64,000 nucleotides of DNA from Physcomitrium patens (Eukaryota > Streptophyta > Bryopsida > Funariales > Funariaceae): assembly GCF_000002425.4 (NCBI RefSeq), contig NC_037257.1, positions 13,515,232 through 13,579,231 on the forward strand, read 5' to 3'. The notes below the pieces were generated by a model that worked only from the letters and a program-made list of their open reading frames with translations, had not been told where the DNA came from and did not search any database. Shown piece by piece: positions 1-64,000 of the stretch. A program made the position numbers and the translations under genes. Position 1 is the stretch's first letter; the number at the start of each line of letters is the position of its first letter.

Positions 1-780
1 CTCAATTCTACATCTTAATATGGTGTAAAAGAAATCATATGGTTTTTTTTTCAAATATTCAAAAATCCTTATTGCCATTGATCTTTTGAATTACATATTA
101 ACTTAATCTTTGTACTTTTTCTTGAAAAAAAAATAGAGATTTTTTCAATACAATGTCAAAATTTGACTCAAAATCTTTATCCACTTCCAAAAACAAATTC
201 ATATATTATTGTAATCATAATTTTTTATTATAATTTATTATATTTATTATGAATAATTTTTAAGATTTTATTTTTAATATTCATAAAATCAAATAAAATA
301 CAAACCACCATCTATATTAAAATAATTCAACAAGTTATAATATGTGAATCAAGCAAAAGAAACGACACAAATAAGGACTTCTATGCAAACCTCATCCTAT
401 GAGTATATTAATAGTTTATACTGTATTAGGTAAAAGCTAAAAAAAAAAATAGAACCAAGGGCAGGGTCTTCAGTTAATTAAGCTACTTCATTCAATTAAA
501 GTTTCTGGTAGCCAGAAGTAGAAGAACATGAAAAAATTCTTCATTCAATAACCCGAGTTTCCAGTATTCTAGAATTCAATTCCATGTTTCAAACAAAGAC
601 ACCACTTTGACAAAGATACCCTATATTCAAACATTCCATGTAACAGTTGGGCAAAAGCCAATTTTAATATAAACCATACTTGCCGTGTAAATAATATACT
701 CAGGCAAAGCCATTGTGACTAAGAACTGAACTACCACATCAAAAACAACAGCCGAGTTCAAGTTCAAAAGAGTTCGTACA
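1..780. other. AT-rich intergenic stretch
   Basis: Mostly A/T runs with no credible reading frame. Base composition becomes more balanced from about 450 onward, toward the downstream flank of the receptor-like protein gene. I see no RNA gene or repeat of note here. Confidence 0.6.
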
Positions 781-1212
781 TCAATCATGGATTGGAAACC
801 ACGAGTGCAACACGCTGCCTACTTTGACAATAACAGTACCTTGTGGTTACACCAATTTGCACATGTACGAATACCTGCTCATATGAACAATCTCATGGTC
901 ATTGTGCTGAAAAAATCCTATCACAACCTGCAAAACTTCAAGTTCCGTTGTGTTTCAAGACGTCTTCATGCCACTATAAGATCAGACTTCGCTGTGATTG
1001 ACGAAGTCCAGAAATTCGGAACATCTCAGCAGCGGTCTAAGCGCTCATCGGCATAGTTGGAGAATTGTACTTCTGACAGACAACCAAACCATCTGGTCCT
1101 TCATAGAAACTCGTTGTGTGCAGACGCCGATACACATGCTGGACAGCTTCTCCACACCCATTGTCAAACCAGAGAAGAATAGTCGACTGGAATCTCTCTT
1201 TACCGACTCAGG
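781..1212 (-). other. Probable 3' UTR/downstream flank of the LRR gene
   Basis: This moderate-GC stretch lies directly after the stop codon of the minus-strand LRR gene and before AT-rich DNA. Short plus-strand frames here lack recognisable domains and are best read as chance. The poly(A) site cannot be fixed from the sequence alone. Confidence 0.35.
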
Positions 1213-4200
1213 TTAGTGACTCTTCGGCGTCCACATACTTTGGGGTTTCTTCACATTGGGATGGACGAAGTTCCTCGCTGGTTTCCACGCAACACACAAA
1301 AACGCAATCGATGCAAAACCCACTACGAATCCCACCACCAAACCAGGAACAGCAAATAGATCAGTGAAGGACAAGTCTCCAGAATCCGACTGTGCTGCGT
1401 AACAAGCGTATTGAATCGGATCTAGTGGCGGGCCGCACAGCCCTTTGTTCCCAGGTAACCAGCTTGAATTAGAAAATGACTGCAAAGTTCCTCCAGAGGG
1501 TATCGCACCAGATAGTGAGTTGTTTGCAAGAAAAAGCGTTGCCAAATTGGAGATCTTTATGAAGGACTGCGGAATGCTGCCGTTAAGTCGATTGTTGGAA
1601 AGATCCAGGAATTGGAGTTGAGTAAGGGCACCCATATTCGTTGGTATTTCACCTTCAAACTGGTTCCTTGACAGATCCAGAGACTTCATCTTCACAAGTT
1701 TGGTGATATCGGTCGGGATTACGCCCGAGAGGTTGTTGCGCGACAACTGCATGGAGATAACCCAGTCAAGGGTGGTGGAGTACGTTACATGGGCGCCTGC
1801 AACCTCGATGGTCACACTCGGAATGTAACTTGATGAGGATCCGTCCGAGCTGATATTAAGGTTGTTGGAAGATTCGTCGATGAACCCCCGAAGGTTGTCG
1901 AAGTAGGCAGACAACTGTCCGGAGAAGCTGTTGTTCTTCAGGTCCAGCAACTGTAGTTTCGGAAGGGTCCAAACCCACGATGGGATTGAGCCATGGAGAT
2001 TGTTGCTCCCAAACAGCATAACTTTTAGAGACGTCAACCTTTTTACGTCAAAAGTTGCAGGAAGTGTGCCAGTCAGCTCGTTCGAGGTGAAATCCACCGC
2101 CGTGAAGTTGTTGGTTGCGTTGAGGGTTGCGAGGGATGCGAACACATCCCCAGCCATGAGATTGTTGCTAAGCGACACCGATTCCAAGTTGGTCAACTTG
2201 CTCATATCAAGAACAAAGTCTCCAGAAAGGTTGTTGCTTGCAAGGAATATTGTTTCCGCAGAGACTAAATTTCGAAAGGAAGATGGTATGGCCCCGGTTA
2301 GTTGATTTTTAGAGAGATCAAGCAATCGAAGGACGCTGCAATTGCCGAGACTGTCAGGGATCACATCCGCTAGATTGTTATTGGACAACATTAGTATTTT
2401 TAGTCCAGAGCAATTTCCAAGAGAGGCTGGTATGGTTCCGTTGTGTGTATTGTTAAATAGTACAAGGTTTTGCAACCGCGTGCAGTTTCCAAGTGATGCT
2501 GGAATCTCGCCGGAAATTCGTGTGTCATAAGCTACCAAATTTTCCAGTTTCTGCAGCCGTCCCAACTCCTCCGGTATTATTCCAGTCAAATGTGGATTTT
2601 CTTGCACATGCAGTTGCTGCAAATTTGGACAGTTCCCAAGCATCACAGGGATCGTCCCCGTTAGGTTGTTGTTTTGAAAGTAGAGAATTTCCATGTCAGA
2701 CCAATTTGAACAAAAGCTTGCAGGTATACTACCAGTAAGCTTGTTGTGGTCAACCTGTAAATTCATCAATTTCGGGCTCTTGCTGAAAGCCTCAGGGATG
2801 ACGCCCGTCAACTTATTCCAGCTAACGCCGACGTTCTGCAGAAGCGGGCAATTTGCAAGAGATGCCGGAATTTCACCCGTGAAATTGTTCCCCGATACAA
2901 ATAGGTGCGTCAAGTGCGAACAGTTTGGCCAAAAGTACCTTGGAAGTGGGCCGGTGAGATGATTGTTCTCTCCGTGAATCAGCCCCATAGCCGAGCAGTT
3001 CTCTAGAAAATCAATCTGCCCTTCAATGTCGTTATTTTGGAAGTAAAGAACAGACAGCTTCTGCAAATTCCCAAACCCCATTGGAATTGTTCCGTTTATC
3101 TTGTTGAACCCGACCAGAAACCCCTGCAACTGGGGACAGTTGGCAAACCCAGTCGGGATCGGCCCTGTTAGCTTGTTGTTATTTACAGAAAAGCTTCGAA
3201 GGTTGGAGCAGTTTGAGCCAAAGGTGTCAGGTATGGTGCCATTAAAGTTGTTATGCATGCCCAGAAAATTCTGCAGATTACCCAAGGTTCCAAACTCTGG
3301 CTCAATTCCACCTTCCAACCCATTTGAAGACACATCAAGGTCCACCAAATTCCTGCATTGCGCCAACTGAGGCCACAATTTACCTGTGAGATTGTTGGCA
3401 CCGACATCCAGCCTCTCCAGCGATTTACAGGATGCAAGTTGCGTCGGGATAAAGCCCGTCAGGTAATTGTCGTGCAATCTTAAATTCTTCAGTTGCTTCA
3501 GATTCCCCAACTCTGCAGGAATTGCTCCACTTAACCCGTTTGCCTTAAGCTGCAGGTTCTCTAAGGCAGAGAGGTTTCCGATTCCCATAGGAATATCGCC
3601 CACCAGATTATTCTCTGACAGATCCAAGCTAACCAGCAAAGACAGCTTCACCAGTCCTCCAGGAATTCCGCCTGTCAGGTTGTTCATACCAAGGTCGAGG
3701 CTGACTAATGAGGAGAGGTTGCTCAATTCTGATGGAATATCACCCGTTAGGTTATTCCCGGACAGATCGAGGCTCCTCAACTCGGTGAGCTTTGCAAGTT
3801 CTGCAGGGATACTACCAGTAAGATTATTCCCTGACAGATTGAGACCAACCAACATGGAGAGGGTCCCCAGCTCTTCGGGAATGCTTCCGCGTAAAAAGTG
3901 ATTCGACAGCGTCAGGTTTCGCAGCACGGTGAGCCCCGAGATGTTCGGCGAGATTCCGCCCCTCAAACTTGCGTTGAATCTGCCTGCAGCGGCATAACCA
4001 ACACATACTCCACTCTTCAGATTCTAGTTTGATTTCCGAACTCCAGCTCCAAACATGGGACCAATCGATACCATCGGCACACATACCTGTTAGGTACAAG
4101 TGCACTACTCGAGGATTGGTACCATTGGTGCATGTGACGCCGCCCCAGTCGCACACATCTGGATTCAAGGTCAGGTTCCAGCTATGGAGGATACCAGCAG

Positions 4201-4580
4201 GGTCTTGAACTCCCTGCTTGAACTGCAGCAGCGCCGTTTGGTCGCCCTGATCGCTCACTTGCAGTAGCCTTCGTCCCGTGCGTGCCCTGACCTCGTCATC
4301 CCAGCGCATCACCTGTTTCGGGTAGATGGAATCAACAAATCCGTCAACCAATATGTAGGCAAGTTATTACACTGGTGTTTTGCTACAGCAGCAGAGTGGA
4401 CATTATGCTACAGTTAGGGTTTCTAACACTCACTTTGGCTTCACCTGCCCTATCCACAGAGTTGGCTGCGTCGTTATTCCCATCAATGCCGTACCACGTC
4501 TCTTGCCCAGCTACGACGTGAATCGAGGCAAGCACCACGAGAGAGAGGCAGATGGTCACAACAAGTACGATTGCCTTCAT
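1213..4580 (-). CDS. LRR receptor-like protein without kinase domain (RLP)
   Basis: Predicted three-exon gene: 4580-4434, 4312-4087 and 3983-1213. The introns (4433-4313 and 4086-3984) have GT..AG ends and keep frame, giving about 1047 aa. The start ATG at 4580 opens a hydrophobic signal peptide (about residues 1-25). Exon 2 carries the N-terminal LRR cap with the paired-Cys motif CDWGGVTC. About thirty plant-type LRRs (LxxNxLxGxIP) follow. They are interrupted near residues 825-865 by a Ser-rich island of the kind found in plant RLPs and brassinosteroid-type receptors, then a few more repeats and a GLCGPPL cap. One transmembrane helix (about 1007-1032) and a basic tail of about 20 residues end the protein. 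No kinase domain is present, so signalling would need a partner kinase such as a SOBIR1/BAK1-type co-receptor; this is family knowledge, not shown here. The ligand is unknown. The long exon has no frameshift, so the gene looks intact. Confidence 0.88.
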
Positions 4581-6540
4581 GTTTTCAAGCGCGATCGATT
4601 CAACCCTGCACAGATAAAGTTCAGCAAACTGGAATCCTGTTTCGGTGGTATTACTCTTGAGGGTCCCAACCAAGTAGTGTATCGTACTCCTAGACAGCCA
4701 GAACTTGTAGGTTGAATCGGCAAAAAGAATCAGATATTCCATTGGGCTGAACCCTCTGAAGGCTCTTGTCTTCACCTCAGCACCAGACACCAGTTGTCTC
4801 TTGAGCTAGGGACTACATGGTCGTCACGGTGTCTTCATTCATTCAAGAAACTAACAGGGTCACACTCCAAAGTGCCTCAATCATAGAATTCGAGCGCCGA
4901 TGGAACAACTCTCAACTTCTACAGATCAAAAATGAAGTGAAGTATGACACTGCACTGACCTGAAATTTGTGAATAGGACGTCGATGTTCCTCAACATGTG
5001 TGCGCCGCTGTAAGATTCATTGAACTTTGACATCAGAAGACAGGGAAGACCTCATAACTATTGAACGTTCCGCGGCTATAAACACACCGACAAGTTCTGC
5101 AACTCACCTGATCTCAGTAGCTGTGTGTAACGATCGTAACTTGGAGGTCTCTTTGTGAACACAGACACGTACACACAATATTCGATACATAAGAGAGGAA
5201 CAAGAACCTAGCCAATAGACTTAGATTGCCGATGTGAGAACAGCAGAAAGAGCTGTGTAAATACAGTTACATTCGATGGTTCCCAGAGATGAGAACTGGA
5301 TTATAAACGTAGGGGTGTTCTTCCAACTTTCTTTTCATGGAACCGTCCGCATATCAACCGCTGGTTAGGCGATCTGTGGACAGTCACAGCTCTTGAAGTG
5401 CAAAATCTTCCTGAGAGCTGGATGCCTTGAAACCATCTAGTCTAGTTCCCAAGACAACAATCTTCCGAGGTCGGTTGGACAATTTTTGGTACAGCTCAGG
5501 TGACAAGAGCCACGTTGATTACGAAGAGCTGACCAAGTTGTGGAGAATTTGTGGTGCTCGGAAGGAAAATTTCCTGTCCAGAAGAACTCGGAGATGGAGC
5601 TTCGGGGGTTGGAATCCGACAAATCAGCTGAATAGCAGCAAACTGCAGAAGTATGTGTGGAGGTGGTGCAAGTGAGCCCTTGTGTGAACATGTGGCCGGA
5701 ACACAGCAGATCCTATCAGCGGATAGCTCTTGTATAGGCGCTTTGTCAATTATCAGTGTAGAACTCCTTTATTGGCACTTCCTCTGCAGGGAATTTCAAC
5801 ACGGAGGTCCCTTCAACTTCTCGGAAGCTCGAAGAGGGTAGCTGTAATCCAATTTGCCCAGAGATGTGAATATTCTTTGCAACGCCCACGTTCGTGTGTC
5901 TTGTTGAAGTGTAAAAAATTCACCCTAGCAATCTACCAAGCTAGATAGGAGTCTGAACTCTGTTTTTATGGAATGAAGTAGGGAGCCACACAATGTTCGA
6001 AAACTTTTGTCTGGGTCCATTGAAATACACGCCATGATATACCATTCAAGTAAAAGTAAGGGCCGGCATTCAAAGTTCTAGATGTATTTGAAGTGGTTAT
6101 CTTGTTGTGCTTGGGCTTGCTTCATCACCTCTCTCAACCTTTCACGCGTGAACAGTTTAAGTCATGGTTTGGCCCTCACGTTTGTTGCTAGCAAAACGAA
6201 GATTCTCTGAAAACGACTAAGGGACGCTGTTTCCAGCGGGGATCTGTGGCACTTGAAATTGCTTCCAGCACATGCAAAGTAGATTGTGGGCGTACAAAAT
6301 GTACCACTCTTTACACCGCATCTGTAGTGTTTCGAAAGCAAATGGGCCCTCGAAGTGGACTTGCGAGCTGAGAAACCTCGGGCAACCTGCTTTCTGTGAA
6401 GCATATTGACTGAGTCTGTAAACTTGGCTGGACAAGTCCACATTATTGTCCCAACGCATTGAAGACCTACATTGGCTTTCGACGAGTGTCATGAGTGGAG
6501 GTATCATGAATGTCATGCAATGTATATCCGAAATATAGAA
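4581..6540. other. 5' flank of the LRR gene, no gene recognised
   Basis: This region of about 45% GC lies upstream of the LRR start and ends abruptly at AT-rich DNA near 6540. It probably holds the 5' UTR and promoter. Frames up to about 99 codons exist on both strands but overlap each other and show no domain, signal peptide or family resemblance. I could not place a TATA box or transcription start with confidence. Confidence 0.4.
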
Positions 6541-9480
6541 AGTAATGTAGCAGAATAAAATGTAATACTGTCACAAAACACATAAGCAATTGCGTTAAAT
6601 TAATTTATGAATAGAAAACATGCAATAAATTAATTTATGAATAAAAAAACACCATCATAATTGAAAATCACTTTAAAAGGATTTTTGTGCATATAGTTTT
6701 CAAGTTATTGTAGTTTTGATGATACATATATTTAACTAAATAGAAGGTGTGAGGTGCCACATCAAAAACTTTATTGGTATCATTATTTAAATATGTTATT
6801 ATCTTGAATTTGTATTATAAGTTACTTTTATTAGGATTATATATAAACTAATTGTGTTTTAAATTAGAATAAATATTTATTAAAAAAGTGGAATATAAAA
6901 AAATAAATATAAAACAACATAAATTTTTTATACTAAAATATTTTAAAATTTAATGAAAAATAATATATGCTGATTACATTTCATACATTTAAATGTTTTA
7001 ACCAATATTGATGCCAATGAATAATTTTATTTTAAATCTATGTAATATTATTAATTTTTGAGGATTATGGTATTTTGAAATAAGATTAGTTTTTTGAGTT
7101 AATAATTTTAAGAATACATATAAATTTATGTTGATTGTTTTTATTCTTGTTATAATCTAAATACATATGTTTTTTAAATTGACTATAAAAAAATATTAAT
7201 ATTTTTTTCTTTTTTATATCATAATATTTTTTAATTTTATAATAAGAATTAAAAATAAATTAAAAATAAAGATAACTTATTTTATACTATGTTTGTTAAG
7301 ACACAATTTTAATTAATCAAAAATATTTGTATGCTCTGGTAAGAAGTTTAGAAGAAAAAAATAATTATAGATAATAACTTCACAAATATTTAATTATTTT
7401 TATTGAATAATTAATATAATTCCAAAACTTAACATAAAATTTAAACTATAAAATTTATATAAAAATATTTAAAAATAAAAGTAAAGAATTAAATAACTAA
7501 ATTTATTTAATTTTCTTTATTAATGTGTAAAAATTAAAACTTCAATAACTAGACATATATAGTTTTATAAATATTTGAATTTTAAATTTAGTGATCTTAA
7601 TATTACATATAAGTTTATGATAAATATTTTATTATAAAAAATAATCTTATTTATTATTTTCTTTCTTTTTTTTTAAATCAGTCAATTGCATTTATTAAGT
7701 ATTAATTTTCTAAGAAATAAATAAATTATACATATCATATTAAAAATAATTAGTTTCATAATATAATATAATAGATTTTTATATTGATTACATTAATAAG
7801 ATCATATTATAATGAGTTTAAGTATAAATTATAAATAAGCTTTGTTAAATGCTTTATAAAAATATGAATACATAGATTAAAAATAAGTAGTAATTGCCAA
7901 AAGTTTAAATGATATTTTAGTATTTTTTTTGTTACATTTATTTAATTTTACTACCAATAATTATTTAAAAATATAATCTTATTTAAAATTTTTATATGAT
8001 TTGGTCTTTTTTTAAATTATTAGCTATCAATGATCTTATTTTAATCTCTTCTATAAGATATCTTTAGATGCAATAAGTTAATTTTTTTTATTACCATGCA
8101 ATGTACAAATTAAGTTTACAAATGCCTTCTTGTATAATATACTCTCTTCTTTATGACCTCCATATATATATTTGCATATTCAAAACAAATGATTCAAAAT
8201 ATTCGATTGTATATAAACTATATAACTTATTTGTATATATTGAAATATTATCCTAAGCTATTCAAATATTCTATGTATTTTTAAAAAAGATTCTTTACTA
8301 TCTTATGATTCTTATTAATTAATATATATATATAATTTTATCTTTTTTAATCTTTTTTATCTTTTTTATCTTTTTTTAATATTTTTTAATATTTTTTTAA
8401 ACTATTGATTTTTATTTTTTTATTTTTTATTTTTAATGTTGTTAAAGTTTTTGTTATAAATAATTCTACAAATAAAACCATGTATTTAATTAAAGTATCT
8501 TATTTTTTTATGCTACAAGGCGTAATGGATATCCATATTAAGAAATTAAAAATGAATAGAAGTAGATATAAACAAGTTGGAAAGATAATATCTTTCTTGA
8601 AAAGCTTTAAAAATATATCTTAGATGTAAATTATATATTTAGACTTTTATAGATCTATCATATGGGTGTTGAAATTTTTGCTAAATGTTTTTTTTAGAGA
8701 TTATCTACAGCTTGATACTTGAGCTACAAGCTTTGTAATATGTAGGAAGCTTCTACAAGACCTTCTTTATAATTAGTATTTGTAGAGATAATACTAATGC
8801 CATCTTCAATCTTGATTATATATTCTTATCTTTGTTTATGACTCTCAAGTCTTTTTATATTTAGCAATAATTATTTTAGTTCTTTTTTATCTTCTAACTA
8901 CCTTTTTATCCTTTTTTTTTCTTTCTTTTTTAGTGAATATATTGTCTTTATATATGTATTTGTAAAGAAAAAATTAAAATTAAAATTTGTTTATGTATCT
9001 TTTTATAAAAATGATATAATATCACAATTTTTTATTCTATGATAGAATCAACTCATGTAGAACATTATCTTGTCAAATATCCAAACATATTTGTTTGTTT
9101 TTTATTATCAATCAAGAAAAAAGTAGTAATGTGTCATTTTTGAAAGAAACATCACCAAGCTAATAAAGTAATTTACATTTCAATCAACCAAAAATTATTT
9201 TTCACTCTTCATTCAATAGTTCTATTAATAAAATAATGTATATTTCAATCAACAAAAAAAATAAAATTGCACTCTTCATTGGATAGTTCTATTATAAGGC
9301 ATATAATATCTATCAAGAAGAACACTAATTATTGTAACATAGTTTACTGCAATATTAAAAAAAAAATGATATGTTTAACATCTATACAAGTATTTAATTA
9401 TTTCACAAAACTCTTAATTATCTTCCATAATTGGATACTAAATTGAATACCTGTAACAAGAAAATCAGTTGAATCTCGTT
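6541..9480. other. Very AT-rich spacer
   Basis: About 3 kb of A/T runs, with tandem ttttttatc-type runs near 8340-8400. Nothing here resembles a gene or an intact repeat. It is probably old, heavily mutated transposon-derived DNA, but no protein homology survives that I can read. Confidence 0.6.
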
Positions 9481-10557
9481 GATATTATAGATTCACATTT
9501 CTATTTCTATGGTTTCATATCCTTCTACAACATGCCGTTATGAGATTCAGCCACTAAGTAGGGTTTGTTGCACAAGAGCGATGGTTGGCATTTTTCACTC
9601 AAGTTGTTGCTTCGGCAAAGCTTTGTCAGTGACAAAAGAGCGGAGCATGTGTATCCACAATTTGTGTAGTGTTAGGAACGAATCCAAATCAAGCAAGTAG
9701 CTCTCTCTCTCTCGGCGTTTGTTTCACTGCCTGGTGGTATCCTTCTCCCTTGTGCTTTTAAACTGAGCAGAATTAAATCCTCCCTGCTGCAACTGTGAGC
9801 TGAATCTCTTTCACCAGCACATGTGCAGTCGCGTAAATATCAAAGTATTTTCTTTGGCCAACAGAAGAGCAAACCAGGAACTGATAAAGCCTTGTCTTCA
9901 CGGGTCTCGATCTTGAAAGACAACGTGTTCTCTGTGTTCATCAATTTGCATAACACTTTCCATGCAAGAGTGTCATTTGCGATGAGTGGTTTTGGCAATT
10001 GCCGAGTCAGGCAAACTCATCTCCGTTCTGACGGGACAGTTTGAACTTCTTTTGCTCTGAGGGCTGGGGAGAAACAACACCGAGACTCGGGTTATACTGG
10101 ATCTTTCCTCATCCATTCTCAGAAATCCTGCCCTGCCCAACCCGATCAAGTAGTAACTCTGATGAGATCTCTAAGATGGCCAGGAGTAGCAGCAATTTCA
10201 GAAGTTGTCCCCCAAAGTAAGTTTCCACCCTCCAACCTCGTTGGCCCTGAGTAACGTCGAGGAAATCTGACAAAAGAATCAAATATTGAGCAAAAACTTA
10301 CTCATAACCTACACATTCATGCTGTTGTTTCCACCTCTCAGCTTCACATAATCATAAGCAGCAGCAAGCCTTCTCGCATAAATCACCAATCCAACAAAGT
10401 GTTCTCAATGTAATGTTTCTTTTCTTGTTAACCATCCGATTGTTGACCTTTCAAAACTAAGGAGTGTCTTACCCCTGTCCTGCTATTCTAGCTCTAATCA
10501 TACAACTGAGAATTTTGAACGTCAACACCTCCCTCTTGGTTGTAAGATTTGGAATTT
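9481..10557. other. Moderate-GC island, no gene recognised
   Basis: This gene-like patch in base composition lies between AT-rich blocks and contains a short (CT)n run near 9701-9712. The longest frames are about 73 codons and carry no motif that I know. It could be a noncoding transcript, a decayed gene or unique intergenic DNA. Confidence 0.3.
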
Positions 10558-10924
10558 GACAAAGGATAGATTTGTAAGTTTTCAAAGGATTAAAGATTTT
10601 GATTTTATATATAGAGGATCAATTAAGAATATTATAAAATAAATAAAAAGAGTTGGTATGATTTTGAGTATTGAGTTTATTTCTGAAGTTATTGAAGAAG
10701 AAGGATTTTCAAATGATGTTTTACAAGTTATGGAGACTTTGGAAAAGAAAGACATTGTATCTATTAATATAATGGTGGAGATTCATTTAAGAAGCTTGTA
10801 TGAAGAGATATTGAAGATAGCTATTAATGTAAAATTGGTTGGGAGTTATGGCTTAGAGATTGAGGAGATGGTGAATATTAAGTATAAGATTGTGGCAAAG
10901 AAGATGAGATCAATGACAACATAA
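10558..10924 (+). pseudogene. Decayed retroelement polyprotein scrap (tentative)
   Basis: An 88-codon frame at 10658-10924 is AT-rich and unlike the neighbouring islands. Its end reads like the linker before reverse transcriptase in some Ty3/gypsy polyproteins (a VGSYGLE stretch, then KYKIVAKK), followed by a stop. I rely on remembered family resemblance only. No catalytic motif is present, so it may be a chance frame. Confidence 0.25.
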
Positions 10925-10943
10925 TTACCATTGAACTCCAAAG

Positions 10944-11143
10944 GTCAGATCAAGAATAAAAGAGGAGAAAAGGAATGGAAAGGAATAATAGAATTATAAA
11001 AAAAATTAAAAAATTAAAAAAAGCAGGAAAGAAGATAAGAGAAGAAGAAAGGGAAAGAAAAGAAAAGCAAAAGAAAAGGAGAGGAACCAAAAAAGAAAAA
11101 GGACAAAGAAGATGTGAAGAGAGGATGACTGAAGGATGAGAGG
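10944..11143 (+). repeat. Polypurine (A/G) tract
   Basis: About 200 bp of almost uninterrupted purines on the plus strand, made of agaagaaag and aaaag units with occasional T or C. It begins just after the retroelement scrap and ends at a moderate-GC island. Long mirror-like purine tracts can form triplex DNA. No coding use is evident; the minus-strand frame through it is a low-complexity artefact. Confidence 0.6.
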
Positions 11144-12387
11144 CTGCTTCCAAACCCCAGCGGCTTCAGAACTCTCTCAAATTTATTTATTTATTTATTT
11201 GGTAATTGGTGGAGCTTCAAATTTGGTGGAGGCGCTGATTTCCTTAAATTGTGCTATGGAAGTGCTGTAGGCGGCATTGCTCCTATGAGTTCTGTGGCTT
11301 GGAGTGGCTACAAAAGACTTCACGCTAGTTTTTTATTTTTATTTTTTATTTTTCCTTCTTCTTTTTGTGGATGTCGAAAGCTCTAATCGCTCTGGAAATC
11401 CTGTCGCAGCATGATTTTTTTTCGTTGAGGTGCTGCAGTGTAGCTTTGCCCCTTGATATTGTGACTATGGAATTGGAACAATTTTGGAGCGATTTATTGC
11501 AGTGGGCTGCTATGCATTGACGCACAGTGGAGACTCAATTGTAGCGGCTGGAATTCGGCAACTCGTAGCTTTTGTCGTTGACAATGTAGTGTGCATCTGG
11601 AAAAGCTCTGCACTGGCGGGTATTTGTTTTCTTAGCATGAATTGTATGTGCGACAGTTTGGATTGATACCGCATTCAGCCATGTTGCTCTTTGTCTTCGA
11701 TTAGAACGGCATGAGAACAAGCAAAAGATTGTAGATTTGGCATCAACAAAGTGATGCTGCAACGGTCAAGTACTCCCTTATGTTAATTATTTTTCCTTCC
11801 GCCTGTTGGAGCACTCCAATGTAAGCAGAGTTATAGGCGGCATTTTCTCAGCAATGTTGTGTGTATCTAAGCGGAAAGAATACATGTATTGGTTGTTTTG
11901 TTGTTGTTTCTTTTTATTTCCCAAAGATCCAGAGGTTTGAAAAGTAATCGGTGGAAAGCAATTCTCCGATAGTAGACGATCATAAACAATATATCATGAG
12001 GAACTTGATGCAGAAAGTTGATTTTCTTTTAAGCTTGAGTTTGAGTAACGTTTATTTGAATGCATTGGTCAAGAGCCTACTTAATTTTGTGTATGAAGGC
12101 AAGTCTATAGAAGAACACAATTCGACAGTTCTCTGGGAGCCAGAGAGTATTCGTTGAAAAGAAGATTATCCCAAATTAATATTATTTTGCTGTGACAATA
12201 ATGTGAGTGTGGAGGACGATGCATGCTCTGAATTAGGGCATTGAGCTGAAAATTTAACTCCCATGTCATGATTATCAATTTGAAAATAGTCAAAAAAAAC
12301 TTATTTCTATAGCACCATTGAGTAATTACTAGTATATAAGGCCAATTTACAGTTCTATCACCACTCAATCTTCATAGCTAAGAGATT
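11144..12387. other. Moderate-GC to AT-rich flank of the copia LTR, no gene recognised
   Basis: 11160-11960 is moderate GC and includes a (ttta)n run near 11180-11200. The remainder is AT-rich up to the LTR. Short frames (up to 87 codons) overlap on both strands and show no domain. Nothing is assigned. Confidence 0.35.
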
Positions 12388-12715
12388 TGTAACAACTGAC
12401 CAATAGTGAGGAGTACTGTAAGAGTAGAAGTGGAGCGCAAGAAGGATTTAACAAATAGAATGTGGTATGAGATAATTCTTTCTACTTTAACAAATAGAAT
12501 GTGGTATGAGATAATTCTTCCCATGCCAACCCTTTCCTTATATACTAGTACCAAGGTACCAAGTGCTACAATCCATATGGGATATCTCCTAGGACCAGCC
12601 CTCCCCTTGTACTCTTATGCACTATAGACCAGCACCTAACCTTATGGGATATCCCTAACAACACTTGTACTCTATTGACCATTAGCAACTACTTAAAGAG
12701 TTCTTTCCTTCAACA
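12388..12715 (-). repeat. 3' LTR of the copia element (about 328 bp)
   Basis: On the plus strand it starts TGTAAC and ends CAACA; read on the element's strand it runs TGTTG...TTACA. It abuts the polypurine tract just beyond the RT/RNase H stop. A TATATAA-like box lies near 12540. A 39-bp direct duplication lies inside. Target-site duplication cannot be tested because the other end of the element is missing. Confidence 0.75.
12447..12524 (+). repeat. Two tandem copies of a 39-bp unit inside the copia LTR
   Basis: The unit beginning tttaacaaatagaatgtggt is repeated with a 39-bp period (12447 and 12486). It differs only at the unit junctions. It lies downstream of the TATA-like box in element orientation, that is in R/U5. 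Confidence 0.85.
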
Positions 12716-12733
12716 CTCCCACTTTGCTATTGG

Positions 12734-14503
12734 TCAATTAGCTATCAATCCTAATGCCTTACTCAACTTGTTGTGTCTTTCTCTAACTAAAGCTTTTGTC
12801 AATAAATCAGCCAACATGTCTTTGGTTTCACAATACATCATATCAATAACCTCCATTTCTATCTTCTCTCTTATGAAATGATGCTGAATATCAATGTGCT
12901 TAGTTCTTGCATGATGCTTTGGATTCTTTGCAAAAGTAAGACATCCTTGATTGTCACACCTCAATGGAGTGGCCTCCAATTGCACAAGTCCAATATCTTC
13001 CAATAACAACCTCAACCAAATTGCCTCCATTACTCCATGACTTGCTGCCATATACTCCGCCTCCATTGTGGACCTTGCAATGGTTGGTTGTCTCTTGCAA
13101 TTCCAAGATATGGCTCCCACTCTAACAAAGAATACATAGCCCGTTGTTGACCTTCTATCGTTTGAATCTCCAGTCCAATCCGCATCACAATATCCATGTA
13201 ATACAATATTATCTCCTCCAAGACATAGTTTGAGGTTCAAAGAGCCTTTCAAGTACCTCATGATTCTCTTAATGGTTGCCCAATGCATAGGACCTGGTTT
13301 TCCTATGTGTTGACTTACAACACTTACTACAAATGCAAGATCCATCCTTATGCCTACCATTGCATACATGAGTGAGTCTACTGCTGCCTTGTATGGTATG
13401 CCTTGCATTTGATGCTCAACTTCAGCATACTCCTCATCCGTGAGCTTCATCAACTTCAAGTTGGCCTCCAAAGGAGTTCCAATGGGCTTGCAATCTCCCA
13501 TGTTGAATCGTTTCAACACTTCTTCAATGTACTTGCTTTGGCTCAATGTGATGGTCTTTGATTCTCTACTTCTTGTGAATTCCACACCCAAATAATAATG
13601 GAGCTCTCCCAAATCACTCATCTCAAACTCTCTCTCCAATTTCTTCTTCAACCAATCCAATCTTACCATGGTGTTGCTTAAGATGATTAAATCATCTACA
13701 TAGAGGATCACAACCAGCAAAAAGTCCTTGGCTTGCAATACATACAAAGAATGGTCAGCTTCACTCCTAACAAAACCTTCGTTCACAAAGAATGAATCAA
13801 TACGTTGGTACCATGCTCTTGGTGATTGCTTAAGTCCATACAATGACTTCTTCAACTTGCAAACAAGGTGGTGTTTTTCTTGTTCAATAAATCCTTGAGG
13901 TTGCTCCATGTAGATGTCTTCTTCCAATTCTACATTCAAGAATGTTGTCTTGACGTCCATTTGATGCATCTCAAGGTCCATTGATGCTCCAATTGCTACT
14001 ATGGTTCTAATGGTGGTGAACTTGGCCACGGGTGCAAATGTCTCATTAAAGTCCACTCCAGCAACTTGTGAGTAGCCTTTGGCAACCAATCCTGCCTTGT
14101 ACCTTACAACATTGTCCATAGCATCTCTCTTGGTTCTAAACACCCACTTACATCCAATTGCTGATCGATTTGGTGGAAGTGGAGTCAACTCCCATGTCTC
14201 ATTGTCCATAAGAGATTTGTATTCTTCTTGCATGGCAATCTCCCACTTCATTGCATCACCACACCTCATTGCATCAGACAAAGTCAATGGATCATCGAGA
14301 AGAGCAACATTGGCATGGTCTTCACTTACTTGTGGAAAGATGTGGTTCTTCCACCATTCACCTTGTGGTCTTCTCTCACGTGTTGGATATCTTCTTTCAT
14401 GCAAGAAGGATGAGCCTTCATGCACCTCTTGCTGCCTTGTATGGCTCATAGAGTTCTTTGTTTTATTCATTGATTGGTATTCTTCATCATTCATTCTCTT
14501 CAT
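12734..14503 (-). pseudogene. Copia reverse transcriptase and RNase H half of the polyprotein
   Basis: This 589-codon open frame holds the copia RT domain (RVT_2 type). It reads from CKWVFRTKR through KARLVAKGY-like sequence to the catalytic YVDD box at about residue 269, then the RNase H region (GYCDADWTGD, then STMEAEY) and the ADxLTKAL tail typical of copia. It is offset by one base from the upstream gag-integrase frame, so the normal single polyprotein is split by a frameshift near 14490-14503. Catalytic residues look intact, but without gag and a 5' LTR the copy cannot be autonomous. Confidence 0.88.
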
Positions 14504-16505
14504 TGTCCTTGTTGTATCTTGCTGGAATTGAAGTCTTCATAGTATTGGGCTCTTCTATCATGGCATCTTCCTCTCCTTCTTTACTTTGAGAATGCTCTTC
14601 TTCATCTTCTTGTTTGTTTGCTGGAATTGAAGATGTGTCCACAAACACACCACTACTCCCACTTGGACACATCTCCCACTTTTCACTACCACTCTTATGC
14701 TCCAAGAATTCTACATCACGATTTTTGATGATCTTTTTGGTATCTAAATACATGAGCCTATATGCCTTAGTGCCTTTACAATAATCAAGGAATATACATC
14801 TTGTTCCCTTTGCATCAAGTTTGCCTCTCATACTATCTAGAACCTTGACATATGTAATGCACCCAAAAATCCTCATGTGAGATATGCAAGGTTTGTTACC
14901 AGTCCAAGCTTCTTGGAGAGTCATTCCTTCAAGTGCACTTGTGGGACACCTATTTCTTGTATACATGGCATTAACCACAGCTTCCGCCCAGTACTCATAC
15001 CCAAGTTTTTGAGCATGAATCATACTCCTTGCCATCTCCATAATGGTGCGATTTGTTCTTTCAGCAACTTCATTTTGTTGTGGAGTGTAGGGAGTAGAGG
15101 TTTGTCTTGCAATGCCTTCATGCTTCAAAAACTCATCAAAGAGTTTGGACAAATACTCACTTCTATTGTCCGATCGTAGCACCTTAATCTTGTGCTCACA
15201 TTGCTTCTCCACAAGTGCTTTCCACTCCTTAAACTTGGCAAAACACTCACTCTTGGCCTTGATGATGTAAATCCATACCTTCCTTGAGAAGTCATCAATA
15301 AATGTGACAAAGTACCTTGCTCCACTCATAGATGGTGTCCTCATGGGTCCACAAACATCTGAATGCACAAGCTCCAGCAATTGGTTTGTTCTTATTGCAA
15401 CTCCACTAGGAAATGGTGTCATATGTTGTTTGCCTTGAATGCATCCCTCACAAGTAAGATTCATGGTAGAATGGCCAAGGTCTAAGCCACTTACTATGGA
15501 TTGAAGCTCCTTCATACTTTTGGCATTCAAATGCCCAAGTCTTTGATGCCAAATACCCACCTTGACTTCATTTGATGGAAATTCAGCAAAGGCAGCAACC
15601 TCCACTCCATTGATCCTCTTGCAATTGATAATATAGAGATTGCCATCCCTAGTCCCTTTTGCTACTTCTTTGCCTTCCATGATTCTCACAAAACATCCAT
15701 TCATGTTAAATTGCACTTTGTACCCATGAATTACAAGTTTACTCACCGAAAGGAGATTCTTCTTCATCTTTGGCACATGCAACACATCCTTGAGAGTGAT
15801 TCTCTTGCTTATGCCCTTCACCACCACCTCCACTACAATGGTGCCCATTCCAATGGCTTGTACCATACCATTATCACCTAAACAAACCTTGGTTGCTGGA
15901 ATTGGTTGATAAGTGTTAAATGAACACTTGTATGGAGTTATGTGTTTGGTACATCCGGAATCCACAATCCATTTGCTCATATCAAGCATGGAAGGAGTTT
16001 GTTTTGCCATGAATGCAAAGTCTTCACCTCCATGGTCATGAAAAGCATTGTTGGCATTCTCTCTTTCTCCTCTCTTTGCCTTGAAATAATTTCTAGCAAA
16101 ATGGCCTGGTTTTCTACAAATGTAATAAGTTTTAGGAGGATAACATTGAAAAGGGGCACTTGCCTTACTTGGTCTTGTAAATAGTGTTGATTGCTCCCCA
16201 ATAGACTCCTTTTGCTTTCTTTTGGTCACTTCATGGACTAGTCTTACCATGACATAGTCCAAAGTGAGGTCTTTCGTTGAAATGGACTCCAATGCCACAA
16301 TGAGGGAGGAATAGGAGTCCGGAAGGCTTGAGAGCAATGTCATCACAACATCTTCTTCATGTGAAGGCTTGTCAACAACATCAAGTTAGTTTGCAAGTGC
16401 TTTTACCTTATTCACATGAGCCATGAGATCTTCACCTTCTTCCATCTTCATGGTGAAGAATTTTTGCCTTGACCATAGCACATTGGAGAGATTCCTACTT
16501 TCATA
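14487..16505 (-). pseudogene. Copia gag (partial), protease and integrase half
   Basis: The open frame 16346-14487 (619 codons) continues in frame up to about 16505 through one TAA at about 16387. Order: C-terminal gag (the MTLLSSLP motif is conserved), a degraded CCHC knuckle (YYICRKPGHFARNYF, where two Cys are now Tyr), the protease-like WIVDSGCT motif, the GAG-pre-integrase HxxxGH/CxxC region (WHQRLGHLN, CEGCIQGK), and the integrase core with D in HSDVCGP, D in LRSDN and E in QQNEVAER. Both Cys-to-Tyr changes and the TAA fit C-to-T or G-to-A transitions. The N-terminal gag is missing. Confidence 0.85.
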
Positions 16506-16510
16506 GAATG

Positions 16511-17526
16511 CGCAAGAAGAATTGAGCTACAGCAAACCTCTTCTTTGTCGAGTGGCGCACTCCAAGGTGGATAAAGTTGGACAATTTTTAATTTTTACAT
16601 TAGATGAAGGAAGTTAGATTTGGATTAGGTTTGACAAAAGTTAGTTTTGGATTGGATGAATTAGATTTAGTGTTAAATTGGATGAATAATTGAAGTTGAA
16701 TGAAAATTTTAAATTAGATGAAAATTATGTATATGAATTTTTATACTTAGATGAATTACTATATTTGGATGATTAGTCATTCAAGGATAAATTTTTATTG
16801 ATGGATGAATATTAATTTAAAATTAAATAATAAATAATAAATAAATAAAATAAAATAAATAAAAAATAAAATTAAGAATTAAGAAAAAAAATTCCTTAAA
16901 CATTCATATTTGATAATATAGATTTTTAATAACAAATCTAAATTAAATTTGATATTATTAGTATAATATTTCTTAATGTTAATTTATATTAATAAATTAA
17001 GAAATCTATATTAACAAATCTAAATAGATTGAAATATATACTAATAATATCAAATTTAGATTATGTGGCTTTTTTAATATATTGATTGAAGTCTACTAAT
17101 TAAGTTAGGAGAAGTTTTAGAATACATATTTTATCTATATTATAAATACTAAGAACTATAATATTATTACTCATTTATAATACTTTTTTAAAATTATATT
17201 ATTCTAAAATTATTTATATTAATTAATCTTTTGTAAGAATTTTAAATTTAAAAAAAATATATAAATAAATATAAATAAATTAAAAAGATATTAATTTAAT
17301 CATAATATAACAAAAATATTTATATTAAATTAATTTTTTTTAAAAGTATAAATTTTTATAATTTATTAATATAAAATAGATGTTATAAATAATTAAATTA
17401 TTTAAACAAATAATAGTAAGTAAAAATAAATAAAAATATGTCATATAAATATTATTATTTTAACAATAAATTAAAAATATTTCTAAATATAGAATAGACT
17501 TTTTAGTACTTTTAGATGCATCATAT
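16511..17526. other. AT-rich stretch between copia and chromovirus remnants
   Basis: Repeated gatgaa-type words lie near 16600-16810, followed by A/T runs. No coding sequence, LTR end or primer-binding site is visible. It may be a decayed repeat. Confidence 0.5.
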
Positions 17527-18046
17527 TATTAAAGATATGAATCTCAAAGAAAAAAAACTTAATAACCTCTTGTGTCACTCATAAAGAATAGATATTTAAT
17601 TAAAAATAATATAGTATTGAAACTAGAATGGCTATTATCAAAAAATAAGAAAACAAAAAATCTTAAAATAAAACTGAAGATTAAAAATGCATTAATAAGA
17701 GTGAAGAAGGCTTTATTTTTGCCTCTATACATACTATCTAATTAGAATCTACATGACAATGTTCTATAGGACCTCCAACATGTGTCCAACTTACAAAATA
17801 GATGTTTTAACTTACAAGATAAGTTTTTTATGTATATGTCACATAATTAGCTTGTACCACAAGCTACCAACATATGTACATACATAGCTAACTTGTTGGC
17901 CAAGTTTCTAATCTATCAATCAATTACCAATATGTATAAAATCAAAGCCATGTCTATAAAGCATCTAAGAAGCTATTCTATAATATATTATCAAATTAAT
18001 CTATTTTTATATATTTATAATTAGTTATATTATTTAAATAATTATT

Positions 18047-18050
<4 letters not shown>
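17527..18050 (-). repeat. Diverged chromovirus LTR copy (probably solo)
   Basis: The sequence aligns by eye along its length with the chromovirus LTRs at 28214-28746 and 33457-33996 in the same orientation. Shared words include tagaatggctatta, aagagtgaagaagg, ttgcctctata and cttgttggccaagtttctaa. The lower end resembles the LTR terminus (TATTAAAG for TGTCAAGG). The upper end runs into an (AT)n tract. No gag is visible next to it, so a solo LTR is likely. Confidence 0.65.
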
Positions 18051-18088
<38 letters not shown>

Positions 18089-19002
18089 ATTATCTCCCTT
18101 TTTAAAGATAAGTTCCATAAAGAATAGTGATTATATGTAAATAAAGTCTAAGATGTGACAAATCATATTTGCCACACATTCTGATCTTTGTTCCTTTTGA
18201 AGGTAGTTAGGATGGCCTTTTAGCCATTGATAATATATTATTTTAGAGGAGAAAGACCATCCTTTTGATTAATCACTATTGAGGCCTTTGTAAGTTCTTT
18301 CTAACAAAATATTTATAATACCATCAAGACTCATTCCTACCATTAATAAAATCATCAAAGATTAGAAGTTTCTTCTAAGGTTGTCCTATTAAACATGTTG
18401 TACTAGAAAGTAATATAATATATAAAAATAATATAAAATAGTATAAAAAATTAATTTTAATTAAAAATAATAATAAAATAATAAAATAAAATACTTTTGT
18501 AATTTATTTAATTTTATAATATAAATTTAATAATTTAAAATAGAAATTATAAAATTTATTAGTAAAGAATTTAGATGTGCTTTGGTATTAAAAGTATAAT
18601 ATTTTGATTTTTAGGCTATTCTATGTAGAAGGATAAGATGAGTTATAGACGATTTCATTTCCATTGGTTGAGAGTCAAGCCTAATAGACTCCAAGATGTT
18701 GTCTAAATCTTTAGTAGAGTTTGAGACAACTTTAAGGCAATCCATTTGAGACAAGACAAACCATTCAAGGTAAAGCAATCCATTTAAAGTTTGGAGATTG
18801 GATTTGAAAAGCTTGTATTTTGGATTAGAATTTGGATGAAAAAAAAAAAAAATATGATTTGAAGTTATAATCAGGGAGATATGCGTTTTGAAGTTAAGAT
18901 ATAAATTTGGTACCTATTATTACTCTTTTAAGCATATAAAGAATTGTAGAAAGCATTTAAAAATCAAAACGTGAGGTTAAAAACTAAAATTGAAGAGTTA
19001 TA

Positions 19003-19033
<31 letters not shown>

Positions 19034-19428
19034 TTAATCTAGAATAAAAGAAAAAAAGTTGTTAAAAGTTAGTGTTTAAAACTAAAGTTTGTAAGTAAGT
19101 TGTTTTTAATAGAGGTTTTGATTTGAACCATATCTTAAATTTTTTGATGAATTTTTGTCTCAAAATTTCTATAATTATAGATAATTATATAAAGAAGTTA
19201 TAAATAAAAAAAATTATGGTATTTGGTTATTAGATTTTTGAAATATGATAGAATTAGTGTGTAGGTGTCTAAAAATTGACATATTTAATATTTGCTAGCA
19301 AATAAACAATATCCAAAGACTTGTGATGAATTTATGGTTGATTTTTTGTATAGAGGTAACTAAAGATATAAGTTAATTTATGAAAAAAATTTAAATCCAA
19401 TTAAATAATTAGAATAGAGGTTATTAAG

Positions 19429-19490
<62 letters not shown>

Positions 19491-19640
19491 AAAGGATTTT
19501 CATAGAAGTAGAAGTAATTTTATAATATTTTAGTCATATCTTGGATACTCTTCACTATCTTAGACTTTTGTACTTGATATAATTGTATTCTTAAAGACAA
19601 GTTATAAATAATATTTATATTTTATAAACTTGCAACTTGT
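18051..19640. other. AT-rich stretch with two (AT)n microsatellites
   Basis: (AT)n lies at about 18050-18085 and, longer, at about 19431-19488. A-runs lie near 18838 and 19011-19033. No reading frame or family resemblance is recognised. Confidence 0.6.
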
Positions 19641-19861
19641 TTAAACAATTAATGGCACCTAAAGATAAGATGATTTGACTAACTTTGAAAAAGGAAAATT
19701 ATCAAGTTCCAAAAGATAAGATGATTTGACTAACTTTGAAAAAAGAGACATGAAAAAATTGATGGAAGTTAAATAGGAGAAGAGTAACTCTTCATGTGAT
19801 AGAAAAGAATAATCTTATAATATTGAGAGTATAAACATCAAGGTGAAAACCTCTACATATG
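19641..19861 (+). pseudogene. Gag-like fragment, left half (split by the chromovirus palindrome; tentative)
   Basis: Broken plus-strand frames carry a 55-bp spaced duplication (aaagataagatgatttgact at about 19653 and 19708). It encodes a Lys-rich KDKM...LT..K motif twice. It stops exactly where the LTR begins. The plus-strand sequence just beyond the other LTR (28747 onward) also reads as gag-like, so I infer one older Ty3/gypsy copy split by insertion. No matching target-site duplication is clear (atatg versus atagc). Confidence 0.3.
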
Positions 19862-20394
19862 TGTCATGGACATACATATTTATCCTAATAATTATCTAGA
19901 TAATAAGAATAGGTAGAAGTTAGTCAAAGTAGATAAATATGATAATATCTTATAGAAAGCTTCATAGACGTTGTTTTGCCTTTATACATGTCTATAGGTA
20001 ATTGATAGGTTGAAAACTTGGCCAACAAGAAGGCCACATGTCAACATGTTGACCACTTGTAGTATAAGTTGGACATATGGTGCACACCTAAGAAACTTGC
20101 CTTACAAATTAGACATGTGTCTTGCAAATTAGATGCATATTAGAGGTCTTATAGCATGTCGCCATATAGTTCTTAATTAAGTAGTATATATAGAGGCAAG
20201 AATGAGGCCTCCTCACTCTTATCAATTCTTTTCTTGCTTTTAGTCTAATTTCAAGAGTCTTATATTTTCTAGTATTTGATGATAGCTATTCCAGTTCTTC
20301 TTTGAACATATATACTTTCTTCTATTTTGTCACTTTTTTCTTTGACACATATTCCACAAGTTTATGTATCTTCTTCTAGTTTGTGTCCTTGACA
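19862..20394 (+). repeat. Chromovirus LTR, left arm (533 bp)
   Basis: It begins TGTCATGGACATAC and ends TGTGTCCTTGACA, so the termini are inverted (TGTCAAGGACA/TGTCCTTGACA) with one substitution in the left copy. A TATATATAGAG box near 20186 could be the LTR promoter. It matches the right-arm LTR apart from that terminal substitution. It is followed by aattgacaag rather than an obvious tRNA-Met primer-binding site. Confidence 0.85.
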
Positions 20395-20572
20395 AATTGA
20401 CAAGAATACACATACAATATCAAAGCCTTGACCTTTCTTGATTAAGAGTGGATTACCCTTTTTCTTGATAAGACATAAGTATATTAGAAGTTGAAGATTA
20501 CCCTCTTTTGAATTGATATTGTTTATAGATTTTTTTTCCTTAATTCTTGAGTATCATATTTTATGAGAATAG

Positions 20573-20617
<45 letters not shown>

Positions 20618-20623
20618 CCTAAT
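20395..20623 (+). other. Chromovirus untranslated leader with (TTA)n run
   Basis: Noncoding leader between the LTR and the gag ATG. An uninterrupted (TTA)n run of about 40 bp (about 20576-20616) sits just before gag. The inverted copy has nearly the same run, slightly shorter. Confidence 0.7.
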
Positions 20624-21841
20624 ATGGCAGAGCTTGTTGAAATGAAGTGTACAATGGCTCAAATGCAAGAACAAATGAGAGAGTTAATGCTTGCAATGCA
20701 TCAATTCAATTTACCACCACAAGGAGGAACAAGATCATCAGGCAATGAAGATATAGAGATGATTGAAGTTGCTTCAACATCTATATCAAGCCATATTACT
20801 GCTCCTACAATGAAACATCGTTCAAGTTTCAAGAAACCAAAAATTGGATTGCCTAAAAAGTTTAATGGTAAAAGATCAAAGTTTTGAAGATTCATCAATC
20901 AAGTATAACTGGTAATTAAACTACAACTTCAAAGTTATCCAATTCAAGGATCTTAAGTCAAGTTTATTAGAATACTACTTTTAGATTCTACTTTATCATG
21001 GTTTTTATCATTTCTTAAATAATGTGATTCAATATTGGATAATTTAGAAGTATTTTTAGCAAAGTTTTGATCTATATATAGAAAATATGATGCAATCTAT
21101 GTTGCAACCAATAAGATTTGTATCTTGCAACAAGACAATCGATTAGTGACATTATACGCTTCACAATTTTGATAATTAGTGATAGATATCAATTGGAATG
21201 ATGCAACACTTATTAGCCAATTTCTCTATGAATTACAATATGAAGTAAAGAAATTGATCCTCAATTTACTTGATCCTCAAACATTGAGTCAAGCAATTAA
21301 CTTTACTGTGAAATGTAATAATTGAATTTTTGAGTTTTGATCTAAGAATTGCACAAGAAAACTCCAACGTTATTAGAATTCAATGATGACACCAACAACT
21401 TCTCAATCTAAATATTTGGAAGTAGAAGTCATACAAATTGATGTAGTATGTTTTAAACTTCTTACTAAACAAGAAAAGATTCATTATTATGAAGAAGATT
21501 ATGTTTATATTGTGGAGAAGCTAAGCATACTACTTAGTATTGTCCAAAGAAATGATGCAACTATAAAATGAGGAGTACTATTATCAAAGATGAAAATATG
21601 TCAAAAAATAAATTTATCCAGCTACAATAAGGATTGTACAGTTGAAATCTTCTACAATTCCTAATGAAGGTCCTATTCTCTCTTCAAAACCCTCTCTTTG
21701 TTTTACAATAGATGTACGTTTGAGATCTAATAATCACAAAGTCTCTGCCTTAATAGATTTAGGAGCCTCAACTTAATTTTTAGATGAAGAATTTGTTAAA
21801 AGTCATAATATACAGTTAGTATTAAGAACTAAATTCATATA
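20624..21841 (+). pseudogene. Chromovirus gag and protease start, left arm
   Basis: The gag N-terminus (ATG 20624, 87 codons open) has a Met/Gln-rich helical start and then the conserved KPKIGLPKKFNG motif that precedes the capsid region. A TGA at about 20885 and further stops follow. The zinc knuckle is readable in another frame near 21500-21550 (CLYCGEAKH, then a stop in place of one residue, then YCPK). The protease active-site region reads ALIDLGAST near 21749-21775, with Leu in place of the usual Thr/Ser after Asp. The inverted right arm carries the same lesions. Confidence 0.8.
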
Positions 21842-23166
21842 TGTTGTCGTATTACGTGTTGTTTGCTTAGGAATGCACCGAGCAGCTAGCTGTAGAAGGT
21901 AAGATTGTGTTTCACAAGTAGGTAAGAAATCCTAATTAATTTTGCCCATACGAGAAGAATATAATCTGAATTTCAATTCAAAAGTGCTTAAAAAACTCTT
22001 CTTAGTAGTCTTAACTATATATAAATCCCAATTACCTTATTACTTTCATATTTAAGCAATTTAGATTTTTCTTGTAAGTCCAATCTTAATCATTGAGCTT
22101 TAATAAACTACAATATCCAATCCGACCATCCACTTGATGTGGAATTTTGCATGCAATTTTCAATATAAGTCTTTTATATGCTCAAGAGTTTTTAGCCCAA
22201 TCCAACTTAAAGATTATGAAAAAACCTCCAAAAATTGTACTAATGTCACTCGGCCGCCAACTTGAAAAGTGAAGTAAAAATCCCAACAATGATTTCTCCC
22301 TTTACGACCATTAACTTTGTCTCAAAATTGGTGTGTAGCTTGATCTTCAAGTCCTTCAATACCATGCCAATTTTCACCTTAATCCAACTGATAGATCTTC
22401 AGATATCATAGAAATCCTACCCAACCTCAAACTGCCACCTTCTGAAACCCTCTTATGCTAAAATACTAGATATCTCTAAACCATATTATTAGATGACCAC
22501 AAAATTTTGTATACACTTAATACATCTAATAATCCAAATAGTTTCAAATTTTCAATCATAGATGTCACACCAATTGCATGAACTAGTCAATATTACTAGC
22601 CCTAATTATATTATATAAAATCCAAATCACTGATACAGACCTTAACTTTGAACAATAGTTTCTAATTCCTCCAAAATTCTCTCAAATCTATTCTTATGTC
22701 TCTGGAAAGAAATTTAAGCTAGCTCTCAAATCCTAACCTCCAATCTTCAAATGATTTCCTATTTTGCCCTAGGCCGTCATTTTAGTGGCCAGAGGTTTGT
22801 TTTCGACCATGTCTCACAAATGGTCAACCCCCGAATATCAATCTAACCTATCCTAAGGTGTTTTTAGCCCAAACCTACTCTCAACTTAACCTTAGTACCA
22901 ACTATACTAATTATTTTTCTTTTCTAATCTGATTTTATTAATTTATGGTCTTTCTAAAGTAGTAGAAGAGTCTCTACAACCTAGAAGGTAAAATTATTAA
23001 CTAACCTTCAACCTACTAACTATTAAGATAAAGAAATAATCTAAGAGGCTTTTATAAAAGCTATGTTTAGGTACCTCAAATTATAATTAAATTAAGATAA
23101 TTAGATATTAATTAGAAATTTAACTTTGATTATAATTTCACTATATTATCGTATTACATCACGACA
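21842..23166 (+). repeat. 1.3-kb solo-LTR-like insertion in the protease region
   Basis: This non-coding block interrupts the protease. The coding match resumes at 23167 with VEVINGRLLS-like sequence. It starts TGTTGTCGTATTACG and ends CGTATTACATCACGACA, a TG..CA-bounded unit. Its flanks are atata (21837-21841) and acgta (23167-23171), which differ by one C/T and one G/A change, consistent with a 5-bp target duplication decayed at CpG. A diverged relative sits at 30450-32168. No internal ORF or primer site is seen, hence solo-LTR-like. Confidence 0.5.
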
Positions 23167-26100
23167 ACGTAGAAGTCATAAATGGTCGTTTGTTATCTTT
23201 TGGAAATATCATTCATGAAACACTTCTTATAGATGTAGTAATAAATGGTCATAATAATTACATAATTTTTAATATAATTAGATTTATTTCTAATCTAGTG
23301 ATTTTAGGTTTATTGTGGCTAATAATATATAATTTTATGATAGATTAGATTTTTCATAAACTTGACTTTTCTTCAAACATCTCCAAGAGTTTTCTTAATC
23401 CAATAGAAAGCCATGAGTGTAGTATAGCCAAACCTGTACTTATAGGTGCAAAGGTAATTTTGCATACTACAAAAGAAAGATCGTATTTTTTTATTTACAC
23501 CACACCTATTTTAAATGATGGAAAGATTTCAAGCAAAATTCCAGGCCAATATCAAGATTTTAAAGATATTTTTGAGAAAAAAAATGCAAATATTTTCTTG
23601 GAACATCATCCATATGAATGGTCAATCAATCTTAAAGAAGAAACTAAATCGCCATTTGGTACAATCTGTAGTTTGTTACAAAATGAATTGGCTAAGCTCA
23701 ATAAGTACATTGATGAGAATTTGGCCAAAAATTTCATATGCTATTCAAAATCTTCTACAAGAGTTCCTATCTTATTTTTGAAGAAAAAAGATGGATCATT
23801 GTGAATGTGTGTGGATTATCAAGGATTCAACAAGATTACTATTAAGAATAGATATCCTTTGCCTTTGATATCTAGACTTCTTGATTAATTAAATCAAGGT
23901 AAGATCTATATAAAAATAGATCTACGAGGAGCATACAATCTGATCCGCATTAAAGAAGGAGGTAAATAGAAGATTATATTTCAAACAAGATAAAGACACT
24001 TTGAATATAATGTCATGCCTTTTAGATTCACAAATGCACCAGCTACTTTTCAACATCTTATGAATGATATTTTTTGTGAGTTTCTATATGATTTTATTGT
24101 CTATTACTTAGATGATATTTTAATCTACTCTAAGAATACAAAAGAACATAAAGTTCATGTTCGTCATATGTTACAAAAACTTAGAGATACAAGATTGTAG
24201 GCTAAGTTAAAAAAGTGTGTATTGCACACTATTCAAGTTGACTTCTTAGGATACATTATTTCAAACAATTGTATAATGATGGATCCTAAAAGAATTCACA
24301 CAATTATAGACTAGAAGATTCAAAAAGTAGTGAGAGATGTATAATGCATTTTAAATTTTTTTAATTATTATTGAATCTTCATCAAGAACTTTTTTCAAGT
24401 TGCAATGCCACTAACACGCTTAACTTGTAAAGACAAGCTTGAGTGGAGTAAAGAAGTAGAAATATTATTTGAAGCTTTGAAGAAAGCTTTTACTTCTGCA
24501 CCAATCATGCATTGTGTCAACTTCTTCAAAGTATTTTTTATGGAAACAGATGCATCTGACTTTGCCTTTGATGTAATCTTTTCACAAATAGGAGTAGATA
24601 GCAAATTTCATCTAATAGCTTTTTACTTAAGAAAATTTTTAATAATTGAGATTAATTATGAAATCCATGACAAAGAACTTCTTGCAATAGTGGATTCTTT
24701 TCAAGGATAGCATCATTATTTAGAAGGTGCTTCAAGTCAAATCATCATATATATAAATCACAAGAACCTAAAGTATTTCATATTAGCACATGGTTTGAAT
24801 CATTGCCAAGCTCATTAGAACATGTCTTTGTAAAGATTTGAGTTTAATATCACTTATCAGCTAAGAAAATAATAATGTTTGACTGATGCCCTTTTTAGAC
24901 GTTCTTATCTTATACCAAAAGAAAAAGAAGCAGAGTTTGACTAATAAAAAATAATTTTATTAAAACCAAAATAATTTCATTTTCAAGCAATGAAATCAAT
25001 ATTGACTATTGATTTGACTTTTTTCAAGCAGATCCAAACAAGTATGTCCTCAGACCTTCTTATTCATGATATTAAAAATAATTCTTCTAAGTCTCAAGAT
25101 ACTTTTAAGTTTGAGTTTAAGGAGAACCTACTCTATTTTAAAAGATACTTATATATTCCAAAAGAAGAAGCAAAATTACGTACTCTTGAAGCTTGTCACA
25201 ATTTTTCAATAACATGACATTTTGGATATAATAAGATTTTGGAGCTTATATCTAGAGATTTTTAGTGGCCTAAAATGTGGAAGGCTATTAAAGAATTTTT
25301 GTGACATGTGATATTTGTTCAAGATCAAAAACTCCTCGTCATTGATCTTATAGACTCTTCCAACCATTATTTATATCAAAACAACCATAGTCTTTTGTCT
25401 CTATGGATTTTATCATGGATCTTGTAATTTCAAGTTCATATGATTCCATATTTGTGATTGTAGATCATTTCACCAAAATGCTACATTTTGTACCATATAC
25501 AAAATCTATCTTAGGTAAAGGAATAGCTAAACTCTACCTTAATAATATCTGTTGCTTTCATGGACTACCAAAGGATATTATATCAAAGAGAAGAATAGAG
25601 TTTTTATTGAGATTTTGGAGAACTCTTTTCAAAGAATTGAAGGTGGATATAAAACTATCTTCAATGTTCCACCTTCAAATTAATGGACAAATAGAACGAA
25701 TAAATTAAGTTTTAGAGTAGTATTTGAGGTGTATCATCAAGTATCATTAAGATGATTGGATAAATCCTTTGCCATTGGTAGAGTTTGCTTACAATAATTT
25801 GATATATTCTTTTATTCAACAAACACTTTTCTTTATCAATTATGGTTATTATCCACTATTTAATACTTTTGACTTTTCAAAAGTTGATAATCTTATAGAA
25901 GAAGATGTGGCAAATTAATTGTCAAAGCTATATATAACAATCAAGGCACAATTAAAAGAAGCTCAAGATTGACAAAAAGCCAATGCAAATGTGTATTGCA
26001 AGGAACAACTTCAATTCCATATATGAAATAAGGTATGATTACTTTGTTGTAATATTAAAACTATTTGTCCTTGTGACAAGCTAGATTATTTTAAGCTTAC

Positions 26101-26430
26101 ATTATTTCCAATTTGTGAATAGATCAATCCAATTTCTTATTGATTACACCTATTAAAATCTATGAAAATCCATCTTATATTCCATGTGTCTTTACTTGAG
26201 CCAAACAAGACAATGGATATACAAAGAAGGAGACAAATGCCACCACCTCTTGTAGAAGTAGATAATAATGAAGAATTTGAGGTGGAAGAAGTCTTAGATT
26301 TAAGGTGGCCCCAAAATAGGTAAGAATATCTAGTATATTGTCATGGATATAACATTAATGAATGTATATGGCAGCCATCCAAGAATCTAGCAAATGCATC
26401 AATCAAAGTAAAATCTTTTCATCCACAACA
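23167..26430 (+). pseudogene. Chromovirus pol remnant: RT, RNase H, integrase, chromodomain
   Basis: The order is typical of Ty3/gypsy. Protease-to-RT linker (23167-23570). RT (about 23570-24330) with LFLKKKDGSL, MPFRFTNAPATFQ and the catalytic box YYLDD. RNase H (about 24400-24850) with METDASDFA. Integrase (about 25000-26150), whose core begins MDFIMDL; the catalytic SDRG-type motif has become SKRR, but the last Glu in HLQINGQIER remains. A C-terminal chromodomain (about 26268-26420; EEFEVEEVLD...EYLVYCHGY...CIWQPSKNLANA) places it among chromoviruses. More than twenty stops and several frameshifts make it non-functional. Confidence 0.85.
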
Positions 26431-26791
26431 TCTAACAAAATCAAGATGAAGAGTCAAAAAATTCTTTGCTATAAAGTAAAGCAAGCCCAACGGAGATTTC
26501 ATTCTATCTTGTATCATTATTTTTTTAGATTTTTTAGTGCTTAGGTCATAGAAAAGCAACAACCAACAGATTCAATTTAAGACCTATCATTTGTTGAGCT
26601 ACCATTTGTTGAGCAACCATTGCAACTATCACAACCTTTGAGATGACAAAATCGAGATGAAGATACTCAAAAATACCATGTTTTTCCTTGAATAGATGGA
26701 AAGATATAACACATTTAATACCATGACTTCAAAAATGATTCCGTGTATTTAGTGACACTTTTAGAGGTAAGAACCACTCTTGACGGTATTT
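26431..26791 (+). other. 3' end of the chromovirus loop, no 3' LTR
   Basis: Sequence between the chromodomain and the inverted arm. It contains a short direct repeat (accatttgttgagc, 26600-26630). A polypurine tract and 3' LTR are expected here but absent. The inverted gag-protease copy begins instead at about 26792. Confidence 0.55.
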
Positions 26792-27995
26792 CTAATTGTA
26801 TATTATGACTTTTAACAAATTCTTCATCTAAAAATTAAGTTGAGGCTCCTAAATCTATTAAGGCAGAGACTTTGTGATTATTAGATCTCAAACGTACATC
26901 TATTGTAAAACAAAGAGAGGGTTTTGAAGAGAGAATAGGACCTTCATTAGGAATTGTAGAAGATTTCAACTGTACAATCCTTATTGTAGCTGGATAAATT
27001 TATTTTTTGACATATTTTCATCTTTGATAATAGTACTCCTCATTTTATAGTTGCATCATTTCTTTGGACAATACTAAGTAGTATGCTTAGCTTCTCCACA
27101 ATATAAACATAATCTTCTTCATAATAATGAATCTTTTCTTGTTTAGTAAGAAGTTTAAAACATACTACATCAATTTGTATGACTTCTACTTCCAAATATT
27201 TAGATTGAGAAGTTGTTGGTGTCATCATTGAATTCTAATAACGTTGGAGTTTTCTTGTGCAATTCTTAGATCAAAACTCAAAAATTCAATTATTACATTT
27301 CACAGTAAAGTTAATTGCTTGACTCAATGTTTGAGGATCAAGTAAATTGAGGATCAATTTCTTTACTTCATATTGTAATTCATAGAGAAATTGGCTAATA
27401 AGTGTTGCATCATTCCAATTGATATCTATCACTAATTATCAAAATTGTGAAGCGTATAATGTCACTAATCGATTGTCTTGTTGCAAGATACAAATCTTAT
27501 TGGTTGCAACATAGATTGCATCATATTTTCTATATATAGATCAAAACTTTGCTAAAAATACTTCTAAATTATCCAATATTGAATCACATTATTTAAGAAA
27601 TGATAAAAACCATGATAAAGTAGAATCTAAAAGTAGTATTCTAATAAACTTGACTTAAGATCCTTGAATTGGATAACTTTGAAGTTGTAGTTTAATCACC
27701 AGTTATACTTGATTGATGAATCTTCAAAACTTTGATCTTTTACCATTAAACTTTTTAGGCAATCCAATTTTTGGTTTCTTGAAACTTGAACGATGTTTCA
27801 TTGTAGGAGCAGTAATATGGCTTGATATAGATGTTGAAGCAACTTCAATCATCTCTATATCTTCATTGCCTGATGATCTTGTTCCTCCTTGTGGTGGTAA
27901 ATTGAATTGATGCATTGCAAGCATTAACTCTCTCATTTGTTCTTGCATTTGAGCCATTGTACACTTCATTTCAACAAGCTCTGCCATATTAGGAC

Positions 27996-28035
<40 letters not shown>

Positions 28036-28213
28036 CTATTCTCATAAAATATGATACTCAAGAATTAAGGAAAAAAAATCTATAAACAATATCAATTCAA
28101 AAGAGGGTAATCTTCAACTTCTAATATACTTATGTCTTATCAAGAAAAAGGGTAATCCACTCTTAATCAAGAAAGGTCAAGGCTTTGATATTGTATGTGT
28201 ATTCTTGTCAATT
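26792..28213 (-). pseudogene. Inverted copy of leader, gag and protease (right arm)
   Basis: Reverse complement of about 20395-21819. The gag start (ATG at 27987), its TGA, the frame-shifted zinc knuckle near 27100 and the protease ALIDLGAST near 26845 match the left arm. Differences noted: a G for A two bases before the GTCC/ATCC upstream of gag, one G/A in a gag-internal GGTGATTA/GGTAATTA word, one near the inner end, and the triplet-run length. It ends where the left arm also diverges. Confidence 0.85.
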
Positions 28214-28746
28214 TGTCAAGGACACAAACTAGAAGAAGATACATAAACTTGTGGAATATGTGTCAAAGAAAAAAGTGACAAAATAGAAGAAAGTATATAT
28301 GTTCAAAGAAGAACTGGAATAGCTATCATCAAATACTAGAAAATATAAGACTCTTGAAATTAGACTAAAAGCAAGAAAAGAATTGATAAGAGTGAGGAGG
28401 CCTCATTCTTGCCTCTATATATACTACTTAATTAAGAACTATATGGCGACATGCTATAAGACCTCTAATATGCATCTAATTTGCAAGACACATGTCTAAT
28501 TTGTAAGGCAAGTTTCTTAGGTGTGCACCATATGTCCAACTTATACTACAAGTGGTCAACATGTTGACATGTGGCCTTCTTGTTGGCCAAGTTTTCAACC
28601 TATCAATTACCTATAGACATGTATAAAGGCAAAACAACGTCTATGAAGCTTTCTATAAGATATTATCATATTTATCTACTTTGACTAACTTCTACCTATT
28701 CTTATTATCTAGATAATTATTAGGATAAATATGTATGTCCTTGACA
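28214..28746 (-). repeat. Chromovirus LTR, right arm (533 bp, inverted)
   Basis: In minus-strand reading it begins TGTCAAGGACATAC (28746) and ends TGTCCTTGACA (28214). It is the same length as the left LTR and identical by eye except for one terminal base. The outer boundary of the palindrome coincides with this LTR end. Confidence 0.85.
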
Positions 28747-28965
28747 ATAGCAAAGACAATGAAAAAAAAGGTGAATACCAAAGAAAAGGATAATATATCA
28801 ACTTATAAACTTCAATTTGATATTGAATTTTCAATTGACATGAAAGGTATTTTAAAAGAAAGAATTTTTGATGTTAAGATTTAATTTACTTTGAAAGAAG
28901 GTCTTAGTATTGCCAAAAAAGGATTTTATTCTTTTTCTAAAGTATTAAAGATGCTTTGACTTCTT
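28747..28965 (+). pseudogene. Gag-like fragment, right half (tentative)
   Basis: A plus-strand frame begins immediately outside the LTR: AKTMKKKVNTKEKDN, then YKLQFDIEFSIDMKGILKER and FTLKEGLSIAKKGF, with one stop. The pattern (short helix, LKxxLEERI, then FTLxELLxIAKKEF) resembles a gag segment of moss and fungal Ty3/gypsy elements as I remember it. It may be the continuation of the fragment at 19641-19861. It is in the opposite orientation to the pol remnant that follows. Confidence 0.4.
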
Positions 28966-30449
28966 ATTCTACTCAAGGTTATTTTTACAAGTTAAACACA
29001 TAAGTTGAGCTGCAACTTAAAAAATATTCTTGATAAAATTTTGATAGTAATTGCCAAAGCTCAAAAGTATTGCACATTTCTTATTATTCTTGAAATCTTT
29101 CAGTTTATGATAGTTTGGACCTTCTTTAGATCCATCAGTAGTCCTTTGTTGGAAATAATGTATCATAGGAAGTCAACTTGATTAGTGTTGAATATACATT
29201 TTTTAAACTTTTTATATAATCTTGTATCTCTAAGTTTTTGTAGTACACAACGAACATGAACTTTATGTTCTTCTATGTTCTTAGAATAGATTAAGATGTC
29301 ATCCAAATAACAAATGATAAAATCATCAAGAAATTTATGAAAGATAATATTTATTAGATATTGAAAAGCAACTAATAGATTTATGACTCCAAAAGGCATG
29401 ACATTATATTCAAAATGCCCATACCTGGTTCAAAATGTAGTTTTCTATTCATCTCTTTCTTTAATGCATATCAGATTATATATTTCTTGTAGATCTATTT
29501 TTGCATAGATCTTTATTTGATTCAATTGATCAAGAAGTTTTGAAATTAAAGACAAAGAATACTTATTCTTATTAGTGATCTTGTTGAATCCTCAATAGTC
29601 CACACACGTCCACAATGATCCATCTTTATTCTTCTCAAATAAGATAAGAGCTTCGGTTGGAAATTTAGAATGACATATGGAATTTTTAACCAACTTTTCA
29701 TCAATATATTCCTTGAATGCAGCCAATTTGTTTTGTGATAGGCTATAGATTGATCCAAATGGTAGTTGAGCTTTTTTGTGAAGATCAATAGAAAAATAAT
29801 AAGGACAATGCTTTGGAAGAATATTTGCATTTTTCTTTTCAAAAACGTTCTTGAAATCTTGATACTAGTTAGGAATATTATTTGACATCTTTTCACTATC
29901 AAAAATAAGTATGGAATATAAAATAAAATACAACCTTTCTTTTGCATCATACATAAAAGCTCTTATACCTACTAGTAAAATTTTTGATGTATTAAACTTA
30001 TATATTTATACTTTATTAATGGAATTTTGGATTAAACTATCAAAAAAATTAAAATTACAATAAATCCAATCTATTTAAAGTTTATACTTTTCTAACCAAG
30101 ATTTTATTTAAATAACCAGATTGCAGGAAGATCTTATTATATTAAATATTATTATACTATTACAATCTTTAATTTTTATATCTAAAGAAATAGTCTCATG
30201 CATAATATCTCCAAAAGATAGCAAACAACCATCTATGACTTGTACATGTATAGGTTTAGTTTTTTAAATTAAAATATCTCTTATTTTTTGATAAAATCTT
30301 CATTTATAAAATAGGCTTAGGTTCTTGAATCTAACAAAGCTAAGACTTTATGATTTTCTAGTCCTAAATAAACTTCCATTGTAAAACAAAATAAGGGATC
30401 TAAAAAGAGAATATGACCTTTACTAGGAATTATACAAGATTCCAGTCAC
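28966..30449 (-). pseudogene. Second chromovirus copy: protease and RT remnant
   Basis: Minus strand. The protease region near 30290-30449 (NHKVLALLDS, then a stop) is followed by the linker and RT at 29950-29160, with KNKDGSLW, the MPFGVINLLVAFQ motif and the catalytic box CYLDD near 29290. It fades near 28970. It is the same family as the palindrome's pol but clearly diverged, with many stops and frameshifts. It belongs to the copy whose LTR is at 33457-33996. Confidence 0.8.
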
Positions 30450-30604
30450 TGTTGTATTATGTGAAGTATTGCTTGAGAGTACATTTGATACCAAGTTATG
30501 GAAGGTAGAATGGAAATTACAATAAAAAAATTTCTATTTTTATTTGAATACTAAATAAACTCTAATTAAACCTTAGCAATACTAAATAAGCTTTAATCAA
30601 ATTG

Positions 30605-30639
<35 letters not shown>

Positions 30640-32168
30640 TTAAAGAAATTACAAAAGAAATAATAAAAAATCTTAAAAGAGTTAAAAGAAAATCAACAAT
30701 AAACCTTAAAAGACTCCTTAAGAATCCTTAAAAATATTAAAATAATCACAAATATATCTTAAATAAATATCAACAAAATTCTAATTTAATCCTAATTGAA
30801 ATCTTAATAGACTTCAAACAAATCCTAAATAAATCCTAAATAAATCCTAAATCCTAAACCAAACTTTAGATCAAATCTTAGATCCTAAACCAAATCCTAA
30901 ATCAAATCTTATATAAACCCTAAATCTTAAATCAAAACTTAAATCAAATTCTAAACAAACCTTAAATCCTAAATCAAACCTTAGTTCAAATCCTAGACCT
31001 TAAACCAAATTCTAAATCAAATCCTAGACAAATCCTAAATCCTACAACAAATCCTAAATCCTGAACCAAATCCTAATCAAACCCTAGATATACCTTAAAT
31101 CCTAAATCAAACCCTAATCCTATTCAATCTAATCCTAATATACTTTAGAATCTCAATATCTATCAATTGAACCATTGATCTTGCTTAAATATTTATACAC
31201 CTTTTAATAACTGAGTTGGAAATAAGCACACAAAATTTGAAGATAATCGCACTTATCAAATGGAAGAAAAATCCTAAATTTTGCTTGGATGTTAACCTGC
31301 CTCCTATTCTAATCGAAATATTGAACTTCTAGCGATAATATTTCCTTATCAAACCATTCAATTTTTTTCAAATCTCACATGTATATAAAAAATCAACTCT
31401 ACTACTATCAAACATAAATTTTATTTGAATCTAATTAATAGATTATTAAAGATCTTAGAAATCCTAACTACCTTTTAAAGTCTAATTTTTGAGACCTCAA
31501 CCTACCTAAAATTCAATAGCCTTCAATTTAATTGTTTAATCAAGCTCAAACTTACAACACATACTTTAGACAATTATTTTCATAAAACATCAAATTTTTA
31601 ACCATAGATCTACTACCAAATTCACAAAATTTTCCAAAACGTAATACTTTTTTTATTTCAAAAATTCCAAAATCACCCAAAACAACTATAACTTTACAAA
31701 GCTCTTACAAAGTCTTTATATACTCAATTTCCTCAAAATCAATGTTTTAAAAAATCCTATCAAGTCTTTTCTCAAACTTCGTTCTAAAAATCTACCAAAG
31801 AACTTCCAAATTGCCATAGGTGCTCGGTTTTATGCCTCAGGGCATGATTTTGACCTAAGTTGATAACTGGTCATCTTTGAATATCAAATTTTGTCTTTTA
31901 ATTAGTTTTTGTTCCAATCAACTTCTAACTTCTTCCTACATATGTTTATATTCTTTATTTTTTTAATCTACCTTGTTTTGCCTTATTTGAGACCTTACAA
32001 AATAAATAGAAGCCTACTTTGTAAAAAGATAGCATTTAAACCTTTAATTCTATTTTTTTTTAGATTACTGTTTACTAAGATAATTTGGTACAATATTTGA
32101 AGTAAGATCTTCTACAATATTATAGATTCTTCATCCCTTTCACCTATTAGATGTATTATATCATGATA
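30450..32168 (+). repeat. 1.7-kb relative of the 21842-23166 insertion
   Basis: It lies between the gag and protease remnants of the second chromovirus copy. It starts TGTTGTATTATGTG and ends TATTATATCATGATA, matching the first copy's ends apart from C/T and G/A changes and a short gap. Internal words also match (ttgcttgagagtac...ggaaggtagaatgg near the start; a gactaagttga...tggtca...gaatatcaa block near 31850-31895). It contains a 33-bp A run (about 30605) and the CCTAAAT-rich block. No target duplication could be identified. Confidence 0.5.
30765..31130 (+). repeat. Degenerate CCTAAAT-type (telomere-like) repeats
   Basis: Words such as aaatcctaaat, aaccctaaat and aatcctaaacc recur every 6-14 bp for about 360 bp. 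A few copies equal the plant telomere unit CCCTAAA. Spacing is irregular. It lies wholly inside the 30450-32168 element, so it is more likely an internal expansion than a telomere relic. Confidence 0.65.
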
Positions 32169-33240
32169 CTACATGATTCCTATTATAGCTAAAAAAAATT
32201 ATTTTTTGACACATTGTCTTCTTTGACAACCATACTTCTCATTTTATCGTAGTGTTTTTTCTTTGGACAATTTTGAGCAATGTGTTTGGCTTCTCTATAA
32301 TATAAGCATAAGTCCACTTGACGTTGTCAAGTCTTTTTCTACTTTGTGAGAGATTTAAAATGTATCGTATTAATTTGTATTGGTTTTGGCCTTACCAAAT
32401 GTGTTTTTGAAAACTTAGGAACTTTGGTCATTATTTGATTTGTTCCTCTCCAGCCAAGTCTTTGTTCTTGACATCTTTTGGATAATTTATTATTACATGT
32501 AATGGCTTGAATTACAAATTTTTTTAAAGATTTTGTCTTTAATATTGTCAATAATAAATCTTTAACATTATCTTTCAATCTATATCAAAATTGATTGATA
32601 AAGGCTTTGTCATATTAATTTATGTTGTAAGATAGATTTTGGAATTTAGTAGCATGTATAGTGATTGATTATGATCCTTGCTGTAAAGATAAGAGTTTTG
32701 TCACTGCTACTCTTTTTCAATCATTTTTCCAAAAGTTGACATAAAGTCTTCTAGAAATGAATTCAAATCATAAAGAAGTTGCAAATCTTTTTCCATTAAA
32801 GGTGTAAACCAAGAAAGAGTATGCTTATGAATCCAACTTGAGTAAATCCATCAAGATACTGAAAAAGATGCAACCTTGGATAAAACTTGATTTATTGCAA
32901 AAATCCTCAAATTTTTGATCTTATTCCTTCAAACTTCTCAAGCATATTAATCATTGTCTCTGTCATACTTGTAGAAGCAAAACTCCTTGGATTTGGTTAT
33001 GAAGTTGATTTACTTGCTTCCTTCAATTGCACAATTTCTTATTGTAGACTTTGAAGTTCTTTTATAAATATAAAAATAGTATTTTCATGATTCTCATTAG
33101 AAATATGTGATATTTTTATTCTTAAAGTATTGATAAGTTTATAAAGATCTGTAATAGTTACAAATCTATTTTTATTTCTACTGAAAATATCATCTATAAT
33201 CTTTTCTTTTATAAATAATTCAAACAAGTTCAAAAAGTTA
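32169..33240 (-). pseudogene. Second chromovirus copy: gag remnant
   Basis: Minus strand. An N-terminal fragment (33233-33039), a middle part with decayed capsid sequence, and a C-terminal part (32578-32339) rich in basic residues precede a zinc knuckle readable near 32250-32320 (LCLYYREAKHIAQNCPKK, one Cys lost). Order and spacing match the palindrome's gag. Stops and frameshifts break it throughout. Confidence 0.65.
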
Positions 33241-33456
33241 AATTAGAGGAGGATAATCTGTAACTTCTAATATCAAATGAAAATTTCTAAAAAGAAAGGT
33301 AATCCACTCTCTTTAAAGAAAAGATTAGTGTTAAAAAATAAGAGTGTTTGTTTAAAGGTTGATAATGTGCAACCTTCAAAATACAATAATAAAAGTGGAG
33401 TAATCAACTCACTTCTAAAATAAGATAAAAATAATAAATTGGTATTCATGTTAAAC

Positions 33457-33996
33457 TGTTAAGGATATAAATCTTGAAAAAATAAATCTTTAATACACTC
33501 TTGTGAGACTAAAAATAATTAAAAAGTCACTCAAAGATGATATATTATTGAACTAGAATGGCTATTGCCAAAAACAAGAAGACTAGAAAGTATAGAAACA
33601 AGACTGAGGATTAGAAAGGCATTGACAAGAGTGAAGAAGGCGTCACTCTTACCTCTATATATATTCTTAACTAGAAGCTATGTGGCGATGTCCTATAAGA
33701 CCTCTAAAACATGTTGACGTTACAAGATACATATTTTAACTTGTAAAGCAAGTTTTTTTATATGTGTGCCACAAAATTAGTTTATTTTACAAGCTACCAA
33801 TACATGGTTAATTTGTTGACCAAGTTTCTAACCTACCAATTAATTAGAGATATATATAAAGTCAAAACAACATCTATAAAGTTTTTAGGAAGCTTCTTTA
33901 GAAGGTATTATGAAATTAACCTACTTTTATTTATTTTTAATTACTTTTATTTAATCATATAGGTATTCACTAGAATACATATGTTTATTGGTGATA
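33457..33996 (-). repeat. Diverged chromovirus LTR (about 540 bp)
   Basis: It aligns with the right-arm LTR along its full length in the same orientation, including the ctctatatatat TATA block and the ggcgatgtcctataagacctc word. The lower terminus is TGTTAAGG and the upper GTGATA. It sits just upstream (minus-strand sense) of the 32.2-33.2 kb gag remnant, so it is the 5' LTR of that copy. Confidence 0.7.
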
Positions 33997-34379
33997 ATAA
34001 CTATAAAGATATAAGATTTTTTATTATGCTTTTTTTAACTACTAGCTAATATTTATTGGTTTTTAATAATAATACATATAGATAGATGGTCAATTTATAA
34101 ATTGGTCTTAATAACTACACATTGATATTAAATAATAAGCAAAACTATTAAATCAATTAAGATAATTGTCTCTGAAGCTTATTAAGAATTTATTTTTATA
34201 ATTTATTTTTTAATAAGATTCTTATAACTTATAAATATTTTTATTCATAAAAAATAATTTAATAATTTAAATAATATTTAATCTTAATATTTTGTATTTA
34301 AATAACTTAAAATTATATTCATAACAATTTTTTCAATTAAGATCCATTTGTAAGAATCAGTACCACCAATTGTAGTTAA

Positions 34380-34670
34380 TTAATAAATTATCAAAACTTT
34401 AATCTTGCACTATCAAACTTCTCAAGTAAGTCAACTTTTGGTTTTTTAATTCTTGTGATGGTGCTTAAACAATGTTCTAATATAAAAAAAAATAATATGA
34501 TTTATTATAGATGTTGAAGTAGCTTCAATTATCTCTACATCTTTACTTCTTTCTAATTTTATTACTCCTTAAGGTGGTGAATTGAGTTAATGCATTATAA
34601 GCATTAATTTTCTCATTATTTTTTACATTTGGACTATTACATCCTTCATTTTAACAAGCTCTACTATAAT
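34380..34670 (-). pseudogene. Third chromovirus gag N-terminal fragment
   Basis: Minus-strand sequence aligns with the palindrome's gag start: an MxELVxMK-like opening, the MRxLMLxMH helix and an IEMIEA-type acidic motif. Several stops are present. It lies upstream of the LTR at 33457-33996, so it belongs to another, older copy. Confidence 0.55.
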
Positions 34671-35574
34671 AATACAATGAAAAAAGAACATGTCTAATTT
34701 CACTTATGACAAGTAATAAAAAAAGGATAAAGAATGATAAAAATTCTATAAATAATATTAATTTAGAAGTAACAGATTCTAATTTATATTCTATATAAAG
34801 GTGGTTCTATGTCATTTTAAGTATGAATAATTTTTCATATCAAAATAATAAGACCATTTAGTTATTTAATCATTGTTAAAGTATTTACAATTATTTTTAA
34901 GCAATACATTTTGAATGATTTTTTATTATTTTATAATTTTTATATTATTTTTTATCTATATTTAATCTTTGCATAGTATATTAAAATGGAGTTGTATGCA
35001 ATTTAATCCAAACTAGTAATTGATATAAAGTTCTTCTTAACATTAGAATTTAAGTTATTTAAGGTAACCAACAAGATTTTTTTAAACTAAAACTTAGTCT
35101 AAAGAGAGACTTTTAATTATCAAAATTTGGACTTGCTCATGTCTAAAGAATACAAATTTAGACTTCAAATCTATTGAACAATAACTTTTATTCTCTTTAT
35201 TAGTGACATATAGTATTAACTTATATTGTCATATTAAATGATTTGCTATCTAATTAGAGTAATATCAAATATTAAAATTTATTTAGGCATTTTTTATAAT
35301 TAATAGTACATCTCAAATACTAAATCAGTATATTATTTATATATTTTATTTATATATTAGTTTGACATTAGAAAATTGAAAGAAATTTTATATCAATATT
35401 TAATATATTAAATAATATTTTCCAAAACTTTGATATATTTAATTATATTTAATTATGAGTGAAATTACATTTAATTATATTTAATAATATATATATATAT
35501 ATATTAGAGCTCAAAATTAAATATAATTTCACTCAAGATTCTATGGTATTAAAAAATAATATCAATAAAAAGAT
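34671..35574. other. AT-rich stretch, no gene
   Basis: A/T-rich DNA with a short (AT)n near 35488-35502. It presumably derives from decayed retroelements, but I could not read any domain. Confidence 0.5.
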
Positions 35575-35930
35575 TAGATGTTTCTTCACTTGTAATAGCT
35601 TTTGTACATAGTCTACACAATGCCATTTTAGGTAGGCAATCTACCATTACAAGAATAAAATTTTAAGAATTTGATAGTGGAAGATCTTTATAAAGTTTAT
35701 TGAAATAAATGACCAAGGCTACTTTCAAATGGGTAGAGGTTAAAGAAGTCAGTAAGATCCATAATAAGAAGTCCTTGCTTTTAAACAAGTGTTATAAAAT
35801 TGAACAAATGATTTGATAGCTTTCCACATTTAAAGCCACCATATATCTCTTGAAACAAACTACAAAATTTTGTTATATCCCAAGTGTTTTTTTGCTAAAA
35901 AAATGAAATTGTAATTAAAGTATATTTAAT
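35575..35930 (-). pseudogene. Chromovirus integrase fragment
   Basis: Minus-strand frames read HLGYNK-like, then GFKCGK (the WWPxMxK region), then LPLSNS-NFILVMVDCLPKMAL. This matches the zinc-binding region and start of the catalytic core of Ty3/gypsy integrases. Frameshifts and stops break it up. It is not contiguous with the gag fragment below it, so the two are probably separate remnants. Confidence 0.55.
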
Positions 35931-36379
35931 TGTGCTTAATCTTTTGGAATAAATTTACAGAAATAAATATATAAAAAATAAATTTTAATAATATAAACTA
36001 TAGCAAAGTTCATAAATTTGATACTACAAATGTATCCAGAACTTACAATAAAATAAAATAATAAAATCAACTTTAAATATAAATATCTATTATGATTGAA
36101 ATATTCTTTTGAATCTCTGATATTTTACATGGATGATCTATTTATCATTTAATTTTATTATGTGCAAATCAAATAAATAAATATATATATATATATATAT
36201 AATTGACCTTAGATTTATTTTTTAAGATTTTTCATTTGATTCTATTTTGGAACACATCCAATGACATCTGTATACATTGGATTGATTAGATTGATTATGT
36301 CTTCTAAATCATGAAACATCCTTCCCTACATAATAATATCCCTGTACACATATTATTATTTGAACACATCTAGAGTGAT

Positions 36380-37290
36380 GGTGTAGAGTAGGAAATTATG
36401 GCCTGAGAATTTCGCTTATGGTTCACATGGAAATGGTATTTGGTTGCAGAGATCATTAATGCAGGATTTTGCAGAATTGGTATAATGGGTACTTTGTATT
36501 GTGGGTTGTATGATTGAAGTAGATAGCCCTCATGGCAGGCTCTGGAGCATCTTTTGAGGCTTTTACAGGTGAGCTTGCAGCCATGGAATGAAAGGCTACT
36601 GTTGCCAACACACCAAGGTGGTGAAGAGGAACCAAGCCCATTTGATCAGCCATCAAGTTCATGTTTGTTTTTTTGCCATTCAAAGCTTGAAGATTTTCTG
36701 AAGTATTTTACAACAATGGGAAATTAGGCTGCAGTGCTTAGAAGAAGATGTAGAGTGACTCAATACGAAACCAATTTTATTTTTTTTTCAAGGTTGGGGG
36801 TGGATGTGCCCTTTGGATAAATCACAAGATAATTACCAGGTGCTGGATAACAGCAATGAATCTGTTTGGTTCCTTGTGCAATTTGTTTGCCATAACTTGG
36901 AATGTTTTGTAAAAGAAGGATTGATTTTTCATGGAATAGAACTTACAGGGAGATCAATAATTGTTTTGAAAAAAAATTGTCTTTAGCATCTTAGATAAAT
37001 TCCACTTAGGGAGACTTTGGACCAAGTCCACTTTGAAATATTTTAGTTTAAAAGTCTTGTGCTGGTCCCCCCATATTGTACAAAAAAAGCTGTCTGTTGG
37101 AAGCATTCATCTTTGGAAATTGTGTAAAGTAAGAAGAAGCCATCACATGTGCTAAATCATTTTTATTAATTGTGATTTTAAACATTGCAACACAAATCTC
37201 AAGAATGGCATTCACAACAAACATAAAAAGATGGATTTTTAATGTTTTTGAATGAGTCATATTAGCAAATCCTAACACAATTTTTCATCC
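36380..37290 (-). other. Unrecognised less AT-rich patch with short minus-strand frames
   Basis: Two minus-strand frames (36683-36456, 75 codons; 37278-37048, 76 codons) have more natural-looking amino acid composition than the surroundings (for example GLVPLHHLGVLA and ASSYFTQFPKMN). They lie in different positions of one 900-bp patch. I recognise no family. It could be a decayed gene or a transposon scrap. Confidence 0.2.
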
Positions 37291-39645
37291 TTTTTTTTAT
37301 AAAATCCATCTCTTGAGGATGGGACTAACACAAGTTATGAGAAACAACACTATTCTTGCCATATATATTTCTAAAAAATGTATTCTACCTCATCTTTTCT
37401 TCTAATGTCCTCTTGAATAATTCTTTTAAGTATTAAAAAATTAAAGTAGGCTTTTCAATTTCAACCAGTTACAAATATGAAGATTTGTAGCATCAATTCT
37501 TTTTTACTATATTTTAAATCCTATTTTATGAGGACTTTTTTTTAGAAATGTTTCTAAATTGTAAATGAACTTTAGAAAAGGGTTTAGGGTCTATGATTTC
37601 CCAAGAGATGAAAAAACTGTAAATTTTTTAATCTTCTAGGATAGTTTTTAATTTTCTTTTTAATCTTGTGGACTTCTTTAAAGTTTGTTTTTAGTATTTA
37701 TTATTGTCTTCTTCTTAGAACTCAATTTCTTTATAAACTTTCTTATCTTACATCATTTTTTTGCTGGATCATTTGAACTCATCATCACATACAAACTCAT
37801 CATGTTATACAAATTTCTATTCTTAATAAATTTATTTTTAAATCTAAGTTTATATTTTTTAATTATTTTTTAATTACATTAAAAAAAAGTGGCATTTAGA
37901 ACCCACTAATAACTTAGATGGGATCCAACTTCTACATTGATTTTTTTGAGATTGAACTCTTTGAATAATGGAACAAAAGTGCAATTGTAACATTGTTTCT
38001 TTAGCACCCCATTGTGTAAATTTTATAAATAATTGATTTCATTAAATTTCTTGGCATGAAAGAATATTATACAATGCTCTTTGTATTAGAATATTGTTCA
38101 TAATTTTGATTTAAGGTGCTTTGTTGCAAGTGTGGTATTGTAGAAGAATCTGATTCTTGTGCTAATTAAGCCCATAGGATATACAATTCATGGGACCAAG
38201 TAGATTCCAATTTTGAACAAGTGTTTGTGGTTTTAACAGGTGAATGATAAACATAAGTGGAGAATAGAGCCAATTATGTCTAGACAATTGCTTTCAATCA
38301 ATTGTTAACGTAGTTTGTTGATTTAGCAATTTAAAAGGACAAACGATATATTTATATGTATATATATAGATATATATGTATATATACTCTTTTTCATTTT
38401 CAAAGACTGCAGTAAGTTTTAATTCCTAATTTTATTTATTTATTCTCTTATGACAAGTTTGTCTTGTTCCTTGCAAGTAAAAAGAGTTTTGCAATCTCCA
38501 AACCTTTGTAACTTGTCTCATGAATGCACACTGACTTACTGCCGGAAGCACAAGAGACAAAATTTTAATAATGTAAATGGTGTAACGATGAGCTTTGAAT
38601 TCTACAGCTTATTATGACAGCTGAAAAGTCACAGATAAGTGACATGAAAACTATTATAACAACTGTCGCCACATTATAAATATATATATATATATATATA
38701 TATAGATATAGATGTGCAAATAAATTAATTAAACTATATACGAAGAGCAATTTTGGGATAAATTAAAACAGAATTGATATGGCAACCTAAGCCATGCAGC
38801 AGGAAATGGGTTTTGTTCAAAGACTAATAAAATCATATTTTTGTCAAATTTGTTCTTTACAGAAACAGTCCTATAGGTTCCAAATTTACAGAATCAGTAT
38901 TTGTCTTTACCGTGATACAAAATTTCTTAGTGTAGGAAATCTCCTTCAGACTTATCAAGAAGAAGAAAAGAAATGAAACGAACAAACAATTTCTACACAA
39001 TCTCAACACTCATCAGTTTTGCAAAAAAGATTCATTTGATCCTTAGATTACTATAACCACCATTATAATTTGATCAAACTGTGTATATTTGTTTTTGTAT
39101 CAAAAAACTTTAGTGATTTTCCCAGAACCTAGATTCGAGATTTGATACATGTCTTTGTAAATTAAATAATGTCCCACAATACCAAAATTACAATAATTGT
39201 TGTTTTTTGTTATCATGTTTGAATTGCAGTTTAAATACTACAACCATGCATAATTTAAACTACATAAAAATGTATGGTTTACAATTATATCAATCCAATA
39301 TAACTTTGAATTTTTCAATAATTTAAAAACGAATAATAAGTAAATCTGTGTATATATATGAATGGAAGTTTATTTTATTACATTGTTTTTTTTTTTTTTT
39401 TCCCTCGAAAAAGTTGGATCCATCTTAACAGATTCTAGTTGACAAGTTTTAAAACTTGTTAACAAAACTTCCTAAAAAACAATGCTATTTTTTTAAGTGT
39501 AATGTTGCCAACAGAAAACTCTTTCTAAATCTATTTAATCTTTAATCTAAGTAAATTGACTAGGCAAAAATCATTAAGTAATACATATATTATTTATAAA
39601 TAAATGAGCACGGATTTTATGCATATAAGACTAAATACATGCATG

Positions 39646-39685
<40 letters not shown>

Positions 39686-40097
39686 CCTATATTATATATG
39701 ATTTTTTTAAAAATACTACAAACTGAAACTCTAAACCTATTGTACTTCTAATTCACACTCCATTCCTATTCTATTTTAATTTTAATTATTGTAATTTTGG
39801 TATTGTGGGAAAATAAAATTACAAATTTTAATTTTAATTATTGTAATTTAACAAATTTTAAATCCAACCATATTTTAATTCTATTTTAATTTTACTAGAT
39901 ATTTTCAGTAATTTTATTTTTTCATATATATATATAAATATATATATTTAATATTTAAATTATATTATAAATATGTTTTATTAATTACTATATACATATA
40001 TTTAACATTTTAAATAATTCATATATTTCTAAAATGTATACTTATAAATATTATTTATTTATTTATTTATTTCTAATTCTATCTCATTTATTTTCTA

Positions 40098-40162
40098 TTG
40101 CCACCACAAGTTATTCTTATTGAATTTATTATTTTTTTTATTAAAATTCAATTTTTTTTATG

Positions 40163-40201
<39 letters not shown>

Positions 40202-40345
40202 AACTTTTGATTAGAATAAAAAAAACTCAATAATATATTGAGTAGGTGTTAGATGGTGGTGGTAGTAGCAAAAACTATGATGGCATGTGGTGAATGGCAA
40301 TTTGTAGTAACAATAGCAAAAATTGTGGTGAAATTATAAATATTC
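40098..40345. mobile_element. MITE-like fold-back element, copy 1
   Basis: The left end ttgccaccacaagttattct and right-side gtggtagtagcaaaaactatgatggcatgtggtg pattern recur, partly inverted, in the copies at 40996 and 54390. An (AT)n core lies in the middle. It is too short and too AT-rich to code for anything. Ends are approximate. Confidence 0.5.
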
Positions 40346-40995
40346 TCTATCTTTATGTATTTAATCCTTAGTTGTATTTACTACACATTGATATATGATG
40401 TTTTATTATATAATATTATACATCAATATCTTGAACCAAAGCAAGGGCTTGTAGTGCATATGTATATATATTTATATGTATAATATCAAAAAATTATGAC
40501 AATAAATAAGTATATATATGTATATGAATAGTGGTGATTCATATTTCATTTGAAAAAGGATAAAATCAAAAGAATAGCTAAATCTTTCAATTCACAAACC
40601 CCAAGTCTGATTTATCCATATACTTAGAACAATCAATTAACCTTTATAATTATTAAGTCCAACATAACAATAATTATGAAGAAAAATAAGAATTGAGAAT
40701 TACTTGTTGAATTTTAAGTAAAAAAATATAGAAAAAGATAAAATAAGAAATTTTAATTCCTAACCATTAAAAGTTGTTAGATTTCATATCTCATTAATTT
40801 AATTATTTTTATACAATTAACGTTTTAAAAATGCATTGATGTTGAATTAAATAATGAGAATTAAAATCAAATAAGATATATTGTGGTGCTTAAAGTTAAA
40901 TTTTATGAGCTTAAAAATATTTAATTTTAAAAACATATAAAATAGCATTGAAAAAAATTTAAAATTTAAATCTAAAGAATAGATTTATAAAAATA

Positions 40996-41130
40996 GGACA
41001 TTGCTAATACCACCACAATGTGCCATCTACCACATGTTATCACAATTTTTGCTACTATCACCACATCATGTCATCTATTCTACATTTGTTATTTTTTATT
41101 TTTTAATACCAATCAAAAAAATTAATAATA

Positions 41131-41174
<44 letters not shown>

Positions 41175-41302
41175 CAAAATTTATAGAAAATAAATTTATT
41201 TTTAATCAAAGTTAATAAGAATAAGTTGTGATGGCAATTGCAAAAAATATAGTGACATATGGTGGTCATATCAAAAAAAAATTGGTGGTATTAGAAAGAT
41301 TC
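40996..41302. mobile_element. MITE-like fold-back element, copy 2
   Basis: Terminal inverted sequences: left gctaataccaccacaatg, right ttggtggtattag, separated by about 300 bp with an (AT)n core. Subterminal words (gccatctaccacatg, gttgtgatggcaattgc) match the other two copies in direct or inverted form. No coding capacity. Confidence 0.6.
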
Positions 41303-42540
41303 TATTTTCATATATGGATAAAAAATAAATAATTTTTTTAAAAATAATTCCTAAGATAATTTATACTTATTTTTCAATATGTAGTTGTACAAATTTTTAT
41401 GTACCATCAACTTCTACATGATTTACAAATACTAACATGTACATACATATATAATTAAAATTAAAATTATATTTATTTAATTTCATATATATCCAAATTA
41501 TAAAAATTATATAATATTTGAATACTATTTATTTACTTAATAGTTTTTTATTTTACAATTAATTATCTCCAATGATCTTGTACCTTTATGTGATGATTTT
41601 AAGGTTAATAATGATATTTTAGTAACAAAATAGAAACATTTGTTTGCTAACATCATTAATTATTAATTAGACCATAAAATTAAGCATTTGGACATAAGCA
41701 TGGCTATTCCACCAACTTATAAATCTATAGAAACTATTTATGGTAATATTTTTATTATTTACCATATTATGTGATTTAAAGGATTATGAATATAAATAAA
41801 ATACATATTTTTATAGTAGTGAATTTTATATCCTTAAATATTTATTCATTTTAAGATACTACATTAACTTAAATTGATTTATTTTATTCTTTGAAGAATC
41901 CTCTATCGTTATTGTATAGATTTTTCTTGTCTTTCTATTGCTGTATATATATGAAAACGATCTTTCAAGTCTTAAAAAAATAACTTATAAATGTAGAAAT
42001 CTATCTCTTATGAATGTAAAAATAACTCATGAATGTAGAAAACACATAAACATTTATTATAATTATTATATTTTAGGAGTTATTGATAGATTATTAATTC
42101 GAGAAACTTAAATATATTTTCAAAATTATGTAATTTAAAAATATATAACTTCCAAAAAAAAATACTATCTTATTATGTGAAATTACCATTACCTTTGATT
42201 ATTTGTAATTTTACACCTACATCAAAAACATAAGGTGTAATTTGACATACTGTGCTAAAATTGCCACAAACTTTGTTCATTTGTATTTATATTCCATCTA
42301 ATCATCATAAACTTCATTCATCACTCCATGTTCCCCTTTTCGCTTTTCGTAAAATAAGTACTATTTTAAAATGATGTATTTACTTGCCAATGAATATATA
42401 TATATATATATATATTTGTATGTCTCTACTTAGATAAAAAAAATCGAGCATCTACTTGTGTATGTAGCATCAAAATATCCTATTAGCTGGAGCAATAGGG
42501 GGCACTTATTGCTGAGATATAGTGTGTGGAATAACACTGC

Positions 42541-43251
42541 ATAACACTGTTGCTTTTGTTTTGTTGTTTTTTTTATCAAATCCCTGACTGTGACACTAAG
42601 GGCCGGATAATATTGCATAAGTGCCAAGTGGCAAGAGTTGCTTCGAAAATGTCAATGAAGGAGCCAGAATCCCATTGGTCGGAGGATCTTAGTCGAAATC
42701 CTAAAAACTGTCGTCGGTATTGTCCCATTACGTACGAAAGCTCGGCACGATGGGGGCCCATGACGAGATGAAACGCCATTGGCCTCGTCTACCGTATGAT
42801 GTAATGCAGTCCGTGGCATCGGCGACTTGTATTTTTGTCTGTTATGACTATCGATTGCATTCGTATTACCCCTTGTATTCGGTGCATGTCAGGTGCTTTT
42901 GCCTAATGGGATGATCCTACTTGCAAGCTGATCGTCACTAATCCCAGTGCTCAGTCGTCATAGGAATCGGACAAACTAGGTGGAATCCATGTCTGTGGTG
43001 GCCTGTGGCAAGCACGATCCAGGATGTGGGGGGATTAGATGATGCTACTTGACGTAAGAAAGCAGCTGAAGCTGTGTGTCTAACCGGGCTTGATGGGTAC
43101 TTAAGTTCGGGATCAGTATCACTGGTCGATATGTGCCTTTGAAGGCACCGTCTGGACTGGAGTGCAGTTTTTTGAGGAGTTGGGTTGCGCGTTGTTGTTG
43201 TTTGGACAGCAGCGGAGCTTGATAGGAAAGGTGAGGTGGTAGAGAGTGAAG
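42541..43251 (+). promoter_or_regulatory. Promoter/5' UTR region of the aldehyde oxidase gene
   Basis: Moderate-GC DNA upstream of the ATG at 43252. The boundary with AT-rich DNA is sharp at about 42540. A specific TATA box or transcription start could not be fixed. Frames on the opposite strand run across the first exon and are shadows. Confidence 0.4.
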
Positions 43252-46200
43252 ATGGGGATTCCGTCGTTTGTGGAATCTGAGCACAGGCCGCTGGTGTTTG
43301 CGCTGAATGGACAGCGCGTGGAGCTGTCTTCGGTGGATCCAGCCACCACTCTCCTCTCGTACATTCGCAGTGAGACACCTTTCAAAGGCACCAAGCGAGG
43401 GTGTGGCGAAGGTAAAGAAATCCTTGACACAATTCCTGCTTTGTGGGTCTACTGCTTCGATGAGACCACGCAAGGGATAAGGGTGTGTTTGTTTATTTGT
43501 TTTGATGAGGAATTTGTTATGGTTTTTGTGTTCAGGTGGCTGTGGAGCATGTGTGGTAATGTTGGCGAGGTACAACCCTGTCACCAAAGAAGTCAAGGAA
43601 AGTTCCGTTAATTCGTGCTTGGTGTTACTCTGCTCCATCGACGGCTGCGCCATCACCACGACAGAAGGCTTGCGCGGCGGCGGAAACAACCTCCATGCTA
43701 TCCAGAAGCGCATCTCAGCGTTTCACGGTTCACAGTGCGGCTTCTGCACCCCCGGCATGACAATGGCCATCTACGGGTGCCTCAAGCACGATCAGCAGCA
43801 GCAACGCTCATTAACACCCGTTGGCGACAGAACTCACTCCAAACCAAGCTGCGAGAAGCTTGAGAGAGCTCTTCAAGGAAATATATGCAGGTGCACGGGA
43901 TACAGACCTCTTCTCGATGTGTGCAAATCTTTCGCATGGGATGTAGACCTTGAAGATTTGGGCCTCAACACCTGCTGGGCCGACAAATCTGGAGCGAAGG
44001 AGGAAAATTTGCCACCCTATGAACCGAATGCCGATCCCCAGTTCCCTAAGTTCCTAGTCGATGAATTAGAAGCTCGAAAGGTGCCTTCAGAGCCTACTCA
44101 AACGGAGACTTTGCAGAGCGTTGGCGAGAGGTTCAGGCACGTTGAAAGCAGCAATGAGGGGAAAAGAGAGCGTTTGTGGGTAACTGCGAGCACCTTGAAT
44201 GAATTGCGTGAGAGGTTGCACGTACTAAATCAAACCAACCAGCAGTTGAAGCTGGTGGTTGGTAATACGAGCGCTGGTATCTACAAAGACCTCAGACCAG
44301 ATGTTTTCTTGGATATTAGCCAGATACCCGAGCTCCTGACACTTCGGCGAGACGATCACGGTCTCGAAGTTGGTGCCGCCACTCGCATTGCCGAGCTTAT
44401 CGACTGCTTGGAAAGTTTTGGAGCTGGGAAATCGCCCGTGGCTGAAGGCTTAGCAGAGCATTTGAAGAAGCTTGCAGGAGGCCATGTCCGCAATTGGGGT
44501 AGTGTGGGAGGTAATCTGGTTATGGCACAAAAATTTGCGTTTGCTTCGGACCTCGCCACCATTCTCCTTGGTGCAGGGGCCTCAGCCAGGGTTGTGGACT
44601 TGGGAGGTGCTCATCCGAGTGTGGCAGAGCTTCCCTTGGATGATTTCTTAGCGAAGGGAGCACTTGGAAATAACAGTATTCTGCAATCGGTTCACATCCC
44701 TCTTGTGGCATATTCCAGGGAGGTTGTGTTCAAAACTTTCAGAGCAGCTCCGAGGCCTTATGGTAACGCGGTCTCATTTTCCAACGCCGCTTTCTTGGTC
44801 CATATTTCAAGAGAGAGGGAGGAAGTTGTGATTGAAACAGCTCGCCTAGCTTTTGGTGCATTTGGAACGAAGCATGCGATCCGGGCTTTGAAAGTAGAGG
44901 AGCTTTTAAAGAGCAAAACTTTGAGCTTATCCTTGGTGAAAGAAGCTGTGGAGGCTTTGAAGAAGGAAGTGGTTCCGCTTGAAGGGACGAGCATGAAAGA
45001 GTACCGCACAAGCCTGAATGTTGGATTTCTCTTCGACTTCCTTAATTCCCTCCTTTCCGGAGAGCCAACCGTGACTTCCACTCATCTCGTAAGCCCTCGT
45101 TAAATTCCCTAAACTCTTGCGTTGCTCCATTTCTGAAGACATACACATACATTTTTTCTAATTGTGTAGATCGATTAATCAACCTATCGAATATTTTTGT
45201 GCAGTTCCCTCACGTCGGAAAGCAAAACTTCACTCTCACCGATGACCGATTCCCTCTTTCACAACCTATAGCGAAATTCCTGTCTCAGAATCAAGCATCT
45301 GGTAAATGGACAACGCAGTTGCTCACATTTGTTGTAATTGGGTACGGTTGTGAACCGATGCTAATGGTTTATAACACTTCTCCGGGATAATGACTACCAG
45401 TAAGCGTTTGGATCTTACAGCTCAAGGAACACTGACCAAAGTGTGAGATGGTTGTGCAGGAGACGCAGTGTATGTGGACGACATCCCTTCACCTCCTCAC
45501 TGCCTACACGCTGCGTTTGTGTTGAGCTCGGAGCCTTATGCAGCCTTTGATGTTGACACCGCGGCCGCACGAGATTCAACGGGAGTAGTCACGTTCATCT
45601 CAGTAGACGACATCCCCGGAGAAAATATCGGAATAATCAACCCTTACAACGGGGCCAAAGAAATTTTATTTGCGGGTGGAATTGTGTTCTATGTTGGTCA
45701 ACCCTTAGGAGTAATGGTAAGTACTTACCCGAACTCATCTTTCACATGAATAGTGCTTTATTCGCCTTATCTGAAGCTTTCTCTCTTACCTGAAATCTGC
45801 TCCTATTCTAGAACGACCACCGCCACTACCACTGCTATCTAATCATTCTACTGTCTTGGTATGTGAATAGGTTGCAGACACATACGAGCACGCACAATTA
45901 GCCGCCGGGAAAGTGAATGTAGACTATGATACTCACAGCTTTGGAGCTCCCATAATGAATTGCGACGAGGCTGTTGCCAAGGATTCTTTTCATCCGATGA
46001 ATCCTGCGTTTGCGCCACCGCATAATCCGGTCGGGGATGCTGAGGAGAGCCTTAAAGAGGCGGACTTCAAGTCTGAGGGCATAGTAAGTTGACCGCGACA
46101 TTGATTATTCAGAAACTATTTAACAAGCAACATTTCCTGATTTGTGTTCCTTTCTATTGTAGCGCACTGTTTAGTAAACAATTTCGATCCTCTCGTGTGG

Positions 46201-49122
46201 CTGAAGGTGACGACAAAATCGCAGTATCATTTTTACATGGAAACACAAACCGCATTGGCTATTCCTGATGAGGATGACTGCATCACTGTCTACACTGCAA
46301 GCCAGGCTTTAGATTGTCTCCAACAAGTCATAGCCGGTTGCCTCTCAATTCCCTCGCACAATGTTCGTGTCATCACCCGGCGACTTGGAGGCGCTTTTGG
46401 CGGTAAAGCATTTCGTAATATGCAGGTATGAGCACGCTCTTACCCCTCATATGAGCGCTCAATCTAATGGTAGAAAGTGGACTTTTCCGACCCAAGCTTG
46501 TTTGAGCTCGAGGCAGGAATCTACTAAAATTGAAGCTGGTTATCACCAGGCCTTAGTACTGTCACGTGTTGCGAATGCTCGTTCATGCTACAATGTTATT
46601 TGCAGATAGCTGCAGCGGTTGCTGTGGCTGCCTTCAAGCTCCGAAGACCGGTCCGCGTCTCTCTTGATCGCAACACAGATATGCAGATGGTGGGGGGTCG
46701 AGCCCCAACCAAGACAAATTTTACCGTGGGGTTCACGAAGACGGGAAAAATTACTGCCTTGAAAGCCAAGACGTTGGTGGAATCTGGTTGGTTTGTAGAT
46801 AATAACGATTTCAATCCTATGCTTATAACCAGCGGTATGAAGAAGTACAATTACGGAACATTCGACTTGACTACCATACTCTGCAGAACCAACAATGTGC
46901 CCAAGACTGCCGTGCGGGCACCTGGGGATGCTGAAGGCTCCATCATCGCAGACGCTATTGTGGATCACGTAGCGTCCTGTTTGGGCATTAGTGGCAACCA
47001 AGTTCGGGATGTAAATCTCCACACCTCAGAGAGCATTGCCCTCTTTCACGGTGCGGATGCTGTGGGTGGTGCGGATGGTTTCACATTGCCTGCAATGTGG
47101 GAGCGGCTCAAGTCTCGTGCACGTATAGATGAGCGAGAGAAGGAGATTATGGAGTTTAATGCGCAGAGCAAATGGGTGAAGCGAGGCTTAGCGATGGCAT
47201 CGTGCACTTACGGTGCATTTACATTTGGAAACACTGCCACTGTGAGCATCTTCGGTGATGGTTCTATTGCTGTAGAAGTTGGTGGTGTGGAAATGGGACA
47301 GGGTTTGTATACTAAAGTGAGGCAAACCGTGGCGTACTGTCTTAGTCCCCTATGGAAGAAGGTGGGTGTTAACATGACGGTAAAATTTGACATTCGCTTA
47401 TGCACGTGAGCATTTTTTCAGCAACTGAAATTAACAACACCGATGTCACTCGTGAGCGGGCTAATTTGTCCCCTCTCTCGTGGTGATTGCAGAATAAGGA
47501 CGTCGACATGATCCCAAATATCCGGGTTCTCCAATCAGATTCTCTCAGTTTACCGAACTCATTTTGTGATGGTGGGAGTACAACGTCTGAGGGGTCATGT
47601 GCAGCTGCCCAGCAAGCGTGTGAGGTTTTAGTTCAACGCTTGCAGCCTGTGGTAGAGCAACTCGCCAAGGATAAAACTGATGGGGAAGTTTCGTGGGAGT
47701 ACCTTTGTACGATGGTATGTATTAAAAAACTACCAACACCACATTTTTCTGTTTGATTTCAGAAATTTGTCAGTTGAGGTCCCATGCCTTTGTGACCCAA
47801 ATGCACGTGAAGTATCTAGCATGCGAACATTGACAACAATTCATGAATGTCAATAGTAACAGTACCAAAGTTTTCGCAAATTGTTTCACTATTCTTGCAT
47901 TGTATGTGCAGGCCAAATTGATGCAAATTGATTTGCAGTCTCATGAGCGTTGGGTTTCTCCCATGAAACCGTACGTTTTATTTGGAGCCGGAGCAAGTGA
48001 GGTGTGATTGCTGACCTTTCTGACTTAAACCTCTAAAGTACGAGCTCACTACAAAAGTCAAGAGGAGGTTTTGGACCACATTTTAATAATTTCATGACAA
48101 TCATAACCACCAACATAAGAAGAGATTGTTAATTGACGACCAACTTAACTACCAACTTAATGGAAAGTAGGATGTTAGTGTTATGTGATCGAGATCGCAT
48201 GCATCGCAAAAGCCAAGTCTTGTCGAATACTGAGTGACTCGCTTGCACATTTGCAGGTCGAGGTTAACCTGTTAACAGGGGAAACAAGAATCTTGGCTGT
48301 GGATCTTATCTACGACTCTGGAAAAAGTATAAACGTAGCTGTTGATATCGGACAGGTGAACGAATCCTCGCCATTCCTAACATGATGTCTTTGAAGATGA
48401 TTTCAAATTCGTATAGGACCTCTCATGAAAAGGGCAATTGTTTTTATGCAGGTAGAGGGTGGCTTCGTGTTTGGTATTGGATTTGTTTTGACAGAGGATG
48501 TTGAAAGAGACGCTAAGGGAAAGCTCTTGTCTGATGGTACATGGACATACAAGCCACCTACTATGGACACAATTCCACAGAAGTTCAATGTGGAGCTCTA
48601 CAACAGCCCCGAGCACAAAGACCGTATCTTATCTTCAAAAGGTTCAGCTCCCAGACTTGCCACCTCCTTTCCAAAAATCAGCAATCTAGTTTGTGCAAAT
48701 CCATGGCCTGACCAGAGTCTATCGTCGTACATTTCAACTGGTTCACATCTAATTAATATCAATCGAGTAAACATATACATATTATTAGAATTACTGTTTT
48801 ATTGTTTTACAATTTCTGGATGTCTTCTTCACTAAAGAATTGTGAAGCAAGTGACACTCTAACTTGATGTGTAACACGTGTAACAGCGGTTGGTGAGCCT
48901 CCTCTAGTGTTAGTAGGCTCTGTGTACTCTGCGATTCGCAATGCCATCAGAGCTGCGAGGAAAGACCATCTCGGCAGTAACGCAGACAGTGATGCCTTCG
49001 AGTTCAGCCCACCTGCAACGGCAGACAAAGTGAAGAGCTTATGTGGACTTGATAATGTGGAGCACCATCTGCTATCCGCACTGAAACCATCCAAAACCAT
49101 ACCGCATGGAAAACTGGTTTGA
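43252..49122 (+). CDS. AO: Aldehyde oxidase (molybdenum hydroxylase), 12 exons
   Basis: Exons: 43252-43411, 43536-45088, 45205-45301, 45460-45716, 45871-46083, 46207-46425, 46606-47361, 47493-47714, 47912-48001, 48257-48355, 48452-48641, 48887-49122. All junctions are GT..AG and in frame, giving 1363 aa, normal for plant aldehyde oxidases. Domains: a plant-type [2Fe-2S] domain (GCGEGGCGAC across intron 1), the second cluster (QCGFCTPGM...GNICRCTGYRP), the FAD domain (LVVGNTSAG, GGNLVMAQK) and the molybdopterin domain (GGAFGGKA, RAPGDAEGS, GGVEMGQGL). The catalytic Glu sits in GEPPL across the last intron. The FFxGYR motif of xanthine dehydrogenase is missing and TFRAAPRP is present, which favours aldehyde oxidase. 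These cytosolic enzymes oxidise aldehydes to acids with O2; in seed plants some make abscisic acid from abscisic aldehyde. This protein's substrate is not known. The exon 6 acceptor (46206) is the least certain. Confidence 0.93.
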
Positions 49123-51181
49123 AGATTCGTGGATCTCACCTGGAGGCTCTCGGCTTAGTAGGGTGCACTTGCTGGTTTGCGGTGACTTGAAAACTGTATA
49201 GTGTGTGAAGTAATTCTGATTGATTTTACTAATAGCTTATTACTCTGTGAAAGCCATTTGAGTAGGACGGATCACAGGCTATGTAGACGTTGACGTGTAA
49301 ATATTGGATAGTCATACGAGTACTAGTTTTGAAAGTTGCTTCTGCACTTAAGAATCTCGAAAGCTCCATTTTCAAGTTTACTTGCATTTGTGAGCATTTT
49401 CATGCTCTTTTTCTTTATTACTCACTCCTGTTGCCAGTTTTGAAATTAATACTTATTGTACCCGCAAATAGTGCTCGGTTTTTGTAAGCGCAACATGACT
49501 GCATTTAACTCAACTCTGCCACATTTGCATGATGATATACAATCATACCCACTTGATGTGTTCATACTTTTTTACTCAGACATGCTGGGGATCACAACGG
49601 TGACAGATCTAGAGGTCAGTTTGTGCTTTGTCTTATCAGCTAGATATTAAGGCAGTAGGGTTCATCTACAAATTCATCAAGATGCTCGACTGGTAGCCGA
49701 TATGAGTAATATTGGCCAGCTTTGCACCACAGCATGGCAGATGTTATCTATATGATTCTCTCAAATGTTTAAGCCTGGTTGCATGTATGTGCACAGAAAA
49801 ATACAATCTTAAAAGAAAAACCAATTTCAGATTTCTAAGTCAATCTTCAAAATATAGGAAAAATCACAGCCTCACCTCCTTTGTCTGAACCTCCATGTTT
49901 CCGGTAAATCAATGGCGGAAATTACTGGAAGAATAGTTCACGATTTTGTCATTATCACTATTCCTTATGCTATTAGCTTCGCATTGATCTCTCCGGGTGT
50001 TAGGTCCTGATATGCTTGTAACTTATTTTCTTCAATTCATTCAAGCATCGGATGTACCCGGTTTTATGTCAAGAAAAGGAATCAAGTCTGGGAATAGCTT
50101 TGCAAATGGTGAATCTGATTTGGTTGTTCACGCACAAGCGACGAGAGGATTTAGTCTGAATTCACTCTAGGATCAAGTGTGTTTATGTCCCCAAGTCCTA
50201 AAAATAAGGATAGCGTTAATGTCACAGCTTCTGGATAATAATAAGTGTGCGATAAGACCGTAGACAACTTTTATTCTTTGGCAGGAGCAGACAGATCCCT
50301 GACATATTCAGATGTGGCGGCGTCCTTTAGGAGCAGACGTATTGGAACACAGAAGATTCTGTTGCGAAAAGACAGCCGGAAAAGCGGAAACGGAGTGTAC
50401 GGTGCTCAGTTCATCTCTTTCAAGTGTTTTGCGAGGTTTGATGTGGATTAGTTCACTGTAGAGAACTTGTAAGCTCACAAACCTGAGCACCCACAATCGA
50501 CTTGATGGACAATGGAAGATTTGGGCTCATCAATTTTCAATTCTCTGGTTGTTGACGGAGCTGCGTTTGGTAGAGTTGGTGGAGGTGAAAAGAATCTGTA
50601 GGGAGTATGAATTTGAGGGTTGATGGGTGTCAAGCAGTTCATGGCTTCGAAAACCTTTGAGATGTATGGTTGTTCTGTTATTCTGTTATTATAGAAGGTC
50701 TGAAATTTAAATTGAATGTTATGCATGATTCGAGTACGAAGTATCGACTTTGGAAGAACGATAGAAGGGTCGATGATGCGACTAAATAACTGAACTTCGG
50801 AGTCAGGTTTTGAGTGAACGCAGTGGATGGTTGTATATGTATTCCAGAAGTGGTAGGATCCGTTGAAAGTGGATTTGAGACGATCTCATTGCATGGTCTT
50901 TCTGGGAGTGCATTATTTGAAATCGTGTTTTCGAGAACTTTGGCTGTTGGTCTTAGTTTTGGCCGACGGCGTCTGCATTTGGTAACGCATGTATCTGGAA
51001 TCCATGGTGCATTGTATTGAGCAATCAGACGCTAAGTTGTAATACTTGTGTTTTTTCCGTTCTTGGATCTTGAATCGTTATTAGTCAGCTATATCTTTTG
51101 CAAACAATTTAACGGTCGGTCATGACTTCTTCACGTTAGACTCTAAGTGAGGTTGATCAGTTATGGCATTTAAATTGAGGT
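49123..51181. other. 3' flank of aldehyde oxidase and unassigned spacer
   Basis: It includes the probable 3' UTR (to about 49500), then moderate-GC DNA without a recognised gene. A 68-codon frame near 50245-50451 has plausible composition but no known motif. Part of this could be the old 5' UTR or leader of the PP2A pseudogene that follows. Confidence 0.4.
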
Positions 51182-52698
51182 TTGGGATCACACGACAGAA
51201 GGATCCATCAAAAACTGTGGAAGTCAATGATAGGGTTGGTGCCTAGGACGCTGCAGCGACAGCGTTGTCAGCGCCGAGTCCATCCACTCCGGCCATGGGA
51301 TCTCGAAACTCGAAGTGAATCGGCTTGGGACAAGCAAATCGTTAACGTCAATGGCATGGCAACCTGGAGAGACACTTTCGTCTTCAGTGCTTTCGCAGAG
51401 CTCACCGAAACCGATTGGGAGTAAGTTGCCGAATGGAACTTCTGAGCCACTACAATTCATCAGGGACGTGCCTGTTCTGAGAGGCAATCTCAGTTCTCAA
51501 GGAAACTCAATCTGTGGTGTTATATGTTCGACTTCACAGATCCCACGAAGGATGTGAAGGAGAAAGAGATTAAGAGACAAACATTGCTGAAGTTGGTTGA
51601 ATATGTGGCTTACGGGCCAGGGAAGTTTACAGAGTCTCGTATGTAGGTCATCAACTTGTTTCACTCTTCCGCCTGGTCATCACGGAATTACGACCTTCGA
51701 GGCCCATGAAGGCGAGGATGAAGAGTCTGCCATGGACCCCACCTGGCCGCATTTGCAAATTGAATTTGAGTTTCTGTTGTGGTATGTGGTTTCTCCTGAT
51801 ACGGACGCGATGGTTGCCAAGAGATATTTTGATCGTTCCTTTGTAATAAGATTTCTAGACCGATGGACGCGATGGTTTGCCCTGCCTTTCAAGGAGGAGC
51901 ACAAGGTTTTCCTTGTGCGTGCCCTACTACCTCTTCACGAACCCAACGGCGTTTCTGTCTATCACCAGCAGCTCTCCTATTGTATAATCGGATCTGTAGA
52001 GAAGGATTTCAAGCTGGCAGATATTGTAATCAGGGGTCTGCTTTAGTGTTGGCCCGTGAAGAACAGTGGGAAGGAGGCACTATATCTGGGAGAGTTGGAA
52101 GAAGTTCTAGAGTTCCAGTGCTGCATGGAGCCCCTCTTCAGGCAACTTAATCGTTGTCTCAACAGCCCCCATTTCCAGGTGAATACCACGCTTGTTTCTT
52201 CGTCTAATCTGCAGGTCCGATTCGTTTAATAAAAACTACTGAATCATCTCATATCTTTCCAGCACAACTATTCAATGCTTACATAATTACAGACATATGC
52301 TCCTCTTGAGGCATGCTTGCCTAAGCGACTCAACGCATCATTGCAATGAAATTCAATTAGTACAAAACTAGTGTTGATGCGGCACACAACAGGTGGCGGA
52401 GCATGCGCTCTTCTTTTGGAACAACGATCACATCGTAAGCTTGGTTACTCAGCACCGCCATGTGGTTCTTCCCTTGATTTATCCTGCTATTGTGAGGAAT
52501 GCAACTAGTCACTGGAACCACGCTGTGCATGATCTCTCTTAGAACGTTCGAAAACTGTTGTTGGAAATGGACAACGTGCTTTTCCACGAATGTAACCGCA
52601 AATACCAGAATGACTTGGCGAAAGCTAGAATACTAGCCGCGAAACGGGAAGAAACGTGGAAGAGCCTGGATGCTGCTGCTGCTGCAAACCACAGCTAG
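51182..52698 (+). pseudogene. PP2A B' (B56) regulatory subunit pseudogene
   Basis: Clear homology runs collinearly with plant B56 proteins: KDPSKTVEVNDRVGA, ATALSAPSPSTPAM, MFDFTDPTKDVKEKEIKRQT (51510-51590), AMDPTWPHLQIEFEFLL, then WFALPFKEEHKVFLVRALLP and YHQQLSYCI. The last exon after an intron (about 52181-52391, CAG-GTGAAT..AACAG) reads VAEHALLFWNNDHIVSL through the family C-terminus to TAG at 52696. B56 subunits are HEAT-repeat scaffolds that bring substrates to PP2A. Lesions: at least two frameshifts in 51182-51720, TAG codons near 52045 and 52540, a small loss after GELEEVLE, and deletion of about 65 residues between RFLD and WFALP near 51863. The retained intron argues for DNA duplication rather than retrocopying. 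No N-terminal Met region is visible. Confidence 0.85.
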
Positions 52699-53658
52699 AA
52701 TCACTGTACTGTAGTCTCAGCAACATTTCTTACATTCCAACTGTGTTCAGTGAAAACAAGGCTGTGGGACAGAGGATAACATCGAAAGGCTAGCTCCTGT
52801 CTCCACTCTATCTGATGCCAGGGCACTGACCAGTTCTCATACCGAAAAAACCACTACGCTACTGCAAATTTTAAAGAAGGTTAAAAGACCTGTAGAGGTC
52901 AACGCACGGCACTTCTTTTTGCATTTTGGGGGATCTTATTTCGCTCCCAGATTTGTCATGAGAGCAAAACCAGAGCAACTTGGTTACCACTGTTGTCGTG
53001 CCCACTGAAGCTTCTTCAGGTTTTCATTGACACCACATGGGCATTGAATGATGCAGTGCATCGGAGGACTTTTTCAAGGTTCTACTTAAAGTTCTACTTA
53101 AACCAGAACTCATCCCTGGTTATGGTGGTGGACTATTGTGTCACTTGCATTGCGTGCTGGCTATTCACAGGCACTGTAAAACACGGCATCAATGCTCTTT
53201 AGAGATCGGGTGTTTCCTGCTAGAGTTTGCTTGTTGAGCGGTTGAAATTGTAGATCGCCAATTTCCAGGCAGATGTTGAAGAGCTGTCAGGCCTTCCCTG
53301 CATTTCATTGCCAGGCGATGTGTGCAGGTTGTGCTGATTAAGTCAAGTTTGTGGCTAAAGCATTCTGTGTTAGATCCTACTTAAGGGTTGAAATTGCAGT
53401 TTAGCCTCTTTTTGTTTTGTCTCTCAAGCAGGGGTAACGCACACATTATGAGTGCTGGCATATATGTGTGTGCTTTGCTAATATTTAGAGGGTTTGTTAT
53501 TTGTTAAATAAGGTATAGAACAACTGGAAATGAATGAGGGGTTGATCAAATTTACAAAAGAAAATTCATATTATGGTTAGGTTTAGATTGAGGTTGTCTT
53601 TGATTTGACATGTCATGAAAAGAAAAGTTAAGAATGTCAATTTTTTTAAAAAAAAGAT

Positions 53659-53660
<2 letters not shown>
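52699..53660. other. Downstream flank of the PP2A pseudogene
   Basis: Moderate GC until about 53500, then AT-rich. A short direct repeat (ttctacttaaa, near 53080-53100) is present. No gene or RNA is recognised. Confidence 0.4.

Positions 53661-53722
<62 letters not shown>
53661..53722. repeat. Compound (CA)n(TA)n microsatellite
   Basis: catatatacacacac... passes directly into (TA)n and then tatt. Both blocks are uninterrupted, so length polymorphism is expected. Confidence 0.9.
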
Positions 53723-53727
<5 letters not shown>

Positions 53728-55230
53728 TTTATTTTTTATTTTTTATTCTTCACTATTCAAAAAATTTAGATATGAATCTTATTTCTTAGTAGATGCTTAT
53801 GTCTTTATTGTTTAGTTGATTTTAGTATTTTTAATTTAGAGTTCAAATCTACAACATTAATTTTTAAATCAGAAGATTGTATTTGACATTATCATTGTAA
53901 TTTTCTAATCTACATCAACTAATGTTAATTCCATGCACCCTTTTTAATCTTCTTTTTTACTATTTCTAATTCTCATAAAATACTATGTTTAATGCTTTTC
54001 TATCTATTGAAAAAAAAAAAAAAAACTAACCAATTTACATTCCTTCAAATAAAATGAGCTAAATTATAAATTATAAAGAAAAAGAAAAAGAAAATATTCA
54101 ATAACCAAATGAAGGAATTATATACAAATTTTTAATTAAGAATTATTAAAAGATTTTTACACACCAAGTTTTACTAGTTACATCCAATAATGCTTCAACT
54201 TTTCAGAAAGCACCTTAAATGCCTCAAAAATATATATGTACTAATTATTTTAGAAATCTATTCAAATTTCATATTAATCATAATCATATATATATATATA
54301 TATATATATAAATCTTTTGAAAAATTAGATTATATTTAACTATATACATGACTAATTTTTTTAAATTACATTGAAACATACATAAATCTAGGGTGTTGCT
54401 AATGTTACCATAGTGTTTGGTATTGCCATCACAAATTTTCCTAAATTTAGGACATTCTTTATGGATATTGTGGTGTTGTGGGAATGTGTTTGGTATTGCC
54501 ATCACACATTCTTTATGGATATTTATTATAATTTATTATTAATATTTTTTTAAATTCATTGTGTTTGTGCAATGCAAGTTCAAAGGAGCTTGTGGTGACA
54601 TTAGCAAAAATTATGATGGCATGTGGTGGATAGCAAGTTGTGGTGGTAGTTATCAAAAACTACAATGGCATTAGCAACACCTTAAATATAAATATCTTCT
54701 TACAATCTTTAATTTTTAAATATTTGAGATAAGTCTAAATCTATTAATAATTTGATTTGACTTAATATTGATTTGGCTCCTATGACATAACAACATTATA
54801 ATCAATGCATAAAAAAGAAAAAAGAAAAAAACCCCTTCACATTTAAATAATATTTTCTTTGCATGCTTATCCAAATCAAAAGAAATTATTCTTCATAAAT
54901 TATGACTATTTTTTTTTTCACTCAACAAATCCAATCTTGTTATACACAACTTTTTTGAATTATCTCAACTTAAATCCTTTGCTAAATGAATTTTGGTTTG
55001 TATCAATTTCTAGCGTACAATATTTTTCCATGATCCTCTTCCAATATACAATAGATTGTAATCTATTATTATTGAATCCCATTTTTGAGTGTTATTGTTG
55101 CAAAAACAAAAAAAAAAACAATACAAGTTATCAGAGTAAAGTTTACACTTTTGTAAATGTTGTCTCTTTGCATTAAACATTGTAAAACATGTTACTCAAC
55201 AACATTATAAAAATAAAAAAAATAAAAAAA
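53723..55230. other. AT-rich spacer with a MITE-like element
   Basis: A/T-rich with an A run near 54010 and (AT)n near 54287-54310. Apart from the fold-back element at 54390 nothing is recognised. Confidence 0.55.
54390..54683. mobile_element. MITE-like element, copy 3, with 20-25-bp terminal inverted repeats
   Basis: The left terminus GGGTGTTGCTAATGTTACCA is nearly the reverse complement of the right terminus TGGCATTAGCAACACC. Flanking bases are cta on the left and tta on the right, compatible with a 3-bp TWA target duplication with one change. Internal atgatggcatgtggtgga and ggtattgccatcaca words match the copies at 40098 and 40996. At about 290 bp and noncoding, it fits a PIF/Harbinger-like MITE, though the superfamily is a guess. 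Confidence 0.65.
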
Positions 55231-55983
55231 TAAAACACTACTATTAAATTCTCACAAATAGCTATCTTTTTCGAATTCCGTAACACTCGATCAATCAAAG
55301 AAAAACTTATTAGCTCTGCGCTCCCCATGCACACATGGACATTAACTCCAAGGCTCACAATCTCCTCCCACACGGATTTGTAATTCCTTTCTCAACATCA
55401 ACAGTAAGCTAACCCCCCCCCCCCTTTTCTGTTCAATAACACACACACACCCACACAAACAAACAAACAGCTCCAAATTTGAGTGATGATGGAATCCACG
55501 GAACGAACGATCCAGCACGCGGAGCGCCGCGCATTGCGAAGCCCAGCAGGAGGAGCAGCAGCGTCGTCTCCTCACCCAAGCAGCAGCTGCAACGTGACGC
55601 CGGGGCTGATGGACAAGGAAAGTGGGTCCATTCACACCTGGGGAGATGCAAAGAGCAGAAGATGAGAAAAGCGGAGAGAGGGGTGCTGCACACACACAGG
55701 TGGATATGAGAGAGAGGAAAAGTGGGGGAGGTGCGCGATAAAAGTGGTTCTGGCGTGAAGTGGGGAGGAGGGGTGAGAAAGAGGGCGAGAGGGAGTGAGA
55801 GTTAGCGAGAGGAGGGAGAACGGGGGTCGTTGAGATGGCGATGGGAAAGTGGATAAGCCGACCCATATGAAGGGAGATTCAATTTCTCGCTCTGGAATCT
55901 CTGGCTCGCCTGTCTGTCCGTCACAGGCTCTCTCTCCCCTTCACCTTCACCTTCACACCTAGCTCCTCGTGCTCCCGTTCAAG
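55231..55983 (+). promoter_or_regulatory. Promoter and first 5' UTR exon of the plastid CDP-DAG synthase gene
   Basis: Composition changes to moderate GC here. A 12-bp C run (about 55414-55425), (CA)n, then GA-rich sequence precede a pyrimidine-rich stretch (cttcaccttcacctt...gctcccgttcaag) that ends at a strong GTAAGG donor at 55984. The pyrimidine-rich block is the likely untranslated first exon. The exact start site is unknown. Confidence 0.45.
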
Positions 55984-57010
55984 GTAAGGTGTGCCTGACC
56001 TGAAGACGCGTCGTGCAGGGGGGGGGGCATCAGGGATCTTTCTTTCCTTTTTCTATTACATCTTCTTCTTTCTCCTCGTGGGTTGGACGTGTGTGAGGTT
56101 GACAAGCTGGGTTTGTTGTTTCGCACCACAATTTGAGTGATTTTTGTGTGTTTCCTTTTATTGATTCTGGTTACATTTGCACGGCCGTCGTGGGGAAGGT
56201 GTGTGAGCATGAGCTTGAAGTGGGTTTTTGTTTGGGAGGTCGAAGTGCTTTTACCTTGTGAAGGATGTCAGAGACTTGTGTTCGATGTCAGTGGCCTTGT
56301 GTAGAGTATTGTGCTGGAAGTTGGCTTTGCTTTGGTCGTTGAGATGTAATTACCTGGACTTGTTGTGTGTTCCTTCGCTCCTTGGTGATGAGTTTGGCCT
56401 CAATTCATCTTCAGCCTCAAGAGTACAATGTGGCTATTCTCTACCTAACCTAGCTGTAGTCAAGTAATTTGTTAGATTGTTAAGTCGGGTGCAAGGATCT
56501 TAAACCAAGCTCCATCAGGCGATTCAAATCTTTGTGCTTACAGTACAATTAGGAATTTGGAGCAATCTCTGTCTATGTCTGCTCAATCACTCGGCTTTGT
56601 GCGATGATTTTGTGGATTTTGAAATGCTTTGCCACGCTTACCAGTTCACTCTAATAATTGGTTGCTTGCATTCTGGATACTTTATTGTTCATTTGAATAG
56701 CCCTTGTGATCAACCTGCTATTTTAGGTTTTGATTGAGTTACCGTAGAGAAAGATTATCAAGCTAAAAGACTTGCTGCCTTTGATGTTTCATATTTTGTG
56801 ATGTGCTGATATTGGATTTATTCTTTTCGGATTGTGCTGTTCATACGTCATTTGCGACAATTTGGAAGTATCCCTGGCTTTTCTCTTTCCACTCTCTTGC
56901 CTCAGGCGCCAGGATACTTGCAACCCCTAATCTTAAAGTCCCAACGGTGACTTATTTCTAAATTCAGTAGCCTCATGTACGTGTCTGACGCTTTTTTGTT
57001 TCACTTGCAG
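55984..57010 (+). other. Inferred 5' UTR intron (about 1.03 kb)
   Basis: The donor AAG-GTAAGG at 55983/55984 and acceptor TTTCACTTGCAG at 57010 bracket T-rich, intron-like DNA with no long frame, upstream of the coding ATG at 57259. A long leader intron is common in plant housekeeping genes and often raises expression. This one is inferred from splice signals only. Confidence 0.5.
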
Positions 57011-57258
57011 CAGCTGAATTGCGATGCTAAGCAGCCGTTAAAGGCGTAAATATTGTTCGATATTCCCAACGCCCTAGCTGGAAGTATTAATTAAAACAGA
57101 AAAATTCGAAGGCACTAGCAGCAGTCTCAGGGGCAGTGATGAGAAATGATGATTTAGGGTTGAGAGAATGCAGGGGTAGAGTGACTCCAGGAGCATTTCA
57201 GTTGAACGTGTAAGAGGTTTCCCACGTCCACAGGCGAGGCAATAACTGTATCGCTGCC

Positions 57259-60217
57259 ATGTATGGAGCCCTGGGTGCTGCCTGTCACACAGGTCCCGCC
57301 GCTGGGCTCCAAACAGCAGCCCTTCCATCGGCATCGTCACTTTCAAATCCTTCCAAGTCTCGATCATCTCTCCTTTTGAGAGCCTTATCCGAAGCTGATA
57401 CTTGTTATTCTACTTCCTCAGGATACACCGATAACTGTGAAATCAGATCTCAGCAGAAACCTGGGCGGGCTTCTACATCGTTTCGATGGTCCAGATCAAT
57501 GAATGAGTTTGTACATGGCACCCAGTCAAGCGTTCTGGGTTGCTCTAGCATAAGAAAACATTCATCTCTTCCTTCGTTATTGCCTGCTCCTTTGAGATGG
57601 AGATCCTTAAATCGGAAGCTAAGATCAATACAAGAATCTTCCTTAACAGAGGTAACCAGCGATGAGACAAATGAACATCGACTAGAAGTGACACGGAGGG
57701 CAATAGCTGCTGATGCTGCTCCCGTGGATGGAGAAGAAACTCAAGTTAAGGTACAGCTTCGTGTTCAAAGCTCTTCTTCTTCTTCTTCTCCTTCTTCTTT
57801 AACTTAACGGCAAGCTCAGCATTTGTCTTCATCATGTAGTTAATTGCGGCATACAGTTTTCATGACACATCGTTTGGTAGTTTTTTTATTTTTTGGTTCT
57901 ATTTATGTTTTATTGATTGTGAAACTGAATATTCTAATAATAGTTATTGGTTTGTTCTCTTTGATGTTTATGCCATATTTTTATGTTGTGCAGCCGCAAG
58001 CAGAACTGGCTGAAGATGATCCAATCACTCCATCGTTGGAGAAAATCCCAACATCCTCAACACCACAAGATAAAAAGGGACAGCTTAAGAACAGGGTAGT
58101 TTTTGGGTTCATCATAGGCTTCGGTGTTCTAGGTGTAGTTTTGGCTGGTGGTTGGGTTTTCACAACAGCTCTTGCTGCTACAATTTGGGTGGCCACGGGC
58201 GAATACTTTGATCTCGTGCAAAGCAAAGCCATGACTCGTGGTATGGAAGCACCACCACTTATCGCGACCAGAATCTGTTCAGCTATCTGTGCAGCCATGC
58301 CTTTAATGACCATGTAAGTCCCGATATTACTCACCATTTATTCCTCTCAAAGGTTTTACGTCAGATGCTCGGAAGTTGCTTTTGATTTCGTATTTGCAAC
58401 AGTTTGACGTCCACAACAAAATAGCTCAACCTAGAGTGACTGCAGGTACTTTGGTGGACGTGTTGGAATGGCAGTAACAACAGCGTCATTTTTGTTGGCT
58501 ACAGTGCTTCTGCTTCAGCGCGGCCCTCGTTTTTCGCAGCTGTCAAGTGCTATATTCGGTTTATTTTATTGTGGTTACCTTCCTTGCTTCTGGATAAAGT
58601 TGCGTTGTGGCCTTGCCATTCCTGCTATCAATACCAGTAAGTGTATCTTTTTAGCTTTGCTATATTGATGCAATTGGTGATTTGTTTCCTTTCAAGTCCA
58701 TTGAACATTTCCAGACTTTTCCTTTGCGCATTTGCTGGTTTACGTTGTGTTTTAAATTTCTGCAAGTCCTCAAATTTCTTTCTCTTTCATTGTTTCTAAG
58801 AGTATCTCCTCTGTGGAACCTCTCCTTTGAATCTACGAACGAAACGGTGCCGTTGGAATGATATGAATAGAATTCGCCTCAGCGTGGCCTGCGCTGCTCG
58901 GAGGACAGGCTCACTGGACAGTGGGCCTGATAGCTACCATCATGGCCATTAGCACCATAATAGCTGCAGATACAGGCGCTTTTTTGGGGGGAAAGGTAAG
59001 GTTCCAACTGATTCTCTTCTACTGCTTTTTTTTTTTATGTATATTGCAGAAAGTTGTATTGAAAAGTTTCGACGTTGCCCGGCAGGTTTCGTTCGTCAAA
59101 ATTTGTGGAACTTCATGCTCAATGAATGTGTTTAGAGCCGCTAAGCTGCAGGATATCATCTTATGCACCTTCTGTGTCGTCGGCTAGTTTGGTTGTTTGG
59201 TTGTATTTAGAGTACAACAACCGTGTTCAGAAGAACTACAAAGCTGTATTCCTTGATTTGTGTGATATACATTCTGCCGTCCACACTGTGCTTATTGCCC
59301 GTGCTTCTGTATCAGGCAATGGGTAGAACGCCACTCTCTGAAGTTAGTCCGAAGAAAACTTTAGAGGGTGCAGCTTGTGGCCTAAGTTCATCAATTGCTG
59401 TATCCGTGGTGCTTGCTCGCGTTTTTCAATGGCCCATGTCTATTCCCAGGTAAAAATATTTTGCAAGTGGTTTTCAAGGATTGGAAAAGTCTGGAAACCG
59501 TACATTCTCGTGGATATAGCTTAGTCAAAATCTTGGTATAGTTTCAAAGAGTAGATGCCATGTCGCATTGACTAAACGTCATCGTAACTTGGGTTACGGC
59601 AGATGGTTTGGCTAGAGGTCTTGCTATGCTTTAAGTATTTGTGTATGCTGCAAATTTAGAACACTTGACGGATCCACGCGCTGACAATCCTTTGACGACA
59701 AATACAATCGATCAATGTTCTTATTTTATTTTATGTATATATTTATTTATTGGATTTATTTTATTTTTATCAGTATTATTATTAATAATATTGTCGGCTG
59801 GGATGCACGCAGCGCGGCGGTGATGGCGGTACTTGTTTTTCTGGGGTCCCTGTTCGGTGACTTGACGGAGTCCATGATAAAGCGAGATGCTGGTGTTAAG
59901 GACTCGGGGAAACTCATCCCTGGTCACGGTATGTCCCGTTAAATTTATTCCTTTCCCCATCTGCATCCTGTATTGTTTAGGTACTAGAACGTGACCTTGT
60001 CAATTTTATATTCAGCTACAGGTTTCTTTTACTCTATCTATAGCTGTTGTGGGCGAGATCTGATGGCTAGTCTATAGATGTAATCTTAGCTACTTTTCAG
60101 ATAACAATAGATGGTATTATGGCAGGGGGCATATTGGACCGAGTCGACAGTTACGTATTCACAGGAGCACTTGTGCATTCCTTTGTCAAGGTGGGAATTC
60201 CCTTATTTGGAGTCTAA
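57259..60217 (+). CDS. CDS: Plastid phosphatidate cytidylyltransferase (CDP-diacylglycerol synthase)
   Basis: Exons: 57259-57750, 57994-58313, 58446-58636, 58871-58995, 59316-59449, 59813-59928, 60126-60217. All are GT..AG and in frame, giving 489 aa. The enzyme makes CDP-diacylglycerol from CTP and phosphatidic acid, the precursor of plastid phosphatidylglycerol. Residues 1 to about 165 are Ser/Arg-rich and poor in acidic residues, a likely chloroplast transit peptide. Membrane helices follow (VVFGFIIGFGVLGVVLAGG, then SFLLATVLLL, FGLFYCGYLPCFW, VGLIATIMAISTIIAADTGAF). The cytidylyltransferase signature S-M-I-K-R-D-A-G-V-K-D-S-G...P-G-H-G-G is complete and spans the exon 6/7 junction. Closest plant relatives by eye are the Arabidopsis plastid CDS4/CDS5 enzymes. 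The last exon ends in LFGV and stop like the family, so the model is probably complete. The ATG at 57259 is the first in frame. Confidence 0.93.
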
Positions 60218-60791
60218 ACATGTAGACTTTTTCTGATTTCGTATTGGCAAGGTTTAGTTTGTTGCCGCTCGCAAGTCTTCAAAGCTATTGGTTGTTGTCC
60301 TTACAAAAGGATCTTCAGCCCAACAGGCTCAAGTCAGTAGGAAGCGTAGTATTCTTATAGATCCTTTCTTGAATAGTCCTCTTCCATTTCTACACTAATT
60401 ATTTGTGGGCTTACCAGAGATGAAAGCCCCTCGACTTCAGTAGATTGTCTTTGCGTCCTTGGATCAGTCAAAACCTTTGCAAATGTAGTCTACGCATGAA
60501 ATGGTCTTGTATAATTAAATAGTGCATTTCACTTGTCCGAAGCTCCAAGATTCAATGTATAGGAAAATGTGATGAGTTAACTTTCCTGATCATGTTCTCC
60601 TATTTCTTTTAAGCTTAATCCTCTAGTGTCGTCTGCTACCTTTGTCGTGTCACAGCAGAAGAGGATGAGCCACAAATATATATACATATACATGCATACT
60701 ACTAATAGCAATTACAGCGGCATTTTTGTGGAGTGAAAGTTGAGTAAATCTTGCAACTGGCAAGTTCTAGGGCGGATGGTACTAGGCATTC
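60218..60791 (+). other. 3' flank of the CDP-DAG synthase gene
   Basis: Probable 3' UTR, then spacer up to a minus-strand frame. A short tatatatacatatacat stretch lies near 60677-60695. Nothing else is recognised. Confidence 0.4.
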
Positions 60792-61130
60792 TTAGAACAC
60801 AAATAGTAGAGCAATAACACTAACTGTCACCAACCAGCTCATGCACATCAACACACCTGTATCACTAAATCTAAAACATAGCTCTCTCATGCCAATCTGC
60901 AAGCGACACGTAGAGCCTATCCGAAAGATCAGCCCTGCAACCACCACATGTGAGGTCGAGAGTGCGAGAAACCGCAACATGGGGACCTCAGAAAACTCCA
61001 ATTGTGGCAAGAGGTCATTCGACAACCACCAAAAATGCCAGGCTTTGGAAACTCCGATGAGAAGGGCTAGCTGGATCTGTGCACAGTAACAGCAATTACG
61101 AACCCACTTTCTCGGCTCTGCATTTGATCA
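60792..61130 (-). CDS. Unrecognised terminal coding segment, hydrophobic (partial, tentative)
   Basis: The minus-strand frame is open from about 61130 to a TAA at 60792. It has two hydrophobic stretches (FLALSTSHVVVAGLIF, then VLMCMSWLVTVSVIALLFVF) after a QIQLALLIGVSKAWHFWWL segment. A possible splice acceptor (ctgttactgtgcacag) lies at about 61074. Upstream frames (61120-61260) could be another exon, but I could not connect them or find a start codon. It is convergent with the CDP-DAG synthase gene. It may be the last exon of a small membrane protein or a chance frame; no family is recognised. Confidence 0.28.
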
Positions 61131-62825
61131 CCCTCAATACACTCAGCATGTCATCAATCTTCACACCAACACTGCACGTCTTCTGCGTCTTCTTCGGCGG
61201 CTGTTGAGTCCTCTTGATATTCAAAGAGGCTCCAACTTGTCTTCAACATGGTGCAAGCCACACATCTGCTGTTTGTGGCCAAGTGTTTCCGTGTTTTTCT
61301 TCTAGAATGTTGGAGTTTGTGGGAGTAAGCTTTCGTGGGTTCAGTGTGTGTACATGTGTGTACATGTGTATGTATTTGAATTTGCAACTGAAGTCTTTTT
61401 AGGGTTAAACAAAATGGCATACTGAAACTGGAATGGATTAAGATAGGAGCTGGGCAAAAAATATATTGCACATTTTTAGTATGTTTTCCTTTGTGTGAGT
61501 TTGTGTCTCATGTTCTGACTCAAGTTCATTTATATATGCTAGATGTCTAAAAGAACAACTATTTTCAAATCAATAAGAAAATGTATAATTTAACGGTTCA
61601 TTATATATATGGTGTAACATTTTAGAAGTTGAATGCTTCATAAGAACTTGGACTTTTTCTTGGATCTATCAATAAATCCTCATAAAGGTAACATTACATG
61701 TAATTACATTGCAAATGATTGCTAAAACACATACATTTCTCTATTTTTTGTTTTCACATACAATTTAATATCTTGTCATTTATTGAACGAAAATAAAATA
61801 AAATAAAAACGCAGATACACGTACATTGATCATATACTTATCTTAATTCTTTAAGTTAACCAAACTATTATTTAAATATTAGATAACAAAGTTCTCAAAG
61901 AATTCATAGAAGATATGGTAGAAGAGATGTTGAAATAGTTTTGTCACATTTATGCATTGAATGTTCCAAATGCCTATGATTTATTCAAAATGTGAATTTT
62001 AATTTGGTTATCTCAGTAAGTTGGATCAGATCCTGAGGTCTTTGAAGATCTATTTTGATAGGACTTTTGGCTCTACTGAGCTCATCAAAACATCCCCAAA
62101 TCGATGATAATGAATTGAGATTTCAATAACTATTTTATTAAGATTTTTGCACAAGAAATATTCATATTTTAAACCATTATTAATTTTTTACATAATCCAT
62201 AAGAGTGTAAGAATATACATGTTTTATGATATCAGATAAATATGGTGAAGATAATTAAGTCTTTTTAATTGATCATGATAAGTGGATTTGACATGTACAT
62301 ACATATCTATGAATCCTATTTCATTCTGGAATTTAGAATTCCATAATAATTGCTTATTTCCCTCATGAAGTTTTTACTCCAAATGTACCTTTAACAACCA
62401 CCATTGAATCTCCATCACAGTCATCTTAGTGTGAAATATTTTCTTTCAATTTTATATGTGTACATATGTGTGTGTGTATATGTGCATATATATATATATA
62501 TATTTATATAATATGAAGTGTATTAAAATTTTGGACCCATCCATCTACCACTTTTCTTCTTGTGTGTATTCCATAACTAAAAAATTATTTCAGTAAACAG
62601 AAACCAAAAGATTTGTAGAATCTCATCACAATGAATCATAAAAATATTAATATTATTTAAGTCTGTACCAGAGTATGAGATTCTTTTTGAAAAAGAAAGC
62701 ATATATATATATATATATATATATATTTTAGAACTTACATGAATTTTCTCTAGAAATAAATAAATAAATAATTAAGTGAAGCTTACAAGAGCTATCTTAG
62801 CACTCAACAACACAAATGTCTACTA

Positions 62826-62858
<33 letters not shown>

Positions 62859-62860
62859 GA
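61131..62860. other. Spacer, AT-rich from 61480, with (AT)n runs
   Basis: 61131-61480 is moderate GC and may belong to the minus-strand gene above. Beyond that it is AT-rich with (GT)/(AT) runs near 62458-62502, 62700-62728 and 62832-62858. No gene is seen. Confidence 0.5.
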
Positions 62861-64000
62861 GCTCTGAAATACAAGCATGTCTGTTGGCCGCATTCATCCG
62901 CAAAGCTTTCATCCTCGCACATACACACCCATAAATTGTTCATCCAAAGCCACATTCATCCAATGGCCCTCCAGCGTGTGTGCGGGAGGTGTCGGAGAGG
63001 CGAATGGGAAGCAAGGCCACCGCTGTGAATCGCAAAACTCAGCGTTTGAGAATCGAAACACTAGTTGGTCAGAAGAGTTCAAAACATTATTGGGTTCCAC
63101 TCAAGTTGCAATTGCAAATCCTCAAATTGCAATTGCAAATCATCGACGACAACGGTACAAAGACTTTCCAATACCCAGAGAACCCAGATATCTTGTAGCC
63201 CGTAGCTTGCTTGGTTGCAGGATCGCGGAGCTCAAAATTGTCGAAACTTGACAATGGTTGCCACAGTTCACCTCTTTCCAGGCAGTTCACTTCAATGCCA
63301 GAGGTTAACTCAAGTGGTAGAGCCGGTAAGGCCTTATAGCAACTTGAACAAGGTCGTATATCCATGTCCATCTGGCGTGATGCAATACTATGTCGATCTG
63401 TGTGCGAGCTGCTGGGTTGCTCAATGCGGAGGTCCCCCTTCCCAGCGATGTTGTCGAGAGTTTGCGGAAGGGGGTAGGATTGTTACTTACATGGTTCTTT
63501 TGTCAAATCTTGGCCAAAACCCATGGAGGTCCACTCATTATCTGTTTGTAGGCTTGTGAGTTTTTCAAGTAGTTCATGTTCTGAGTACGCTTTTAGTATC
63601 AACATGCACATAATTGCATTATGAAGTCCACCTTGTGTCTCGTTTGTGTGGTCCAGGTTTTGCGAGATTAATGCTTTTAACGTATGGAAAACTGTAGCGA
63701 TCACATTGGCATCAGTAGCTCTAGGTTATGCCCCCTCTATCTCTGTCACCGTGGCATCACTATCCTATTGTCAACGTCTATTTGGGGAGTGCTATGACAG
63801 ACCTTTTCGTTGCCGGTCATGACCTTTGGACACAGTTCTCTTTCTAATAATCAACCTAACAATGACACAGGCGGGACGACTGTGTTATGCCTCTGATGTA
63901 TCCCTTAGAGCCCTGAAGAATCAAGCACAATACTCACCATCCTCACACCCACCGATATGTTATTGACCTCTCTAACATGCTTCAATAATACAGACAACTT
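62861..64000. other. Moderate-GC end of the window, no gene assigned
   Basis: Gene-like base composition starts abruptly after an (AT)n run. It includes a 20-bp direct duplication (aattgcaattgcaaatc near 63106-63140) and a tRNA-like sequence at about 63298. Overlapping short frames on both strands show no domain. A gene may continue beyond the window. Confidence 0.35.
63298..63376 (+). repeat. tRNA-like sequence, possibly a SINE head (tentative)
   Basis: A box-A-like word (TTAACTCAAGTGGTAGAGC, 63304-63322) is followed about 40 bp later by a degraded box-B-like word (atccatgtcc). Short complementary ends (CAGA near 63299, TCTG near 63371) are separated by about 76 bp, the length of a tRNA. 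The anticodon and T stems pair poorly, so it is not a functional tRNA. It could be a decayed tRNA gene, a tRNA-derived SINE or a coincidence. Confidence 0.28.

Follow-up and report, generated by a model that had tools for sequence, protein, structure and literature searches.

The window, by which we mean the whole stretch of 64,000 bp of Physcomitrium patens DNA that was analyzed, contains within an AT-rich transposon island between genes a unit (19862..28746) whose two ends are near-perfect mirror images of each other. In a self-comparison of the window, positions 19862-21819 align in inverted orientation with 28746-26792 over 1,958 bp at 99.642% identity, with four mismatches and one gap. 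This is the only long inverted pair of the window; without gaps, it is recovered as two overlapping pieces, 1,247 and 751 bp long. In the AT-rich part (16-42 kb of the window), the longest exact inverted match measures 900 bp versus 18-20 bp in each of five shuffles made within 500-bp blocks; the inverted pair is far beyond chance. Both outer ends of the unit are formed by LTR termini (TGTCA... on the left, ...TGACA on the right), the two LTRs stand in opposite orientation and point inward, and the arms enclose a loop of about 5 kb that harbors a decayed pol region. The inverted duplication is genuine, arose late, and lies within a Ty3-type element that was already dead.

Read from left to right, the left arm (19862..21814, plus strand) comprises the 5' LTR, the gag region and the start of the protease region, and is continuous with pol as in related elements. 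Its LTR (19862..20394, plus strand), whose limits were taken from the 3' LTRs of relatives, runs from TGTCATGGACA to TGTCCTTGACA and has an 11-bp terminal inverted repeat. A 1.32-kb repeat has inserted into the element at 21845..23168; it is absent at the equivalent point in seven relatives, and 39 other copies, 85-89% identical, are found among those scored. The decayed pol region (23169..26460, plus strand) is followed by the start of the 3' untranslated region (26461..26796, plus strand), which breaks off some 0.2 kb short of where the 3' LTR would be expected. There the right arm begins (26797..28746, minus strand), an inverted copy of the protease, gag and 5' LTR segments that deviates from the left arm by three substitutions and one 3-bp repeat unit. 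At 28736..28746 (plus strand), where the inverted copy meets the old right boundary, stands what is probably a remnant of the original 3' LTR end (TGTCCTTGACA). The unit is flanked on the left by part of a decayed retroelement that we call D (19728..19861, plus strand), and on the right by D-type sequence in the same orientation as the left flank (28747..28930, plus strand).

Our Pfam profile scans found RT (RVT_1), RNase H (RT_RNaseH_2) and a weak integrase match (rve) as the only hits in the scanned pieces of the loop, in the order RT-RNase H-integrase that characterizes Ty3 elements. The RT and RNase H matches exceed the Pfam cut-off, and the integrase match stays below it (21.0 bits versus 32.6, E 4e-4). 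A chromodomain-like sequence can be read by eye near 26270-26460; the single piece scanned there, 26144-26320, gave no Pfam chromodomain match. Many stops break the frames, and the plus-strand stop-to-stop stretches of the unit do not exceed 151 amino acids. Direct LTRs, absent in the window element, are present in its relative L024. Searches of the window against Rfam and for tRNAs returned no match. Fungal RIP was also considered; almost every 1-kb segment has a negative RIP composite index, while CpG is depleted in the AT-rich part.

In related elements, the sequence beyond 26790 runs on through the 3' untranslated region into the 3' LTR, whereas the window element switches to the inverted arm. 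In the six relatives that align at both points (L012/L031, L013, L015, L016, L024 and L029), this inner junction falls 204-241 bp upstream of the expected start of the 3' LTR. The alignment places a CTAA common to both sides of the junction at 26792..26795, a microhomology of 4 bp, and the base that follows it is the version of the 3' untranslated region, which accounts for the mismatch at 21815. This mismatch hence belongs to the junction, and the arms proper extend over 19862-21814 and 26797-28746. The copied tract ends 30 bp before the 1.32-kb insert at 21845. An earlier note, made by eye from the letters of the sequence, had described inverted arms of about 1.95 kb with more than 99% identity, opposed LTRs whose termini form the outer ends, and a loop of about 5 kb with pol; all of this is borne out by the exact alignment and the Pfam scans. 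The limits that it gave for the arms, 19862-21819 and 26792-28746, are exact for the aligned pair and too wide for the arms proper, as they take in the CTAA microhomology. It had also proposed that in this element, which it called a chromovirus, an inverted copy of the 5' LTR-gag-protease segment replaces the 3' LTR; the replacement stands, but more than the LTR was lost given the position of the junction upstream of it.

Aligned with seven relatives, the two arms differ from each other at only 3 of 1,950 sites, versus 13.5-17.8% of sites in the other 35 pairs that can be formed among these nine sequences. The inverted copy was consequently made long after the element had died; the two arms carry the mutations of one old, dead copy, and the inverted structure is not a product of retrotransposition. 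Both arms oppose the unanimous relatives at 28 of 1,926 columns, and among the 48 matches listed for the arm (best 40 of 22,221 candidates), the closest other copy that spans its whole length reaches 85% identity. Away from the junctions, two substitutions and the 3-bp repeat unit separate the arms; the third substitution is located at the outer end. At position 20914, the left arm has an A and the right arm, together with all seven relatives, a G, so that the divergence of the arms has already begun. Two substitutions in about 1,940 bp, at the rate of 9e-9 that was used for P. patens LTRs (PMC7466625), date the inverted copy, or the last homogenization of the arms, to about 57,000 years ago (Poisson range 7,000-207,000), assuming a constant rate and no later conversion. 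At the same rate and under the same assumptions, the 9.0% divergence of the LTR pair of L024 corresponds to about 5 million years. When a query spanning the inner junction was used, none of 38 other copies crossed it, and the matches of all 38 ended within 13 bp of it (best 40 of 12,598 candidates). The unit is a one-off structure among the copies scored.

The LTRs of this family start with TGTCA(C/T)GGACA and end with TGTCC(T/G)TGACA, which together make up the 11-bp inverted repeat. Read inward, the sixth base is an A in 13 of 15 3' ends versus 1 of 30 5' ends (duplicate loci and the window locus left out; Fisher p 2e-8, with the copies treated as independent). Across the genome, 65 of 1,677 exact 5'-type LTR starts, the right arm among them, have an A at position 6. 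This base is a T in the left arm and an A in the right arm. The simplest reading of the last 6-11 bp on the right is that they remain from a 3' LTR terminus and that the inverted copy was joined to them within the terminal repeat; a single informative base, whose likelihood ratio is about 22, speaks for this 3'-type stub.

The site into which the element had inserted is irregular. Both flanks share their orientation and derive from a single decayed retroelement of the D type, and the stretch of D that lies between the flank ends measures 336-339 bp in five of eight intact D copies; the three others, with 178, 329 and 356 bp, have small insertions or deletions of their own. No target-site duplication is present at the flanks of the unit (ATATG/ATAGC). 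As only one of the two distinct family copies in which both LTR ends can be aligned has a 5-bp target-site duplication, its absence here is weak evidence. The possibility that TGACA served as a microhomology joining the LTR terminus to the flanking D sequence was considered and ruled out, since this motif occurs in none of the eight D copies, all of which read ATGG, ATGA or ATAG at the right boundary. The right edge is thus a true boundary between LTR and host. The missing target-site duplication, taken together with the approximately 337 bp of D that are lacking, implies that the insertion was not simple, or that the site was changed later; a fusion of two neighboring elements is one possible route to such an irregular site.

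We consider it most probable, at roughly 0.68, that the repair of a break copied the element's own 5' end backwards, with priming at the LTR-terminal repeat. From the arms, their late date, the two junctions and the 3'-type stub, all of which can be read from the DNA itself, we infer the following course of breakage, priming and repair. An old and decayed Ty3-type element in plus orientation would have been broken within or close to its 3' LTR. The end to the right of the break, carrying the last bases of the 3' LTR (TGTCCTTGACA), would then have annealed to the place where the element's own 5' LTR starts, with the 11-bp inverted repeat of the LTR ends providing 10 of 11 matching bases. Synthesis on the left arm (19862..21814), the presumed template, would have copied 1.94 kb of the 5' LTR-gag-protease segment in inverted orientation, and the new strand would have been joined to the element's 3' untranslated region through CTAA, so that what was left of the 3' untranslated region was replaced along with almost the entire 3' LTR. 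The pathway may have been synthesis-dependent annealing or microhomology-primed template switching, as inverted copying with short homologies at both ends is what either is expected to leave behind. P. patens is described as unusually proficient in homologous-recombination repair of breaks, and its end-joining genes, including the one for polymerase theta, are induced after breaks (PMC4990234). Several points weigh against repair of a break: the 3'-type stub depends on a single informative base; for homologous strand invasion, 11 bp that include one mismatch make a short primer; the missing target-site duplication and the missing 337 bp of D call for an extra step, be it fusion with a neighbor or a deletion; and continued gene conversion from arm to arm would also keep the arms alike.

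A clearly less probable alternative is that two members of the family, facing opposite ways, inserted independently into D at a distance of about 337 bp, that the intervening DNA was deleted, and that gene conversion homogenized the arms. Such a history would readily provide the exact LTR/host boundaries at both outer ends, without microhomology to D on the right, and would not lead one to expect a shared target-site duplication; nesting and opposite neighbors are indeed found in the relatives L027, L028 and L029. However, it requires two insertions, a deletion and the conversion of the whole remaining 1.9 kb, in copies that should have been about 15% diverged, and an A at position 6 is uncommon in 5'-type LTR starts (the 65 of 1,677 mentioned above). 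Far less probable still is that the inverted structure arose during reverse transcription, was integrated as a unit and had its arms kept alike by gene conversion. LTR termini at both ends speak for such an origin, as does arm-to-arm gene conversion, which is known in general from palindromes. Yet no target-site duplication is present, the junction does not recur in the 38 other copies scored (best 40 of 12,598 candidates), the loop shows the interruption and decay of other old copies, and the mutation load of an old insertion is common to both arms (28 of 1,926 columns). On the grounds of this shared load, the absent target-site duplication and the lack of a second copy among those scored, we rejected an origin at reverse transcription. 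We regard as equally improbable an artefact of assembly or library construction, in the form of a chimeric inverted read or a misjoined repeat. Inverted chimeras are a known type of artefact, and this was counted in its favor; on the other hand, off the junctions the arms differ by two substitutions and one repeat unit, one of these differences being explained by the relatives, the right arm stops at the host boundary where the D element continues, and a loop of 5 kb does not correspond to a simple fold-back.

Whatever its origin, the unit has features that bear on the formation of RNA. A TATA-like box is found at 20184 on the plus strand and its complement at 28412, each pointing into the unit; by eye, the TATA-like string is intact in four of seven relatives. 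Each arm keeps an LTR with an inward TATA-like box and an outside promoter would not be needed, which in this one respect strengthens the proposal of the earlier note that a promoter reading across the unit would give a hairpin transcript. Transcripts started from either side would contain both arms. Given the inward LTRs and the almost perfect pairing to be expected of arms with 99.64% identity, as the earlier note had foreseen, any transcript that crosses the unit should be double-stranded and a good substrate for Dicer. We nevertheless regard the unit as most likely a passive scar, and it is rather doubtful, although conceivable, that it would yield measurable siRNA. A locus of the Mu-killer type, whose hairpin RNA silences a whole family in trans, is brought to mind by the anatomy of the unit, by the inward TATA-like boxes in both arms, and by the most active 23-nt siRNA locus of P. 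patens, Pp23SR1, which lies between convergent LTRs (PMC2600652). The idea of a trans-silencing source for the whole family, put forward in the earlier note, is, however, weakened by the sequences of its supposed targets: of the 1,930 24-mers of the arm, just 13-60 (0.7-3.1%) have an exact match in a given relative and 210 have one in any of the seven, and these relatives are themselves decayed. Judged from these matches, family-wide silencing in trans appears unlikely, and a Mu-killer-like function for this locus is extremely improbable; the analogy is fair for the anatomy and not for the function. We also give little credence to the broader proposal that the LTR terminal repeats act as a built-in fold-back primer through which break repair in this moss repeatedly turns dead LTR elements into long double-stranded RNA loci, with near-perfect arms and two promoters facing inward, that feed siRNAs against their family.

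Comparison with known systems places the unit more precisely. Mu killer of maize is likewise a deleted and partly duplicated transposon with both outer ends derived from one element end, and with an inverted coding duplication of about 1.3 kb of mudrA versus 1.95 kb in the window unit (PMC3440606). It is, however, a DNA transposon whose silencing was shown genetically, and the hairpin proposed for it depends on transcription continuing from a neighboring gene (PMC3440606), whereas the window unit is an LTR element known from its sequence, each arm of which has an LTR. Pp23SR1, an siRNA region within nested LTR elements, resembles the unit in that its two LTRs are convergent; its inverted repeat is too poorly conserved, in the judgment of its authors, to fold into a stem-loop (PMC2600652), in contrast to the 99.6% identity of the window arms. 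DIRS-1 also has inverted LTRs around a coding region, but DIRS elements use a tyrosine recombinase, whereas the unit has a weak integrase-type match, relatives with direct LTRs and a structure that occurs once among the copies scored (PMC5633606). Tandem arrays of LTR retrotransposons are, like the unit, aberrant multi-LTR structures, yet they are direct, share internal LTRs and are attributed to single insertion events (PMC11899658). Literature searches in an open-access library listed no account of this locus, nor of any LTR element that carries its own 5' end a second time in inverted orientation.

Inverted duplicates are not foreign to this genome. An early assembly of P. patens had 6.2% of its sequence in 132,656 inverted repeats with a median identity of 79% (PMC2600652). 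In twelve 10-kb loci around the relatives and the flank repeats, we found no inverted pair of at least 150 bp above 78.2% identity, so that the window arms stand out by their identity and not by their kind. Tail-to-tail tandem Hsp70 genes have been described in P. patens (PMC5028893), and such local gene duplicates resemble the window arms in being close and in opposite orientation; they concern genes, whereas the window arms belong to a single element and have readable junctions. Among equal-scoring rows of the same genome, equal score being no more than a proxy for recent duplication and exons of one gene being counted as separate rows, close pairs of the chlorophyll-binding family are inverted rather than direct in 7 versus 0 cases within 10 kb, 13 versus 1 within 30 kb, and 18 versus 4 within 100 kb. 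A light-harvesting protein encoded in this genome matches PDB chains 8htu_U and 7xqp_a, which belong to photosystem I of P. patens, at 212 of 216 aligned residues. By eye, chalcone synthases within 30 kb form six inverted and two direct pairs. That inverted pairs outnumber direct ones among the close duplicates of both gene families suggests that the P. patens genome is biased in this way more widely, which merits a proper survey.

The value of the unit lies in being a dated example, with both junctions readable, of an LTR element that was most probably turned into an inverted-repeat locus by DNA repair and not by transposition. Should it make siRNA, one could test cleanly at this locus whether silencing in P. 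patens is seeded by near-perfect hairpins or by LTR promoters that converge.

Genome-wide, the 3'-type base (A) occupies position 6 of the terminal inverted repeat in 65 of 1,677 exact 5'-type LTR starts, a count that includes the right arm (26797-28746) of the inverted Ty3-type unit. The left-arm stretch duplicated in this reversed copy of the element's own 5' LTR-gag-protease ends 30 bp before a member of a 1.32-kb repeat family (21845-23168) in the loop and does not reach the repeat itself, which shares 85-89% identity with the 39 other copies scored, the majority of them full length.

The unit's neighbours in the window include a Copia-type element on the minus strand (12734-16385) with two long open frames of 600 and 632 aa, which overlap in different reading frames; it is far less decayed than the elements around it. 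The flanking genes encode a leucine-rich-repeat protein (1213-4020, minus strand) and, in exons at 43481-47406 on the plus strand, an enzyme of the xanthine dehydrogenase/aldehyde oxidase type.

Opposite-orientation junctions also occur elsewhere. On contig C17 (1157551-1158450; locus L056), a plus-orientation LTR start is followed by an inverted LTR and inverted 3' UTR from a different subfamily, a further tail-to-tail junction, and near position 4730 of locus L028 two diverged elements in opposite orientation meet head-to-head at one base. Among chlorophyll-binding protein and chalcone synthase genes (locus L073 and the contigs of the family searches), nearby equal-scoring copies are predominantly inverted.

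An element of the unit's own family is present on contig C15 as two mutually inverted copies (5730501-5736850 and 5786951-5793300; loci L047-L050) lying ~62 kb apart. Since their compared ends are 99.9-100% identical, the sequences point to this pair as the product of a large, recent inverted duplication.
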